Below are positions 1 to 64,000 of a DNA stretch of 64,000 nucleotides, piece by piece (position 1 is the first letter of the stretch; each line of letters starts with the position of its first letter). Under the pieces are notes generated by a model. It had not been told where the DNA came from and did no database searches. It saw only the letters and a program-made list of their open reading frames with translations. The translations under genes and the position numbers were made by a program. The stretch is taken from the NCBI RefSeq assembly GCF_020166435.1, contig NZ_JAINZP010000003.1:124001-188000 (forward strand), in the 5' to 3' direction. This DNA is from Pectobacterium versatile. Lineage in GTDB: Bacteria; Pseudomonadota; Gammaproteobacteria; Enterobacterales; Enterobacteriaceae.

Positions 1-216
1 GGTATGGCGTATGTGCTGGAGTTTGTTGATGATTTGAACGACGGTGATACGGTCTTTGAAGACAAAGGCGTCAAAGTCATCGTGGACGGCAAAAGTCTGG
101 TCTATCTTGACGGAACCGAATTGGATTTCGTCAAAGAAGGGCTGAACGAAGGCTTTAAGTTCAATAATCCGAACATTTCCGGCGAATGTGGTTGCGGCGA
201 AAGTTTCAACGTCTGA
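1..216 (+). CDS. iscA: IscA, Fe-S cluster assembly A-type carrier (3' part; gene starts before window)
   Basis: The window opens inside this gene: the reading frame is open from base 1. The visible 71 residues correspond to the C-terminal two thirds of the roughly 107-aa A-type carrier. The C-terminal ECGCGESF motif supplies the two clustered cysteines of the family's cluster-binding triad; the first conserved cysteine lies upstream of the window. IscA binds Fe or a [2Fe-2S]/[4Fe-4S] cluster and delivers it to apoproteins. It is followed closely by hscB, hscA, fdx and iscX, the standard isc operon order, so iscRSU should lie just outside the left edge. Confidence 0.95.
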
Positions 217-287
217 CCCCTCTTGGGTAGTGAGCGTGCGATCGATTAATGGCCTGCGCTGCTACCCAGAACTCCCAGAGTACCACT

Positions 288-806
288 ATGGATTACTTTA
301 CGTTATTCGGGCTGCCCATTCGCTATGATGTGGATGGCGGCCTGCTTGCATCCCGTTTTCAGGATTTGCAGCGGCAGTTCCATCCTGATCGTTATGCTGC
401 CAGCCCAGAGCGCGAGCGCATGCTGGCGGTGCAGCAGGCGGCGACGATCAATAATGCCTATCAGGCGCTCAAGCATCCGCTGAAACGCGCAGAGTATATG
501 CTGTCGCTGCACGGTTTTGATGTGAACAACGAACAGCATACGATGAAGGACACGGCATTCCTGATGGAACAGCTGGAACTGCGCGAAGAGTTGGAGACGA
601 TCTCACAGCGATCCGATGCGGATGAGGCGCTAACTGCCTTCGCGGAGCGGTTGCAGGCAACGATCGTTAAGCGCCGTTCGCATATGCGTGATGAACTCGA
701 TAATGAGACGTGGACAGACGCCGCGGATACCGTGCGCAAGCTACGCTTTTTAGACAAGCTCCAGCAACAGGTTGAAGAACTCGAAGAACAATTGCTGGAC
801 AGATAA
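288..806 (+). CDS. hscB: HscB, J-domain co-chaperone of Fe-S cluster assembly
   Basis: 172 aa, the usual HscB length. I chose the ATG that gives an [10 protein letters not shown] start, which matches the family N-terminus; an in-frame ATG 39 bases upstream would add a non-conserved leader. Residues 1-75 form a J domain with the diagnostic HPD tripeptide at 32-34, which stimulates the HscA ATPase. The C-terminal half is a charged helical bundle that binds the IscU scaffold. HscB hands IscU to HscA so that the nascent cluster is released to acceptors. The gene lies between iscA and hscA in the isc operon. Confidence 0.96.
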
Positions 807-881
807 CTGGTTAATCCGGCGGGGAAACCGATGGTGATTACCATACCGGTTTTTTCGTCAGCCAATTGATGGAAGCTCAAT

Positions 882-2732
882 ATGGCCTTATTACAAATTA
901 GTGAGCCCGGCCTTAGCGCCGCACCACACCAGCGCCGTCTGGCTGTCGGTATTGATTTAGGCACGACCCATTCTCTTGTTGCTACCGTACGCAGCGGCGA
1001 AGCGCAGACGCTGGCGGATAGTGACGGACGCGACCTGCTGCCGTCGGTTGTCCACTATCGTCACGATGGTCACAGCGTCGGCTGGCACGCGCGCGACAAT
1101 GCTGCCCACGATCTGGAAAATACCGTCAGTTCAGTTAAACGCCTGATGGGGCGTTCTCTGGACGATATTCAGCAGCGTTACCCGCATTTACCCTATCGCT
1201 TTCATGCCAGCGATAACGGCCTGCCGCTGATTCAGACGTCGGCCGGCAACCTCAATCCTGTACAGGTATCGGCGGATATTTTGTCCGCGCTGGCTGCGCG
1301 TGCGGAAGCGGCGTTAGGCGGCGTGCCTGATGGCGTGGTGATTACCGTTCCCGCCTATTTCGATGACGCACAGCGTCAGGGCACCAAAGATGCGGCACGT
1401 CTGGCTGGGCTGCACGTCTTACGCCTACTGAACGAGCCGACCGCGGCCGCGATTGCCTACGGGCTGGATTCCGGTAAAGAGGGTGTGATCGCCATTTACG
1501 ATCTGGGCGGCGGTACCTTTGATATTTCCATTCTGCGCCTGAGCCGTGGCGTCTTTGAAGTGCTGGCGACGGGCGGCGATTCTGCGCTGGGCGGTGATGA
1601 TTTCGATCATCTGCTGGCGGAGTGGTTGCGTGAGCAGGCGGGCATTCACGATCGCGACGATCGCCAGTTGGATCATGCCTTTCGTGATGCGGCGGTGAAA
1701 GCCAAGATTGCGCTAAGCAGCGCCGAGACAGTACGCGTGGATGTCGCAGGTTGGCAGGGCGATATCACCCGTGAACAGCTTGATGCGCTGATTGCTCCGC
1801 TGGTGAAACGCACACTGTTGTCCTGCCGTCGTACGCTGAAAGATGCAGGGCTGACGGCAGAAGACGTGCTGGAAGTCGTGATGGTGGGCGGATCGACGCG
1901 TGTTCCACTAGTGCGCGAGCAGGTGGGAACGTTTTTTGGCCGCACGCCGTTGACGTCGATCGATCCAGACAAGGTTGTGGCTATCGGTGCGGCGATTCAG
2001 GCTGATATTCTGGTGGGCAACAAGCCAGACAGTGAAATGCTGCTACTGGACGTGATCCCCTTGTCGCTGGGGCTGGAGACGATGGGCGGGCTGGTGGAAA
2101 AAATCATTCCGCGCAATACCACGATCCCGGTTGCCCGCGCACAGGAATTCACCACCTTCAAAGATGGCCAGAGCGGCATGATGATCCACGTCTTGCAGGG
2201 TGAGCGCGAAATGGTGGCGGATTGCCGCTCGCTTGCGCGCTTCTCACTGCGCGGTTTGCCACCGCTGCCTGCTGGTGGGGCTCACATTCGCGTGACCTTT
2301 CAGGTCGATGCGGATGGCTTGCTGAGCGTGACGGCGATGGAGAAATCGACGGGCGTTGAGGCATCCATTCAGGTTAAACCGTCATACGGTTTGAGCGATA
2401 CGGAAATTGCCACGATGATCACCGACTCGATGCTGAATGCGAAGGAAGATGTTGGTGCACGTCGGCTGGCAGAACAAAAAGTTGAGGCTGCACGCGTGCT
2501 GGAAAGCTTGCAAAGTGCGCTGGTGGCCGACGCAGAATTATTGAGCCATGACGAAAAAGGCATCATTGTCGCGGCATCTGAACACCTGCATACGATGATG
2601 CAGGGAAGCGATCCCGTGGCAATTGAAGCCGCGATTAAAACAGTCGATCAACAAACCCAGGAATTCGCCGCTCGTCGTATGGATGCCTCTATCCGTCGCG
2701 CGCTGGCAGGCCATTCTGTGGATGAGGTGTAA
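882..2732 (+). CDS. hscA: HscA, Hsp70-type chaperone for Fe-S cluster transfer
   Basis: 616 aa, full length for HscA. The N-terminal actin-like ATPase domain shows the phosphate-1 motif GIDLGTTHS near residue 24, the DLGGGTFD motif, and a linker leading to the substrate-binding domain with SLGLETMGG. HscA is a specialised DnaK relative that, with HscB, recognises the LPPVK loop of IscU and promotes cluster release. It lies 75 bp after hscB, and the fdx start codon follows its stop by one base, so translation is probably coupled. Confidence 0.97.
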
Positions 2733-2733
2733 C

Positions 2734-3069
2734 ATGCCTAAAATAGTTTTTTTACCGCATCAGGATCTGTGCCCTGAAGGGGCGGTTTTGGAAGCGGAAC
2801 GCGGTGAAAGCATTTTGGAAGTCGCTCTGCGTAACGGTATTGACGTTGAACACGCCTGCGAGAAATCCTGTGCCTGCACCACTTGCCACTGCATCGTGCG
2901 CGAAGGCTTTGACTCGTTGGTGGAAAGTACGGAAGAAGAAGACGACATGCTGGATAAGGCCTGGGGTCTGGAGCCGGAAAGCCGTCTGGGCTGTCAGGCG
3001 CGTATCGCCGGGGACGATCTGGTTGTCGAGATCCCGCGCTACACGATCAACCACGCACGCGAGCATTGA
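2734..3069 (+). CDS. fdx: Fdx, adrenodoxin-type [2Fe-2S] ferredoxin of the ISC system
   Basis: 111 aa, starting MPKIVFLPHQ directly after the hscA stop. Cluster ligands Cys42, Cys48, Cys51 and Cys87 are all present in the pattern seen in E. coli Fdx; Cys46 and Cys53 are the extra conserved cysteines. It donates electrons for cluster assembly on IscU (sulfur reduction and reductive coupling). A longer start inside hscA is possible but unsupported, because it would add about 37 residues unlike the family. It is the penultimate gene of the isc operon. Confidence 0.96.
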   Translation: MPKIVFLPHQDLCPEGAVLEAERGESILEVALRNGIDVEHACEKSCACTTCHCIVREGFDSLVESTEEEDDMLDKAWGLEPESRLGCQARIAGDDLVVEIPRYTINHAREH

Positions 3070-3090
3070 TCTGAATAAGGAGAAACCGCG

Positions 3091-3291
3091 ATGGGATTAA
3101 AATGGACAGACAGCCGGGCTATCGGCGAAGCGCTTTACGACCAGTTTCCCGATCTCGATCCGAAAACCGTGCGTTTCACGGACATGCACCAGTGGATCTG
3201 CGAGCTGGATGAATTTGACGATCGACCGGACGCTTCCAATGAAAAAATTCTGGAAGCGATCCTGCTGGTCTGGTTAGATGAAGCCGACTAA
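3091..3291 (+). CDS. iscX: IscX (YfhJ), small acidic ISC regulator
   Basis: 66 aa, the family length, starting [11 protein letters not shown] after an AAGGAG-type ribosome binding site. The protein is strongly acidic and rich in Asp/Glu, as expected for IscX. It binds the cysteine desulfurase IscS at the site also used by frataxin (CyaY) and tunes assembly rate in an iron-dependent way. It is the last gene of the isc operon; a weak GC-rich inverted repeat followed by an AT-rich stretch lies just after the stop. Confidence 0.95.
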
Positions 3292-3294
3292 CAT

Positions 3295-3335
3295 TATGAC
3301 GGGCTGCCTTGGGTGGCCCATTTTATTTCGTGCCA
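3295..3335 (+). terminator. Possible weak terminator after isc operon
   Basis: A short imperfect inverted repeat (GGGCTGCC pairing with GGTGGCCC) is followed by CATTTTATTT directly after iscX. The stem is short and the T-run is interrupted, so partial read-through to pepB is plausible. Confidence 0.35.
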
Positions 3336-3503
3336 AAATTCGTAACATTTGCATGTCATGATGCACCGTTTATTTATCTGCAAACCGGGTATTTATAAGC
3401 GAGAGCGTTTATAAACACGCATTGATAAGCAGAATGTCTGCAAATATGAACATCACCTGCAAACATGAAAAGTGGCAGGAATACCTATTATCGGAGAAGC
3501 ACT

Positions 3504-4811
3504 ATGACGAACAATACCATGCTGATTTCACTCTCCACTCAACCTGCTGACGCGCGCTGGGGAGAAAAAGCGACGCTGAGTGTGAATGAGCAGGGTTTTA
3601 CCATTCATGCAGGGGCGTCCCTGAACGGTAAAGCTGCACTGGCGGTGATCCAACGTGCCACCCGTAAAATTGATGGGCAGGGGATTAAACACGTTAAGTT
3701 AGCGGGTGAAGGCTGGGATCTGGCAAACAGCTGGGCATTCTGGCAGGGATATCGCGGGCCGAAAGGGCAAAGAACGGTTGAATGGGCGGAACTGAACGGC
3801 GCCGACAAGAAAGAGCTGAACGCTCGCCTGAAGATTGTGGACTGGGTGCGTGACACCATCAACCTGCCTGCTGAAGATTTGGGGCCAGAGCAACTGGCGA
3901 CCCGCGCAGTCGACCTGCTGTGTGACGTAGCCTGTGATGCCGTCAGCTACCGCATCACCAAAGGTGAAGATCTGCGTGAACAGAATTATGCCGGCCTGCA
4001 CACGGTGGGGCGCGGCTCTGAACGTCAGCCGGTGCTGCTGGCGCTGGACTATAACCCAACGGGCAACCCGGATGCGCCAGTGTTCGCTTGTCTGGTAGGT
4101 AAAGGTATTACGTTTGATACCGGCGGCTACAGCCTGAAACCCAGCAGCTCTATGGATTCCATGAAATCGGACATGGGCGGTGCGGCCACCCTGACGGGCG
4201 CGCTGGCGCTGGCGGCGGCGCGTGGTTTGCAACAGCGCGTGAAGCTGTACCTGTGCTGCGCGGACAACATGGTGAGCGGCAATGCATTCCGACTGGGCGA
4301 CATCATTCGCTACCGCAACGGTAAAACGGTTGAGGTAATGAACACCGACGCGGAAGGGCGCTTGGTGCTGGCGGATGGCCTGATCGATGCTTCTGAGCAG
4401 AATCCACAGTGGATCATCGACTGCGCAACGCTGACGGGCGCGGCAAAAACGGCACTGGGCAACGACTATCACGCGCTGTTCAGCTTCGATGATGAGCTGG
4501 TGGCGGCATTGCAGGAAAGTGCGAAAGAAGAAAACGAACCGTTCTGGCGTCTGCCGTTGGAAGAGTTCCACCGCAGCCATCTGCCGTCCAGCTTTGCGGA
4601 TCTGAACAACATTGCCAGTGGTGCACACACTGCTGGTGCCAGCACGGCAGCGGCTTTCCTGTCGCACTTTGTGAAAAATTACCAGCAGGGCTGGCTGCAC
4701 ATTGACTGTTCCGCGACGTACCGTAAAGGCGCGGTAGAGCAGTGGGCGACAGGTGCAACGGGGCTCGGCGTACGCACGCTGGCTAACCTCCTGCTGAGCA
4801 ACGCCAAATAG
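3504..4811 (+). CDS. pepB: PepB, peptidase B (leucyl aminopeptidase family M17)
   Basis: 435 aa. I chose the ATG after TATCGGAGAAGC, which gives an N-terminus ending in [15 protein letters not shown] as in E. coli PepB; an upstream in-frame ATG 39 bases earlier is not conserved. The C-terminal catalytic domain carries the M17 metal and substrate motifs, including [10 protein letters not shown] and the NTDAEGRL signature. PepB releases N-terminal residues from peptides, preferring acidic ones, using two divalent metals in a hexamer. A roughly 210-bp gap separates it from iscX. Linkage of pepB to isc is conserved in enterobacteria but functionally unexplained. Confidence 0.95.
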
Positions 4812-4863
4812 TCGGTTCAGGTCTTAAAGCGTCGGTTTTTAACGTAATCATGTTGAGGAAAGT

Positions 4864-5658
4864 ATGGAGTTTTCGCCACGTAATAAACTGGAAGAAGTGT
4901 TGATTCTGGCTGCAACGGAACCCGCGCATCGTCCTGAGTTTTTCAGTGAACTGATGGAAGCCACGGTGTTTGTGCTGGGCACTACCGATGACGGGGATGA
5001 ATCCGGTGAGGTGGTGTTGCACGCGGGCAGTAATGTGAACATCCAACACTGGGAAAAAGACGATGGCTCATCCGCTATTCCTTTCTTCTCTTCTCTGGAA
5101 GCATTACAGAGCGTGATTACGGAAGAAGCGCCTTTTCTGGCGCTACCGACGCGTTCGCTGTTTGAAATGACGCAGGGCGCCACGCTGTTCCTCAATCCTA
5201 AGTTGCCGTATGGCAAAGAGTTTTTGCCACAGGAAATTGAACATATTCTGTCTGGCGAAGGTAACGGCTTTGTTCAGCAACGCGTTGTTGAAGAAGAGAT
5301 GCAGGTCATACTGAGCCAGCCAGCCGAGATGCCCGCACAGATGATTGATTCCCTGACGCAGCTGTTTACCAAACATCGCCATGTAAAACGGGCGTTTCTG
5401 GCGCAGATTCAGGAGCCGGGTGAAGAGCAACCGCACCTGCTGATTGGTATTGATGCCGAGCAGGATGAAGAAACCATCATCCGTGAAGCGGGCAGCGTCG
5501 CCAGCGATACGTTGCCGGACGAGCGTCCTGTCGACCTGTGTCTGGTGAAAGAAGGCGAACCGGGCATCAGCCACTACATGATTAAACACACCACGCCGTT
5601 TTACGAGCGCAAGTGGGGGAGTTTCCTTAGGGAGTTTAAGGCCACCGGCAACGCCTGA
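4864..5658 (+). CDS. sseB: SseB family protein (rhodanese-enhancing/serine-sensitivity locus)
   Basis: 264 aa, close to the 258 aa of E. coli SseB, with the family's N-terminal SseB domain and a C-terminal SseB_C region. It is soluble and acidic with no signal peptide. The name comes from an E. coli serine-sensitivity phenotype; the biochemical role is not settled. In E. coli it neighbours sseA, as here, although sseA is now separated by a regulator gene and an ERIC element. The stop codon overlaps the first base of that ERIC element. Confidence 0.92.
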   Translation: MEFSPRNKLEEVLILAATEPAHRPEFFSELMEATVFVLGTTDDGDESGEVVLHAGSNVNIQHWEKDDGSSAIPFFSSLEALQSVITEEAPFLALPTRSLFEMTQGATLFLNPKLPYGKEFLPQEIEHILSGEGNGFVQQRVVEEEMQVILSQPAEMPAQMIDSLTQLFTKHRHVKRAFLAQIQEPGEEQPHLLIGIDAEQDEETIIREAGSVASDTLPDERPVDLCLVKEGEPGISHYMIKHTTPFYERKWGSFLREFKATGNA

Positions 5659-5852
5659 TACCCGTCATACTTCAAGCTGCTTGTGCGTTGGCTGCCCTTA
5701 CTCACCCCAGTCACTTACCTGTGTAAGTTCCTGGGGATTCGTGCGGTTGCCGCGTTACAAGGCTATAAATGAGCCTTGCCCTAACGGGCCAACGCATAGC
5801 GTTGTTCAAAACGTTAACGTTTTGCCACGCAACTCGAATTATTTAGGGTATA
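5658..5852. repeat. ERIC element with a ~75-bp internal insertion
   Basis: The ends match ERIC termini (ATACCCGTCATACTTCAAGC at the left, CAACTCGAATTATTTAGGGT at the right), and the core holds the ERIC primer sites CTCACCCCAGTCACTTAC and CCTGGGGATTC. Compared with the plain copy near 10.94 kb, this one carries about 75 extra bases (about 5752-5828). That insert itself folds into three small palindromes: GGCT...AGCC, CAACGC...GTTG and AAAACGTTAACGTTTT. It lies between convergent sseB and the RpiR-type gene, where a folded transcript could act as a 3' end. Confidence 0.9.
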
Positions 5853-5877
5853 TAAGTTTGATACAGGCAACGGCGGA

Positions 5878-6666
5878 TTACGATTTTTCCGCTGTTGCCT
5901 GCAACAGCAGTAAATCGATCAGCATCACCAGATTCGATTCGAATGAGCTAATCTCACCGGCTTCCGCCGCATAGTGAACCGCATCATCGTAGAGCCGGAA
6001 GTGCAAATCGGCTAACTCGCCTAACGAATTCAACGACGCGCGGGTAAATGCGATCACCTTCATGCCAATGTTTTTGGCGATACGCGCCTTATCCAGCACC
6101 TGCTCGGTTTCCCCACTGCGAGAGATGGCGATAAACACCTGATATTTCGGCGCGTTATTGAGAAAAATACCTCGGCTGTCTCCTAACCCAGAGGAGAAGG
6201 CATCTTTCCCCAGCACCTGCAGTTTCTTCGCCAAATATTCGGCAAACAGATGGGAAAACCCCGCGCCATAGAGGAAAAAGTGGCTTTCCTGCCGCAGGAT
6301 AGCGCTGAAAGCGGCCCTATCCTGATGGCTAATGTAGGCAAACGTGCGCTGATAATTGTCGATAAAATGCTGGAAAGCATCAGGAAGCGAAGCGTCATTG
6401 GGTGTAACGACAGGTGAGGGGGCAAGACGCGGATTATCCGTGAGCAGCGTTTTGCAGTGATAAATGAATTCACTGTAGCCGCTAAAGCCGATTTTCTGGC
6501 ATAGCCGCATGATCGTCGCCGTGGACACATAGGTTTTCTGCGCCAGCTCCCGCACCGTGATTTTGCCTATCAGTGATGAATGCTTGGCGATAAAAGCCAG
6601 CACGCGGTATTCCGCGCGAGTCAGCGCCTGACCGTGCTGCATTAAGGACGCCAGCCGATTATCCAC
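5878..6666 (-). CDS. RpiR/MurR-family regulator (HTH + SIS), probable alpha-glucoside regulator
   Basis: 262 aa. Residues about 1-80 form the RpiR-type helix-turn-helix (TVRELAQKTYVSTATIMRLC). Residues about 115-250 form a SIS domain of the kind that senses phosphorylated sugars (AISRSGETEQVL motif). Members include GlvR, which controls the E. coli glv alpha-glucoside PTS operon. Here it lies on the same strand as, and downstream of, the PTS and 6-phospho-glucosidase genes, with sseA between. I infer that it senses a phospho-alpha-glucoside and controls that locus. The sugar specificity is not visible from sequence. Confidence 0.85.
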   Translation of the reverse strand: MDNRLASLMQHGQALTRAEYRVLAFIAKHSSLIGKITVRELAQKTYVSTATIMRLCQKIGFSGYSEFIYHCKTLLTDNPRLAPSPVVTPNDASLPDAFQHFIDNYQRTFAYISHQDRAAFSAILRQESHFFLYGAGFSHLFAEYLAKKLQVLGKDAFSSGLGDSRGIFLNNAPKYQVFIAISRSGETEQVLDKARIAKNIGMKVIAFTRASLNSLGELADLHFRLYDDAVHYAAEAGEISSFESNLVMLIDLLLLQATAEKS

Positions 6667-6707
6667 CTACTACTCCTGACCAACAGGCGCTAAAACACCG
6701 AACGAGA

Positions 6708-7577
6708 TTAATCACGCGCAATGGGGACATCATCGCGGCTACCCCAATCGCTCCACGAACCATCGTACAGCGTCACATTCGGGACATTTAACTGCGTCAG
6801 TGCCAGCACGACGACAGATGCCGTTACGCCAGAGCCGCAGCTGGCGACGATGGGACGAGTGAAATCCACGCCGTGCTTATGAAGAATGGTTGCCAGTTCG
6901 GCATTGGGTTTTAGCGCACCATGGCTCACTAAATCGGTCCACGGCACGTTCAGGCTGTTGGGAATATGGCCGCGATGCAGGCCGGGGCGCGGCTCATCCA
7001 CTTCAGCATTAAAACGCGGAGCGGGGCGGGCATCGACAATCTGTTCTGATTTATCCCGACAGATGGAAAGCACTTCATCGCGTGAGCGAATGGCGTTCTC
7101 ATCCAGCGTAGCGTGGAACGTCGTTGGCTTTGGTGTCACATAGCCCTGTTCCAACGGTAGGTTCTGTGCTGTCCAGCCAGCCAGACCACCGCTCAGGATT
7201 GAAAGGGATGTCGCGCCGAAGGTGTGCAGCATCCACCACGCACGCGGCGCGGAGAAGAGGTTGCCTTCATCGTAAATCACCAGATGCTGCTGGTTATCGA
7301 TCCCCAACTTGCCCATTGCGTGTGCGAAGTCTTCGCGCGTTGGCATCATATGTGGCAGGTCGGTGCTGTGATCGGATAGCGTTTCAATATCAAAAAAAAC
7401 CGCGCCAGGCAGATGACCGGCGCGGTATTCAGCATGAATATCACGGGTGGCGTTGCCCGGAGGCAACATTCGGGCATCGATGAGCGTGATGCTGCTGTCA
7501 TTCAGGTGGCTGGCAAGCCAGTCTGCGGAGACAAACCGTTCATGAGAAACGGGCAAATCAGAAGACGATGCTGACAT
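6708..7577 (-). CDS. sseA: SseA, 3-mercaptopyruvate sulfurtransferase
   Basis: 289 aa with two rhodanese domains; the C-terminal one is catalytic. The active-site loop CGSGVT spans residues 247-252 with Cys247 as the persulfide-forming nucleophile. This loop distinguishes mercaptopyruvate sulfurtransferases from thiosulfate rhodaneses. The enzyme transfers sulfur from 3-mercaptopyruvate to acceptors such as thiols or cyanide. The start is supported by a GGAGG site just upstream. It lies between the 6-phospho-glucosidase and RpiR regulator genes on the same strand, so it may receive read-through from the sugar operon despite its unrelated role. Confidence 0.95.
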   Translation of the reverse strand: MSASSSDLPVSHERFVSADWLASHLNDSSITLIDARMLPPGNATRDIHAEYRAGHLPGAVFFDIETLSDHSTDLPHMMPTREDFAHAMGKLGIDNQQHLVIYDEGNLFSAPRAWWMLHTFGATSLSILSGGLAGWTAQNLPLEQGYVTPKPTTFHATLDENAIRSRDEVLSICRDKSEQIVDARPAPRFNAEVDEPRPGLHRGHIPNSLNVPWTDLVSHGALKPNAELATILHKHGVDFTRPIVASCGSGVTASVVVLALTQLNVPNVTLYDGSWSDWGSRDDVPIARD

Positions 7578-7612
7578 AGATCCTCCACGTTGGGGCCGAC
7601 GAATTCGACCCC

Positions 7613-7643
7613 GAATCTATCATTGATGTGCAATGATAGATTC
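7613..7643. repeat. Perfect 13-bp inverted repeat upstream of sseA
   Basis: Arms GAATCTATCATTG and CAATGATAGATTC are separated by five bases. It sits between the aglB stop and the sseA start (both minus strand). No T-run follows on either strand, so it is more like an operator or an mRNA stabilising hairpin than an intrinsic terminator. Confidence 0.75.
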
Positions 7644-7680
7644 ATTGTCAGCGATTTTCCCTAATCCGACAAGTAGCGGA

Positions 7681-9042
7681 TTATTGGGCGATACCGTCTC
7701 TATATGCTTGTTTTAATTGCGGCCAGTAATCCTGATTGGCTTCAATCATCTCGTCCAGAATGGCTTTGGCGTGCTGCATGGTTGGCACGGTACGGTTCAG
7801 GGTAAATGCCTGCAAGGCCTTCTCGTAGCTGCCTTCCAGCGTGGCTTCAACCAGTAATTGTTCGGACGCTAACTGCTGCTCCAGCAAGGCGCGATGGAAC
7901 TGCGGAACATTCCCCATCCGCACGGGCTCTGGCCCTTGGGCGGTGATATAAGCCGGGACTTCCACCATCGCATCGTAAGGCAGATTGGCGATAGCGCCTT
8001 GGTTTTCGACGATGACCAGATGGCGCTGACGCAGATCGAACGCCAGCGAGCAGGCGACATCAACGATGAACGAGCCGTGCACGCCAACGTGGAACGCATC
8101 CGACAGAATACCGGTTTCTTTGTAGCTGGCCGCTGCCGCAAACAGCTTCTTCTCACGCCCGTCCATCACTTCATTGGCGCGCGTGTAGTCAGGATCCTGA
8201 TGCTCAACGATCTGGTTCGGCATCAGGTAGTACTGCAAATACGGATTCGGCACGAATTCCGGGAAATGATCCATGATCGGTTTGATGTTGCGCCAGGTTT
8301 TCACCCATGACGGATCGGCGTGCTGCGGATCGGTATCGGCGGCATCGGCGGTCAGCAGGCCGTAGCGGGCGATATGTTCGCGCAGTTCTGGCATACGATC
8401 GACACCGTCGACCAGCACGCGGGTAAACCAGCCAAAGTGATTCAGCCCGAAATAGTCCACGGTGATGTCGTGACGATCGACGCCCAGCACGGCGGCGATA
8501 TTACGCATCGCGGCAACTGGCATGTCGCAGATATTCAACACGCGGGCGTTAGGACGCAGACGACGCACGCCTTCGGCAACAATCGCGGCGGGGTTGGAGT
8601 AATTGACGATCCACGCCTCTTTATGCGCATAGTGCTCAACCAGATCGATCAATTCGGCCATTGGCAGAATAGTACGCAGGCCGTAGGCCAGCCCGCCGGG
8701 GCCACAGGTTTCCTGCCCGACGACGCCGTGGCGTAGTGGGATTTTTTCATCCTGCTCGCGCATTTTGTACTGGCCGACGCGCATCTGGGCAAAGACAAAG
8801 TGAGCGCCGGTAAATGCGGTTTCTGCGTCGGTTGTGACGGTAAAGACAATGCTGTCACTGTGGTCGCGAATCACCTTTTCCACCACTGGTGCGATGATGT
8901 CCTGCCGCGGGCCGTCGATGTCATATAAACGAATCTCTGCCAGCGGGAAATCCGCAAGACGCACCATCAGACTTTTTACGATGCCCGGGGTATAAGTGCT
9001 GCCGCCACCGGCAATCGTCAGAATAAATGGGGGTTTCGTCAT
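7681..9042 (-). CDS. aglB: 6-phospho-alpha-glucosidase (glycoside hydrolase family 4)
   Basis: 453 aa; start chosen at MTKPPFILTIAGGGST, preceded by AGGAGA. The N-terminal Rossmann NAD-binding motif AGGGSTYTPG (residues 11-20) and the metal-site region are typical of GH4, which uses NAD+ and Mn2+ in a redox-elimination mechanism. The CDMP tetrad at 172-175 is the signature reported for alpha-specific members, where beta-specific enzymes have CNVP. It would hydrolyse phosphorylated maltose or sucrose-isomer type sugars delivered by the adjacent PTS permease, with 13 bases between the genes. The gene order resembles aglAB of Klebsiella and glvCA of E. coli. Confidence 0.88.
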   Translation of the reverse strand: MTKPPFILTIAGGGSTYTPGIVKSLMVRLADFPLAEIRLYDIDGPRQDIIAPVVEKVIRDHSDSIVFTVTTDAETAFTGAHFVFAQMRVGQYKMREQDEKIPLRHGVVGQETCGPGGLAYGLRTILPMAELIDLVEHYAHKEAWIVNYSNPAAIVAEGVRRLRPNARVLNICDMPVAAMRNIAAVLGVDRHDITVDYFGLNHFGWFTRVLVDGVDRMPELREHIARYGLLTADAADTDPQHADPSWVKTWRNIKPIMDHFPEFVPNPYLQYYLMPNQIVEHQDPDYTRANEVMDGREKKLFAAAASYKETGILSDAFHVGVHGSFIVDVACSLAFDLRQRHLVIVENQGAIANLPYDAMVEVPAYITAQGPEPVRMGNVPQFHRALLEQQLASEQLLVEATLEGSYEKALQAFTLNRTVPTMQHAKAILDEMIEANQDYWPQLKQAYRDGIAQ

Positions 9043-9055
9043 GGTCAGTCTCCTG

Positions 9056-10636
9056 TTAAAGCGCGTTTTCAACTGCTTCGCGTATAGTTTTGACGTGAAG
9101 TCCGTAAACCACCTGTACGTTGTTACCCTGTCGGATAACGGCTTTCGCACCGGTGTTCTTAAGCTGTTGTTCGTCTACCAAAGCGGGGTCGATGAGCGTG
9201 ACCCGCAGGCGGGTGTAGCAGTTATCCACCACCTCGATATTGGGCTTACCACCCAACCCTGCGATGATGGTGGCACCGACAAGTTGGGCATCGCCTTTCA
9301 CCGCATCCTGCGTTTTTGCCTGATTCTCTGTCTTGGACTGATATTCGGTTTTGGAATAAAGCCGCGTCTCTTCCTCATCGATTTCACGCCCTGGTGTTGG
9401 CATGTCGAAGTACAGAATCAGGAAGCGGAAGACGAAGAAGTAAATCACCGACATAGTCAGCCCAACCACGATGTACATCGGCCAGTTGGATTTCTCGATG
9501 CCCAGCGGCAGGTTATAAAGCAGGAAGTCGATGACGCCGTTGGCACCAATCGCATGTACGCCCATGATGGAGAACAGCATCATCCCTATACCAGTCAGTA
9601 CGGCGTGGACGGCAAACAGCATCGGGGCGACGAACAGGAAGGAAAACTCCAGCGGTTCGGTGACGCCCAGTAAGAAAGAGGTAAAAGCGGCTGGAATCAG
9701 AATGGCTTTGGCGGCCAGCCGTTTTTCTGGCTTCGCTGTCACGTACATCGCCAGCGCAGCGGCCGTCAGACCAAACATTTTACTGATACCGCGCGCATCC
9801 CAGACCACGGTAGAACTCAGCTGTTTGACGTCCTGACAGGCCATTTCGGCAAAATAGATGTTGCGTGCGCCCTGATACAGCTTGCCGCATACCTCTGCGG
9901 TTCCGCCCAATTCGGTGTACAGGAACGGGGTATAGACCAGATGATGCAGCCCGGTGGGGATCAGCACGCGTTCGAGAAAGCCATATATCGCGATGCCAAC
10001 AGGGCCAGCGCCTTTGATAGCGAAGGCTAGCCAGGTAATGCCGTGCTGAGCAAACGGCCACAGGGTGCTCATCGCAAAGCCCAGCGCAATCGCCAGCGGA
10101 ATCACCAGAATGGCGACGAAGCAGTGGCCGGAATAGATCGCCATCACGCCGTTAAACTGCTTACTGGAATAGCGGTTATACAGATAGCCTGCGAATCCAC
10201 CGATCAGGATACCGGCGAAAACGCCCATTTCCAGAACCTGAACGCCCAGCACCATGCCTTGCCCGGCAGGGCGCATTTCTGCGGCAGGCACGAGCTTGCC
10301 CTGCAATTGCAGCGTGATGTTCATGGCATTAATGAAGATGATAAACATCACCAGACCAATCAGCGCAGCGTAGCCCTTATCGCGTTTCGCCAGTCCGATC
10401 GGTATTCCAACGGCGAACACCAGCGCCAAATTAGCCAGAATCGCCACGGCAGATTTGGAAACCAGTTGACCAAAATCCTGAATCAAGGGGTGATTAAGTA
10501 AAGGGACGTAGCCCGCTAAATTGCCGTTACCGAACACATTCCCAAATGCGATGAATAACCCGACAATCGGGAGTATCAGCACCGGCCCATACAGGGACTT
10601 GCCGAAATTTTGCAATGCATTGACCGCTCTTTTCAT
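9056..10636 (-). CDS. aglA: PTS alpha-glucoside-specific EIICB permease
   Basis: 526 aa, the length of GlvC/AglA-type EIICB proteins. Residues about 10-410 form the membrane EIIC domain with many hydrophobic helices and the conserved GVTEPLEF motif. A charged linker around 425-455 leads to the EIIB domain, whose phosphocysteine is Cys473 in VVDNCYTRLR. There is no EIIA domain, so phosphate must come from a separate EIIA, often the glucose-type Crr. It imports and 6-phosphorylates alpha-glucosides for the downstream hydrolase. Its promoter should lie in the roughly 300 bp before the ERIC element. Confidence 0.88.
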   Translation of the reverse strand: MKRAVNALQNFGKSLYGPVLILPIVGLFIAFGNVFGNGNLAGYVPLLNHPLIQDFGQLVSKSAVAILANLALVFAVGIPIGLAKRDKGYAALIGLVMFIIFINAMNITLQLQGKLVPAAEMRPAGQGMVLGVQVLEMGVFAGILIGGFAGYLYNRYSSKQFNGVMAIYSGHCFVAILVIPLAIALGFAMSTLWPFAQHGITWLAFAIKGAGPVGIAIYGFLERVLIPTGLHHLVYTPFLYTELGGTAEVCGKLYQGARNIYFAEMACQDVKQLSSTVVWDARGISKMFGLTAAALAMYVTAKPEKRLAAKAILIPAAFTSFLLGVTEPLEFSFLFVAPMLFAVHAVLTGIGMMLFSIMGVHAIGANGVIDFLLYNLPLGIEKSNWPMYIVVGLTMSVIYFFVFRFLILYFDMPTPGREIDEEETRLYSKTEYQSKTENQAKTQDAVKGDAQLVGATIIAGLGGKPNIEVVDNCYTRLRVTLIDPALVDEQQLKNTGAKAVIRQGNNVQVVYGLHVKTIREAVENAL

Positions 10637-10940
10637 TATCAGCCCTCTTACTGGCCATTATGGTGGGTACAGCAGCAAGGCTAGCAGTGAATGACAAAGA
10701 GATTCCAGTTATCTTATTGTTTTAAAAACAAATAACCTATAACGTTACAAGTAACCTTCAGAACTGTGATCGCCGATGATTTGTTACATTCAGTACTGAG
10801 CGGTGGGAAGCGAAAAAGCACGAGGCGTAATCGTTAATGAAGAGAGGGTGAGAGGTAATATTTTTTTTAATAAAATGTTATCTCCTTGGTAGGCAACAAA
10901 GGCCGCTACCCTTATAATCTGCGCCACTTTCACTGGCCGG
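10637..10940. promoter_or_regulatory. Intergenic control region between aglA (minus) and ndk (plus)
   Basis: A 484-bp divergent gap, of which this is the ERIC-free part. A TATAAT at 10913-10918 in the plus orientation is a candidate older ndk promoter, with a poor -35 (TAGGCA region). The aglA side contains AT-rich stretches near 10720-10780 that could hold its promoter and regulator site; I see no unambiguous operator. Confidence 0.4.
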
Positions 10941-11070
<130 letters not shown>

Positions 11071-11077
11071 CAATTCT

Positions 11078-11083
11078 TATAAT
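11078..11083 (+). promoter_or_regulatory. Candidate ndk -10 box adjoining the ERIC end
   Basis: TATAAT lies 43 bases before the ndk ATG. A 17-base spacer would place the -35 (TTATTT, weak) inside the ERIC right end, so the repeat may supply promoter DNA. Confidence 0.45.
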
Positions 11084-11120
11084 CCGGCTGTAATCTGACA
11101 GTTTAGTTAATGAGGTCAAT

Positions 11121-11549
11121 ATGACGATAGAACGTACCTTCTCCATCGTAAAACCTAATGCGGTTGCTAAAAATGCCATCGGTGCGATTTACGCACGCTT
11201 TGAAAGCGCTGGTTTTACCATTGTTGCTGCTAAAATGCTGCGCCTGAACCGTGAGCAAGCGGAAGGTTTTTACGCTGAGCATAAAGGCAAGCCGTTCTTT
11301 GATGGCCTGGTCGAATTCATGATGTCTGGCCCGATCATGGTGCAGGCGCTGGAAGGTGAAAACGCTGTTCAACGTAACCGCGACATTATGGGTGCCACCA
11401 ACCCGGCAAACGCATTGGCGGGAACGCTGCGTGCTGATTACGCGGACAGCTTCACGGCGAACGCGGTACACGGTTCTGACTCTATCGAATCTGCTCAGCG
11501 TGAAATCGCTTATTTCTTCAGCGATGACGAAATCTGCGCGCGCGCGTAA
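11121..11549 (+). CDS. ndk: Ndk, nucleoside diphosphate kinase
   Basis: 142 aa, standard length, preceded by a GAGG ribosome site. The phosphohistidine is His117 in NAVHGSDS, and the NPANA nucleotide-binding segment precedes it. It transfers the gamma phosphate of NTPs to NDPs and dNDPs through this histidine, balancing nucleotide pools in the cytoplasm. The gene is followed by a strong intrinsic terminator and then rlmN, the usual enterobacterial order. An ERIC element lies in its upstream region. Confidence 0.97.
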
Positions 11550-11683
11550 TGTTGCGTGTGATAAACAGGTTAGCGCGTGTGATGTTGCTTCTTTTTCGTT
11601 GCGTGAGTGTGCAGTGTCGGAGTAATGACACAGAAAAAAAGCGGTGATGGTAGCTTACCTGTTTTAAACTTTGTACAATGCTG

Positions 11684-11722
11684 CGCCCCGGATGAGCCTG
11701 CACTTATCCGGGGCGTTTCTTT
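11684..11722 (+). terminator. Intrinsic terminator downstream of ndk
   Basis: Perfect 10-bp stem CGCCCCGGAT / ATCCGGGGCG with a 12-base loop, followed by TTTCTTT. It separates ndk from rlmN. Confidence 0.85.
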
Positions 11723-11790
11723 GGTCATAACCATCGAATTCAACCTTCTTTTTAGCGCCATAACGTGTAATAACGAGGCCAGGATTGACA

Positions 11791-13047
11791 ATGTCTAAGC
11801 AAATCGCGTCTGAAACCGTCGTGTCTGAAACGACGGCATCTAACACTACCGCATCTAAAACTACCGTATCCGAGCAAACTGTGTCCGAATTCACTCCGGC
11901 GTCCGCTGATGCCTCTCAATCCGTCAAAGCCAGTGCGGAAAAAATCAATCTGTTGGATCTTAACCGCCAGCAAATGCGTGACCTCTTCATGTCGATGGGA
12001 GAGAAACCGTTCCGCGCCGATCAGGTCATGAAGTGGATGTATCACTACTGCTGTGATGACTTCAACCAGATGACGGATATTAACAAAGTCTTCCGCAACA
12101 AATTGCAGGAGATCGCTGAAATTCGTGCCCCTGAAGTGGTGGACGAACAGCGCTCTTCCGACGGCACCATCAAGTGGGCGATTCTGGTGGGCGGTCAACG
12201 GGTTGAAACGGTTTATATTCCAGAAGAAGATCGCGCCACGCTGTGTGTATCGTCTCAGGTAGGCTGTGCGCTGGAGTGCAAATTCTGCTCAACGGCGCAG
12301 CAGGGCTTTAACCGCAACCTGCGCGTATCGGAAATCATCGGTCAGGTGTGGCGTGCGGCGAAGATCATCGGTGCGTTTAAAGTCACCGGTCAGCGCCCGA
12401 TCACCAACGTCGTGATGATGGGCATGGGCGAACCGTTGCTGAACCTGACTAACGTGGTGCCGGCGATGGAAATCATGCTGGATGACTTCGGCTTTGGTTT
12501 GTCCAAGCGTCGTGTGACGCTGTCTACGTCAGGCGTAGTGCCTGCGTTGGATAAATTGGGCGATATGATCGATGTCGCGCTGGCGATTTCTCTGCATGCG
12601 CCGACTGACGACATCCGCAACGAAATCATGCCGATCAACAAAAAGTACAATATTGAGATGTTCCTGAGCGCGGTACGTCGCTATCTGGAAAAATCCAATG
12701 CGAATCAGGGACGTGTTACCGTTGAGTATGTGATGTTGGATCATATCAATGATGGCACCGAGCACGCGCATCAACTGGCGGAATGCCTGAAAGATACGCC
12801 GTGCAAGATCAACCTGATTCCGTGGAACCCGTTCCCGGGCGCGCCGTATGGCCGCAGCTCAAACAGCCGCGTTGACCGTTTCTCCAAGGTACTGATGGAG
12901 TATGGCTTCACGACAATCGTACGTAAGACCCGTGGGGATGACATTGATGCTGCCTGCGGTCAGTTGGCTGGTGAAGTCGTAGACAGAACCAAACGTACGC
13001 TGAAGAAGAAAATGGCCGGTGAACCTATCGCGGTGAAAGCGGTCTGA
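11791..13047 (+). CDS. rlmN: RlmN, 23S rRNA/tRNA adenine-C2 methyltransferase (radical SAM)
   Basis: 418 aa, longer than the roughly 384 aa of E. coli. The radical SAM CxxxCxxC cluster motif is CALECKFC. Two conserved cysteines for the methylation mechanism lie near the C-terminus (DAACGQ region) and in the core. It methylates A2503 of 23S rRNA and A37 of several tRNAs, affecting fidelity. The ATG is preceded by AGGA; a TTG two codons earlier is less likely. Odd: residues about 3-35 form a Ser/Thr-rich imperfect repeat (SETV, SETT, SNTT, SKTT, SEQT units) absent from the E. coli protein. Confidence 0.96.
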
Positions 13048-13236
13048 TATCAAATGGGCGCGGGTTAATGCGGAAGCGTTAACCCGATGTCGTTCGCTGA
13101 GGTAATTTGCAGGGCAAAAGTGAGCAAATTGCGAGTCGCGCCGCGTTGTTGTTAGGTCTGACTGTCACCCTGGTTATATTCAGGTAACCTCGCTGGTCAG
13201 GATGTCTGACAAAGACGACAAGGCGAGGGAACAGGG

Positions 13237-14034
13237 ATGGCAAAGCCACTATCACAGGGACTTTCTTTATTACAAGGAATGTCTTTATTGCAGGGAACGT
13301 ATTGGCTGAGTGGCTTGTTTGCGCTGCTGTTGCTAGTGGGGTGTGTGAAATCGCCTCAGGAGACGACAAATCCCGCGGTCGCCCAAACCCGCTTGCAGCT
13401 AGGGTTGACCTATCTGGCGCACAATAATCTGGATTCGGCTCGGCAGAATCTTGAGAAGGCGGTAGCGATTGCTCCGCAGGATTATCGAACACAATTGGGG
13501 ATGGCGCTTTACGAGCAGCGGATAGGTGAAAATCGGCTGGCTGAACAGCGTTATCAGCATGTGTTGAACATGGCGCCGGAAAATGGCAGCGTCATGAATA
13601 ATTACGGTGCGTTTCTGTGTAGTTTAGGGCAGTATGTAGCGGCTCAGCGACAGTTTAGTGCGGCTGCACAACTTCCTGATTACAGTCAGGTTGCTGATGC
13701 GTTGGAAAATGCGGGATACTGCTTTTTCAATGCCGGACAGACTGAAGACGCGCGCAATTTATTGAGTCGGGCGCTGAAGTATGACCCGACGAAAGGCAGT
13801 GCTTTGCTGACGGAGGCAAACCAACAGTTTGCTGCTGGGAAAAATGAGCAAGCGCAGCTGCTGCTTGATATTTACCAGCATATTCTTCCGGCCAGTGCCG
13901 AAAGCTTATGGTTACAGATTCGTTTCGCCGCGTTAGCGGGCCATGATGGCGATAAAGAACGTTATGGCAACGTGCTGGCGCGAAGTTTTCCACAATCTAA
14001 ACAGTACCAGCATTTCTTAGCTAATGAATACTGA
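13237..14034 (+). CDS. pilW: PilW/PilF-type TPR lipoprotein
   Basis: 265 aa. The N-terminus is a lipoprotein signal with lipobox LLVGC; an internal ATG nearer the hydrophobic segment is also possible, because the first 20 residues contain a duplicated SLLQG motif. The body is tetratricopeptide repeats ([18 protein letters not shown] and similar). Related proteins are outer-membrane lipoproteins that help PilQ secretin assembly in type IV pili. In enterobacteria this gene sits between rlmN and rodZ even where pili are absent, so its role here is uncertain. Its 3' end overlaps the rodZ start by 11 bases. Confidence 0.85.
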
Positions 14035-15025
14035 AGCCACCCAAGATAAAACAGAAGCAAAACTACCCGGCGAACGTCTGCGTGAGGCGCGTGAACGCCT
14101 TGGGCTGACTCAGCAAACTATTGCTGAGCGTTTGTGCCTTAAAGTCACCACCGTTCGCGATATTGAAGACGGGACGACGCCTGCCGATTTAGCGCCGACC
14201 TTTCTGCGCGGCTATATCCGTTCTTATGCCAAGCTGGTTCATTTACCCGAAGATGAACTGCTTCCCATCGTAGATAAGCAGGCCATACCTAAAACGATCT
14301 CAGTCTCGCCGATGCAGAGTTTTTCGCTCAAAAAAAGCCGCAAAAAGCGTGATGGCTGGTTGATGACAATCACCTGGTTGGTCGTGCTGGTTGTTCTGGG
14401 GCTAACGGGCGCATGGTGGTGGCAAAACCATCAGGCTCAGCAGGCAGAAATCAATAGCATGGTTGATCACGCCAGTTCGATGCAGGCACAGACGGAAGGG
14501 CAGTCTCTTCCGCTGATGGACAGCAGTGCCTCGCAGGAAATGGCGACACTGAATTCTGCTGTGTCACCTTCTTCCACGCCAGTCGATCTTTCTGCCACTG
14601 TCACGGCGACACCTTCAACGCCTTCTTCTTCCGTTTCAGCACCGTCTGCTGCACCTTCCAGTCAATCGCCTTCACACGCGAACGCCGCACCGCCACAAAC
14701 TGTGGGTAATGTTCTGTTGGGGGCTGGGGCCGTTGCACCCGCTGCGGGTACGGTAGCGGAGAGTAATCCGGTCTCTGCGGCTCATGCCTTGGTGATGACC
14801 TTCAAGGCCGATTGCTGGCTGGAAGTGACAGATGCCAGCGGTAAGAAACTGTTCAGCGGTATGCAGCGTAATGGCGGCACACTGAATCTGGATGGTCAGT
14901 CACCCTATAAACTTAAAATTGGTGCGCCTGCTGCGGTACAGATTCAATTTCAAGGTAAGCCGGTCGATTTAAGCCAATTTGTGCGTAGCAGTCAGGTTGC
15001 ACGTCTGACGCTGACCGCAGAATAA
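14024..15025 (+). CDS. rodZ: RodZ, cytoskeleton/cell-shape protein
   Basis: 333 aa. Residues about 15-85 form a helix-turn-helix that binds MreB filaments. A basic stretch ([12 protein letters not shown]) precedes one transmembrane helix (about 113-135). A Ser/Pro/Thr-rich periplasmic linker leads to a C-terminal beta domain. RodZ couples the MreB cytoskeleton to the peptidoglycan elongation machinery in the inner membrane. The start overlaps the end of pilW, consistent with co-transcription, and ispG follows after 40 bp. Confidence 0.94.
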
Positions 15026-15065
15026 CGTGTTGTTCAGGTAAGACTGCAATGTTGGAGATGAAGTA

Positions 15066-16187
15066 ATGCATAACGCTGCACCCATAACCCGCCGAAAATC
15101 AACACGGATTTACGTCGGCAAGGTGCCTGTTGGTGATGGTGCGCCGATTGCGGTGCAATCCATGACCAACACCCGAACCACCGACGTTGAAGCTACCGTT
15201 AACCAAATCAGAGCGTTGGAACGTGTTGGCGTCGATATCGTCCGCGTCTCCGTGCCAACCATGGACGCGGCGGAAGCTTTTAAGCTTATCAAACAGCAGG
15301 TGAATGTCCCGCTCGTCGCCGACATCCATTTTGACTACCGCATCGCACTGAAAGTCGCGGAATACGGTGTCGACTGTCTGCGCATCAACCCCGGCAATAT
15401 TGGTAACGAAGAGCGTATTCGCTCGGTTGTCGACTGCGCGCGTTACAATAATATCCCGATCCGCATTGGTGTTAACGGTGGCTCGTTGGAAAAAGATTTG
15501 CAGGAAAAATACGGTGAGCCAACGCCGGAAGCGCTGCTCGAATCGGCAATGCGCCATGTCGATATCCTCGACCGCCTGAACTTCGATCAGTTTAAAGTCA
15601 GCGTCAAAGCGTCGGATGTTTTTCTCGCGGTGCAATCCTATCGCCTGCTGGCTGCGCGTATCGATCAGCCACTGCACCTCGGTATTACCGAAGCGGGCGG
15701 TGCACGTAGCGGTGCGGTGAAATCGGCTATCGGTCTCGGTCTGCTGCTGTCTGAAGGTATTGGCGACACGCTGCGCATCTCACTGGCGGCCGATCCGGTT
15801 GAAGAAGTGAAAGTTGGCTTCGATATCCTGAAGTCACTGCGCATTCGTGCGCGCGGAATCAACTTCATTGCTTGCCCGACCTGCTCTCGTCAGGAATTTG
15901 ACGTGATCGGTACGGTGAATGCGCTGGAACAACGGCTGGAAGATCTCATCACGCCGATGGATGTTTCGATTATCGGCTGCGTGGTGAATGGCCCCGGTGA
16001 AGCGCTGGTGTCGACCATTGGCGTTACCGGTGGACACAATAAGAGCGGCTTCTATGAAGACGGCGTGCGGCAGAGAGAGCGCTTCGATAACGAACAGATG
16101 ATCGATCAGTTAGAAGCCAAGATCCGCGCGAAAGCCTCCATGATGGACGAAAATCAGCGTATTACTGTCAATCTGGTGGATAAGTAA
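15066..16187 (+). CDS. ispG: IspG (GcpE), 4-hydroxy-3-methylbut-2-enyl diphosphate synthase
   Basis: 373 aa, full length. The N-terminal TIM-barrel begins with the conserved [15 protein letters not shown] segment. The C-terminal [4Fe-4S]-binding cysteines are in ACPTCSR and in [10 protein letters not shown]. It converts methylerythritol cyclodiphosphate to HMBPP in the MEP isoprenoid pathway, with electrons from flavodoxin or ferredoxin. It follows rodZ and precedes hisS as in E. coli, and depends on cluster assembly by the isc genes at the start of this window. Confidence 0.97.
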
Positions 16188-16189
16188 CT

Positions 16190-16262
16190 CTGACGGCGTG
16201 ACGGTATGCCGTTACCCGCCTAATTCACGATTCCTGAACCCGATGGGGATGCCCCGCATTGA
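16190..16262 (+). ncRNA. sroE: Candidate SroE-type small RNA region
   Basis: In E. coli the small RNA SroE is encoded between ispG and hisS. The corresponding gap here contains the hairpin-forming GGGGATGCCCC and a second pair around GACGGTATGCCGTT. Assignment rests on synteny and local structure only; boundaries are approximate. Confidence 0.4.
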
Positions 16263-16288
16263 AGATGCGACGACAATCCCTCTATAAT
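16259..16288 (+). promoter_or_regulatory. Candidate hisS promoter
   Basis: TTGAAG and TATAAT are separated by 18 bases, 36 bases before the hisS GTG start. Confidence 0.6.
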
Positions 16289-16324
16289 CGGGTTTATTTT
16301 TTGAAAAACGCATAGAGAACTGAC

Positions 16325-17599
16325 GTGGCAAAAAATATTCAAGCCATCCGTGGCATGAACGATTACCTGCCAGCCGAAACGGCATTGTGGCAGCGTATTG
16401 AAAACAGCCTGAAACAGGTGCTCAGCGGCTACGGCTATAATGAAATTCGTTTGCCGATTGTCGAGCAAACACCGCTGTTTAAGCGCGCTATCGGTGAAGT
16501 GACCGATGTCGTCGAAAAAGAGATGTATACCTTTGACGATCGCAATGGCGATAGCCTGACTCTGCGCCCAGAAGGGACGGCAGGCTGCGTCCGCGCCGGT
16601 ATTGAGCACGGTATTCTCTATAATCAGGAACAGCGGCTGTGGTATGTCGGTCCGATGTTTCGCTACGAGCGTCCGCAGAAAGGGCGCTATCGCCAGTTCC
16701 ATCAGTTGGGCTGTGAAGTGTTTGGTCTGCAAGGGCCGGATATTGATGCCGAGCTGATCCTGATGACCGCCCGCTGGTGGCGTGTGCTGGGCATCGCCGA
16801 CCACGTGAAGCTGGAACTGAACTCGATTGGTTCGTTAGATGCACGCGCGCGCTATCGCGAAGCGCTGGTGGCGTTCCTCGAACAGCATAAAGAGCAGTTG
16901 GATGAAGACTGCCTGCGCCGGATGTACACCAACCCGCTGCGCGTTCTGGATACGAAAAATCCGCAGATTCAGGTGTTGCTGAACGACGCGCCAGTGCTGA
17001 CGGACTATCTGGATGATGAATCGCGTACACACTTTGAGGCGCTGGGTGAACTTTTAACGCAGTCCGGCATCCCATATACCGTTAATCCGCGTCTGGTTCG
17101 TGGTTTGGATTACTATAACCGCACCGTATTTGAGTGGGTGACAACCAGTCTGGGCGCGCAGGGCACGGTCTGTGCCGGTGGGCGTTATGATGGTATGGTG
17201 GAACAACTGGGCGGGCACGCGACGCCAGCGGTCGGTTTTGCGATGGGTCTGGAGCGTCTGGTTCTGCTGGTGCAGTCTGTCAATCCAGATTTCAAAGCAC
17301 AGTCAGGCGTAGATGCTTATCTGATTTCTTCCGGTGCGGGAACGCAGGTTGCGGCGATGCAACTGGCGGAGAAATTACGTGACGCGCTGCCGCAGTTGAA
17401 ACTGATGACCAACTACGGCGGTGGCAACTTTAAGAAACAATTCGCCCGTGCTGATAAATGGGGTGCACGCGTCGCATTGGTATTAGGCGAAAATGAAGTG
17501 GCGGCCGGTCAGGTTGTGGTTAAAAACCTGAGCAATGGCGAGCAGAATACATTGGCACAGGCCGACGTCGCATCGCGGCTGGCAACGTTACTGGATTGA
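16325..17599 (+). CDS. hisS: HisS, histidyl-tRNA synthetase
   Basis: 424 aa, class II synthetase. It starts with GTG (ACGTGGCAAAAAAT), as the E. coli gene does. Motif 2 is [17 protein letters not shown], histidine-specific motif [14 protein letters not shown] is present, and motif 3 is GFAMGLERL. The C-terminal anticodon-binding domain follows. It charges tRNA-His in the cytoplasm. yfgM follows after 13 bases, and hisS-yfgM-bamB-der is the conserved order. Confidence 0.97.
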
Positions 17600-17612
17600 G
17601 GAGAGAGACACC

Positions 17613-18233
17613 GTGGAAGTCTATACCACAGAGAATGAACAGGTTGATGCACTACGTCGTTTCCTCGCGGAGAACGGAAAGGCGTTAGTTGTCGGTGTTG
17701 TGCTGGGCGTTGGCGCACTGGTTGGCTGGCGTTTCTGGCAAAGCCACCAAAATGACAGCGTGATGGCGGCATCTTCATCTTATCAGCAGGTGACGGAGCA
17801 ATTGGCCGAAGGCAAAGCTGAAGCGATTGCTTCAACTGAGAAATTTACGGCTGAGAATAAGAATACCTATGGTGCGCTGGCTTCTCTGGAGCTGGCTCGT
17901 CATTACGTTGATCAGAAAGATTATGCTAAAGCAGCACAGCAACTGGTACAGGCGCAGTCGCAGACTAAAGATGCCGACCTGCTGGCGGTAGTGAATCTGC
18001 GTCTGGCGCGGGTTCAGCTACAGGAAAACAAAGCGGATGACGCGCTGAAAACATTGGATGCCATCAAACTGGAAGGTTGGGCATCACAGGCTGCGGAAGT
18101 GCGTGGTGATATCCTGGTGAGCAAAGGGGATAATCAGGCTGCGCGCGATGCCTACAACAAAGGGTTGTCTTCCAATCCATCGCAGGCACAGCAAGCGTTA
18201 CTGCGTATGAAACTGAATAACCTGTCCAGCTAA
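17613..18233 (+). CDS. yfgM: YfgM, periplasmic TPR chaperone-like membrane protein (PpiD partner)
   Basis: 206 aa, starting at GTG after GAGGAGAGAGA. One transmembrane helix (about residues 24-42, KALVVGVVLGVGALVGWRFW) is followed by a periplasmic domain of tetratricopeptide repeats. In E. coli YfgM associates with the chaperone PpiD and the Sec translocon and affects the Rcs stress response. bamB follows after 10 bases, matching a shared envelope-biogenesis operon. Confidence 0.92.
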   Translation: MEVYTTENEQVDALRRFLAENGKALVVGVVLGVGALVGWRFWQSHQNDSVMAASSSYQQVTEQLAEGKAEAIASTEKFTAENKNTYGALASLELARHYVDQKDYAKAAQQLVQAQSQTKDADLLAVVNLRLARVQLQENKADDALKTLDAIKLEGWASQAAEVRGDILVSKGDNQAARDAYNKGLSSNPSQAQQALLRMKLNNLSS

Positions 18234-18243
18234 GAGGAATTCC

Positions 18244-19425
18244 ATGCAATTGCGTAAAACACTTTTGGTAGGACTGGTTTCTGTTGCCCTGCTGAGCGGA
18301 TGCTCGCTGTTTAACAGCGAAGAAGATGTTGTCACTATGTCTCCACTGCCGCAGGTGGAAAACCAGTTCACGCCAACCAAGGTTTGGAACAGCTCGGTTG
18401 GGAGCGGGATTGGTGAGTTTTATTCCAATCTTCACCCCGCATGGCAGGATAATCGCGTTTTTGCTGCCGATCGTCGTGGCACCGTGAAAGCGATGGATCT
18501 GAGTGACGGCAAAGAGATTTGGCGCGCGAATCTGTCAGAGAAGACCAATTTCTTCTCCCGCAATAATCCGGCGCTGCTGTCCGGCGGCGTAACGGTTTCT
18601 GGTAACCATGTCTATGTCGGCAGCGAAAGAGCCCAGGTTTATGCGCTGAATGTGGAAGATGGTACGCCAGTATGGCAGACCAAAGTGGCTGGCGAAGCGC
18701 TGTCTCGCCCTGTCGTCAGCGATGGTGTAGTGCTGATTCACACCAGCAACGGCATGTTGCAGGCATTGAATGAAGCAGATGGCGCAATCAAGTGGAGCGT
18801 CAATCTGGATATGCCGACGCTGTCTCTGCGCGGCGAATCTGCCCCGACAACTGCATTTGGTGCGGCGATTGTGGGGGGGGATAACGGCCGTGTGAACGCC
18901 GTGATGATCAATCAGGGTCAGCTCATTTGGCAACAGCGTATTTCACAGCCGAGTGGCGCCACCGAAATCGATCGTCTGAACGATGTCGACACGACGCCGG
19001 TTGTCGCGGGCGAAGTGGTTTACGCGCTGGGTTACAATGGTAACATGACCGCGTTGGATCTGCGTTCTGGTCAGGTTCTGTGGAAGCGTGAACTGGGTTC
19101 AGTGCATGATTTCATCATTGACGGCGACCGCATCTATCTGGTCGATCAGGACGATCGCGTTGTTGCGTTGAACACTAATGGCGGCGTGAGTGTGTGGCGT
19201 CAAAGCGATCTGCTGCACCGTAACTTGACGGCACCAGCGCTGTATAACGGTTATCTGGTTGTGGGCGATGCTGAAGGTTACCTGCACTGGTTGAATACGG
19301 CGGATGGTCGCTTTGTGGTGCAGCAAAAAGTGGATAGTTCTGGTTTCCTGAGCAAGCCTGTGGTTGCCAGCGATAAGCTGCTGATTCAGGCGAAAAACGG
19401 TGATGTCTACGCGTTCACTCGCTAA
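18244..19425 (+). CDS. bamB: BamB, outer-membrane assembly lipoprotein
   Basis: 393 aa. It has a lipoprotein signal with lipobox LLSGC (Cys20) followed by an eight-bladed PQQ-type beta-propeller with repeated W-rich blade motifs (KEIWRANL, TPVWQTKV, AIKWSVNL). BamB is the accessory lipoprotein of the BAM complex that binds BamA and aids insertion of outer-membrane proteins. The promoter is probably upstream in the hisS-yfgM region. A strong hairpin follows before der. Confidence 0.96.
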   Translation: MQLRKTLLVGLVSVALLSGCSLFNSEEDVVTMSPLPQVENQFTPTKVWNSSVGSGIGEFYSNLHPAWQDNRVFAADRRGTVKAMDLSDGKEIWRANLSEKTNFFSRNNPALLSGGVTVSGNHVYVGSERAQVYALNVEDGTPVWQTKVAGEALSRPVVSDGVVLIHTSNGMLQALNEADGAIKWSVNLDMPTLSLRGESAPTTAFGAAIVGGDNGRVNAVMINQGQLIWQQRISQPSGATEIDRLNDVDTTPVVAGEVVYALGYNGNMTALDLRSGQVLWKRELGSVHDFIIDGDRIYLVDQDDRVVALNTNGGVSVWRQSDLLHRNLTAPALYNGYLVVGDAEGYLHWLNTADGRFVVQQKVDSSGFLSKPVVASDKLLIQAKNGDVYAFTR

Positions 19426-19473
19426 GTAATCCGTATTGATTTGGAGCACAGCGTTTTTGGGTGTGCTCATATA

Positions 19474-19513
19474 ACGGCTCCTGACATTATCAGGGGCCGT
19501 TTCGTCTTTTTAT
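19474..19513 (+). terminator. Terminator after bamB
   Basis: Stem GGCTCCTGA / TCAGGGGCC with a 5-base loop, then GTTTCGTCTTTTT. A second short hairpin (GAGCAC/GTGCTC) lies just upstream. Confidence 0.75.
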
Positions 19514-19568
19514 CGTCAGCGAGTATTTCGCTATAACGTATTGAAATATAAGTAATGAGGTTGTAACA

Positions 19569-21056
19569 ATGATACCTGTCGTCGCGCTGGTCGGGCGCCC
19601 GAATGTGGGGAAATCCACGCTATTTAACCGCTTAACGCGCACTCGTGATGCATTAGTGGCGGATTTTCCTGGGCTGACTCGTGACCGCAAGTATGGTCGT
19701 GCAGAAGTGGAAGGGCATGAATTTATTATCGTCGATACCGGTGGCATCGACGGCACAGAAGACGGTGTGGAAACGCGTATGGCTGGCCAATCGCTGGTCG
19801 CGATTGAAGAGGCGGATATCGTGCTGTTCATGGTGGATGCTCGCGCGGGGTTGATGCCTGCGGATGAAGGCATTGCCAAGCATTTGCGCAGCCGTAAAAA
19901 AACCACGGTGCTGGTCGCCAATAAGACCGATGGCCTCGACCCAGATACGGTCACGGCGGATTTTTATTCGCTCGGTATGGGCGAAGTGTACGCGATCGCG
20001 GCGTCTCATGGCCGTGGCGTGACGTCACTGCTGGAAACGGTTTTGCTGCCGTTCGTGCAGGATGAAATAGAAGAGCCGGTCGAGTTAACCGAAGAAGAAG
20101 AGAACGCGGCTTACTGGGCAGCGTTAGAAGCGAAAGAGTATGCCAGCGAAGAAGAAGCGGAAGACGATTTCAATCCTGAAGATTTGCCGATCAAACTGGC
20201 GATTGTCGGGCGTCCTAATGTGGGCAAATCTACGCTGACTAACCGGATTCTGGGTGAAGAGCGCGTAGTCGTGTACGACATGCCGGGCACGACGCGTGAC
20301 AGTATCTACATCCCGATGGTGCGCGACGAACGTGAGTATATTCTGATTGATACTGCCGGGGTGCGTAAACGTGGAAAAGTCACGGAAACGGTAGAAAAAT
20401 TCTCCGTCATCAAGACGTTGCAGGCGATTGAAGATGCCAATGTGGTGTTGCTGGTTATCGATGCGCGTGAAGGTATCTCCGATCAGGATCTCTCGCTACT
20501 GGGCTTTATCCTCAATAGTGGGCGCTCACTGGTGATTGTGGTGAACAAGTGGGATGGCCTGTCACAGGAAGTGCGCGATCAGGTGAAAGATATGCTGGAT
20601 CTGCGTCTCGGCTTTATCGATTTTGCCCGCATTCACTTTATTTCTGCGCTACACGGTAGCGGCGTGGGTAACCTGTTTGAGTCGGTAACCGAAGCCTATT
20701 CGTGCGCGACTCGTCGCGTCAGTACGGCGATGTTAACGCGTATCATGCAAATGGCGGCAGACGATCACCAGCCTCCTCTGGTACGCGGTCGTCGTGTTAA
20801 GCTGAAATATGCGCACGCCGGTGGCTATAACCCACCGATTGTGGTGATCCACGGCAACCAGGTGAAAGACCTACCAGATTCCTACAAGCGTTACTTGATG
20901 AACTACTATCGCCGCTCGCTGGAAGTGATGGGCACGCCGATTCGTATTCAGTTTAAAGAAGGGGAAAACCCTTTTGCAGATAAGCGCAACACGCTGACGC
21001 CAAACCAGCTGCGCAAGCGTAAGCGGCTGATGTCGCATCTTAAAAAAAGTAAGTGA
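19569..21056 (+). CDS. der: Der (EngA), double-GTPase ribosome assembly factor
   Basis: 495 aa. Two tandem Era-like G domains are each visible: [12 protein letters not shown] at the N-terminus and [12 protein letters not shown] near residue 215. The acidic linker between them (EEEAEDDF region) and a C-terminal KH-like domain are typical. It acts in 50S subunit maturation. The start follows AATGAGG and closes the hisS-yfgM-bamB-der block; a clear terminator follows. Confidence 0.97.
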
Positions 21057-21063
21057 TTTACTA

Positions 21064-21098
21064 ACGGGGCGAATAGCGATATTCGCCCCGTTTTATTT
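21064..21098 (+). terminator. Terminator after der
   Basis: Near-perfect stem ACGGGGCGAAT / ATTCGCCCCGT with a short loop and a following TTTTATTT tract. Confidence 0.9.
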
Positions 21099-21148
21099 CT
21101 GATAAAACAAACAATCATCGACGAAACGAATAATAATCAAGGAAAGTC

Positions 21149-22108
21149 ATGTCCTGGGAAACCTGGAGTTTCGCGTTCAACGTTACGATGCCTAATTTGC
21201 TAATGCTGTTAATGGGCGTCGCATTGCGCAAAATCGGTCTGCTAAACGATGCCTTCTGCGATGCAGCCATGCGGCTAGTGTTCAATCTTTCTTTGCCTTG
21301 CCTGCTGTTTTTCAGTGTCGCAACCAACCATCAGTCGTTTTCAGAACAGTGGCCGCTGGTGGTGTATGGCACATTAGGCACGCTGGTAACATTCTTACTG
21401 CTGGAAATTGCTGCCGTCCGCCTCATTAAAGAACCCACGGAGCGCGGGATCTTCGTGCAAGGGGGCTTCCGCTCTAACACGGGCATCATGGGGCTGGCGT
21501 TTGCCATGAGCGCGTATGGTGAAGAAGGCGTGGCGGTTGGGTCGCTGTATCTGATTGTAACGGTAATTATGTTTAACGCGTTGTCGGTGGTTACCCTAAC
21601 GCGCAGCCTGCAACGTAAATCGCCAGATCAGCGTATCAGCATTCTTACGTTATTGCGGGGGATCGTCACCAACCCGCTGATTATCGGTTTGCTCTGTGGG
21701 GTCGCGTATGCGCAGAGTCAGTTGCCAATGCCTACTGTGATTAAGCAAACGGGCGGCTTTATTTCCTCAATGGCGCTGCCGCTGGCGTTGCTCTGTGCCG
21801 GAGCCAGTCTGGAATGGCGCAGTATGTTTCGTTCGTCCAATGTCGCGATGCTCTCTTCCGTAGCTAAGCTGTTTGTCGTTCCGGGACTGTTGACGTTCGG
21901 GGGATGGCTGGTGGGCTTCCGGGGCGTTGAACTTGGAATCATCTTCCTGTTTTCCTCGACGCCAACGGCATCGGGAAGCTACGTGATGACGCGGGCGATG
22001 GGCGGAAATGCCACGCTGGCGGCCAATATCATCGGGCTGACGACGGCAGGAGCCTTCTTTGTGATTGCGTTAGGGCTCTACTTTTTACGTTCACTGGGCG
22101 TGATTTAA
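21149..22108 (+). CDS. AEC-family auxin efflux carrier-like transporter
   Basis: 319 aa with about ten hydrophobic segments and the AEC pattern (two halves of five helices, internal loop around residue 165, C-terminal half rich in GLLCGVAY and SSTPTASGSYVMTRAM). The family exports or exchanges small organic acids (malonate, malate or auxin-like compounds), but substrates of most bacterial members are unknown. It starts after AAGGAAAGTC. It stands alone between der and yfgJ. Confidence 0.85.
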   Translation: MSWETWSFAFNVTMPNLLMLLMGVALRKIGLLNDAFCDAAMRLVFNLSLPCLLFFSVATNHQSFSEQWPLVVYGTLGTLVTFLLLEIAAVRLIKEPTERGIFVQGGFRSNTGIMGLAFAMSAYGEEGVAVGSLYLIVTVIMFNALSVVTLTRSLQRKSPDQRISILTLLRGIVTNPLIIGLLCGVAYAQSQLPMPTVIKQTGGFISSMALPLALLCAGASLEWRSMFRSSNVAMLSSVAKLFVVPGLLTFGGWLVGFRGVELGIIFLFSSTPTASGSYVMTRAMGGNATLAANIIGLTTAGAFFVIALGLYFLRSLGVI

Positions 22109-22157
22109 CGTAAATATTGCGAACACACGGTTTAGCATAAGCTCAGGAGGCGATAAG

Positions 22158-22292
22158 ATGGAGGCAATCTGTCCGCACTGCCATAGCGTGATGCTATGGC
22201 AAACAGATCACACATTTCACTGCGCTGCTTGCCAGCAGCACGGGATGATTTCTAAACGGCGGGTGGTGCTTAGCTACACGCTCGCTGACTAA
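22158..22292 (+). CDS. YfgJ-like zinc-ribbon protein, short form
   Basis: 44 aa, with a strong AGGAGG site. CPHCH at 5-9 and CAAC at 22-25 form a two-CxxC zinc ribbon, ending GMISKRRVVLSYTLAD. It resembles the C-terminal half of E. coli YfgJ (about 71 aa), whose ending is GLISKKRVEF. The first zinc ribbon of the E. coli protein is absent, so this is a half-length version. Function unknown; the der-yfgJ neighbourhood is conserved. Confidence 0.75.
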   Translation: MEAICPHCHSVMLWQTDHTFHCAACQQHGMISKRRVVLSYTLAD

Positions 22293-22300
22293 ACCCTTCG

Positions 22301-22645
22301 TTACTGCGGTAGGCCGTTGCGCCACAGCTCAGCCAGCTCCGGTGGCGCACTATCTTCGGGGATCAGTAAGATGATACCGGTAGACTGATTCTGCTGCGGG
22401 TGGCTATAGCTGATACTGATGCGGTAATAAAACTGGTCGCCACGGCCCGGGTCGTCCGGTTCGCTGAGTTCTCGAGCGTTAGGAAAGGCATGACGGATCG
22501 CGTTACAAATGCGTCCCCGCTCGGATGACGGCACGCTGGCGAGCGCGAAGCGTCGCGGCCCCGCCAGCTTGGGGATAAAGGCAAATCCCCCTTCACGCGC
22601 TAGCTCAATGATAGCATCGTCGTTGAGCGCCGGCAGCGTCTTCAT
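22301..22645 (-). CDS. Emfourin-like inhibitor of the adjacent M4 protease
   Basis: 114 aa, with start MKTLPALNDD overlapping the prt1 stop as ATGA, which implies translational coupling. The sequence (ELAREGGFAFIPKLAG near the N-terminus, then a conserved GDQFYYRISI strand) resembles emfourin, the protein inhibitor encoded directly downstream of protealysin in Serratia. It has no signal peptide, in line with a cytoplasmic inhibitor that protects the producer. The family assignment comes from position and similarity by eye; direct inhibition is inferred. Confidence 0.75.
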   Translation of the reverse strand: MKTLPALNDDAIIELAREGGFAFIPKLAGPRRFALASVPSSERGRICNAIRHAFPNARELSEPDDPGRGDQFYYRISISYSHPQQNQSTGIILLIPEDSAPPELAELWRNGLPQ

Positions 22646-23685
22646 AGGAACTCCTGCCGAACCTCCACACCCACGGTTTCCCACGACTGCTGGACAATAT
22701 CAGCAACAGTATGGTTAAAACGCTTAGTGGCATGTTGAATGGTATGGCGCGCGAAAATTTCAAAATCCGCATTTTGCGGCAGTGTTTTATCACACAGCGT
22801 GTCGTACCAGATGCGACCCGCTTTTTCCCATGAATGGCCGCCCAGCGCGATGGCCACCAGATAGAATGCCCGGTTGGGGATGCCTGAATTCAAGTGTACG
22901 CCGCCGTTGTCTTCACGGGTGTTCACGTACTCATTCATGTGAGAGGGCTGGGGATCGATACCTAACAGCTCATCATCATACGCGGTGCCCGGCTGGGACA
23001 TCGACCGCAGCCCCATACCGTGAATACCGTCTGCCAGAAGCTCGGCACCGATAAGCCAGTCGGCCTGCTCAGCGGTTTGCCCTAAATGATACTGTTTGAC
23101 CATGGAACCAAAGACATCGGACAGCGATTCATTTAGCGCACCAGACTGGCGAAAATAAATCAGCCCCACTTCATTTTCCGTAATGCCGTGGGTGAGCTCA
23201 TGCGCGACTACATCAAGCGCGATCGTGAAGCGATTGAATATGTTGCCGTCGCCATCCCCGAATACCATCTGCTGCCCGTTCCAGAAGGCATTCTGGTAGT
23301 TCTGACCGTAATGCACGGTGCCCGCCAGCGACAGCCCCTCGGTGTCTAGTGAATTACGCTGGAAGACCTTCCAGAAGAAATCATAGGTTACGCCTAGATA
23401 GTTATAGGCCTCATCCACCGCGATATCACCGATGCTGGGCTTACCTTCGGTGCGTACCAGTTTGCCAAGCAACTGTTGCAACTGTTCGGCATCGTGAATG
23501 CTGCGGTTTGCCTGCCCAGCAGGTAATTTTTCATGGGGTCCTGGGCGGGGATGGTGACTAACCATCAATGACTGAACGTGCATCAGCGTTTGTTGCGCAC
23601 AGTGGCGCTGCTCGTCTGTGCCGTTTGCGATAATGCGATGCAAAATGTAAGGGGGGATCACGCTACAAATCGGTCTGGACTTCAT
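22642..23685 (-). CDS. prt1: Prt1/protealysin-type M4 metalloprotease
   Basis: 347 aa, the same length as Prt1 of Erwinia carotovora. It has no classical signal peptide. A short propeptide with the IPPYIL (PPL-type) motif at 10-15 precedes the catalytic domain. Zinc ligands are in HELTH (162-166), with the third ligand Glu186 in NESLSD; the downstream catalytic His region is visible around GGVHLNSGIPN. Protealysin-type enzymes mature autocatalytically and have been linked to host-cell entry or minor extracellular proteolysis. Its stop overlaps the start of the inhibitor gene. The 228-bp gap after xseA should hold the promoter. Confidence 0.92.
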   Translation of the reverse strand: MKSRPICSVIPPYILHRIIANGTDEQRHCAQQTLMHVQSLMVSHHPRPGPHEKLPAGQANRSIHDAEQLQQLLGKLVRTEGKPSIGDIAVDEAYNYLGVTYDFFWKVFQRNSLDTEGLSLAGTVHYGQNYQNAFWNGQQMVFGDGDGNIFNRFTIALDVVAHELTHGITENEVGLIYFRQSGALNESLSDVFGSMVKQYHLGQTAEQADWLIGAELLADGIHGMGLRSMSQPGTAYDDELLGIDPQPSHMNEYVNTREDNGGVHLNSGIPNRAFYLVAIALGGHSWEKAGRIWYDTLCDKTLPQNADFEIFARHTIQHATKRFNHTVADIVQQSWETVGVEVRQEFL

Positions 23686-23913
23686 ACCTCATCTCCTTGA
23701 AAACGCTCATCAGGGGTAACACAGACGATCAACAAAGCTCACTGTCTTTATCCACTTCATTTCGCCACGTGGAGGCTAGTAACCCATGCAGTGAAAACAG
23801 TGAATATAAATTAGTGAGCTGGGAATGAGTATAGTTCAGATACTGGGGGTAAGAATGGAGGATCGCCGTTGTTTTAGGACAAATCCCCATTCATGCATTT
23901 TATGCCGTTCGCG

Positions 23914-25308
23914 TTATTTTGGTGTCGAGGATGAGGGTTTTCGCCGCTTTTTCACGGAGCTTTGATTCGGAACCCGCGTCGTGACCTGACTTTCTACCCA
24001 GCCGTCCTGCAAACGGGTTTTCAGTGTTTCGCCGGGGGTGATTTGTGCGACGTTTTTCAGCACCTTACCGTCTGGTGCGGTGGTGACGTTATAGCCGCGC
24101 GCCAGCGTCGCCAGCGGACTAACGCCTTCCAGTCGCGAACAGGCGATGCCTAGCTTCTGTTTGTTCTGATTCAACTGACGTTCCACCGCGCTCTGCATCT
24201 GATAGCTAAGCTGCTGTAAACGCTGCTGTGCGCGATGAATGCGGGTCTGCGGTTGTTGTTGCATCAGGCGCTGTTGTAAGCGTTCACTTCGGCGCGAGGT
24301 CTGCCGAAGCTGCTGCTGCATGGCGTCATCCAGCCGCTGACGCAGTTTAACCAGCTGTGCCTGCTGACGCGCCAGCCGCAGCTGCGGATGCTGCTGCTGT
24401 AAGCGGTGGTGCAGACGGGTAAAGTCCCGATTGCGCTGGGCAAGGTAATAATCCATCGCCATTTCCAGCCGCTGACGCTGGGACTGTATCTGGCGCAATA
24501 GCTCAAGTTGGTTACGACTCACTAACTCGGCAGCAGCCGACGGCGTGGGCGCACGCAGGTCACCGACAAAATCGGCGATGGTGACATCGGTTTCGTGGCC
24601 GACGGCGCTGACGATAGGAATGCGGCTGGCGAAAATCGCGCGGGCTACCCGTTCGTCATTAAAGCTCCACAGATCTTCCAGAGAACCGCCACCGCGCCCG
24701 ACGATTAACACGTCACATTCATCCCGCTGGTTAGCCAGCTCAATAGCGCGAACAATCTGTAGCGGTGCTTCCGCACCTTGCACCGACGTGGGATACACAA
24801 TCACCGGCAGTGACGGATCGCGGCGCTGTAACACCTGCAAAATATCGTGCAGGGCGGCACCGCTGGCTGACGTAATCACGCCGACCTGTTTGGCAGGAGA
24901 GGGGAGCACTTGCTTAAACTGCTGGTCGAACAGCCCTTCGGCGGCGAGACGCTGCTTGAGCTGCTCAAACTGCTGCTGTAGCAGGCCATCACCTGCGGGC
25001 TGCATGCTTTCCGCCAGCAGCTGATAATCACCACGGGGTTCGTAGAGCGTAATACTCGCCCGAATCAGCACTTGCTGACCGTTTTGCGGGCGGAACGTTA
25101 CTTTACGGTTGCTGGTACGAAACATCGCGCAGCGCACCTGTGCACGTTCGTCTTTCAGCGTGAAATACCAATGGCCGGATGAGGGCTGAGAAAGGTTGGA
25201 GATTTCGCCGGAGAGCCAAATCTGGCCCATTTCCATTTCCAACAGTTGTCTAACCGTCTGATTCAGGCGGCTAACGGTAAAAATTGCAGAGGAGGGAAAT
25301 TGAGACAT
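23914..25308 (-). CDS. xseA: XseA, exodeoxyribonuclease VII large subunit
   Basis: 464 aa; start chosen at [19 protein letters not shown]. The N-terminal OB fold carries WLSGEISN and the [15 protein letters not shown] segment. The catalytic core includes [11 protein letters not shown] and [24 protein letters not shown] long Gln/Arg-rich coiled coil fills residues about 280-400. With XseB it degrades single-stranded DNA from both ends. It is divergent from guaB across a 171-bp gap, the conserved enterobacterial arrangement. Confidence 0.96.
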
Positions 25309-25398
25309 TGTGAGCCAGATCAAATTTTAAAACAGTCACTTAATTGATCGATACTACCTACCTGAAACAGGTAATCAAGCATTTTAGTAAAATAATGC

Positions 25399-25427
25399 TG
25401 GAGGCAACCGATTACGCTCTGTATAAT
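25399..25427 (+). promoter_or_regulatory. guaBA promoter with candidate PurR operator
   Basis: A -10 TATAAT lies at 25422-25427, with a weak -35 (TGGAGG) 17 bases upstream. Between them lies AGGCAACCGATTACGC (25402-25417), 11 of 16 matches to the PurR palindrome. The arrangement mirrors the E. coli guaBA promoter, which is repressed by PurR. Confidence 0.65.
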
Positions 25428-25479
25428 GCCACGGCAATATTTTATCTATTCTTACATCCACCTTGGTGAGATATTGCCC

Positions 25480-26946
25480 ATGCTACGTATCGCTAAAGAA
25501 GCACTGACGTTTGATGACGTCCTCCTGGTTCCCGCTCATTCTACTGTTCTGCCTAACACTGCCGATCTGTCCACGCAGTTGACGAAAAACATTCGCCTGA
25601 ATATTCCTATGCTGTCCGCAGCGATGGATACCGTTACCGAATCCGGCCTGGCCATTGCGCTGGCGCAGGAAGGCGGTCTGGGCTTTATTCACAAAAATAT
25701 GTCCATTGAGCGTCAGGCTGAAGAAGTTAGCCGCGTGAAAAAACACGAAAGCGGCGTAGTGGTTGATCCACAAACCGTGACGCCAGAAACCACACTGCGT
25801 GAAATGAAAGAGCTGACCGAGCGCAACGGCTTCGCTGGCTATCCTGTTGTGGCAAAAGACAACGAACTGGTCGGTATCATCACCGGTCGTGACGTGCGTT
25901 TTGTTACCGATTTGGAAAAGCCGGTTAGCGCGTTCATGACGCCGAAAGAGCGTCTGGTCACGGTCAAAGAAGGCGAAGCGCGTGATGTCGTGTTGCAGAA
26001 AATGCACGAAAAACGCGTTGAAAAAGCGCTGGTGATTGACGACCAATTCCACCTGATCGGCATGATCACGGTAAAAGATTTCCAGAAAGCAGAACGTAAA
26101 CCGAATGCGTGTAAAGACGAACACGGTCGTCTGCGTGTAGGTGCAGCGGTTGGTGCGGGTGCAGGTAACGAAGAGCGCGTTGATGCGCTGGTTGCCGCAG
26201 GCGTTGACGTCCTGCTGATCGACTCCTCACACGGCCATTCCGAAGGTGTATTGCAGCGTATTCGTGAAACACGTGCTAAATACCCGAACCTTGAAATCAT
26301 CGGTGGCAATGTGGCGACAGGCTCTGGTGCGAAAGCGTTGGTCGAAGCGGGCGTGAGCGCAGTGAAAGTCGGCATCGGCCCTGGCTCTATCTGTACGACG
26401 CGTATCGTGACTGGCGTGGGCGTACCGCAGATTACGGCTATCTCTGATGCCGTTGAAGCGCTGGAAGGCACGGGCATTCCGGTTATCGCCGACGGCGGTA
26501 TCCGCTTCTCCGGCGACATCGCTAAAGCCATCGCGGCAGGCGCAGCCTGTGTCATGGTCGGTTCTATGCTGGCGGGTACAGAAGAATCCCCAGGTGAAAT
26601 CGAACTGTATCAGGGCCGTTCATTCAAATCTTATCGCGGCATGGGTTCACTGGGCGCAATGTCCAAAGGCTCATCAGACCGTTACTTCCAGACCGATAAC
26701 GCTGCCGACAAACTGGTGCCGGAAGGTATCGAAGGCCGCGTAGCCTATAAAGGCCGCCTGAAAGAGATCGTTCATCAGCAGATGGGCGGCTTGCGCTCCT
26801 GTATGGGTCTGACCGGTTGCGCCACTATCGACGCACTGCGCACGCAGGCTGAGTTTGTACGCATCAGCGGCGCGGGCATTCAGGAAAGCCACGTTCACGA
26901 CGTTACCATTACTAAAGAGTCACCGAACTACCGTATGGGTTCATAA
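25480..26946 (+). CDS. guaB: GuaB, IMP dehydrogenase
   Basis: 488 aa, starting [16 protein letters not shown] after GGTGAG. A TIM barrel is interrupted by two CBS domains (about residues 90-205). The catalytic loop is GSICTTR with the nucleophilic cysteine, and the flap and YRGMGS motifs follow. It oxidises IMP to XMP with NAD+, the first committed step to GMP. It is the first gene of guaBA, followed after about 118 bp by guaA. Confidence 0.97.
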
Positions 26947-27064
26947 GGTGATTTAACGCAATAAACCCTGTACTATTTCGCGCCGCTCTGCCTTTGAATG
27001 AGGCGGAGCGGTTAGCTGGGTTTACTTTTCGCTTTTGTCTTTTGCTTTTTGGAACATGCTCCTC

Positions 27065-28642
27065 ATGACTCAAAACATTCATCAACACCGCATTCTTATT
27101 CTGGATTTCGGCTCACAGTACACGCAGCTGGTTGCACGTCGCGTGCGTGAACTGGGCGTTTACTGTGAACTGTGGGCATGGGATGTCACGGAAGCACAGA
27201 TTCGTGGGTTTAATCCGAACGGGATCATCCTGTCCGGCGGCCCAGAAAGCACCACTGAGTTTGGCAGCCCGCGTGCGCCAGAATACGTTTTCAATGCTGG
27301 CGTACCAGTATTAGGCGTGTGCTATGGCATGCAGACGATGGCGATGCAGTTGGGTGGCCACGTTGAAGGTTCCAACGAGCGTGAGTTTGGTTATGCGCAG
27401 GTAGAAGTGAAAACGGATAGCGCGTTGGTGCGTGATATTCAGGATGCGTTGAGCGCCGCAGGTGCACCGCTGCTGGATGTCTGGATGAGCCACGGCGACA
27501 AAGTAACGGCGATCCCAGAAGGGTTTGAGACCGTTGCCAGCACCGATACCTGCCCGTTTGCCATTATGGCTAACGAAGAGAAGCGTTTTTACGGCGTGCA
27601 GTTCCACCCGGAAGTGACGCACACCCGTCAGGGCCAGCGCATGCTGGAGCGTTTTGTTCTTGATATCTGCCAGTGTGAAGCGCTGTGGACGCCAGCCAAG
27701 ATTATCGACGATGCGGTGAACCGTATTCGTGAGCAGGTAGGCAACGATCACGTGATTTTGGGCCTGTCTGGCGGCGTGGATTCTTCTGTTACTGCAATGC
27801 TGCTGCACCGTGCGATTGGCGATCGTCTGACCTGCGTGTTTGTTGATAACGGCCTGCTGCGTCTGAACGAAGCCGATCAAGTTCTGGAAATGTTCGGCGA
27901 TCAGTTCGGTCTGAACATTGTTCACGTGGCGGCGGAAGATCGCTTCCTGAGCGAACTGGCGGGTGAAGATGAGCCGGAAGCCAAGCGTAAAATTATCGGT
28001 CGCGTGTTTGTTGAAGTGTTTGATGAAGAAGCCAGCAAGCAAGAACAAGTGAAATGGCTGGCGCAAGGCACCATCTACCCAGACGTAATCGAATCCGCGG
28101 CTTCTGCCACTGGCAAAGCGCACGTGATCAAGTCACACCACAACGTGGGTGGCCTGCCGAAAGAGATGAAGCTGGGTCTGGTTGAGCCGCTGAAAGAGCT
28201 GTTCAAAGACGAAGTACGCAAGATCGGTTTGGAACTGGGTCTGCCGTACAACATGCTGTACCGTCATCCGTTCCCGGGCCCTGGTCTGGGCGTGCGTGTG
28301 CTGGGTGAAGTGAAGAAAGAATACTGCGACCTGCTGCGTCGTGCGGATGCGATCTTTATCGAAGAGCTGCACAAAGCCGACCTGTACAACAAGGTCAGTC
28401 AGGCATTCACCGTCTTCCTGCCAGTTCGTTCCGTGGGCGTGATGGGCGATGGCCGTAAATACGATTGGGTTGTCGCGCTGCGCGCGGTAGAAACCATCGA
28501 CTTTATGACCGCGCACTGGGCACACCTGCCATACGACTTCCTTGGCCGCGTCTCCAACCGCATCATCAACGAAGTCGACGGTATCTCCCGCGTTGTTTAT
28601 GACGTATCGGGTAAGCCACCGGCCACGATTGAGTGGGAATAA
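27065..28642 (+). CDS. guaA: GuaA, GMP synthase (glutamine-hydrolysing)
   Basis: 525 aa, exactly the E. coli length, starting [18 protein letters not shown]. The N-terminal class I amidotransferase carries the nucleophilic cysteine in GVCYGMQ and the His/Glu pair in FHPEVTH. The ATP-pyrophosphatase domain has the PP-loop [10 protein letters not shown], and a C-terminal dimerisation domain follows. It aminates XMP to GMP. It is the second gene of guaBA and is followed by a strong terminator that closes the conserved block. Confidence 0.97.
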
Positions 28643-28687
28643 GCCTGCGTCTGAAATAGCGTTGTGCTAAACAGCAAAAAATATCTA

Positions 28688-28713
28688 AACCCGCGTAACT
28701 GCGGGTTTTTTTA
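28688..28713 (+). terminator. Terminator after guaA
   Basis: Stem AACCCGC / GCGGGTT with a 5-base loop, followed by seven Ts. Confidence 0.9.
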
Positions 28714-28755
28714 CGTCTGACTACGTATTTCTACGTGATCGAGCTACTGATATTT

Positions 28756-29094
28756 TTAATTATGATGAGTATGGGGAATAAGCCGAACGCCTGCGGCTCT
28801 GGTGATTTCGGTGAGTGTCGTCAGCGTTGGGTTGCCATTTGCAGACAATGTTCTGTATAGCTGTTGGCGAGACAGACCCGATTTTTTGGCTATTTCGCCC
28901 ACTCCGCCACGCGCTTCAACAACACGGCGTAATGCTGTCAGGAATGCAGCGATGCCACCTTCCTCATAAATATCCTCTAGTGCTGTCTGGAGGTATATTT
29001 CTGCGTATTCAGGATTTTCTCGTAGTTCCGCAACCATTGCATCATCGTGGCTAATGGCTTTTTCGAATGTAGTGGATTGGGTGATGATTGCCAT
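28756..29094 (-). CDS. HigA-like antitoxin with Xre-type HTH
   Basis: 112 aa. The C-terminal half is an Xre-type helix-turn-helix (GVGEIAKKSGLSRQQLYRTL, then NPTLTTLTEITRA) typical of the addiction-module antidote family. The N-terminal half is acidic, as in antitoxins that bind a RelE/HigB toxin. It starts four bases after the stop of the toxin-like frame, so the pair is in toxin-first order. Because the toxin is truncated, this may now be an orphan antitoxin or an autonomous repressor. Confidence 0.8.
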   Translation of the reverse strand: MAIITQSTTFEKAISHDDAMVAELRENPEYAEIYLQTALEDIYEEGGIAAFLTALRRVVEARGGVGEIAKKSGLSRQQLYRTLSANGNPTLTTLTEITRAAGVRLIPHTHHN

Positions 29095-29098
29095 GATG

Positions 29099-29345
29099 TT
29101 ACCTCTTTTGATAATCCCGCCAGTATTGCACCGCTTTATCTAAATCTTTGCTTTGGCTTGATTTATCGTCACAGATGAAGAGCAAAATCATCTTATCGCC
29201 TTCTATCGCGTAATACACTCGATAGCCTGGACCATAATCAACTTTGATCTCCCAAACACCGTCTCTTTCAAATTTATGGTCGCCGAAATTTCCCTTTTCT
29301 GCACGATCTATTCGGATACCTACTTTTGACGCAGCGCGAGGATTT
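29099..29345 (-). pseudogene. RelE/HigB-type toxin, 5' truncated
   Basis: The frame ends in a typical addiction-module killer protein: RIDRAEKGNFGDH, GVWEIKVDYGPGYRVYYAI, LLFICDDKSSQSKDL and WRDYQKR. Homology begins around NPRAASKVG; the expected first 25 or so residues and start codon are missing. Upstream, the frame runs into the palindromic element with no ATG before a stop. The toxin is therefore probably inactive, while the antitoxin gene is intact. Confidence 0.75.
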
Positions 29346-29349
29346 TTTT

Positions 29350-29579
29350 CCTCGGCGTAAAAAATTGCGCTGAGGCGATCGTGGCCGTCGGATGAGCCGC
29401 ATGGATGCGGCGAAAGTCAGTGCCGCGTCTGACAAAAACGTCGAGACGTTTTTGAACAGCACTTGTGCTGGCCCGAAGGGTGAGCCCCATTTATGGGGCG
29501 AGTAAACGCGTCACTGGCGGTCCGAATGACGGTCACGAACGCCGAAGGTGTCGCACAGCGACGCAATTAGCGCCAAAAA
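29350..29579. mobile_element. Nested-palindrome element, MITE-like (~220 bp)
   Basis: Perfect small hairpins with 2-base loops follow one another: CCGCAT-GG-ATGCGG (29397), AAAAACGTC-GA-GACGTTTTT (29434), CAGCAC-TT-GTGCTG (29457) and GCCCCAT-TT-ATGGGGC (29484). The last three are enclosed by an 11-bp arm pair (29418/29506, one mismatch). A second pair outside it, GTGGCCGTC..GGA / TCC..GACGGTCAC (29381/29521), takes in all four. Near the ends, AATTGCG and CGCAATT plus GGCG and CGCC form imperfect terminal inverted repeats. There is no ORF. It abuts the broken toxin frame. Confidence 0.6.
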
Positions 29580-29812
29580 GCCAGTGGTCAAGGCGCTGTG
29601 GCGACTGAGCGCGTATGATGAAATGACAGATAAATACGGTGGTTAGCACGCACGAAATTTTTGTCGCTATCCACATAAATAGATAGTCAGAATCATAACG
29701 CTCATCTAACACCTTAAATATGTGACTCATCGTCCGTGGTCTTACTCATCACAAAGCGCGATCCTACCCACACGGAAATCAAAATGGTTTTTGATAGGTG
29801 GAGGGAAATGGA
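29580..29812 (+). promoter_or_regulatory. Non-coding leader upstream of the nlp-like gene
   Basis: No gene is supported here. The stretch is AT-richer than its neighbours and contains possible but unassignable -10 motifs. It ends in GGTGGAGGGAAATGGA, a strong ribosome site for the following gene. Confidence 0.4.
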
Positions 29813-30028
29813 ATGAATCACACTGACTGGCACCCAGCGGATATTATCGCGGGATTACGGAAGAAAGGGACGACGCTGGCGGCGGTTTCCAGAGCAGCGG
29901 GGTTGGCGTCATCCACGCTGGCAAATGCGCTTACAAGACATTGGCCGAAAGGCGAGCGCTTGATTGCCGAAGCGATGGGGAAAAGGCCGGAAGAGATTTG
30001 GCCGTCGCGTTATTCAGGCGTGAAATGA
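29813..30028 (+). CDS. nlp: Nlp/Ner-like winged DNA-binding regulator (SfsB family)
   Basis: 71 aa, starting MNHTDWHPADIIAGLRKKGT, the SfsB/Nlp/Ner signature also found in phage Mu Ner. The helix-turn-helix TLAAVSRAAGLASSTLANAL is intact. The E. coli homologue is about 92 aa; this one stops shortly after IWPSRY. It is a small transcription factor of uncertain targets, possibly of phage origin. A perfect terminator hairpin follows. A diverged 3' fragment of a second copy lies near 46.2 kb on the other strand. Confidence 0.85.
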   Translation: MNHTDWHPADIIAGLRKKGTTLAAVSRAAGLASSTLANALTRHWPKGERLIAEAMGKRPEEIWPSRYSGVK

Positions 30029-30055
30029 GGGCAGGGAGTAGGGGAGATAAGCGAG

Positions 30056-30085
30056 AAAGCGCCATTCATCGATGGCGCTTTGTTT
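30056..30085 (+). terminator. Terminator after nlp-like gene
   Basis: Perfect 10-bp stem AAAGCGCCAT / ATGGCGCTTT, 6-base loop, then GTTT. Confidence 0.8.
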
Positions 30086-30126
30086 AAATGACTCAGCCAC
30101 ATGACCGAGTCATGCAGAGACCACCG

Positions 30127-30690
30127 CTATGGCGTTGCTTCTGGGTTCCCCATTCTTTCTTCAATAAAAAGAATGAGTGACTCAGCTTCTTTTTCATCAG
30201 AAAAATTACGAAGCGAAATAGGGATAGCAATTATATTATCAACGAGTAAAAATAAATGATTATCGATTTTATTAAGGTGAGAAATCGCATGCCATTTATA
30301 GAGACTGTATGAGCTTTCCGTTTCTCCGTAGATACCATCATTGTTTATCGTTATTTTTACCTTTGTTGGAAATACCCCTGAAGGATAGCTTTTTATTTTT
30401 CTGGTGAGTAATGAAAGTAAAATATAAAGTACGACTAGTGAAGCCGTAAGGTAAGGAAATAATTTTATGACTGGGTGGGCTTCACGTTCGCTGGATAAAA
30501 AAATGATCGCCAGTAATATAAAGAGCGACAAAAGTAACAAAACAAATGAAAGCATTGACAGGGAATTAATTATCCTGTGCTTATAACTCTGTCTCTTTTC
30601 ATTCCAGCTAGATATCGACTTAATACTCTTTTCATAGTCGTTTTGTGTTAACGTCTGGTGAATAATGAATTCTTTAATTTCTGTTTCCAT
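30127..30690 (-). CDS. YcxB-like membrane protein
   Basis: 187 aa. Two hydrophobic helices (about residues 45-67 and 77-96) are followed by a soluble C-terminal region with the YcxB-like pattern: strands ITINNDGIYGE, SLYKWHAISHL and LFLLVDNIIAIPISLRNF. The family is widespread and functionally uncharacterised. The gene is AT-rich compared with the backbone, suggesting recent acquisition, and stands alone between convergent nlp and the Sel1 gene. Confidence 0.6.
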   Translation of the reverse strand: METEIKEFIIHQTLTQNDYEKSIKSISSWNEKRQSYKHRIINSLSMLSFVLLLLSLFILLAIIFLSSEREAHPVIKLFPYLTASLVVLYILLSLLTRKIKSYPSGVFPTKVKITINNDGIYGETESSYSLYKWHAISHLNKIDNHLFLLVDNIIAIPISLRNFSDEKEAESLILFIEERMGNPEATP

Positions 30691-30821
30691 TTTCTTTACG
30701 ATCTCTATTATCCATACAATATTATATTCACATCGTGCATGAGATGTAGAGGATTTTTCTGTCTAATTTCCTCTCTGTACGTGAGAAGTAACAGTAGCCA
30801 CGTCGTCGAATGCGCTGAAAG

Positions 30822-30848
30822 GTTAAATAGCCCAGATCTCTGGGCTAT
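30822..30848 (-). terminator. Terminator downstream of Sel1-repeat gene
   Basis: Perfect stem ATAGCCCAG / CTGGGCTAT with a 4-base loop. Read on the minus strand it follows the Sel1 gene stop and is followed by TTTAACCTTT. Confidence 0.65.
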
Positions 30849-30880
30849 CAGTATGGAGAATCAAGCATTCACCGCGAGTG

Positions 30881-32335
30881 TTAACGCTCCTGTTGCCTCA
30901 ATATTCCCGCCTTAAGGACATCTACCTCCTCGCCGTTAATCGTGGCTGTCGCGGAGGTGACCTGAAATTTCAGATCGCTGAACTGGCAAAAATCGGATTG
31001 ATACTGCGGGAGCAGGGTTGATTCCTGGGAAAAAATGAATTTTTCTCCCATCATTCCGGCATCAAGGCTACTCAACCCAAAAGGCGGGAAGGCGAGTATT
31101 TGTTCGGCTGAAGCGCCTTCACTATTTTTGAGTCGCAGCGTGGCGCGAAAATTGGCGACTTCGCCTAATTTATTTGTATTGATAGAGAAATTAAGCTCGC
31201 ATTTATAGGGATTATTATTTCCACCGTATGGGCTAGATTCATGCTTTAACGTTAAAAGAGGTAATACGCCGCGGGTCGCTATTCTCTCGCGTTTGTCTTT
31301 TTCACACTGGCGAAAATAATTGTTATCTGTGCTCCCTGCGTATTTTTGAGCCTCATGACAATCTACGTCAACGTACTGGCCGCTGTAATACATCTGAGAT
31401 AAATAGCTGCTGGCACCAGTTAGGTCACGCTTATAGGCTTGTTCAAACAAGGTATAGGCTTTACCGTAATTGGCCTTGATAAGCACACCATTATAATACA
31501 TTTTTCCCAGACTCATTAATGCGTTATCATCGCCTTGTTTTGCTGCACGCTCATACCATTTTTCAGCTTCTGTCCCATCTGGGTAAACGCCCCAACGTCC
31601 TTTTTCGTATACTAACCCAAGTATATTTTGTGCTTCTCGATGGCCGCCTTCAGCAGCGACACGGAACCACTTCAACGCCTCAATATTCTCATTTTTAATA
31701 TCGGCATAGCCAAAATTATAGAAATGACCGACATGGAAATTAATTTCTGGATCGCCATCCTTTGCCCAGAATGTCGCGAGTCGCAGAATATCCTGCTGGC
31801 TAAAACCAATATGGGTGAAGAAGCGTTGAGTATCGGCATCGCCGCTAGTCAAATATCGTCTTACTGCTCGAATTAGTTTAGGGCGATAGGATATATCGCT
31901 ATCGGCAGCGGCTTTCGCGGAATAAATGTAATCGACAACCTTATCCATCACATCAACGGGTATTTTTATGTCGGCTCGGTTCATTTTTTCTGCGAACTGT
32001 TTGGCGCGAGCTTTATCCTGCGCCACGCCTTTGCCGTATTGATAAAAATACCAGACGTTGTAGCAGCCAACATTGCCGTCTATTTCACAGGCCTGCTGAT
32101 AATACTGGAGCGCTTGTATCGTATTTTGCGGGACGGTGATGCCATATTCATAGATGAACCCCAGCGTGCTCAATGCCTGCGGATCGTTGTCTTTCGCTAG
32201 CGCCGTCAACGCGGTTAATGCAGCCGCATCCTGCTGCGTGAGGCGTTTGTAGAGCGTATCTATCTTGTCATTTGCCTGGCTGATGGATACTGCCGATAGG
32301 CCGATCAGCGTGGCAAGAACGGTTTTCCTTATCAT
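30881..32335 (-). CDS. Periplasmic Sel1-repeat protein
   Basis: 484 aa. A signal peptide ends at about residue 21 (LSAVSISQA-ND). At least five Sel1-like helical repeats follow (for example ALSTLGFIYEYGITVPQNT, EAQNILGLVYEKGRWG, NALMSLGKMYYNGVLI). The last 130 residues are a non-repeat beta-rich domain. Sel1 repeats mediate protein contacts, often in envelope stress or secretion. No specific function can be assigned. It is monocistronic, with its own terminator. Confidence 0.7.
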   Translation of the reverse strand: MIRKTVLATLIGLSAVSISQANDKIDTLYKRLTQQDAAALTALTALAKDNDPQALSTLGFIYEYGITVPQNTIQALQYYQQACEIDGNVGCYNVWYFYQYGKGVAQDKARAKQFAEKMNRADIKIPVDVMDKVVDYIYSAKAAADSDISYRPKLIRAVRRYLTSGDADTQRFFTHIGFSQQDILRLATFWAKDGDPEINFHVGHFYNFGYADIKNENIEALKWFRVAAEGGHREAQNILGLVYEKGRWGVYPDGTEAEKWYERAAKQGDDNALMSLGKMYYNGVLIKANYGKAYTLFEQAYKRDLTGASSYLSQMYYSGQYVDVDCHEAQKYAGSTDNNYFRQCEKDKRERIATRGVLPLLTLKHESSPYGGNNNPYKCELNFSINTNKLGEVANFRATLRLKNSEGASAEQILAFPPFGLSSLDAGMMGEKFIFSQESTLLPQYQSDFCQFSDLKFQVTSATATINGEEVDVLKAGILRQQER

Positions 32336-32440
32336 CGATTTTATGTCCTTAATTCATTCCCTGAGTGAATAGCAATGTGTAGCAAAAGTGCCAATCAAGA
32401 CGGTGGTTTACCGTAAGCCGTGTCTTTCAGAGTCATCGCC

Positions 32441-33469
32441 TTAATCATCATCCTCATGATCCAACGCGATCTGCTGATTATTCCTCAACAGCGCCCATTT
32501 CCTGAACTGGGTCGGCGTCATCTCCATCTGCTGGGAAAAGGCGCGTCGGAAGGCGGTGTCTTCACTGTAACCACATTCGGCGGCGACCTGCTTGATATGG
32601 GTCATCGGGTTTTCAAGCAGTCGACAGGCCATTTCGATCCTGACGCGGGTAATAAAGTTTTTCGGGCTTTCCGCTGTGAGCTCTTTGAGCTTTCGGTGAA
32701 GCGTTCGGTCACTGAAATTCAGGGCGCTTGCTAATTCTTCTGCGGTAATTGACGGGTTCTCATAGCGGATGAGCTGTTCGGCACGCAGCAGCAAAGGATG
32801 TACGGTATTAATGAACCCCTGCGGAGCATAAATACGTTGAGAAAGGGGCTGGCTATCTGCTACTGCGATATCTGCTGCTAATTTTGCGAGCTTATGTCCG
32901 CCACTGCGGCGAATAATATGCAGGGCAAGTTCGACCCAGGACAGTGGCCCGCCAGTGGTAATGATGCCATCTTGTTCTTCCAGCGCTTTGCCCCATACCG
33001 GCTTTGCCTTCGGGTATTTCTGCTTAAACGTGTGGTAGAGCCACCATGTCGTGGTGCAGAACCGGCCATCCAGCAGCCCGGCCTCGGCCAGAATAAATCC
33101 CCCCGCACAGGCACCGCCTATCAGCGAGCCCTGTCGATATTGCTCCCTGAGCCACAGCGCGGATTCATTAACGGATGACATCGACATCGGTAATTTATCG
33201 GGCCCGAGCATCATTCCGGTTGCCAGCACGACATCCGACTTACCCACTGCGTCAAACGAACTGTCTACGTGAATCAGTCTCCCCTGCGCATCACGCACGG
33301 GCTTGCCGTCTGCACTGACGATGGACGTTTCAAAAGACAGCGGCGAGTCGGTAGAAGCGATGCTATCAGGCTGTGTAATGAGCGTCTGATTGACCATCCA
33401 GAAGATATCGGAAAGCCCAGATATGGCCGACTGCATGCTGCCCGGCAGCGCCATAATGGAGATGTGCAT
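32441..33469 (-). CDS. GlxA-type AraC regulator with DJ-1/PfpI domain
   Basis: 342 aa. Residues about 1-190 form a DJ-1/PfpI-like domain with the elbow GGACAGGFILAEAGLL, and residues about 230-330 form an AraC double helix-turn-helix ending in CGYSEDTAFRRAFSQQMEMTP. Such regulators (GlxA, FtrA, CdhR types) sense small metabolites. It is divergent from the hydrolase-azoR-yciI genes, 165 bp apart, and is their likely regulator. That link is inferred from arrangement. Confidence 0.85.
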   Translation of the reverse strand: MHISIMALPGSMQSAISGLSDIFWMVNQTLITQPDSIASTDSPLSFETSIVSADGKPVRDAQGRLIHVDSSFDAVGKSDVVLATGMMLGPDKLPMSMSSVNESALWLREQYRQGSLIGGACAGGFILAEAGLLDGRFCTTTWWLYHTFKQKYPKAKPVWGKALEEQDGIITTGGPLSWVELALHIIRRSGGHKLAKLAADIAVADSQPLSQRIYAPQGFINTVHPLLLRAEQLIRYENPSITAEELASALNFSDRTLHRKLKELTAESPKNFITRVRIEMACRLLENPMTHIKQVAAECGYSEDTAFRRAFSQQMEMTPTQFRKWALLRNNQQIALDHEDDD

Positions 33470-33634
33470 AGTGATTTTGCCTGTCAGACACGATTTGGCG
33501 AATTTTGCATGAACTATGTCAAATTTGCCATCTTACCGCAAGCATCAACCACGATTAACATTCAACCATTCGCTACCCCTGATGAAACGCATCGGGGAAA
33601 CCGGCAGCCGTATCACCCTTTCAGAGGAAAGCAT

Positions 33635-34408
33635 ATGACGCATTACCGCATTAAATGGCTCGGCCATCTGGCTATCGCGTTAGGTCTGGTGCTGTCTGCC
33701 AGCGTTCACAATGTTGCGGAGGCGGCAAAAATTAACAATATCGTCTTGGTCCACGGTGCCTTTGCCGATGGCTCCAGTTGGTCTGCCGTCACGGCTCGAC
33801 TACAGGAAATGGGATACCACGTAACTGCGGTGCAAAACCCGCTCACTTCCTTAGCGGATGACGTTGAAGCGACGGAGCGCGTGCTGCAAAGGCAGCAGGG
33901 CGATGTGCTGCTGGTGGGGCATTCATGGGCGGGGGCCGTCGTGACGCAGGCCGGTAATGATCCCAAGGTTCGCGGCATTGTCTATTTGTCGGCGCTGGTG
34001 CCAGACAGTGGAGAATCCGTCTCTGATTTATTGCAACGCCTGAAAGCGCCGATGGAAGGCATGGCACCCGATTCTAATGGCCTGATTTGGCTGGATAACC
34101 CCGAACAGTACCGTGAGGTGATGGCGGGTGATGTCCCCCTGAAAAAAGCACAGGCGCTGGCTGCGGTGCAACAGCCGATTGCTGCAAAAGCCTTTGGCGA
34201 TCGCGTTCAGCAGGCGGCGTGGAAAAATAAACCAACCTGGTATTTGTTGACGGAGAAGGACAAGGCATTAAATCCATCGATTCAGAAAGACATCGCGAGC
34301 CATATCGGTGCAAAGACACAGTCTATTTCGTCTAGCCATATGTCTCTGGTGTCACACCCGGAAGCTGTCGCGGATTTTATTGCTAGCGCAGCTAAAGCAG
34401 TTAAATAA
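33635..34408 (+). CDS. Exported alpha/beta hydrolase
   Basis: 257 aa; start chosen at MTHYRIKWLGHLAIALG after AGAGGAAAG. A signal peptide (about 28 residues, to VAEAA) precedes an alpha/beta hydrolase fold with NNIVLVHGAFADGSSW (oxyanion region), nucleophile elbow GHSWAG and the C-terminal catalytic His in SSSHMSLVSHPE. Substrate unknown; relatives are annotated as esterases or arylester hydrolases. It is the first gene of a short operon with azoR and a YciI-like gene. Confidence 0.8.
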   Translation: MTHYRIKWLGHLAIALGLVLSASVHNVAEAAKINNIVLVHGAFADGSSWSAVTARLQEMGYHVTAVQNPLTSLADDVEATERVLQRQQGDVLLVGHSWAGAVVTQAGNDPKVRGIVYLSALVPDSGESVSDLLQRLKAPMEGMAPDSNGLIWLDNPEQYREVMAGDVPLKKAQALAAVQQPIAAKAFGDRVQQAAWKNKPTWYLLTEKDKALNPSIQKDIASHIGAKTQSISSSHMSLVSHPEAVADFIASAAKAVK

Positions 34409-34442
34409 GTGAGCGTTGAAACTCAATGTAGGAGAAGTCATT

Positions 34443-35063
34443 GTGAACATTTTACATATAGACTCCAGTATTCTTGAGAGCGGTTCCGTTTCCCGACAGA
34501 TTTCTGCTGACGTTGTGGAACAGTTAGTCAAACAGCATCCGCAAGCCGTCGTCACTTATCGGGATGTGGTTAAAAATGAAATACGCCACTTAACCGGGCC
34601 GATTGCGGCGGGTTTCCGCCAAATAGCGTCTTCTTCAGCGGATGAAGCAACGCTGCGGGAACACCAACTCTCTGAAGCGTTGGTGGCGGAGTTTCTGGCG
34701 AATGATGTGATTGTCATTGGCGCGCCGATGTATAACTTTTCTGTCTCTAGCCAATTGAAATCGTGGCTGGATCGTCTTGCACAGGCAGGAAAGACCTTTA
34801 AATATACGGAAAAAGGCCCAGTAGGTTTATCTGGGGGAAGAACGGTTATTGTGGTTTCCTCCCGTGGTGGTTTCTATACCACGCCACCTTTTTTAGATAT
34901 GGATTTTCAGGAGCGCTATCTTCAGGGTTTTTTCCGCTTTCTTGGCATTACCGATATTCATTTCATCCGCGCAGAAGGTGCTTCAAAAGGGGATGAAATC
35001 AAGAATCGTGAAATCCAAAATGCGAAGTCCTCTATCCATTCTGTGGTTACATCCATAGCTTAA
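34443..35063 (+). CDS. AzoR-type FMN-dependent NADH:quinone/azo reductase
   Basis: 206 aa; GTG start preceded by AGGAG. It has the flavodoxin-like fold with the FMN-phosphate loop SSILESGSVSRQ, the GAPMYNFSVSSQLKSWLD motif and SSRGGFY. AzoR enzymes reduce quinones and azo compounds with NADH and protect against electrophile stress. Both neighbours share the strand, and the divergent GlxA-type regulator suggests inducible control. This is one of several azoreductase paralogues expected per genome. Confidence 0.88.
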   Translation: MNILHIDSSILESGSVSRQISADVVEQLVKQHPQAVVTYRDVVKNEIRHLTGPIAAGFRQIASSSADEATLREHQLSEALVAEFLANDVIVIGAPMYNFSVSSQLKSWLDRLAQAGKTFKYTEKGPVGLSGGRTVIVVSSRGGFYTTPPFLDMDFQERYLQGFFRFLGITDIHFIRAEGASKGDEIKNREIQNAKSSIHSVVTSIA

Positions 35064-35102
35064 AAAATATATAGCCAAACAATAATCATTGAGGTAGCAA
35101 TT

Positions 35103-35411
35103 ATGCTCTATGCCATTACGCTGTATTACACCAGCCCGAAAGATGAACTTGAAAAGAGTATTGACGCCCACAAAAAATGGCTGGCGGATAATATTAAAAA
35201 GGGAAATGTTATTTTTGCTGGCCCGTTGGAGGATGGTACAGGTGGGTTTATTTTAGCCTACGGGTTAGAACTTTCTGATATGGAAGACATTCTGGCCGAC
35301 GATCCCTTTGTCAATCTGGGATTAGTCAACACAGAGATAAAGGAAATTGAACCTGGAATTTGCTCGAGCCATTTCTATGGTGAATGGGCGGGGAATGCGA
35401 AGTCGTTGTAA
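35103..35411 (+). CDS. YciI-like protein
   Basis: 102 aa with the YCII fold: an N-terminal strand MLYAITLYY, the conserved HKKWLADNIKKGNVIFAGP region with the family His, and an acidic DDPFVNLGLV segment. YciI-like proteins are small ferredoxin-fold proteins with a putative His-Asp active site. Some are dehalogenases or muconolactone isomerase-like, but most are uncharacterised. It lies 39 bases after azoR and is the last gene of the operon. Confidence 0.8.
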   Translation: MLYAITLYYTSPKDELEKSIDAHKKWLADNIKKGNVIFAGPLEDGTGGFILAYGLELSDMEDILADDPFVNLGLVNTEIKEIEPGICSSHFYGEWAGNAKSL

Positions 35412-35445
35412 CTAGTCTGTAGATACCCTTACTTATTATAATTGC

Positions 35446-35477
35446 GCTAAAGCGCCATGCGAACATGGCGCTTTAGC
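35446..35477. terminator. Perfect 14-bp hairpin between convergent genes
   Basis: GCTAAAGCGCCATG-CGAA-CATGGCGCTTTAGC, a 14-bp stem with a tetraloop, sits between the convergent YciI and pva-type genes. There is no strong T-run, but its position fits a bidirectional 3' end. Its core resembles the nlp terminator stem. Confidence 0.6.
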
Positions 35478-35520
35478 ATCATCGTGGAATAAACCGCGTA
35501 TCGAAAAGTAATTTCCGGAT

Positions 35521-36654
35521 TTACAGCCCTGCGAATTTAAACGGCGTAGCGGGTTTAAAGTGCCCGGAAGCCTGACCAGAATAAATCGTACTTTGGTTTG
35601 GTCCTAAATCTAACTTGCTGGCGTTATTTCCACGCGGAGCAAAGTCGATCTTATTCAAATCAACCCAAAAAATATTGGGGGATACGGCAGACTCAAAAAA
35701 GTATTGCAGCGACTTATGATCAACAACGGTACGCCAGCGCGTTGAAGCGATATTTGGCATATTCGGTAATGAATAACCATAAGGGACCGAAACATTACGT
35801 ATGATACTGAATGCGGTGGCTAAGTCCGCCTTATCTTTTTCTATTTTACTTTTCTCTGCCACCCCTGGAATGAGTTTATTGGGTGCAACATTTTTCACAT
35901 AGAATGAGGCACGAACAAAACGATCGGCCGCGCGGTTCGTTCCCGGTAGCATCACATTGCCACCTATCTGATCCCAATAGGTATTCAGCGTCAACTGCTG
36001 ATCGAAAGTAGGGGAATTGGTCATCACCTGATAATCCTTATTATGGTGAATGACCTGCTTGCCATCGATATATTCAATAATTGCACTGTCACCGGATGAA
36101 TCGGATAAGGAGAGGTGAAGCGTTGCCTTTCTATCCTGATGTGGTAAGTCTTTTGTGACCAGTATAAATTTTCCCTCTTTCAGCGCCTTTACGGCTTCAT
36201 CGACGGTAGCAAAATTATCCAGTACATATTGTGCCCACGCAGCGACGCTTAAGCCTGGTTTTTGTGCCGTCGGTGCGGTTTTAGGATATTTAGATTCCGC
36301 CAGCCAGAGTACGTTGGCCGCCAACCCTTTTTCATTAACGCCATCGGTTGTAGAGGCCATGTTGACGTTACTGTCGAAAGCAGAGGCAATGACGCTGCCG
36401 TATTTTGATGTCCACTCTAATGATGGATATTTTCCAGCAGCGCCAGAGCGTTCTAATCCTCGTGGAAAAATCCAGAGATTAGTATCGGTATCGTCGGCCC
36501 AGTCCATTGAACGTGCGGTAACGGGGTAATCAGGATTCTGTGGATCCATATAAACGAACCGCGTACAGGCGAGTGAAACCGCTGAGCCTAGCGTTAATGC
36601 GGCTAATGACAGCGCGCATACCGTAGACTTAAGATGCTTATTATTTCTTATCAT
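35521..36654 (-). CDS. pva: Penicillin V acylase-type linear amide hydrolase (choloylglycine hydrolase family)
   Basis: 377 aa. A signal peptide of 29 residues ends so that Cys30 (SLA-CTRF) becomes the N-terminal nucleophile, the Ntn-hydrolase hallmark. Conserved Arg (CTR) and Asp (DWADD) and the MTNSPTFDQQ and NRAADRF segments fit the family. The Pectobacterium atrosepticum enzyme of this type is a characterised periplasmic penicillin V acylase, and Gram-negative members can also deacylate N-acyl homoserine lactones. I infer either role; the natural substrate cannot be decided here. Confidence 0.85.
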   Translation of the reverse strand: MIRNNKHLKSTVCALSLAALTLGSAVSLACTRFVYMDPQNPDYPVTARSMDWADDTDTNLWIFPRGLERSGAAGKYPSLEWTSKYGSVIASAFDSNVNMASTTDGVNEKGLAANVLWLAESKYPKTAPTAQKPGLSVAAWAQYVLDNFATVDEAVKALKEGKFILVTKDLPHQDRKATLHLSLSDSSGDSAIIEYIDGKQVIHHNKDYQVMTNSPTFDQQLTLNTYWDQIGGNVMLPGTNRAADRFVRASFYVKNVAPNKLIPGVAEKSKIEKDKADLATAFSIIRNVSVPYGYSLPNMPNIASTRWRTVVDHKSLQYFFESAVSPNIFWVDLNKIDFAPRGNNASKLDLGPNQSTIYSGQASGHFKPATPFKFAGL

Positions 36655-37063
36655 TTAATTTCTCCATGTTTATTATCAGAGGTGAGCCGTTTACTAATCT
36701 TACCGATGATTATAGTCAGTGATTTATTTATGGCAGGCAGGTGTTCTAAAAATAAATATAACAATGCGTGTTGATTAGTTTATTTATTATTATTCGATGA
36801 GAATGTCTTTTTTGATAGTTCGTTTATTTTAGGTTTATTTTCAATAGATCCTCGCATTAAAACGAACGTTGCATAAAACGCGTTGAGACGGTTGTCGTCG
36901 CACCCACATAACGTAAAAATAGGTCAATATTTCACCCAGTGCTTAACCTAACCGCCAACTGGCGGTAAACTGGTGGAATGATTTTTTGAGCGATTTTCAC
37001 TGTGGGCGCTCGCCCACAGGCGTATCGATTCCGTTTCCTCTTTTTCAGTGAGCTATCTGGCCT
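36655..37063. other. 409-bp intergenic region, no gene seen
   Basis: Divergent region between the pva-type and DUF3750 genes. The first 250 bp are AT-rich and should hold the pva promoter. A short palindrome CCGCCAACTGGCGG lies at 36952-36965, upstream of the plus-strand gene. I see no conserved operator. Confidence 0.5.
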
Positions 37064-37837
37064 ATGACGTACCTCAAATTCTTGGGGATTGGGTTTATTT
37101 GTGTGCTGTTGCTGTCTTTTTGGCAAAGCTGGGCGCAATCAACGCGTAACGGCGAAACGTTTAATGGGCAAAGCTGGTGGTCTGCCAAACGTGATTCTTC
37201 CGGCTTGGCGCCGAACCCTGTGCAATTTCGCCAGACTGCTATCGTGCAGGTTTATGCTGCGCCGACGTACGGCTGGCGTGGGCTGGTGGCGGTACATCCG
37301 TGGATCATTTTCAAGAAAGCGGGGGAAACCCAATATCGCCGTTATGAGGTCGTGAGCTGGGGGAGCGATAACGTCGTCCGTCTTAACCGTTCGGTGGCCG
37401 ATGCTTATTGGTATGGTGCGAAGCCGAAGCTCTTGGTAGAGCACCGTGGCGACAAGGCGGAAGCGATGATTCCGCAGATTGAAGCTGCGATCAAAAGCTA
37501 TCCGTGGCCGAATACTTACCACGCCTGGCCGGGGCCGAACAGTAATACGTTTCTGGCGCACATTGGCCGCGAAGTGCCCGCGCTCAAGCTGGATATGCCC
37601 GCTAATGCCATTGGTAAAGATTACCGTCCGATCACGCGCCCAGTGGGGCTGTCGCCATCGGGAAGTGGCGTGCAAATCTCGCTGTTGGGCGTGCTGGGCA
37701 TCACGATGGGCATTGAAGAGGGAATTGAGGCCAACATTCTGGGGCTGAACATGGGCGTGGATATGAACCCGCCCGCGCTGCGTTTACCCTTTGTTGGCCG
37801 CCTCGGCTATGAAAAAACGGGTAGTGAAGAAGGCTGA
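37064..37837 (+). CDS. DUF3750-family membrane-anchored protein
   Basis: 257 aa. A hydrophobic N-terminal segment (residues 7-24, FLGIGFICVLLLSFWQ) acts as signal or anchor. The DUF3750 body has VQVYAAPTYGWRG, the strand HPWIIFKK and the pattern YPWPNTYHAWPGPNSNTF. A conserved His/Trp/Asn-rich core suggests an enzyme or binding site, but no function is established. It is a single gene between divergent pva and convergent lysR. Confidence 0.7.
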   Translation: MTYLKFLGIGFICVLLLSFWQSWAQSTRNGETFNGQSWWSAKRDSSGLAPNPVQFRQTAIVQVYAAPTYGWRGLVAVHPWIIFKKAGETQYRRYEVVSWGSDNVVRLNRSVADAYWYGAKPKLLVEHRGDKAEAMIPQIEAAIKSYPWPNTYHAWPGPNSNTFLAHIGREVPALKLDMPANAIGKDYRPITRPVGLSPSGSGVQISLLGVLGITMGIEEGIEANILGLNMGVDMNPPALRLPFVGRLGYEKTGSEEG

Positions 37838-37853
37838 AGCTCGCGCTTCACCT

Positions 37854-38756
37854 TTATGCGCCGCATTGCCGCAGATGTGTCAGCAGGTTAGCGACTTCAG
37901 GTTGTAACGTCGCGCTGGATTTCACGCCCAGCCAGAGCTGGCGTGAAGCCCACTCGTCAGTGAGACTGATGGCACGTAACTCGGTGCCGAGCACTCCTGG
38001 GCGAATTGCCCCTTCCGGCAAGACGCTGATCCCCAGCCCTGCTTCGATCATGCGACAAATGCCGTCAAAGCTGCTGACCTGCACCCGCAGGCGCAGCACT
38101 CTCCCCAGCTCATCTGAGGCATCTTTTAGCTGTTTCAGCAACGAACTGCCGTTATTGAGGCCGACGTAGTCGTAGCCCAGAGTGTCGTTAAAGCTGACTT
38201 CTGGCCGCACGGAAAGCGGGTGATGTGGCGGAACGAGTACGACAAGCTTGTCCTGACGATAAGGAATCTTCTCGACCCCCTGTGAACCGACATTGTCCGC
38301 GAAGATGCCGATATCGGCTTCGCCCATCGCCAGCGCCGTCACCACGGTTTTACTGAGCTTTTCCTCCAGGTTAATACGAATGAGCGGTCGTGCCAGCAGG
38401 AACGACGCTAGATCCTGTGGAAGAAACTGAATAATCGCTGAGGTATTCGCCCACATGTGTACGTGGCCGCGCACGCCAACGGCGTAGTCGTTCATTTCAC
38501 TCGCCATACGCTCCACGTTGCTCAACACATTGCGCGCGTGATTCACCAATTCCTTTCCTGCCGGGGTTAACGTCAGGCCGCGCGGCATTCGAATAAACAG
38601 CGCACAGTCCACGGTGCGCTCCAGCTCGGCGATACGCTTGCTCAGGGCTGAAAGCGTAATGTGGAATTTTTCTGCGGCTTTGGTCAGGCTACCCGTTTGG
38701 GCAACCTGCAAAAAGATGCGGAGCGACTGGAGGTCAAAGTGCGTTGGGTTAATCAT
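37854..38756 (-). CDS. LysR-family transcriptional regulator
   Basis: 300 aa with the N-terminal LysR winged helix (LQSLRIFLQVAQTGSLTKAAEKFHITLSALS type, residues 9-65) and a periplasmic-binding-like effector domain. It is divergent from the glyoxalase-fold and TauE/SafE genes, which it may control. Effector unknown. Confidence 0.88.
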   Translation of the reverse strand: MINPTHFDLQSLRIFLQVAQTGSLTKAAEKFHITLSALSKRIAELERTVDCALFIRMPRGLTLTPAGKELVNHARNVLSNVERMASEMNDYAVGVRGHVHMWANTSAIIQFLPQDLASFLLARPLIRINLEEKLSKTVVTALAMGEADIGIFADNVGSQGVEKIPYRQDKLVVLVPPHHPLSVRPEVSFNDTLGYDYVGLNNGSSLLKQLKDASDELGRVLRLRVQVSSFDGICRMIEAGLGISVLPEGAIRPGVLGTELRAISLTDEWASRQLWLGVKSSATLQPEVANLLTHLRQCGA

Positions 38757-38967
38757 GGTTTATCGAGCTTCCTCGGTGGTCTGAAAAACACGTCAGTGAC
38801 CAGTGTGTTGATGCAGAGCAGCGTGTTGTCACTTTTCTTATGGCACGCTTACTCTATCACAGTAGGCGGTTTTCCTATCAGGAAAGGGTCATTGAGTATT
38901 CAGGGATTATCAAAAGACCGCGTTACTCCTAGGATGTGAGAAATATCGTTCAGGATAGGACCTATCA

Positions 38968-39354
38968 ATGTCACTTATCGATCATGTCGATCACCTTGTA
39001 TTGACCTGCGTTGATTTTGCGGCGACCCGACATTTTTATGTTGATGTGCTGCAAATGCGGGAAGAAACGTTTGCGAATGGGCGCGTTGCTTTTCATTTTG
39101 GTCATCAAAAAATCAATGTGCACCTGCGCGGAGCCGAGCATGAGCCCAAGGCACATCTGCCCGTTCCTGGCTCGCTCGATCTGTGTTTTATTGCGTCGGT
39201 GCCGCTGGAGCAGGTTATGGATCATCTGGCACGCTGCCGCTGGCCAATTAGCGAAGGACCGGTGATGCGAACCGGCGCAACGCAGCCAATCCGTTCTCTC
39301 TATCTGCGCGATCCCGATCTGAATTTGATCGAAATCGCGGAATATTTACCCTAA
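38968..39354 (+). CDS. VOC-family (glyoxalase-fold) protein
   Basis: 128 aa. Two beta-alpha-beta-beta-beta modules carry metal-ligand positions His8 or His11 (IDHVDHLVL), His in KINVHLRG, and the C-terminal Glu in DLNLIEIAEY. This pattern fits a divalent-metal VOC enzyme such as a glyoxalase, dioxygenase or fosfomycin-type resistance relative. Substrate not predictable. It starts after AGGA, about 210 bp from the divergent lysR. Confidence 0.82.
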   Translation: MSLIDHVDHLVLTCVDFAATRHFYVDVLQMREETFANGRVAFHFGHQKINVHLRGAEHEPKAHLPVPGSLDLCFIASVPLEQVMDHLARCRWPISEGPVMRTGATQPIRSLYLRDPDLNLIEIAEYLP

Positions 39355-39427
39355 AGCCATTGTCTGCCTACCGGCCTGAAACGCGGTTCTCCAGATAGTC
39401 TTGTGATATATAGGTCATGCATTTTTT

Positions 39428-40195
39428 ATGTTTAGCTTAATGATGTTCAGCGATATTTTGTTGTGTTTGCTTTTGGGTATCGGGCTGGGATTTTGCGGAG
39501 GAATGCTGGGGATTGGCGGTGGGCTGATCGCGATTCCGATTCTGGGCGTGCTCTTCGGGATGGATCAACATATGGCACAGGGAACCGCGCTGGTGATGAT
39601 TACGCCTAACGTGCTGATTGGTTTTCTACGCTATCGCCAGCGTAACCGCATTGATACGCGGGTGGCGTTGACCATGTGTGCTTTCGCGACGGGGTCCGCT
39701 TACCTTGCGGCTCACATCGCTTCATCGATTGATGTTCACAATCTCCAGCGCGCCTTTGCCACTTTCCTGCTGGTGTTGGCGGCGTTCTATATGTGGCAGT
39801 GGTATAACAAGAAGCGCAGCCAAACGTCGGAAATTGTGCTGTCGACCAAATACCTGCCGCTACTTGGGGTAGCGAGCGGGTTTATGTCCGGTATTTTTAC
39901 CGTCGGCGGCGGTCTGGTTGTGGTGCCAGTGCTGGTTACGCTGTTTGCCTTTGCGCAAACGCAGGCGCAGGGCATGGCGTTGATACTTGTTGTTCCGGGC
40001 GCACTGGCGGCGCTGCTATCCTACTCGCAGGCGGGTAACGTTGACTGGGGTATTGGTTTACCACTGGCGTTGGGCGGGATCTTCAGCGTGTCCTGGGGCG
40101 TGGCTTTAGCACACAAGCTGCCAGTTGTTTACCTGCGTGGGGCGTTTTGTCTGATGCTGATCGGAGTGGGAATCACTATGCTGGTGCTGAAATAA
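39428..40195 (+). CDS. TauE/SafE-family membrane permease
   Basis: 255 aa with about eight hydrophobic helices. Each half carries a glycine-rich signature, GMLGIGGGLIAIPIL near residue 26 and FTVGGGLVVVPVLVTL in the second half. The family exports or imports sulfite, sulfoacetate or related organosulfur anions. It is the likely partner of the upstream VOC gene under the LysR regulator. The ribosome site is weak, and a second ATG five codons later is possible. Confidence 0.85.
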   Translation: MFSLMMFSDILLCLLLGIGLGFCGGMLGIGGGLIAIPILGVLFGMDQHMAQGTALVMITPNVLIGFLRYRQRNRIDTRVALTMCAFATGSAYLAAHIASSIDVHNLQRAFATFLLVLAAFYMWQWYNKKRSQTSEIVLSTKYLPLLGVASGFMSGIFTVGGGLVVVPVLVTLFAFAQTQAQGMALILVVPGALAALLSYSQAGNVDWGIGLPLALGGIFSVSWGVALAHKLPVVYLRGAFCLMLIGVGITMLVLK

Positions 40196-40226
40196 CTGGG
40201 TGGTATGTCCTACTTATCGCTTTTAA

Positions 40227-40280
40227 TTCCTACCTATTCAGCCTAAAGTTTTCAGCGCTTTCTCCGTTGATAGGTAGGAA
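40227..40280. repeat. 11-bp inverted repeat in intergenic gap
   Basis: TTCCTACCTAT and ATAGGTAGGAA are separated by 32 bases, in the gap upstream of the flavin-type gene. It could be an operator with separated half-sites or a loop-forming leader. Otherwise this 195-bp gap shows nothing. Confidence 0.5.
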
Positions 40281-40390
40281 GTGATGCGGTTAGCGTAAAT
40301 GATTTCTCAATTTCCTGACCGCTGCTGGAACGGCCCGAGTGAAGTTGGGTCGCGTCCTCTCTGAAGCCCAATCTGAATAAGGCGTGATGT

Positions 40391-41209
40391 ATGAATCTCG
40401 TGAGCTATTTAGGAAAGCAAACTCTCGGTGTACTGGCGGGATATAAGCAGGGTGGCATGGTCATCCATATTTGCGGCGTCTATCCCAATGCGGATAACAG
40501 TCTGCGCGTTTTTTTCCCACACGGGCATGAGTTTGCCGTTGGCGATCTGGCAACTATCCACCTTGATAATCGCTCTGGGGTTGATGAATTTGATGCCAAT
40601 ATTCAGGTTTATCGCGCCTCTTACAAAGGGCGTGTGGTCGCCAGCGACGGGGATTGGGTCGTGCTGGAACCGAGAGAGTGTCAGCTTCTGCACGGTTTCA
40701 CGCCCGTGCTGGATATCCGCGAACCGGGCTATCAGTTTCCACTAGACGACCGCCCATCAATGCCAGTGCCGCTGACGCCGATGGTTGATTTTCCACCGAC
40801 GGAAAAGCAGGATTTCTCCAATAAGGTCGGTGTATTAATTACTATGGCCGCCGAACAGCCGCATACTACGGTGCTGGCATTCCTGTCGTCTGTGGATAAC
40901 GATATCTTCCTGATTACGTTCCCTGAAACCTTTAAATCTCAGCTGCTCAAACGTAATCCGCACTGCTTTTTTGCGATGGATGAACGCAGCCATTATACCT
41001 TCGAGCGGGCCATTGAATGGAACTACACCATTATCGAAGGGGAAGCGTTTATTATCGCGCGTGACAATCCGCTTTATGAAAAAGTACGCCATGAATTCGT
41101 CACTAAAAACCCGTGGGAAATTGCCTTTTTCACGCGTCCTGACGTCGAGGTTTACCATATTAAAAGTAAGCAGCTCGTTTGCCCAGGTAATACACAAACG
41201 CTTAGCTAA
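40391..41209 (+). CDS. Putative pyridoxamine 5'-phosphate oxidase-like split-barrel protein
   Basis: 272 aa, soluble. Residues about 135-265 look like a flavin-binding split barrel (VGVLITMAAEQPHTTVLAFLSS..., then LLKRNPHCFFAMDER and a trailing Trp-Glu segment). Residues 1-130 form a separate beta-rich domain with no motif I can name; a PilZ-like barrel is possible but lacks a clear RxxxR. Function unknown. It is a single gene followed by a good terminator. Confidence 0.45.
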   Translation: MNLVSYLGKQTLGVLAGYKQGGMVIHICGVYPNADNSLRVFFPHGHEFAVGDLATIHLDNRSGVDEFDANIQVYRASYKGRVVASDGDWVVLEPRECQLLHGFTPVLDIREPGYQFPLDDRPSMPVPLTPMVDFPPTEKQDFSNKVGVLITMAAEQPHTTVLAFLSSVDNDIFLITFPETFKSQLLKRNPHCFFAMDERSHYTFERAIEWNYTIIEGEAFIIARDNPLYEKVRHEFVTKNPWEIAFFTRPDVEVYHIKSKQLVCPGNTQTLS

Positions 41210-41226
41210 GCTATAAAAAAAATAGA

Positions 41227-41256
41227 CGGGATAGCGCTGTGCTATCTCGTTTTATA
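41227..41256 (+). terminator. Terminator after split-barrel gene
   Basis: Stem CGGGATAGC / GCTATCTCG (one G-T pair), 5-base loop, then TTTTATATT. Confidence 0.8.
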
Positions 41257-41271
41257 TTAATAAATCGCGGT

Positions 41272-41385
41272 TTACCGTGGCAGCTCGATCACCAGACGGC
41301 CTGTGATTTTCCCGTCTTTCATTTCAGCGAAAATGGCGTTGATGTCTTTCAGTGGACGGCGCGTCCATGCGGCCGTGTTATGGAG
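41272..41385 (-). pseudogene. C-terminal remnant of a zinc alcohol dehydrogenase
   Basis: On the minus strand about 37 codons before a TAA read as an ADH tail: TRRPLKDINAIFAEMKDGKI then TGRLVIELPR. No catalytic or cofactor region is present upstream, where the diguanylate cyclase gene begins. It is a scar of a lost gene. Confidence 0.7.
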
Positions 41386-41400
41386 AGAAGGGGAGTCGTG

Positions 41401-42324
41401 CTACAGGGTTTTTTCTTTCGGTTCCAGAGCCCATTCAACCTTGCCTTTACCCGTGCTTTTGGCTCGGTAAAGTGCAACATCCACGCGCTTCATAAAGTGT
41501 TCAGTGGGTTCCTGAGGCTGTTTCTTACCCGCCCCAATGCTAACAGAAAGATGATGCATATTTTTAATGATGATTTTGTTCGCATTTTTTAGTACTTCGC
41601 TTGCCAGTTTCTCTGCCCGAGCCTGTGTCCCAGCATACAGAATAATCGCGAATTCTTCGCCACCTATTCGGGTCGCGACAACTTCACTATTATCGAAACG
41701 GGAAAGAATATGGCCGAATTTACTTAATATTTCATCGCCTTTCGTATGACCATATTTGTCATTGATGACTTTGAAATTATCGATGTCGATAATAAATAAA
41801 TAGGGTGTTTTCGCTTCGAGTTTTTTTAATTCGTTAATAAAAAACCGACGATTAGGAAGTTGCGTGAGTTCATCGCTAAATGATTGTATTCTGGCTTCAA
41901 CATACTTATTGTTGATTTGCTGTATCAGGTTATAAACACCAAATCCGACGCCAAACATACCAATAATTCTCAGTAAATCCTCAACGTAATATCCAATAAG
42001 TTTAGTCTGATAAACAAACTCATCCATAAAATCAAACGTGGCGGAGCATATCCATACGTGTAGCCCGAGGCGAATGGATAAGGCAGAAGTGTGGTTAAGT
42101 GATATTTTACTGGTACACGATAAGATAAAAAAAAGAAAAACCAGTGCGATCGCATCGGTATAAATCCCAGGATTGTTGTGTAACTGCTCCTGAAAATCTC
42201 GATGCTTTAAGAACAGGACATTAAATATAACGATCAGCGTTGACGATAATAGGGCGAGCCTTATCGGGCAAAACGTCTTCTTTTTTTTATCAATGAAATC
42301 ATGATCATATTGTTTAAAAGGCAT
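41401..42324 (-). CDS. Diguanylate cyclase with membrane N-terminus
   Basis: 307 aa. The N-terminal 135 residues contain four or more hydrophobic segments. The C-terminal GGDEF domain has the active-site GGEEF at 221-225, with the DELTQLPNRR and FKVINDKYGHTKGDEIL motifs intact, so c-di-GMP synthesis is likely. No RxxD inhibitory site precedes GGEEF at the usual distance, so product inhibition at that site is unlikely. It is AT-rich relative to the backbone and monocistronic. Confidence 0.9.
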   Translation of the reverse strand: MPFKQYDHDFIDKKKKTFCPIRLALLSSTLIVIFNVLFLKHRDFQEQLHNNPGIYTDAIALVFLFFILSCTSKISLNHTSALSIRLGLHVWICSATFDFMDEFVYQTKLIGYYVEDLLRIIGMFGVGFGVYNLIQQINNKYVEARIQSFSDELTQLPNRRFFINELKKLEAKTPYLFIIDIDNFKVINDKYGHTKGDEILSKFGHILSRFDNSEVVATRIGGEEFAIILYAGTQARAEKLASEVLKNANKIIIKNMHHLSVSIGAGKKQPQEPTEHFMKRVDVALYRAKSTGKGKVEWALEPKEKTL

Positions 42325-42444
42325 CGCTTACCTCCTCTTGTATCACCTTTTAATCCTATCATGAAATAGATTGAATAGATTCAGTATTATGTTAACCGCA
42401 GGTGTACTCCAGAGGATGGTATAGGGCGGACTGATTCTGCAAAA

Positions 42445-42476
42445 GCAGACGCCTGATTGCTCAGGCGTCTTTACCG
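42445..42476 (-). terminator. Terminator after alcohol dehydrogenase
   Basis: Perfect stem AGACGCCTGA / TCAGGCGTCT with a 4-base loop. Read on the minus strand it is followed by GCTTTTGC. Confidence 0.8.
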
Positions 42477-42477
42477 A

Positions 42478-43497
42478 TTAAAAATCGGCTTTCAGTACCA
42501 CGCGGTAGCGGGCTTTGCCGTCACGTACGTGCTGGATAGCATCATTGATTTTCGACATCGGGAACAGTTCCGTCTGCGGCTTCACGTTGGCACGCGCCGC
42601 AAGCTTCATCAAGGAACGCAGCTCATGCGGTGAACCGGTAGAAGAACCGGAAACGCTGCGGTCACCTGCGATAAGCGTGAAAGCTGGAACGCTGAATGGC
42701 TTCATCACCGCGCCGACGGTATGGAACTTCCCGTTATAGGCGAGCGCGTTGAAGTAAGGCTGCCATTCCAGATCGACGCTCACGGTGTTGATGATGAGAT
42801 CGAACTGGCCTGCCAGTGCGGTCAGCGCCTGCGGATCGCGGCTGTTGACGACCTTATCGGCACCCATCGCCAGCACTTCCTGCTCTTTGGCAGGGTTCGA
42901 ACTGAACGCTGTGACTTCACAGCCCATCGCGTGCAGAAGCTTAATCGCGATATGCCCCAGGCCACCGATACCGATCACGCCGACGCGGCTGGTCGCAGTG
43001 ACATGGTGCATTAACAGCGGTTTGAACACGGTGATGCCGCCGCACAGCAACGGACCCGCCGATTCGATATCAATGGAATCAGGAAGCGGGATAGCCCACT
43101 GCCAGTTCGCGCGAATCTTATTGGCAAAACCGCCTTTATTCAGGATGGTCGGCACACTGCCTTGCTGACAGTTAGTTTGACTGCCGCTGATACAGGCATC
43201 GCAGTGCCCACAGCTGCGAGCCGTCCAGCCAATGCCTACGCGCTGACCAATCTTTAATCCTTTGCTTTTCGCCGCGTCACCTAGCGCATGTACACTGCCA
43301 ATCACTTCATGCCCGGCAACCAGCGGATAGCTCGACATGCCCCATTCGTTATCAATCATCGACAGATCGGAATGGCATACGCCGCAGTAATCAACCACGA
43401 CTTCGACGTCTTCCGCGTGCAGTTCACCCGCATCAAACTCATACAACTCCAGCGCTGCGCCTGCTTCCGGTGCGGCATAACTCTTTATCATCGTCAT
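42478..43497 (-). CDS. NAD(P)-dependent zinc alcohol dehydrogenase (YahK/cinnamyl-alcohol type)
   Basis: 339 aa; ATG chosen after GAGG, with a GTG one codon earlier as alternative. Catalytic zinc ligands are in DYCGVCHSD and in GHE; the structural zinc cysteines are in [15 protein letters not shown]. The Rossmann motif is [11 protein letters not shown]. It resembles broad aldehyde reductases such as YahK/Ahr, which prefer NADPH. It stands alone at the edge of the mobile-remnant region and may be the last backbone-like gene before the island. Confidence 0.88.
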
Positions 43498-43619
43498 CAC
43501 AATTTCCTCAGTATGGGTTTGATTAACCAGTCTAAAGGGTTATGGCGTTTTTCTCTATGTCACAACGTGCCTGTGGTTTTTCATTTTGTGTCGGGGAGCG
43601 ATGGCTTGCTTTACGTTAC

Positions 43620-43878
43620 TCACTAACTGTAGTTGTAGTACCTTCTAAAGTGAGGTTTGGAGCATATAGCACCGCAGAAATAAAGACGTTTGTTGGGGAT
43701 GCTCAAGCAGCCTGTCGATTGGTGGAAGTGGATCATATATCTGCTGGTATACACCGGAGCTAGAAGAGGTGAGCTTGCCAAGCAGAAGAAGTCATAGATC
43801 AAATATGATGAGGACAGCCAGCAGCACTATTTCCTGATCTCAGAAGGAGGGCAGGGGAAAACTGAGAATACCACTGCT
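43620..43878 (+). pseudogene. Tyrosine recombinase (phage-type integrase) remnant
   Basis: Fragments of a site-specific recombinase catalytic domain are readable across a frameshift: FGAYSTAEIKTFVGDAQA in one frame, then WWKWIIYLLVYTGARRGELA, including the conserved catalytic Arg, in another. An in-frame TAG then interrupts before IKYDEDSQQHYFLISEGGQG. The gene is clearly dead. It marks the left side of a former integrative element. Confidence 0.8.
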
Positions 43879-43879
43879 T

Positions 43880-44040
43880 TCGGCGCGATGGCTGCACCAT
43901 TTTTTGCCATGGCCTCCTGAATAATCTCGGCTTAGAGTCGTTCTTCGGCATACATCTTTTTGAGGCGGCGATTTTCCTTTTCCAGTTCTTTGAGACGAGC
44001 CATCATGGAAGCATCCATACCGCCCTACATACGGTACTGC
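43880..44040 (-). mobile_element. IS3-family orfA remnant
   Basis: The minus strand reads MDASMMARLKELEKENRRLK then KMYAEERL, the leucine-zipper end of IS3-family OrfA, followed by a stop and a frame that continues EIIQEAMAKN. It is incomplete at both ends. Confidence 0.7.
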
Positions 44041-44400
44041 ATAAAATGGCTGATTGCCGAGGAAATAGCAATACGTTACCGAACGATGATTTAATGACAA
44101 TATATTGTTTTATATATTAAAAATGTACTGTATTGGACGGCTAAGAACCTTAAGGTTGCGGACTACTCCTCCGCCACACATTCAATAGAATCAATGATTT
44201 TTTTGATTCTGTCATGCATAAAGTGCAGCATAAAAACTTCCTTAATCGGAGGTTTTTTTGTTTCTGGCCTACCTGTTTTTTTCCTCTTGTTACACCCCAG
44301 ATTGCCCATTCATCTCTTCTGGTCCATATCGTCAAAAATTCATCTTTACCTGGGCTTTATTGAATAAATCGAACTTTCGGCGGGAAACAGGATCTGATCT
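44041..44400. other. 360-bp gap between IS remnants, no gene seen
   Basis: No supported gene. A terminator-like hairpin, AACTTCC/GGAGGTT followed by TTTTTTTG, lies near 44249-44275. The sequence around 44150-44215 (a GCGGACTACTCCTCCGC palindrome) is unexplained and could be a former attachment or IS end. Confidence 0.4.
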
Positions 44401-44404
44401 GTCC

Positions 44405-45029
44405 TTGATTTAGTGCCCAACTGGAAAAACTCGATCAGGATAAGGCGGGAACTGCTTTCTCCAACACGCCACAGCTTTCCGAACAGGAACTGGAAATTCG
44501 ACGCCTTAAAGCCAAAATCGCTGAACTGGAAGAGGACAAACTCATCCTGAAAAAAGCGGCGTTCTTTGCGCGGGAAAGCCGCTAAGATACGCCATGGTCA
44601 CTCAGTTATCGGCTTTCCATGCGGTGAAACGCGTTTGCCTGTTGTTCAATGTCAGCATGCGGGGTTACCAATCATGGCGCAACCGAACACCCAGTCAACG
44701 ACAGTTGGCTGACGACATCCTGAGCCAGCGGCTAATTCAGTTGCATCACGACAGCCTGGGAACTTACGGTATCCGGCGTCTGCAAAGTGATTTACGGGAC
44801 GAACAGTCAGCACGATTATCCTATAGCGCCCAACCTGCTGAACTGGGAATGTAGTCCGGCAGAAACGGATATGGCGTGGGCTACGGATATAACGTATATC
44901 CGTACGGAAGAAGGCTGGCTGTATCTGGCGACCGTCATAGACCTGTATTCCAGACGAATAATTGGCTGGAGCCTGAGTAACAGACTGAAAACTCAGGTTG
45001 TGATTGAGGCACTGGAGATGGTGAGATGA
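44405..45029 (+). mobile_element. Degenerate IS3-family element (orfA end plus internally deleted orfB)
   Basis: The 5' part is the OrfA C-terminus (ELEIRRLKAKIAELEEDK then LILKKAAFFARESR). OrfB then begins (FHAVKRVCLLFNVSMRGYQS) and reads as far as RRLQSDLRDE. A deletion with frame change follows. The catalytic-core segment MAWATDITYIRTEEGWLY then LATVIDLYSRRIIGWS resumes and stops at EALEMVR. The last Asp/Glu of the DDE triad is lost, so it is inactive. Confidence 0.85.
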
Positions 45030-45151
45030 ACGAGTTATCAGTGCCTTCATTGATAAATATATATTGGATACACAACAAAATACCAATCTACCAATTGAAA
45101 TTTTCACCCTTTATTTTTTTTGTGAAATTTAATCATCTTTACTAAAAAAGT

Positions 45152-45196
45152 AAAAAGAGAATTGCCAAAATCATATTGTCAACTCTCTTTTTTTTA
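45152..45196 (-). terminator. Terminator downstream of the orphan secreted-protein gene
   Basis: Read on the minus strand: AAAAAGAGAGTTG pairs with CAATTCTCTTTTT around a 15-20 base loop, flanked by T-rich sequence. Confidence 0.6.
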
Positions 45197-45230
45197 ATAA
45201 AAATAACATTTTCACTCTATAAACAAGGCT

Positions 45231-45725
45231 CTACGGCTGTAATCCAGATACGGTCCATACACCATTGCTAGAAAAAATATAGGCTCCTCTGTTGGGCTTC
45301 ACTAATTCCTCCTTTCCATTCACATACAATTTAACGGGTGTGGCTGAAGGAGAGGAAGTATTATTAAGAGTAATGGCTTTTTGTGATGGATATCCAGAAG
45401 GATTAGGTGTATGAATTGCTGGAACCAACCGCCCATCTCGCAAATTTATCACTACCAAATCATAAGTCTCAAATAAATCACTTAAGTCTTTTTCAGTGAT
45501 TTCAACACCATTTTCTATTTGGTAAACCACTACATGATTAGTTTCTTTTTTGTCAGAAATTAAGGTCATACCGTATTGTGACGACCCCAACGTAGTCTTC
45601 GTATTTTGATTCTCTCCAGAATGGAGCAAGGTGTTACTCATGTCACGAATGCCATTTTCTAATGCATATGCCAACGGCATAGCTAGCATTGCTCCAACTA
45701 AGATACTTGAACGTAATAGATTCAT
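45231..45725 (-). CDS. Orphan small secreted protein, unknown function
   Basis: 164 aa. A clear signal peptide (MNLLRSSILVGAMLAMPLAYA) predicts export and a mature protein of about 143 residues. It contains NHVVVYQIENGVEITEKDL and a C-terminal strand-rich part with Asn/Ser/Pro linkers; no cysteines are seen in the mature part. I recognise no family. It is AT-rich, flanked by IS remnants and followed by a terminator, so it looks like an intact passenger gene of the decayed island. Confidence 0.6.
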   Translation of the reverse strand: MNLLRSSILVGAMLAMPLAYALENGIRDMSNTLLHSGENQNTKTTLGSSQYGMTLISDKKETNHVVVYQIENGVEITEKDLSDLFETYDLVVINLRDGRLVPAIHTPNPSGYPSQKAITLNNTSSPSATPVKLYVNGKEELVKPNRGAYIFSSNGVWTVSGLQP

Positions 45726-46200
45726 AATAATACCTCATTTATTTTCAATAAATAATTAGCTAAGTGAATGGTTATAATACTTAAGAAAATATCAAATAAA
45801 CCTAAAGGCAACTGGTTTAACAGTCAGATTAAGTTAAGTAAAGTAATATTAAATTGTCAACCAACCCTATGATTTCAGATAAGATATAAATTGAATTTTT
45901 AAAAAAAAATACCATTATCACCATCTTAAAAAGTAGCATTCAAAAAAACCTTAAAAAACAATACGCTGTTTTTTTGATAAAAATCATTATCATGAACGAC
46001 GAATGATAGTAATAAAATCACCTTCCGATTAAAATTAAAGAATAGAAGTAAATTTAAAAATTATAAGGATGGCTATCATTCACAAAAAATAAAAAATGCA
46101 ATTGCATTAATAAGCAGACTTATAAATAATAAGACATCAAGGAAGCAATGCCGAGTCGTGTTAGCATGATTTCGTCACATGATAGGACTTATGGATTACA
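45726..46200. other. 475-bp AT-rich gap, no gene seen
   Basis: It contains the promoter region of the orphan secreted-protein gene and a Fur-like site. A tiny frame begins at AAGGATGGCTATC but stops after seven codons. Otherwise no coding signal on either strand. Confidence 0.45.
45974..45992. promoter_or_regulatory. Candidate Fur box
   Basis: TTTGATAAAAATCATTATC matches 14 of 19 positions of the Fur consensus GATAATGATAATCATTATC. It is about 250 bp from the nearest intact gene start, so it may be a leftover of a lost iron-regulated gene. Confidence 0.35.
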
Positions 46201-46310
46201 CAAACAATGCGCCATTTTGGATGGCGCGTTGTCGTTTATCTCCCCTACTATCTGTCCTCATTTCACGCCTGAATAACGTGACGGACAAATCTCTTCCTGC
46301 CTTTTACGGC
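46201..46310 (-). pseudogene. 3' fragment of a second nlp-like gene plus its terminator
   Basis: On the minus strand the sequence GGAAGAGATTTGTCCGTCAC and the following TTATTCAGGCGTGAAATGAG, then AGTAGGGGAGATAAACG and a GCGCCAT/ATGGCGC hairpin, align with the end and terminator of the intact nlp-like gene at 29.8-30.1 kb at roughly 80% identity by eye. The 5' part is missing; an IS-derived sequence abuts the break. Confidence 0.8.
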
Positions 46311-46316
46311 TTTGTT

Positions 46317-46630
46317 TGTAGTGGTCAACTAAAATTGGCCACCGCTTTAGAGTTTTTCCAGTATCGGTTTTCCGATTCGTTTGGGGGTAACCCTCCGTTA
46401 TATTCATGCAGCCAACGTTCCGTCATTTTCCTGACTTCATTCAGTGTTCTGATACGTTGTAGTTTTTTCTTTAACTCACGTATTTCAATCTGCTCAGGGG
46501 TAATGGGAGACGCTTTTGGTGATTTACCTTGCCGTTCATCTCGTCACTGCCTTACCCAGCGCGTCGTTGTCGACAGGCCGAGGATATGAACGTAGAGAGA
46601 CTTTTCGTGCATGGTGGTGACCTCAGGCGA
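46317..46630 (-). mobile_element. Internally deleted IS3-family element
   Basis: The outer end TGTAGTGGTCAACTAAAATT is IS-terminus-like. On the minus strand it reads MHEKSLYVHILGLSTTTRWV (OrfA start), then [15 protein letters not shown], directly joined to the OrfB end [20 protein letters not shown] then [14 protein letters not shown]. The transposase core is deleted, leaving a roughly 310-bp MITE-like remnant beside the broken nlp copy. Confidence 0.8.
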
Positions 46631-47204
46631 TTATCATGCTTTCAGCCATCACAACAAGGGAATGCCCTTTAGGATACAGTAATTGCTTTGTAAAAAACGA
46701 CGTTCGAAAGCACAGTTTTATCAGTTGGGCATTCGATGACGATAACCCTCTAATGCTTTGTTTGACAAACCTTCCACAGAGTGTAGCTACATTATGCTAA
46801 GTCATTCAGCAATTTGTTATTTTGAACAGCCATGTACAATGAGATATAATTAGCCAGGATATTAATAACAAATTCATAAGATCGTTAATTATGTAATCTA
46901 ATTCCTGTTTTTTTTGTCTGTTATATTGCTTTTTTTATGTCGATGCCTATTATTATTTTAGACTTGCCAAAAACGCCTCACAAAGAACATGCCGATATTA
47001 TCGGTGAGTTGTAATTATTCCTGCTTAGTAATCTATTACTTACAATCGGGATTTAACGATTGTAATTGGTTGTTATACTGTTAGAATTAAAAAATGTGCT
47101 TTCATGCAAGATTGGAAAATGTTATGAAGCCTCCGTTGACAGTAAATGACTTTGAGATATCTCTCAAAATCATAGACATTCAAAACTGAATGTCTATGAA
47201 ATAA
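46631..47204. other. 570-bp AT-rich gap, no supported gene
   Basis: A 25-codon frame (46937-47014, MSMPIIILDLPKTPHKEHAD start) has no clear ribosome site. A perfect 12-bp hairpin CATAGACATTCA-AAAC-TGAATGTCTATG lies at 47171-47198. Nothing else is convincing. Confidence 0.4.
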
Positions 47205-47360
47205 TTAGTTGTATCACGGCCGTTGGGGAGAGTGCGGTGCTTTGCGTCTGTAAAGTGATTTGCAGGATGAAAAACGTATTCACGGAAAAAATCTTATCAG
47301 ATGCCTGATGAAATAGCCTGATCTGAAAGCCGAGAGTCAGACGCTCTGAAGGGATATAGC
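47205..47360 (+). mobile_element. Scrap of IS3-family orfB
   Basis: Across frames the strand reads YHGRWGECGALRL, SDLQDEKRIHGKNLI and a trailing PDLKAES, matching the N-terminal part of IS3-type OrfB with several stops. It is the last identifiable mobile debris before the gene cluster. Confidence 0.55.
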
Positions 47361-47740
47361 ACATATATTGACGAAACAAAATGGATTGTGTTTGGTAATA
47401 GTTATAAGTCTTTATTCTATCTGAATAACCAGTTGGAATTAGGGTAATAGACTGAAAGAATAGTTTGTGATAAACGCTCTGAAAATAATGATAAAAAAAT
47501 TGAAGCTAATGTAGAAATCGTGTTTGTCAGCAGAGAGTAAGTGCTGGCCGCTATATTCGATTCTATCGCGGTGTTTTATCATTGCGTTGAAACTATTGGA
47601 CGCTGAGTTATTAAATACGGGGATTAAGAACGGCAGCGTAATTAGGTGGGAGTCATTTCAAGGACAAATTGACCAAGGCTGGAAGAATCACTGGATCGCG
47701 CTACCTATCGTATCGGCAACCGAGTCGGAGAGTATTTTTC
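47361..47740 (+). promoter_or_regulatory. Leader region of the polyketide-associated cluster
   Basis: AT-rich DNA changes to GC-richer sequence around 47.6 kb. No gene is supported. Because all downstream genes share this strand with short spacing, the cluster promoter is probably here. Several AT-rich -10-like motifs exist (for example around 47490), but none can be singled out. Confidence 0.4.
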
Positions 47741-50700
47741 ATGGCAACACAAATTCTGCATTTCGATCTGGCGCAAGGACATTTGCGCACTAATTCCGCG
47801 ACATTGAATGTAACGGTCGGCGAACACAGTTTCCCTCTGATACTGCACGATGAGCATAGTTTGGCTCGCGCAGCTGCCGACAATCCCGCCTTGGGTCTGG
47901 CGGTACGGCACGGGCAACACAGCATTAGCCACTACGCGGAAATTCCCAAAGCGTGTTTTTTGCCACACCATGTCACCTTGATCAAGGTGATGGGCGAAAA
48001 AAATGGACCTTTTCACTCTTCCTTGCCTGATCTCTGCCATCTCTCTTACCACATTCCCGACGCGCATTTGCGCCGTCATGCTCGGCGTCATGTTGCACGG
48101 CTTGCCGTACGCAATGCTGGCGTCGCTTTGCCCGGTAAGCTCAGCGCAATGGGCGTTGAAGCCCTGCACTTGACTCGGGAGTTGATTGACACAGCCGATC
48201 TGCTGGTGGACGCCAATGTCATGAAAACGCCATGGGATATGGCATGCAGCATCTTGTTTTCACATCCAGAACTGGCGAATAGCCAGGCTTATGCAGCCAC
48301 CATCGTTATGAATGACCACATCGCTCCGCCTGCCGACATGGATCCTGCGCAGTACAATCGGGTCTACGAGCTGGCACTGTCGCTGTCGCGGCAGGGACCC
48401 GCGACAGCCGATGGTGGCTTTGCCCAATATAAACAGGTGGTTGATCCAGACGGCAGCAAGATGATTTATGAATTCGATTGGCTGGGAAAGGACGGGGAGG
48501 TGATTTTCCCCGCTGGCGATCCGGTCATGCAATACAACTTGTCCGTCGAGACCGAAAACGGCTGTGGTTCACCTGTGGCGAATGCGCTGAGCTCGTCGCG
48601 TAACGACCATCGCCTGCAGAACCAGAACTGGAGTGTTAGCCAGAGTCGTTCGGTGGACGTCAGCGAAGTGACGGAAGCATCACTCCGCTCCCGTCAGACC
48701 CCTGAGTTGCTCAAGGCTGGCAGCCGCTTGTGGACGGCGACGAACGCCACGCCCAATCACGGTCTTTCGGTCTATGCCGACAGCATCAGTTACAGTCCAG
48801 ATCAGCAGGTCTTTTCAATCGATTTCAAGAATACCTATCTGCGTCAGCTCGGGGTGTTCATTCAGTTTTTCAAAGATAGCAACATGCAGCAACCGATCGA
48901 CAACCCCAAGGTCAATGGTTCCTGGGCCTCTTATCTCCTGGGGAAAAACACCTTTGAAACGCCTTCGCAAAAAATGATCGATGTCCTGTGCGCTGTTAAT
49001 ACCATCATGGGTATCCCCATGCCCACAGATCCAACTAAATTTACCTTGCCTTGGCCTGGCGAAGCTCAGGCCGCCCGTTTCCTGTTCGGTGGCCTTGGCA
49101 TCTCACGATGGGAAGAGCCCATCGTGTGGCCCGGAGTGATCATGACCAGCGTATTTCAGTACGCTATTCCTAGTCTGATGATGCTCGGCGGCGCCGTGGT
49201 GAGCAGCAGCCAGTGGTTCAAGAACTTCATTTCCGACCCTGAAGTTGTGGATATTTTGGTCGGTGTCGTTTTTCCGATGATTGCCGGTGGCACTATTGCC
49301 TCGGCTGCCCTGTTTAATACCAAAAAGGTGCTGTTTATAGTTGCTGACCTGATCGTCGGTATTTTGGCCAAGAAAGGTATGGAACAACTCGCGACCTATG
49401 TCACCCTGAATTTGGCCTCAGCCGCAGCTGCACAAGCCGTTCCTGTGGTCGGCTGGGGTATTCGCCTCGCCGCTTTGGCGATAGGCGCTGCACAGATTGC
49501 CGTAACGACTGGCCAGTTGTTCTCTACGCCAGCCACGCTGGAAGTGGATATCAAGCGTCAGATGACGCTGGACTTCACCTTGAATCCCGATCCGAAGCAT
49601 GGTGAGGTAGGCAATCCATCAACAGCAATCTGGCCACCAATCGGTGCGACCTGTCAGGTGACGGTGGAGTACACCAACGGCACCTACTTTACGCAAACCC
49701 AAACCTTGCCAGCTACCAGCTCCGATACGCCACTGCTCTTCACTTTTGATAATATTGGCTGGGGCGGTACCTTGAAAATCAAGGCCAATGTCTACTCTGC
49801 CAATGGTTGGCTGGCCGGTGTCTATGCCAGCAGCTTGCTGGATGCCCAGCCGGACAGTGCTTCGAAGGGAGTCATGCGGGTGGAAGGCAATATCGAAGAG
49901 ATGTTGGTGCCGCTCACGCAGGTTACCCAGTACGATTATAGCCAGCAGTTGTCCTTCAATGCCAAGGAACAGCGCCATGAATGGATAGTCGGATCTGTGC
50001 CGACCACTACGCTCTCCGGTGCTAACTGCAGCAATGTGGGCAAAAATGTCTGCAAGCTGGTGAATATCACCCTACTGGATTCAGACTACCAGGTGGGGTA
50101 CTGCTATCAGGCGTCGGGACAGAACATACCTCTGGAAAACCCAGGAAGTTCCCCGAACAGTGGGCAGATGTATGTACTGCAGAACATTTCTACCCTGAGC
50201 AACGAGACCCTGAACCAGCGTCTTAAACAGTCTGAGACTGGTTTCACGGTGCAGCCACTGATTGCCTACAACACCTTTGGCACCGGTCCTAATGAGAAAA
50301 GCATCACGCCTTTAAACTTCATCATCGACTCGCGTTTTGGTACTTATCATCTACGCCAGGTCGATCTGCGCGACGGTAACCACACCTTTGGGCTGGTCAA
50401 GGCCAACGAATCCTGGGGCACTTTTACCATTCCTCATCTGGACGCCATGGTGGTGCATCCCAGTGGCTGCGTGATTGCCGTTAGTTGGAAGTACAGCAAG
50501 ATGCAGATCTTGCCACTGGGCTCTGGGCCGGTATCCGATGATAAGGCGCCTGCTGCACAGATGGTATCGGGGCAGGGAGTGTTGCAGGGGTTAACACATG
50601 GCCCCATTGCACTGACCGTCACGCCGGATGGTCGGATACTGCTGCTGGAAACCGGCAATACACGAGTACAAGCTTTCGATACCAAAGGCAATCCGGTGCC

Positions 50701-51763
50701 CAGTTTCACCGGCCCGACTTTATTTACCCTGAGCACGGTCGACTTTCAGCCTTCTCTCGACGCGGGACGTTTTTCGGAAGGCCTGCAAGCCGTGTTTCGG
50801 AATAATGGCCTTACTTTCTTGTTTACGAACAGCGATTCTGCATTCCTGCGCGATCTGGATGCTGGTTTGCTGAACGAACGTATTATTGCCGTCTTTGCCG
50901 AAGAAGGTATCTACCTGTGCTACAACCAGATGCCGGATGGCGCGATCGACCCTGTTGGCAGTACCCGGATTAAGGTTATTGAGAAAGGACAGCGTTGGGA
51001 GGTCATCGACCCGCAGAAACCGGTGACCTATACCCTGACCTATGCAAAGCAGGGGGTCTCGGTCTACAACGATCTGAGCGATGTTGTGGTCAAGATCATC
51101 GGCGAAGGTGTCAAATGGGTAATCGAAGATCAGACCGGTGCCAAATCATATCTGTTAACCGTGGACAAGGATCGCCCAGAAAAAATCATCGTTGCTAATT
51201 ATTTGTCGTACATGCCGTTGCATCAACCTGCGGGTATTACTTACCTGGATGTGGCGGTCGAATCCAAGGGATACATTTACGTGCTATCCCACCGTAACGA
51301 CGGGATGTCACCGTCCGACTTCATTTTGGACATCTATGAACCGGATGGCCGCTATTTGGTGTCCTCGCCGGACCCAATGTTGGTCCAGGACCCTGCAAAA
51401 CGCCAGTACCTTGCTGCTGCACGTTTGGTCGTTAACCAGTTCCGTACCCTGATTGCCCTGAACTATGGCCATTTCCAGGGGACGAATGGACGTACTGAAC
51501 CGGTGGTCAGCCAATGGAATCCGACCACGCCGCTCTTCGATCTACCGATCGATACGTTGCCTAGTTTCCAGAGACATGACATGGCTCAGATCGGCCAGAT
51601 GTTCGCTTCACATGGGCATTCACTAACGAATAAGGCTCGCATCGAAACGCTTAATGAGAGCGGTTATTTCATTGTAACTGACACGGCTACGCGCTACCCG
51701 GTCATTGCCACGATTGACAAGAACAACGAGCAGGTGATCTCCACCTACGGTTTTCCTGTCTGA
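47741..51763 (+). CDS. Large NHL-repeat protein with hydrophobic core, first gene of the PKS-linked cluster
   Basis: 1340 aa; ATG follows CGGAGAG, giving MATQILHFDLAQGH, with no signal peptide. Residues 1-460 form an uncharacterised region. Residues about 463-590 contain four Gly/Ala-rich hydrophobic segments (for example YAIPSLMMLGGAVVSSSQW and AVPVVGWGIRLAALAIGAA) suited to membrane insertion. Residues about 610-860 look beta-rich. NHL-like repeats sit around 897-993 (ALTVTPDGRILLLETGNT then RVQAFDTKGNPVPSF). Residues 1000-1155 carry a repeated LDAG and Ile/Val-x-Trp-x-Ile module that also occurs in the pentapeptide protein nearby. I recognise no characterised homologue. A membrane-interacting structural or toxin-like protein is a guess. 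Confidence 0.7.
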   Translation: MATQILHFDLAQGHLRTNSATLNVTVGEHSFPLILHDEHSLARAAADNPALGLAVRHGQHSISHYAEIPKACFLPHHVTLIKVMGEKNGPFHSSLPDLCHLSYHIPDAHLRRHARRHVARLAVRNAGVALPGKLSAMGVEALHLTRELIDTADLLVDANVMKTPWDMACSILFSHPELANSQAYAATIVMNDHIAPPADMDPAQYNRVYELALSLSRQGPATADGGFAQYKQVVDPDGSKMIYEFDWLGKDGEVIFPAGDPVMQYNLSVETENGCGSPVANALSSSRNDHRLQNQNWSVSQSRSVDVSEVTEASLRSRQTPELLKAGSRLWTATNATPNHGLSVYADSISYSPDQQVFSIDFKNTYLRQLGVFIQFFKDSNMQQPIDNPKVNGSWASYLLGKNTFETPSQKMIDVLCAVNTIMGIPMPTDPTKFTLPWPGEAQAARFLFGGLGISRWEEPIVWPGVIMTSVFQYAIPSLMMLGGAVVSSSQWFKNFISDPEVVDILVGVVFPMIAGGTIASAALFNTKKVLFIVADLIVGILAKKGMEQLATYVTLNLASAAAAQAVPVVGWGIRLAALAIGAAQIAVTTGQLFSTPATLEVDIKRQMTLDFTLNPDPKHGEVGNPSTAIWPPIGATCQVTVEYTNGTYFTQTQTLPATSSDTPLLFTFDNIGWGGTLKIKANVYSANGWLAGVYASSLLDAQPDSASKGVMRVEGNIEEMLVPLTQVTQYDYSQQLSFNAKEQRHEWIVGSVPTTTLSGANCSNVGKNVCKLVNITLLDSDYQVGYCYQASGQNIPLENPGSSPNSGQMYVLQNISTLSNETLNQRLKQSETGFTVQPLIAYNTFGTGPNEKSITPLNFIIDSRFGTYHLRQVDLRDGNHTFGLVKANESWGTFTIPHLDAMVVHPSGCVIAVSWKYSKMQILPLGSGPVSDDKAPAAQMVSGQGVLQGLTHGPIALTVTPDGRILLLETGNTRVQAFDTKGNPVPSFTGPTLFTLSTVDFQPSLDAGRFSEGLQAVFRNNGLTFLFTNSDSAFLRDLDAGLLNERIIAVFAEEGIYLCYNQMPDGAIDPVGSTRIKVIEKGQRWEVIDPQKPVTYTLTYAKQGVSVYNDLSDVVVKIIGEGVKWVIEDQTGAKSYLLTVDKDRPEKIIVANYLSYMPLHQPAGITYLDVAVESKGYIYVLSHRNDGMSPSDFILDIYEPDGRYLVSSPDPMLVQDPAKRQYLAAARLVVNQFRTLIALNYGHFQGTNGRTEPVVSQWNPTTPLFDLPIDTLPSFQRHDMAQIGQMFASHGHSLTNKARIETLNESGYFIVTDTATRYPVIATIDKNNEQVISTYGFPV

Positions 51764-51775
51764 AAGGAGCTACCT

Positions 51776-52089
51776 ATGTCGTCATTAACCATAAGTCAGG
51801 CTTTGAACAGATATTGCTCAGCCTAGGTATTTCGCTCGTAGAGGTGACCCCAACTGCCACTTTACCAACCGGAACCCGTTGGGGTCAGTTAAGTCTGGAT
51901 GAATAAAAAACGCTGGCCCCATCGAGTTCCTGACGCTGCTGGATAGTCAGACGCTGTTCATCCAGGGCAATGGTACCGATCCCGTTGTGCTGGGATACCT
52001 TGTGGCTAGACGATGGCGGACTGCTTCAGTGTGATGCCTCCGTTATCACAAATGTTCAACTTTTTACACAGGATACTTCTCATGAGTGA
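51776..52089 (+). pseudogene. Decayed gene between the NHL protein and the first Gly-rich gene
   Basis: An AAGGAGC site precedes ATG 51776, but that frame stops within 20 codons. Coding-like segments continue in other frames: FEQILLSLGISLVEVTPTAT to SLDE (frame ending at TAA 51904), then GPIEFLTLLDSQTLFIQGNG, then DDGGLLQCDASVITNVQLF ending at a TGA that overlaps the next ATG as ATGAGTGA. At least two frameshifts have broken a gene of about 100 codons. Copies of its 3' end precede each later Gly-rich gene. Confidence 0.65.
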
Positions 52090-53329
52090 CCTTAAGAGCG
52101 TTGCAGCAACCTTGGCCGAGTTGAGCCGTTCATCATATCATCTGACCGGTCTTGAAGCCCAGCCACCCTCCCTGAAAACCTCGGATTTCGCCGGGCCGGT
52201 ACTCTTTTCCGATGATCCGGCCGTTTCGTCCGTGCCGCCAGCATTCTTTACCGTGAATACCCTCCAGGAGCTCAAAGCGCTGGGTGGTGTGCCCGACAGC
52301 CAATATGGTCCGGCCGGTATGGCAGAGCACCATCCTTTGCCTGACCCGTTCGATGCGCAACGTTTGGCTAAGGTGAGCGGGAACCATGCAGACCTGTGCA
52401 AGGCATTCCGTGCCTACATGTTCGGCAATTCACAGCGTGTCAGTGACTATCAGGATATTCTCAACGCCAAGCGTTTCCCCATGCAGGTGGCGTTATTCAC
52501 GGGTAACAACCTCACCGTATCGCCCGGCAAACCGCTCATTGTTGAGGACAAGGAGGGGCATGGCAACCCAGTAGTCTTGGTTTACAGCACCATCACTGTC
52601 GAGCCGGGCGGACAAATCATTTACCGTACCAACGGCACGGTCAAAGCACAGAATATGAACGTCCAAGGCAGCTCCGGGAATAGCGCCATTGTTAATCAGG
52701 GCGGGGACGGCGGCCATGGTGCGTCTGGCAGCAGTGGTCGCAATGGTGGGAATGGTTGGCATGGTTCGAGTGGGCAAGACAATAAGAATTCCTGTGCCAG
52801 CGGCGCTTCGTCGGGTAGCAATGGCGCACCAGGAAGCGACGGGGGGCACGGGGGGGATGGATCAAAAGGGGGCAACGGCAATGATGTCAACATAGTAGTT
52901 GAGGAATTGAGCGGTAATGTCATTGCACGCTCGATCGGTGGCCAAGGGGGGGATGGTGGCTCCGGCCGCAATGGCGGCAATGGCGGCTATGGTGGCAGTG
53001 GTGGTGCATCCACCAGCCAGTGCGCTGCTGGTGATGGCGGCAATGGTGGTAAGGGTGGCAATGGCGGTAATGGTGGCGATGGCGGACAAGGTGGCAATGG
53101 CGGTAATGTCTATATCACCTATGAATCCGGCACGCCAGCGCTCAACGCTTCCGCAGTCGGTGGCACGGGAGGGCGCGGAGGAGAAGCAGGCGCTGGTGGC
53201 TCTGGGGGCGCTGGCGGGGCCGGCAGAACGAAAGGTAACTATGGCACCACTGGAAAGCAAGGCACGCCAGGCAAGGCCGGCGCGGCTGGTTTGGTTGGCA
53301 AGGTGTTTGTCAACGGCAGGCCACAGTAA
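52082..53329 (+). CDS. Glycine-rich repeat protein, copy 1
   Basis: 415 aa, starting MSDLKSVAATLAELSRSSYH after an AGGA site. Residues 1-195 are a conserved head (GLEAQPPSLKTSDFAGPVLF; ADLCKAFRAYMFGNSQRVSD), ending in strands VEPGGQIIYRTNGTVKAQNM. Residues about 200-400 are built of GGxGGN/GGD/GSG runs, interrupted by a short beta segment (NVIARSIGG) and a second one (VYITYESG). Two cysteine-containing spacers (NSCASG, SQCAAG) recur in every copy. It has no signal peptide. Such Gly-rich tracts can pack as polyglycine-II helix bundles; that structure is inferred. Function unknown. Confidence 0.75.
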   Translation: MSDLKSVAATLAELSRSSYHLTGLEAQPPSLKTSDFAGPVLFSDDPAVSSVPPAFFTVNTLQELKALGGVPDSQYGPAGMAEHHPLPDPFDAQRLAKVSGNHADLCKAFRAYMFGNSQRVSDYQDILNAKRFPMQVALFTGNNLTVSPGKPLIVEDKEGHGNPVVLVYSTITVEPGGQIIYRTNGTVKAQNMNVQGSSGNSAIVNQGGDGGHGASGSSGRNGGNGWHGSSGQDNKNSCASGASSGSNGAPGSDGGHGGDGSKGGNGNDVNIVVEELSGNVIARSIGGQGGDGGSGRNGGNGGYGGSGGASTSQCAAGDGGNGGKGGNGGNGGDGGQGGNGGNVYITYESGTPALNASAVGGTGGRGGEAGAGGSGGAGGAGRTKGNYGTTGKQGTPGKAGAAGLVGKVFVNGRPQ

Positions 53330-53343
53330 ATAGAGGCGTCGGC

Positions 53344-53605
53344 ATGAGCATAGATAGTCTGACTCAGGGTCGCAACGGTAGCCGTGGGGCGAATGGTCAG
53401 AATAGGGCGAAACCCTTGTTTAGCAAGTGCGTATCTGCCACTGCCAGTCAAGGCCTCTTCCAATGTCGGTATGAGCGGGACAGGCAAGAGTGGCGGCGTT
53501 AGTGGCATAGGCAAGCGTGGCGGCGAGAACGTTGAAGGCACCTTCGCTTTGAATGGGCAGAATGGTGTGCCTGTGCGCAGTGCCACAGGCGACGCAGGGG
53601 GATGA
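53344..53605 (+). pseudogene. Small Gly-rich ORF after copy 1, frameshifted
   Basis: It begins MSIDSLTQGRNGSRGANGQN like the two later small ORFs. The frame then diverges and stops at 53502, while another frame continues the Gly/Asn-rich composition to GQNGVPVRSATGDAGG and stops at 53605. The intact relatives end in AVS-VVHTGG or AVSLVHTGE, so this copy is broken. Confidence 0.6.
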
Positions 53606-53645
53606 GCGGTGCCGTGTCGCTTATCCACACTGGAGAATAAATGTA

Positions 53646-53848
53646 TGGCGTCCACTCGGTTGTTTGCTGGTAAATGACGGTTTGCTGGGGCTTCGGCGCG
53701 ATGGGTTACCACCCGCAGCGACGGCGTCTTCGCTCCCGTGGTACTGGCTGTCGATACCTTGCGGCTGGAAGCTAGCGGACTGCTGCAGTGTGATGCCTTC
53801 GTTATCACAAATGTTCAACTTTTTACACAGGATACTTCTCATGAGTGA
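53646..53848 (+). pseudogene. Chimeric duplication remnant upstream of copy 2
   Basis: It reads MASTRLFAGK followed by TGA (a TGG in the intact pentapeptide gene), then RFAGASARWVTTRSDGV, the head of the pentapeptide protein. This is fused to VLAVDTLRLEASGLLQCD and VITNVQLFTQDTSHE, the tail of the decayed upstream gene. The final TGA overlaps the start of copy 2. It marks a tandem-duplication junction. Confidence 0.7.
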
Positions 53849-55082
53849 CCTTAAGAGCGTTGTAGCAACCTTGGCCGAGTTGAGCCGTTCATATCATCTG
53901 ACCGGTCTTGAAGCCCAGCCACCCTCCCTGAAAACCTCGGATTTCGCCGGGCCTGTACTGTTTTCCAATGATCCGGTCGTTTCGTCCGTGCCGCCAGCAT
54001 TCTTTACCGTGAATACCCTCCAGGAGCTCAAAGCGCTGGGTGGTGTACCCGACAGCCAATATGGTCCGGCCGGCATGGCAGAACACCATCCTTTGCCTGA
54101 CCCGTTCGATGCGCAACGTTTGGTTAAGGTGAGCGGGAACCATGCAGACCTGTGCAAGGCATTCCGTGCCTACATGTTCGGCAATTCACAGCGTGTCAGT
54201 GACTATCAGGATATTCTCAACGCCAAGCGTTTCCCCATGCAGGTAGCGATATTCGTGGGTAACAACCTCACCGTATCGCCCGGCAAACCGCTCATTGTTG
54301 AGGACAAGGAGGGGCATGGCAACCCGGTAGTCGTGGTTTACGACTCCATCACTGTCGAGCCGGGCGGACAAATCATTTACCGTACCAACGGCATGGTCAA
54401 AGCACAGAATATGAACGTCCATGGTAGTTCCCAGTATGTCATCATGAATCAGGGCAAGGATGGCGTGTATGGCGTGTATGGCGCGAGTGGCGGCCATGGT
54501 GCGGAGGGGGCGAGTGGTACCCCTGGGGAGGAAAAGAAGCACACCTGCGTCACCAGTGCTACATCGGGTAGTGATGGCACGCCAGGGACACCTGGAGGGC
54601 ACGGGTCGCATGGAGCAAATGGGGGCGGAGCCCATGATGTCAACATTTCGGTTGTGGAATTGAGTGGTAATATCACTGCATTCATGAGCGGTGGCAATGG
54701 GGGGCTTGGTGGCGCTGGTGGCAATGGCGGCAATGGCGGCAATGGTGGCAATGGTGGTGCACCCACCAGCAAGTGCGCTGCTGGTGATGGCGGCAATGGT
54801 GGTAATGGGGGCAATGGCGGTAATGGTGGCGATGGTGGAAAAGGTGGCAATAGCGGTAATTTCTATGTCACCTATGAGTCCGGCAATCCATCGTTCAAAG
54901 CTTCCGCAGTCGGCGGCTTGGGAGGGCGCGGAGGTAAAGCCGGCGTTGGTGGCACTGGTGGCAATGGCGGGACCGGCAAAAAGCCAGGTAACTATGGCAT
55001 TGCTGGTAGGGCGGGCACGGGAGGCAACGGAGGCCAGGCAGGCGAGGCTGGCAAGATGTTTGTCAACAACAGGCAACAGTAA
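53841..55082 (+). CDS. Glycine-rich repeat protein, copy 2
   Basis: 413 aa, nearly identical to copy 1 over the first 195 residues (DNA differs at scattered bases) but diverged in the Gly-rich tract, which here has YGVYGASGGHGAEGASG and long GGNGGN runs before APTSKCAAGD. The head ends IIYRTNGMVKAQNMNVHGSS. Cysteine spacers TCVTSA and KCAAG align with those of copy 1. The start codon overlaps the preceding remnant's stop. The second short beta segment is FYVTYESGNPSFKAS. Confidence 0.75.
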   Translation: MSDLKSVVATLAELSRSYHLTGLEAQPPSLKTSDFAGPVLFSNDPVVSSVPPAFFTVNTLQELKALGGVPDSQYGPAGMAEHHPLPDPFDAQRLVKVSGNHADLCKAFRAYMFGNSQRVSDYQDILNAKRFPMQVAIFVGNNLTVSPGKPLIVEDKEGHGNPVVVVYDSITVEPGGQIIYRTNGMVKAQNMNVHGSSQYVIMNQGKDGVYGVYGASGGHGAEGASGTPGEEKKHTCVTSATSGSDGTPGTPGGHGSHGANGGGAHDVNISVVELSGNITAFMSGGNGGLGGAGGNGGNGGNGGNGGAPTSKCAAGDGGNGGNGGNGGNGGDGGKGGNSGNFYVTYESGNPSFKASAVGGLGGRGGKAGVGGTGGNGGTGKKPGNYGIAGRAGTGGNGGQAGEAGKMFVNNRQQ

Positions 55083-55096
55083 ATGGAGGCGTCGAC

Positions 55097-55225
55097 ATGA
55101 GCATTGATATTCTGACTCAGGGTCGCAACGGTAGCCGTGGGGCGAATGGCCAGAATGGTATGCCTGTGCGCAGTGCCACAGGCGGGATGCGCGGTGCCGT
55201 GTCGCTTGTCCACACTGGAGAATAA
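55097..55225 (+). CDS. Small Gly/Asn-rich peptide after copy 2
   Basis: 42 aa: MSIDILTQGRNGSRGANGQN followed by GMPVRSATGGMRGAVSLVHT and GE. The site TGGAGG lies 7-8 bases before the ATG. The same peptide type follows each Gly-rich gene, so it is part of the repeated cassette. It has no hydrophobic signal. Could be a minor structural partner; unknown. Confidence 0.55.
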   Translation: MSIDILTQGRNGSRGANGQNGMPVRSATGGMRGAVSLVHTGE

Positions 55226-55229
55226 ATGT

Positions 55230-55415
55230 ATGGCATCCACTCGGTTGTTTGCTGGGGCTTCGGCGCGATGGGTTACCACCCGCAGCGACGGCGTCTTCTT
55301 TCCCGTGGTGCTGGCTGTCGCCACCTTGCGGCTGGAAGATGGCGGACTGCTGCAGTGTGATGTCTCCGTTATCACACCTGTTCAACTTTTTACTCAGGAT
55401 ACTTTCCATGAGTGA
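55230..55415 (+). CDS. Chimeric 61-aa ORF at duplication junction upstream of copy 3
   Basis: Open frame MASTRLFAGASARWVTTRSD fused to a tail GLLQCDVSVITPVQLFTQD ending FHE. The first 24 residues copy the start of the pentapeptide protein; the rest copies the end of the decayed gene upstream of copy 1. A GGAG site precedes it, and its TGA overlaps the start of copy 3. It may be translated, at least as a coupling leader, but is best read as a by-product of tandem duplication. Confidence 0.5.
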   Translation: MASTRLFAGASARWVTTRSDGVFFPVVLAVATLRLEDGGLLQCDVSVITPVQLFTQDTFHE

Positions 55416-56667
55416 CCCTAAGAGCGTTGCAGCAACCGTGGCCGAGTTGAGCCGTTCATATCATCTGACCGGTCTAGAAGCCCAGCCACCCTCCCTGAAA
55501 ACCTCGGATTTCGCCGGGCCGGTACTCTTTTCCGATGATCCGGCCGCTTCGTCCGTGCCGCCAGCATTCTTTACCGTGAATACCCTCCAGGAGCTCAAAG
55601 CGCTGGGTGGTGTGCCCGACAGCCAATATGGTCCGGCCGGTATGGCAGAGCACCATCCTTTGCCTGACCCGTTCGATGCGCAACGTTTGGCTAAGGTGAG
55701 CGGGAACCATGCAGACCTGTGCAAGGCATTCCGTGCCTACATGTTCGGCAATTCACAGCGTGTCAGTGACTATCAGGATATTCTCAACGCCAAGCGTTTC
55801 CCCATGCAGGTGGCGTTATTCGCGGGTAATAACCTCACCGTATCGCCCGGCAAGCCGCTGATTGTTGAGAGCCGTGGGGTGAATGGCGACCCGGTAGTCT
55901 TGGTTTACGACACCATCACTGTCGAGCCGGGCGGAGAAATCATTTACCGTACCAACGGCACGGTCAAAGCACAGAATATGATCGTCCATGGCCGCTCCAA
56001 GAATAATCTCAACAATCATGGCGGGTTTGGTGGCCTTGGCAGCTATGGCGGGAATGGTGCCAATGGTGGGGCGGGGGTGAAGGGTTCCCCTGGGAAAGAC
56101 AATAAGAGCTACTGTGCCAGCGGTGCTACATCGGGTAGTGATGGCGCGCGAGGGACCAGCGGGGGGCACGGGGGGAATGGAGCAGAAGGGGGCGACACCC
56201 ATGATGTAAACATTTCGGTTGTGGAATTGAGTGGTGAAGTCAGTGTATCCACAATCGGTGGCGATGGGGGTGGTGGTGGTGGTGGTGGCTATGGCGGCCA
56301 TGGCGGCGATGGTGGCAATGGTGGTGCATCCACCAGCGAGTGCCCTGCCGGTGCTGGCGGCAATGGCGGCAATGGCGGTGACAGTGGCAATGGTGGTAAC
56401 GGTGGTAACGGTGGCAATGGCGGTAATATCTACATCACCTATGAGTACGGCAATCCATCGTTCAACGTTTTCGCAGTCGGCGGCAAGGGGGGCTGGGGAG
56501 GCGTATCTGGCGCTCGTGGCACTGGTGGTACTGGCGGGACCGGCAGAACGAAAGGTAGCAATGGCATTACTGGTAATTGGGGTACGGATGGCAACGGAGG
56601 CCAGGCAGGCAAGGCTGGCAAGGTGTTTGTCAACGGCATACCAGTGAGAATGGAGGCGTCGACATGA
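55408..56667 (+). CDS. Glycine-rich repeat protein, copy 3
   Basis: 419 aa. The head again matches copies 1 and 2, with local change after LIVE (SRGVNGDPVVLVYD). The Gly-rich tract is the most diverged (GGDGGGGGGGGYGGHGGDGG) with cysteine spacers SYCASG and SECPAG. Unlike the other copies, loss of the TAA stop extends the end by VRMEAST, so the TGA overlaps the next ATG as ATGA and couples it to the small ORF. The beta segment is IYITYEYGNPSFNVF. Confidence 0.75.
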   Translation: MSDPKSVAATVAELSRSYHLTGLEAQPPSLKTSDFAGPVLFSDDPAASSVPPAFFTVNTLQELKALGGVPDSQYGPAGMAEHHPLPDPFDAQRLAKVSGNHADLCKAFRAYMFGNSQRVSDYQDILNAKRFPMQVALFAGNNLTVSPGKPLIVESRGVNGDPVVLVYDTITVEPGGEIIYRTNGTVKAQNMIVHGRSKNNLNNHGGFGGLGSYGGNGANGGAGVKGSPGKDNKSYCASGATSGSDGARGTSGGHGGNGAEGGDTHDVNISVVELSGEVSVSTIGGDGGGGGGGGYGGHGGDGGNGGASTSECPAGAGGNGGNGGDSGNGGNGGNGGNGGNIYITYEYGNPSFNVFAVGGKGGWGGVSGARGTGGTGGTGRTKGSNGITGNWGTDGNGGQAGKAGKVFVNGIPVRMEAST

Positions 56668-56837
56668 GCATAGATAGTCTGATTCAGGGTCGCAGCGGTA
56701 GCAGTAGGGCCAACGGCGCCGATGCGGGTAACGGCAGCAATGGTGCGAATGGCCAGAATGGTATGCCTGTGCGCAGTGCCACAGGCGGCGCAGGGGGTAT
56801 GCGCGGTGCCGTGTCGGTTGTCCACACTGGAGGATAA
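56664..56837 (+). CDS. Small Gly/Asn-rich peptide after copy 3
   Basis: 57 aa, the longest version: MSIDSLIQGRSGSSRANGAD then AGNGSNGANGQNGMPVRSAT and GGAGGMRGAVSVVHTGG. It overlaps the copy 3 stop by four bases and ends five bases before the pentapeptide start. Relative to the copy 2 version it has an extra Gly/Asn/Ala segment in the middle. Confidence 0.55.
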   Translation: MSIDSLIQGRSGSSRANGADAGNGSNGANGQNGMPVRSATGGAGGMRGAVSVVHTGG

Positions 56838-56841
56838 ATGT

Positions 56842-59328
56842 ATGGGGTCCATTTGGTCGTTTGCAGGTAAATGGCAGTTTGCTACGGCTTCGGAGCAATG
56901 GGTTACCACCCGCAGCGACGGTGTCTTGATTCTGTCATCCAACATGGAAGATGCTTCGATGCAATGGCTTAATGCCTACGCTGAGACGTCAGGTGGTCCT
57001 CTGTGGTTACAGGGGACCAATGGGCTTTATGTGTCGAACAGCAGTGCTACACCGCAGGCTAATCAGACACGAGGCGCATCTGCGGTGGCACAGATCTCTC
57101 TTGAGACAAACGACTCGGGCGCTTTTCGCTTGCGACGACTCGGGACCACGGCGGACAGCTATCTGAGCGCTGCCGGTAACACTTTGCAGTGGGTTCCTGT
57201 ATCGACATCGCCGTCGGCTTCGACGTTGTTCACTCGTGTTGAGATCACGCCAGCGTTGACGGTGATCCAGAGATTCGGTGCCATGGGCGGGAATCTTCGC
57301 CATGCCTGGCTTTCTGAAGAAAATCTTAACAAGTGTGCCCTGATGGCCGCCGATCTGTCCGATGCCAACCTGCAAGGTGCCACGCTTGCTGGCGCTAAGC
57401 TTGCTGGTGCCACGGTGAACCGTACCCTGTTTGTCGGGTGCGACCTTGGTAAGACAGACATGGGCGGTATTAGTGGAACGAAAGCCCGTTTCGACGCTGT
57501 GACATTGGGCGGTGGTACATCCCTGATGGCAGCCAATTTGCCAGAAGCGGTATTTCGCGGCTGTAATGCGGTGGGCTCGGCTGTAATGACCGGTCTTGAG
57601 GCTCTCGGCGCCGACTTTTCCGGTGCCTCCTTACCGCGCGTTATATTGAACGATGCCAAATTGCGCGGAGCGAACCTGGTCAATGTCAACCTGGAGGGCG
57701 CGAGTCTTGCGGCTGTGGATTTAAGCAGGGCGAGCATGACGCGCGTCAACCTGCAGAAGACCACCTTGCAAAGCGCGATCTTTGTTGGTGCAACGCTGGT
57801 CGAAACCCGTTTTGACGGCGCGGACATCAATTATTGTAATTTTGCGCAGGCCGATTTGACCAATGCGCTACTATCCAAGGTGACCGGAGCGTCATCTCTG
57901 AACCTGAGTGACAGTGTTTTGATGGCCGCCAATCTGAGCGGTCTGGATCTACGCGATGCGATCATTACCGCTAATACCAACTTCACTAAGAGTGTGATGG
58001 ATGAGGTTAACCTGCACGGCAAGGCGCTTGATGGCGTGGTGTTTTACGGCGCGTCGCTGAAAAGAGCCCTGCTGGACAACACCTCGTTGAGCAACGCCGT
58101 ACTGGTTGACGCCGACCTGAGCGGGGCGACGCTTACTGGCAATATTTCCCTGGTCGGAGCAAATCTGTCGAATGCTAGTCTGGCGTATGCCGACTTGACC
58201 GGTGCCCAGTTTGGTGCGCTGTCTACGCGCGCATCGCTAGAGCGTCATCATGCCGATGCTCTGGATCAAGCAACATTGCTGGTTGAGTTTGGCGATGTGT
58301 GTGCCCAAGGGCGTGTCGTATTGTATGGAGCGCCGCGCGTTACTGTACGCCAGTCGGGGGAGGAGTGGCTGATCGAGCATGGTGGACCGCCATTGTTTGT
58401 CCGTCGTGAAGCGGAGCGTTTGGTGATCCAGCAGGCCGATGCTCGAGATGCGGCTATTCTGGCTAATGTCTTCATGCCCGACGCCATCCTGACTAATGCC
58501 AATCTTTATGCAGTAGACATGTCTGGTGTGCATTGGTACGGCAGTACCGCCCGCGCCGACAATGCCAATCTCGAGCAGGCCAATCTGTCCAGCGCCAATC
58601 TAGCCACGATGGACTTCACCCAGGCTCGGTTGTATGGTGCCAATCTCTCCTATGCCAATTTGGTCAATACCGTATTTCGCAAGGCCCGGTTGTCTCCTAC
58701 CCAAGGGCTGAAGCCCTCTTCGTTAGCTTTCGCGTCCATGCAGGGGGCAGATTTTGGTGAAGCACAGCTCGGCGGTGCCAACCTGACCAATGCCGCAGTA
58801 TCACTGGATCTCAGCGTGGCGGGTCAAACTCTGGTCGGTACACCGCTCTTTACCCTGGACAGCAACCTGTGTACGACATTGAATGCTGCCGTGGTATCTG
58901 CAGCGCTGCGCCAGGCGTTTGTCGACAGAGGCTACCCGTTGCTGGGCAATGCCACCATCACCGTGAAGCAAAACAATACCAGTTGGCTGATCGCTAATGC
59001 CCCTCCGAGCAATGACCTGAGTTACCGCGGCTACTTGCAGTTCATCATTTTGGCAGAGGAGCAGCTTGGCAGCAACGCCTTGCAGGTCTATGGCGGTGCT
59101 TCCTTGCGCATCGTGCGCACTGCAGCCGGTAATACCCTGGAACCGGTGGTGATCACCTTTGGGGCAACGGCGCAACTGCGAAGTGCCATGAATGACAGTA
59201 CTACGTGCCCGAGCGGTTTGCGCTATGCCATGCACAACAGCGGTACCACCTATGTCGACTTGATGACCAGTGGCTTGCCGCCACATCCACCTAAGTGCAT
59301 ACCGTCGCCGACCACGTGGTGCACCTGA
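56842..59328 (+). CDS. Large pentapeptide-repeat protein
   Basis: 828 aa; ATG (MGSIWSFAGKWQ) follows GGAGG by 8 bases. Residues 1-150 look like a beta-trefoil or fascin-like domain (LQGTNGLYVS; FRLRRLGTTADSYLSAAGN), low certainty. Residues about 165-455 are A(D/N)LxX pentapeptide repeats (ADLSDANLQGATLAGAKLAG and so on). Residues about 467-543 insert a module PRVTVRQSGEEWLIEHGG. A second pentapeptide block spans about 548-653. Residues 654-828 hold another copy of that module (ATITVKQNNTSWLIAN). Pentapeptide repeats form right-handed beta-helices; smaller ones mimic DNA and protect gyrase. This size and layout argue for a structural or multi-domain role. It lies 55 bp before the PKS gene. Confidence 0.8.
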   Translation: MGSIWSFAGKWQFATASEQWVTTRSDGVLILSSNMEDASMQWLNAYAETSGGPLWLQGTNGLYVSNSSATPQANQTRGASAVAQISLETNDSGAFRLRRLGTTADSYLSAAGNTLQWVPVSTSPSASTLFTRVEITPALTVIQRFGAMGGNLRHAWLSEENLNKCALMAADLSDANLQGATLAGAKLAGATVNRTLFVGCDLGKTDMGGISGTKARFDAVTLGGGTSLMAANLPEAVFRGCNAVGSAVMTGLEALGADFSGASLPRVILNDAKLRGANLVNVNLEGASLAAVDLSRASMTRVNLQKTTLQSAIFVGATLVETRFDGADINYCNFAQADLTNALLSKVTGASSLNLSDSVLMAANLSGLDLRDAIITANTNFTKSVMDEVNLHGKALDGVVFYGASLKRALLDNTSLSNAVLVDADLSGATLTGNISLVGANLSNASLAYADLTGAQFGALSTRASLERHHADALDQATLLVEFGDVCAQGRVVLYGAPRVTVRQSGEEWLIEHGGPPLFVRREAERLVIQQADARDAAILANVFMPDAILTNANLYAVDMSGVHWYGSTARADNANLEQANLSSANLATMDFTQARLYGANLSYANLVNTVFRKARLSPTQGLKPSSLAFASMQGADFGEAQLGGANLTNAAVSLDLSVAGQTLVGTPLFTLDSNLCTTLNAAVVSAALRQAFVDRGYPLLGNATITVKQNNTSWLIANAPPSNDLSYRGYLQFIILAEEQLGSNALQVYGGASLRIVRTAAGNTLEPVVITFGATAQLRSAMNDSTTCPSGLRYAMHNSGTTYVDLMTSGLPPHPPKCIPSPTTWCT

Positions 59329-59383
59329 TTCGGGCAAGAGCGAGTCCCTCTATTTATCTCACTCTAGTCCGAGGAGCCATACC

Positions 59384-62300
59384 ATGACCGAACGCCACGA
59401 ATCTTGCCTAAACATGTCCATTGCCATCATTGGTATGGGATGCCGCTTCCCCGGTGGTGCCAACTCCCCCGAGCGATACTGGCAGTTGTTAATGAGCGGG
59501 ACTGACCCTATAACGCCTATCCCGCCTGTACGGTGGTCCAGTGAGGCATACAGCGCCAGAGATCGTAATCTTCCTGGGCGCTCGGTCGCCAAGGAGGGGG
59601 GATTCCTCGATGATGTGGCGGGATTTGATCCGGGGATGTTCGGCATCAGTAGTAGCGAAGCGGCGTTCATCGATCCCCAACACCGCCTGATGCTGCAAAC
59701 AAGCCGGGAGGCATTGGAAAGTGCCAGAATCGTGCCGTCCAGTCTGGCTGGCAGTGCGACCGGGGTATATGTAGGAGCCTTTACCCACGACTACCTGCAT
59801 ATGCAACTTACCGATTTGCGTGAGGCATCGGGATACACCTCCACCGGAGCGATGGGGACCATGGCATCCAGCCGCGTATCGTATGCCTTTGACTTGCGCG
59901 GACCGTCCATGACGCTGGATACGGCCTGCTCCTCCTCCTTGCTGGCCGTTCATCTGGCATGTGAGAGTCTGCGCCGAGGCGAGAGCCATCTAGCCCTGGC
60001 TGGGGGCTGCCAGTTGATGCTGATCCCCGATTTTTGTGTTGCGGAAAGCCGCACTGGGTTTCTGTCGTTGAGTAATCGCTGTCACAGTTTTTCGGCAGCA
60101 GCGGATGGCTATGTGCGCAGTGAAGGGATCGGAGTGGTGGTCCTCAAACCCTTGGTGGCTGCACTGCGTGACGGTAATCCTGTATTGGCCGTCATTCGTG
60201 GAAGCGCCTCCAATCAGGATGGCCGCACGCCTACCATTACCCAGCCCAACGTGCATGCCCAGCAAGCGGTGATTCGTGCCGCGTGCGACAATGCCGGTAT
60301 TGCTGCGTCTGAATTGGATTATGTCGAGGCGCATGGCACCGGAACACCGGTTGGCGATCCGATTGAAGCTGAAGCGATCGGCACAGTGTGCCGCAAAGAG
60401 GACGGCAGCAACCGGGTTTTGCTGGTGGGATCATGCAAATCGGTCATTGGGCACACTGAAGCGGCGGCAGGAATTGCCGGTCTGATCAAAACGGTGTTGT
60501 GTCTGCAGCATCGGCGAGTGCCGGGCAATCTGCATTCACTGCCCCCTAATCCTAATATCGCGTTCGACGACTTGTCACTCAAGGTGCCCGACCAACCCGA
60601 GCCTTTGCCTGTCGGTCGTTGTCTGGCCGGTGTCAATTCATTCGGCTTTGGTGGCACCAACGTACATGTGGTATTGGAAACTGCACCGCCTGCTATGCCC
60701 GTAGACTATGTCAGCCCTGTTGCTGGCCGGGCTGGGATCTTGCCCCTGACCGCCCACTCGCCCGAGTCGCTTAAGCAACTCGGAGAACAGCTTGCTGGTG
60801 TGCTGGAGCGACCTGGTGTGACACCGCAGGACATGGCATACAGCTGTGCACTGACCCGCGATAGATTGCCCTTGCGCAAAGGGATCGCCTTTACCTCACG
60901 CGATGATTTACTTGCCAAACTGCACCATGTGACGCCATGCAGTGCTGGAGCGCAGATGGGGCGGTTGGCCTGGGTGTTCCCTGGGCTGGGAACCACCCAT
61001 TGGGCCATGGCAGTCGCTACGCTGGAGAAGGAATCGGTCTTTGCCGAAACCTTCGGGCGTTGCGCGGCTCTGTGGCGGTCTCTGTCCGGCGAGTCATTGT
61101 ATGCCTTGCTGCAGGCCCCGGGGGAGGTCCGGAGCCAGGTTGTACAATTCAGTGTTCAGGTGGCACTGGCGAAGCAGTGGCAAGCATGGGGAATCCAGCC
61201 TGCTGCTGTACTGGGGCACAGCGCTGGCGAAGTTGCCGCCTTTCATCTGGCTGGCGTTTACGACCTTGAGCAATCGATAAGTTTGCTGTACTGGCGTTGT
61301 AGGGTGCTTGATAGCGTCGCTACAGATGGCGGAATGTTAGTCGTCGCTGCAGGGCGTGAACAGATCGGAGAGATTCTGGCGCAGCATCCGGCGGGTTGTG
61401 CAGTTGGCATTGCTGGAAGCAACGGACCGCGTAGTTGCGTATTGTCAGGAGGATCTGATGCCTTGCGTACTCTGGCCGGGGTCCTTAAACAGCATCGATT
61501 GGCCAGTCGCCCCATTTCTGGAAGGCTGGCCTTTCATTCGACTCAGTTGGAAGGAATACGCCATGCATTGACGGAGGACGCTGAGCGACTGTCGGCATCG
61601 CTTCCGTCGCTGCCGCTGTTTTCATCGGTTAGCGGCACCGCTATCGAGCAGGCTGTGGGCGGCAAATACTGGGCCGCTAATCTGATCGATCCCTTCCAGT
61701 TTGACCGTGCGCTGGACGTGTTGCTGAGGGCGGGCTATCACCACGTGTTGGAGGTATCGCCAACAAGCGTACTGTCTGGGGTGCTTACTAAGGCTGTGCA
61801 GCCATACCGCGGCAAGGTATTTGCCTGTCGGGCAGGGAAAGACTGGAACGATGTGCTTGGCGAGCTGTTTGATGCTGGTCACGAGCCGGATTGGCACGCG
61901 TTGTTTCCCGGTGCGCAGTATATCGACCTGCCAAGTTACCCATGGAATTCCACGCCGCACTGGCGAGAACCTTCGAGCAGTCGTGAACGGCGGCTTCGTC
62001 CCCGCGCTGGGGCCTTGTTGGGAGAGAAGCTCAAAGGCGCTGGAGATGCTTGGGAGTCGGAGGTGATTCCCGAGCAGCATCCTTGGTTGGCGGACCATAA
62101 AGTGTTGGATGAAATCATGTTTCCCGCGGCAGGATATCTGGAAATGATTCTGGCTGCGGCTCGTGAAGTGTTTACGGTAGGAGAAATTCAGGTTCGGTCG
62201 CTGGAATTGACCTATGCCCTGACGCTAGAACCAAGACAGGCCTGCCGCTTTCAAACCTTCCTAAATAGGGCTACCGGGGACGTGCAGATTCACGCCACGA

Positions 62301-64000
62301 AAACAGGGGGAGAACCCCTGTATCAGATAGTAGCTCGCGCTAGCTTGTGTAGTATTCCGGCAGGCATACAGGCTGTCATGTCGTATGCAGATCAAAATGC
62401 GGTAGGCGTGCGCTATCCCATCCAGTTGCTGAGGGCCTCGCTGTATGACGCTTTCGCCATGATGCGATATAGCTATGGCCCGACTTTCCAAACGTTGCGT
62501 GAGGCATATGTTGGGGATCAGGAAGTGGTGTGCCATCTTGATCTACCCGATCCCCCCGAGGGGATGGTGTTCCACCCCGCAGCCCTTGATGGTGTATTTC
62601 AATGCGTGCTGGTGTGTGATGCTCCAGGGACAACCGAGCTGCTTCCGGCAAGCCAATTCACAATACCAGTGAGCGTAAGTTGTGTGCACCTTTTTGGCGT
62701 ATTGCGTGGACCCGTCACGGTATATGCCACCAAGAAACGGGTAGGGAACGGTGAATGGCAAGGATGGATGTCGGTCTACTCGGCTGGCGGCGACCTGCTC
62801 TGTCGTGTTGATGCTTTCCGCGTTCGGCTGGCTGGCTCTTTGCAGCGCGAGATCTCCACCCTTAAGACGTGTCGTCTGGAATGGGTGGCGGTACCTGCCA
62901 TCACCCAGTCAGCAGGCATACGCCATTGGGCAATTGTGGGGAATGGCGAGTGGACGAGGGCATTGGCCGCAGAGCTGGATCGCCGGGCTACCCAAGTGTG
63001 CCAGATGAAATTTCCTCAGACCACTGATGGCGTGATGCAGTTGGTAGAGCAAATTCCAGTGGAAACTGAGGCCATCTTACTTGTGCCGCCTCAGCCAATC
63101 TCGCAGGACGTTACTCATCAACTCATCCGGCTGTGCCAGTTGCTGGCGGTGCGTCCTGATGTGCCGCGGCTCTGGGTCATGACACGTAATCTCTACTCGC
63201 CTTCTGGGGGCAACCCGGAGAGCGATCTTAGGGGGGCGGGACTATGGGGGATGTTGCGGGTCATCGGTCAGCAGGAAGCGCCCGGCCTTTGGGGAGGGGC
63301 AGTGGATGTCGATGATGCTAGCACTGTTTCCAGTCTCTGGGATGCGATTTTGTGTGATGACGGAGAGGACCAGATCGTGCTGCGAGATGCAGAGCGTTAT
63401 GTAGCACGCCTTCGTGAGGTTGAGGAGGAAGGCTGTCGATTGCCGCCGTCATTTCGCTGCGATGGTGCCTATGTTATCACCGGTGCTTTGGGGGATATCG
63501 GCTCGGTCGTGACAAGATGGATGGTGGAACGTGGAGCGCGTCATTTGTTGCTCTTGGGGCGAAGGCCGGTGCTGGGAGCCGAGGATGAGGCACGGTTGTC
63601 GACGCTTAGGGCTCTCGGGGCCGAGATGGTGTACCTGAGTGTCGATCTGGCCGATGCCTCTGCTACCGAGGCTGCCCTAAGGCAATATCGTCAGGCTTCG
63701 GGGTTGCCGCTCCTAGGGTTAATGCATTGTGCTGCGTATGTTGAAGACCAGCGCTTACCGGAGCTCGATCCTGCGGTGTTTGACCAAGTGTTTGCTGCTA
63801 AGGCACAGTCGGCATGGACCTTGCACAGTGCCATGCTCAATGATCCGCTTGAACACTTCGTCCTCTTTTCTTCGCTTGGATCTTTGGTTGCGTTGCCTGG
63901 GATGGCGGCCTACGCTGCGGCTAATTCTGCGCTGGATCATCTGGCGCTCTGGCGTCGTCGGCAAGGTTTACCAGCGCTGGCCTTGAACTGGGGGCCTTGG
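59384..64000 (+). CDS. Type I polyketide synthase, KS-AT-DH-KR visible (3' end outside window)
   Basis: Open from ATG 59384 (after GAGGAG) to the window end, 1539 codons. KS (about 10-432): catalytic Cys182 in DTACSSSL, His317 in EAHGTGTPVGDP, His357 in VIGHTEAAAG. AT (about 525-820): Ser613 in GHSAGE; the LAFHS motif resembles malonyl-specific HAFH. DH (about 870-1150): His905 in DHKVLDEIMFP, where the usual Gly of HxxxGxxxxP is Asp909; Asp1069 and Gln1073 in LDGVFQ. KR (about 1360 onward): TGALGDIG, Ser1497, Tyr1510 in AAYAAAN. No loading module, methyltransferase or ER precedes KR; an ACP is expected just beyond. It would make a reduced or unsaturated polyketide, perhaps iteratively. Confidence 0.92.
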   Translation, partial: MTERHESCLNMSIAIIGMGCRFPGGANSPERYWQLLMSGTDPITPIPPVRWSSEAYSARDRNLPGRSVAKEGGFLDDVAGFDPGMFGISSSEAAFIDPQHRLMLQTSREALESARIVPSSLAGSATGVYVGAFTHDYLHMQLTDLREASGYTSTGAMGTMASSRVSYAFDLRGPSMTLDTACSSSLLAVHLACESLRRGESHLALAGGCQLMLIPDFCVAESRTGFLSLSNRCHSFSAAADGYVRSEGIGVVVLKPLVAALRDGNPVLAVIRGSASNQDGRTPTITQPNVHAQQAVIRAACDNAGIAASELDYVEAHGTGTPVGDPIEAEAIGTVCRKEDGSNRVLLVGSCKSVIGHTEAAAGIAGLIKTVLCLQHRRVPGNLHSLPPNPNIAFDDLSLKVPDQPEPLPVGRCLAGVNSFGFGGTNVHVVLETAPPAMPVDYVSPVAGRAGILPLTAHSPESLKQLGEQLAGVLERPGVTPQDMAYSCALTRDRLPLRKGIAFTSRDDLLAKLHHVTPCSAGAQMGRLAWVFPGLGTTHWAMAVATLEKESVFAETFGRCAALWRSLSGESLYALLQAPGEVRSQVVQFSVQVALAKQWQAWGIQPAAVLGHSAGEVAAFHLAGVYDLEQSISLLYWRCRVLDSVATDGGMLVVAAGREQIGEILAQHPAGCAVGIAGSNGPRSCVLSGGSDALRTLAGVLKQHRLASRPISGRLAFHSTQLEGIRHALTEDAERLSASLPSLPLFSSVSGTAIEQAVGGKYWAANLIDPFQFDRALDVLLRAGYHHVLEVSPTSVLSGVLTKAVQPYRGKVFACRAGKDWNDVLGELFDAGHEPDWHALFPGAQYIDLPSYPWNSTPHWREPSSSRERRLRPRAGALLGEKLKGAGDAWESEVIPEQHPWLADHKVLDEIMFPAAGYLEMILAAAREVFTVGEIQVRSLELTYALTLEPRQACRFQTFLNRATGDVQIHATKTGGEPLYQIVARASLCSIPAGIQAVMSYADQNAVGVRYPIQLLRASLYDAFAMMRYSYGPTFQTLREAYVGDQEVVCHLDLPDPPEGMVFHPAALDGVFQCVLVCDAPGTTELLPASQFTIPVSVSCVHLFGVLRGPVTVYATKKRVGNGEWQGWMSVYSAGGDLLCRVDAFRVRLAGSLQREISTLKTCRLEWVAVPAITQSAGIRHWAIVGNGEWTRALAAELDRRATQVCQMKFPQTTDGVMQLVEQIPVETEAILLVPPQPISQDVTHQLIRLCQLLAVRPDVPRLWVMTRNLYSPSGGNPESDLRGAGLWGMLRVIGQQEAPGLWGGAVDVDDASTVSSLWDAILCDDGEDQIVLRDAERYVARLREVEEEGCRLPPSFRCDGAYVITGALGDIGSVVTRWMVERGARHLLLLGRRPVLGAEDEARLSTLRALGAEMVYLSVDLADASATEAALRQYRQASGLPLLGLMHCAAYVEDQRLPELDPAVFDQVFAAKAQSAWTLHSAMLNDPLEHFVLFSSLGSLVALPGMAAYAAANSALDHLALWRRRQGLPALALNWGPW

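What the first reader, a model, noticed from the sequence alone, without database searches (positions are those of the whole stretch)
47741..64000. Polyketide synthase operon embedded with giant structural-type proteins
An NHL-repeat/hydrophobic-core protein, three Gly-rich proteins, a large pentapeptide-repeat protein and a type I PKS are all on one strand with short gaps and good ribosome sites. I know of no characterised cluster with this composition. No signal peptides are seen. The combination suggests either a polyketide stored on or modifying a proteinaceous structure, or a toxin complex whose accessory proteins carry or protect against the product.
Basis: partly seen in the sequence, partly recalled or inferred. 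Interest (0 to 1): 0.9.

Follow-up and report, generated by a model that had tools for sequence, protein, structure and literature searches.

The report
Polyketide synthase operon with giant proteins
A small mobile gene cluster pairs one enzyme that builds a short carbon-chain (polyketide) molecule with several large repeat proteins of unknown role; the same set is kept in insect-killing bacteria, so the proteins and the molecule probably work together.

Summary
In detail: one strand carries a 1340-aa NHL-type protein, three Gly-rich proteins, an 828-aa pentapeptide-repeat protein (PRP) and a complete KS-AT-DH-KR-ACP type I PKS ending 492 bases past the window. The gaps are not short; they hold relics of duplicated genes. 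The cluster is a 22-kb insertion, seen in 1 of 25 genomes of the genus. The order NHL, Gly, short Gly, PRP, then PKS recurs in 11 of 11 Photorhabdus/Xenorhabdus loci and on a Xenorhabdus bovienii megaplasmid. Distant NHL, Gly and PRP homologues stand beside a different 4580-aa PKS in another enterobacterium; Gly homologues alone stand beside a third PKS in another family. In 13 genomes picked for having the family, 37 of 38 Gly genes lie at a PKS locus; the other is on a separate contig of a draft, at the usual flank. I saw no thioesterase, transporter or regulator shared by the flanks. The Gly domain is predicted as a polyglycine-II bundle that varies more than its N-domain. Best reading: a self-contained polyketide-protein system whose large, probably externally acting proteins carry or are dressed with a short PKS product. 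The unit is well supported; the mechanism is inference.

The parts
43597..64000 (.). Insertion (genomic island), about 22 kb, running on to extended coordinate 65745; homology to genus relative G767 stops at 43596-43735 and resumes at 65746
   Evidence: blastn against the G767 site; flank spacing in 15 genus genomes
47522..47669 (.). Fragment just upstream of the operon, 76% identical to the end of the IS-type element that follows the PKS (extended 65387-65538)
   Evidence: integrase-core domain in the right-hand element
47741..51763 (+). NHL-type giant protein, 1340 aa; marginal hydrophobic stretches around 496-584; NHL match at profile positions 907-991
   Evidence: 68% identical to Xenorhabdus griffiniae homologue
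51787..52086 (+). Broken relic of the C-terminal tail that homologues have on the NHL protein (30% over 139 positions, interrupted)
52082..53329 (+). Gly-rich protein A, 415 aa: conserved N-domain plus predicted polyglycine-II bundle
53645..53845 (+). Relics of PRP start (53645-53734) and NHL tail (53717-53845), left by tandem duplication
   Evidence: repeats
53841..55082 (+). Gly-rich protein B, 413 aa
55218..55412 (+). Relics of PRP start (55248-55301) and NHL tail (55302-55412)
55408..56667 (+). Gly-rich protein C, 419 aa
56664..56828 (+). Possible relic of the short Gly2 gene found intact in homologous loci (weak: E 0.11)
56842..59328 (+). Pentapeptide-repeat protein, 828 aa, with a conserved N-terminal domain of about 135 aa without a significant solved relative by sequence
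59384..64000 (+). Type I PKS KS-AT-DH-KR-ACP, 1702 aa, ends at extended 64492 (L007:5492); no ER or TE found

Best explanation
A mobile, self-contained polyketide-protein system. SHOWN by sequence: a unit of giant NHL-type protein, Gly-rich proteins with a predicted polyglycine-II bundle, a large pentapeptide-repeat protein and a type I PKS, together at 13 loci besides the window's (11 Photorhabdus/Xenorhabdus loci, one X. bovienii megaplasmid, and G294 with a different PKS). INFERRED: the window PKS, with KR and DH but no ER and no thioesterase, builds a short hydroxylated or unsaturated acyl chain on its own ACP; the chain leaves by transfer in trans or slow hydrolysis; the large proteins, made without signal peptides, assemble (in homologues the NHL tail is homologous to part of the Gly N-domain, which suggests shared packing) and bind, carry or are decorated with this product; the Gly proteins are the variable tips that recognise a partner outside the cell. 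Likely use: acting on an animal host or on competitors. Confidence that the unit is real and functionally linked is about 0.95; the number below is for the mechanism.
Against: No call shows binding, secretion, acylation or a product. The NHL model failed (mean pLDDT 46). Within Photorhabdus/Xenorhabdus PKS distances do not track the others well (r 0.21 NHL, -0.01 Gly, 0.07 Gly2, 0.38 PRP), and NHL v PRP is only 0.24, so parts are exchanged separately. The G506 PKS has its own thioesterase, so its chain is probably released free. G506's other large proteins belong to a DUF6603 set that stands without a PKS in two plasmid stretches. The window copy shows decay: truncated NHL tail, no intact Gly2, upstream region unlike that of homologues and holding an IS-type fragment.
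Confidence: 0.35

Rival explanations
1. Ordinary antibiotic cluster: the PKS makes a free small molecule that acts on DNA gyrase; the pentapeptide-repeat protein is the self-immunity factor, and the NHL and Gly proteins are export or storage helpers.
For: A Photorhabdus NRPS cluster for a gyrase inhibitor has a PRP proposed as self-resistance (PMC12406682, passages read). The PRP here scores 78 bits with the Qnr model. The G506 PKS carries a thioesterase for free release.
Against: Qnr cut-off is 240 bits, not met; other PRP models score as high or higher (HetL 146 v cut-off 260, effector PipB 104.6 v 274), so the match is generic. At 828 aa with an extra N-terminal domain it is far larger than the 251-aa PRP of that paper. 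Predicted net charge -10.8 is mild for a DNA mimic. No PRP hit by blastp in the G506 stretch. A PRP alone does not explain 1-6 Gly genes per genome.
Confidence: 0.22
2. Protein toxin complex with dedicated acylation: the PKS product is covalently attached to the NHL or Gly protein and switches on a membrane-active NHL protein.
For: No thioesterase in the window PKS; marginal hydrophobic stretches near NHL residues 500-525 in 11 of 12 window/Photorhabdus/Xenorhabdus homologues and in one of two G294 copies; the named owners are insect-pathogenic genera (paper abstracts).
Against: I saw no acyltransferase gene shared besides the PKS (by eye); the hydrophobic stretches are weak and the model of this part has no confidence; no match to a known toxin family; the G506 PKS has a thioesterase, which lowered this from 0.15.
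Confidence: 0.13
3. Surface or matrix material: the repeat proteins build an extracellular coat or adhesive layer, and the polyketide is its lipid anchor or pigment.
For: Polyglycine-II bundles are proposed as surface modules in PE_PGRS proteins (PMC7550000, passages read); full Gly genes vary from 1 to 6 per genome.
Against: No secretion domain by Pfam in the six window proteins and no signal-peptide-like start.
Confidence: 0.15
4. Co-passengers: genes that merely travel together on mobile DNA.
For: The window block lies between IS-type fragments at a site that takes other inserts; Xenorhabdus copies sit among mobile genes; gene distances are poorly correlated.
Against: Order kept at unrelated sites and across 50-68% identity, purifying selection on all five genes, and a second deep lineage with a different PKS.
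Confidence: 0.05

Closest known systems
Mycocerosic-acid-synthase-like / single-module type I PKS without TE
   Same: Best solved relative by sequence (9d2z, E 9.1e-215, best stretch residues 6-1145); no TE
   Different: No enoyl reductase found; neighbours are repeat proteins, not lipid-assembly enzymes
6-methylsalicylate-synthase-type PKS (recalled, no reference compared)
   Same: Domain order KS-AT-DH/TH-KR-ACP and size near 1700 aa
PE_PGRS proteins and snow flea / springtail antifreeze proteins
   Same: Polyglycine-II helix bundle
   Different: No Pfam family, so no PE domain, in the Gly proteins; genes sit with a PKS
Qnr/McbG-type pentapeptide immunity proteins; speirobactin gene E
   Same: Pentapeptide repeats next to a biosynthetic gene in Photorhabdus
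   Different: 828 aa with additional N-terminal domain; below the Qnr cut-off
DUF6603 gene sets of Paenibacillus and Streptomyces plasmids
   Same: Adjacent to Gly and PKS genes in G506
   Different: No PKS annotated in the two plasmid stretches read; not present in the window's block

Membership tests
Type I polyketide synthase | KS with active Cys/His/His, AT with GHSxG, ACP with DSL | tested here: met
   Pfam hits and motifs TACSSSL, EAHGTGT, GHTEAAAG, GHSAG, GIDSL; motif meanings recalled
Type I polyketide synthase | Reducing domains KR and DH | tested here: met
   PF08659 E 3.5e-52, PF14765/PF21089; DH His and Asp regions read: the window has D where griffiniae has G in the His motif, and my regex for that motif matched no row because it was one residue short
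Type I polyketide synthase | Chain-releasing thioesterase in or beside the PKS | tested here: not met
   none in the Pfam scan of the six window proteins; flanks read by eye only; present in the G506 PKS. Not a requirement for the class
6-MSAS-type iterative PKS | Clade membership and iterative aromatic product | not testable with these tools
   no reference sequence at hand; domain order alone agrees
PE_PGRS proteins | Polyglycine-II sandwich | tested here: met
PE_PGRS proteins | N-terminal PE domain | tested here: not met
   no Pfam family for the three Gly proteins at E 0.1
Qnr/MfpA gyrase-protecting PRPs | Score over the curated family cut-off | tested here: not met
   78 v 240 bits for Qnr, 64.6 v 360 for MfpA
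Qnr/MfpA gyrase-protecting PRPs | Gyrase binding | not testable with these tools
   needs experiment
NHL-repeat propeller proteins | Pfam NHL over gathering score | tested here: inconclusive
   13.6 v 20 bits; G294 copy 19.2 v 20; profile to TRIM71/Thin NHL E 8e-12
Toxin-complex or other named protein toxins | Family domains by sequence | tested here: not met
   no such family in Pfam or NCBIfam for the NHL and Gly proteins at E 0.1; the PRP's PipB-type effector matches are below cut-off

The most novel reading that the evidence does not exclude
A new kind of system in which a dedicated PKS makes the non-protein part of a large extracellular protein machine: interchangeable PKSs (malonyl-like AT motif in the window, methylmalonyl-like in Photorhabdus/Xenorhabdus, other architectures in G294 and G506) supply different chains, and variable polyglycine-II proteins supply different targets.
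Probability: 0.3. Interest if true: 0.92.

Novelty: new variant of a known kind. Interest (0 to 1): 0.72.

Why it matters
In ordinary natural-product clusters enzymes dominate; here one PKS is outnumbered by giant repeat proteins without a recognised enzyme domain, and this ratio is conserved. If the proteins carry or wear the product, it would be a route by which bacteria deliver a polyketide on a protein, and it gives a gene-deletion test in tractable Xenorhabdus strains. It also gives a first context for a family of Gly-rich proteins that matches no Pfam or NCBIfam family. My paper searches (listings) and the passages read of PMC9177418, PMC2717986 and PMC4971723 showed no description of this cluster. 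A table in PMC4971723 counts one or two PKS clusters in strains that carry it, so it may have been counted there without description; the library lacks most subscription papers and no supplement was read.

Tried and rejected
Rejected: 'the cluster continues to the right' (IS-type element, TPP riboswitch and thiamine-type genes follow). Rejected: a single lucky neighbourhood. Rejected: broad spread; the NHL profile hit 5 of 321 class genomes, the window's own and four with only 49-55-position NHL-repeat matches, and the Gly profile 2 of 303 class and 2 of 299 phylum genomes.

Against my reading: parts not co-diverging; thioesterase in the G506 PKS; DUF6603 set without PKS.

Full report
WHAT IS THERE. 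The window lies in a 4.83-Mb genome at contig C23:124001-188000. The block runs 47741-64492 (64492 in coordinates extended with L007): NHL-type protein 1340 aa, Gly-rich proteins of 415, 413 and 419 aa, PRP 828 aa, PKS 1702 aa. Pfam finds KS, AT, DH, KR and ACP in the PKS and pentapeptide repeats in the PRP, nothing over cut-off in the NHL protein and nothing in the Gly proteins. Motifs of the KS, AT, KR and ACP active sites are present. The short Gly2 gene of other loci is not intact in the window; only a weak trace (E 0.11) is left.

AN INSERTION. Both flanks occur in 15 of 15 genus genomes tested, the window's own included (15 of the 25 seen): in 7 of 15 they are about 1.1-1.3 kb apart, in the window 22.7 kb, in G758 51 kb, in the other six 0.45-9.4 kb. 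Against G767, homology stops at 43596-43735 and resumes at 65746, at the start of a TPP riboswitch. Fragments shared with the IS-type element right of the PKS lie on the left side too; the right-hand element has an integrase-core ORF; 'IS3' would be my reading. The NHL gene is in 1 of 25 genus genomes. The host genus is not named by any search; plant-associated Pectobacterium or Dickeya is my guess from gene content.

THE SAME UNIT ELSEWHERE. The order search found NHL in 2 of 247 genomes and the Gly N-domain in 2 of 247, the same two; the family search 4 of 198. A scan of named species genomes with the two-row NHL alignment gave 11 loci, Photorhabdus (7) and Xenorhabdus (4) (an earlier scan with the single protein gave none). 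G177 has the contig length of X. griffiniae VH1, and G374 that of P. khanii NC19, so these are not independent. In 11 of 11 the order is NHL, Gly, a short Gly2 ORF of 217-223 aa, PRP, then PKS; in 8 the PKS follows the PRP directly, in 3 one or two Gly genes intervene; five Photorhabdus loci have 1-5 more Gly genes upstream. Gly2 is Gly-rich by reading; one of two tested matches the Pfam collagen repeat weakly. The X. bovienii CS03 megaplasmid has the block too, annotated 'hypothetical protein' for NHL, Gly and Gly2. Downstream of the PKS (8 loci, P. khanii; P. heterorhabditis was not held): five of six Photorhabdus reach the same housekeeping-type genes, directly (khanii), after one Gly gene (thracensis, namnaonensis) or after unrelated ORFs (asymbiotica, australis); P. 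tasmaniensis and the three Xenorhabdus continue into transposase, recombinase or other unrelated ORFs. Identities to the window are 68% NHL, 55% PRP and 51% PKS for griffiniae.

DEEPER RELATIVES. G294 has two NHL homologues, a PRP homologue and four Gly-type genes, two of which align by BLAST, next to a 4580-aa synthase; scanned in five pieces it shows AMP-binding, three KS, KR and ACP domains and one AT, but piece borders can hide domains. An acyl-CoA dehydrogenase gene, a HAD-type gene (FkbH-like by my reading) and a 3HCDH gene flank it. G506, another family, has two aligned Gly N-domain genes and further Gly-rich ORFs beside an AMP-binding-KS-AT-KR-ACP-TE PKS and an Asp hydroxylase gene, without NHL or PRP hits. 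Its other large proteins belong to a DUF6603 set; relatives on Paenibacillus and Streptomyces plasmids show no PKS in the two stretches read, so G506 is weaker support.

LINKAGE TEST. In 13 genomes chosen because they have the family, 48 matches: 38 full Gly N-domains and 10 tail matches inside the NHL frame. 37 of 38 lie at the PKS locus; the 38th is on another contig of a draft beside the usual flank genes. The 10 tail matches occur in 10 of 10 Photorhabdus/Xenorhabdus genomes, so the NHL tail and part of the Gly N-domain are homologous; in the window this tail is broken. In the unbiased samples no Gly gene was seen away from a PKS.

SELECTION AND EXCHANGE. Median dN/dS within the 11 loci: NHL 0.105 (55 of 55 pairs), PRP 0.108 (54 of 55), Gly 0.205 and Gly2 0.196 (54 of 55 each), PKS 0.111 (42 of 45 pairs of 10 loci; P. 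khanii left out, two others partial). But gene distances are poorly correlated: first 900 PKS residues against NHL r 0.21, Gly -0.01, Gly2 0.07, PRP 0.38; NHL against PRP 0.24; the tight pair is Gly and Gly2 (0.93). The P. namnaonensis PKS is 81-83% identical to all others where its NHL is 95% identical to that of P. asymbiotica: the PKS is exchanged on its own. In the window the three Gly genes share an N-domain at 94-97% nt identity while the bundle is 75-78% (dS 0.04-0.08 v 0.25-0.43), by conversion of the N-domain or faster change of the bundle. The AT motif is AFHS in the window and ASHS in 11 of 12 Photorhabdus/Xenorhabdus rows (griffiniae twice; no match in namnaonensis); by the recalled rule this suggests malonyl against methylmalonyl units.

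HOW IT MAY WORK. Shown: the genes, their order, conservation, the fold prediction for the Gly bundle, and no TE in the window PKS. Inferred: short reduced chain on the ACP; transfer in trans; assembly of the large proteins through the shared domain; binding or decoration; action outside the cell. The TE of the G506 PKS speaks for a free chain there, so carrying fits the whole set better than covalent decoration. The window copy may be failing: its upstream region is unlike that shared by the homologues and holds an IS-type fragment, the NHL tail is broken and Gly2 is not intact, but NHL, three Gly, PRP and PKS frames are open.

LITERATURE. Searches (listings) and passages of PMC9177418, PMC2717986, PMC4971723 gave no description of this cluster; PMC4971723 counts PKS clusters per strain without naming it in the passages seen. 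The speirobactin paper (PMC12406682, passages) shows a different, NRPS cluster with a small PRP.

CHANGE AFTER CHECKING.

Noticed in passing
extended 65745-65842 (L007:6745-6842): The island's right edge coincides with the start of a TPP riboswitch before thiM-like genes; G758 has a different 51-kb insert at this place with a PAAR-like ORF (my reading), so it looks like an insertion hot spot.
   Followed up: partly
window 44418-44766: A stretch of about 350 bp is 90% identical to part of the IS-type element at extended 64789-65141, a second such trace left of the operon.
   Followed up: no
L009 (G000:C31, 11895 bases): A second, short contig of the same genome has a KS-bearing ORF (641 aa) after a 1062-aa ORF and before thioesterase-like and transporter-like ORFs (my reading): another biosynthetic cluster.
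   Followed up: no
window 45231-45725 (-): A 164-aa ORF with a signal-peptide-like start inside the low-GC left part of the island; no family search made.
   Followed up: no
L030 180-8634, L038 25-7567: Beside the block in P. thracensis and P. tasmaniensis lies a gene group that reads like amino-aromatic (chorismate-based) biosynthesis with an MFS-type exporter.
   Followed up: no
L071, L072: A DUF6603 protein followed by large hypothetical proteins forms a similar gene set on a Paenibacillus and a Streptomyces plasmid; no paper with the word DUF6603 was found.
   Followed up: partly
L044:2951-3229 (P. khanii): A PRP fragment lies between a Gly gene and the PKS, the same kind of tandem-duplication scar as in the window.
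   Followed up: no
L007:9645-9729: CyaR/RyeE small RNA match downstream of the island.
   Followed up: no
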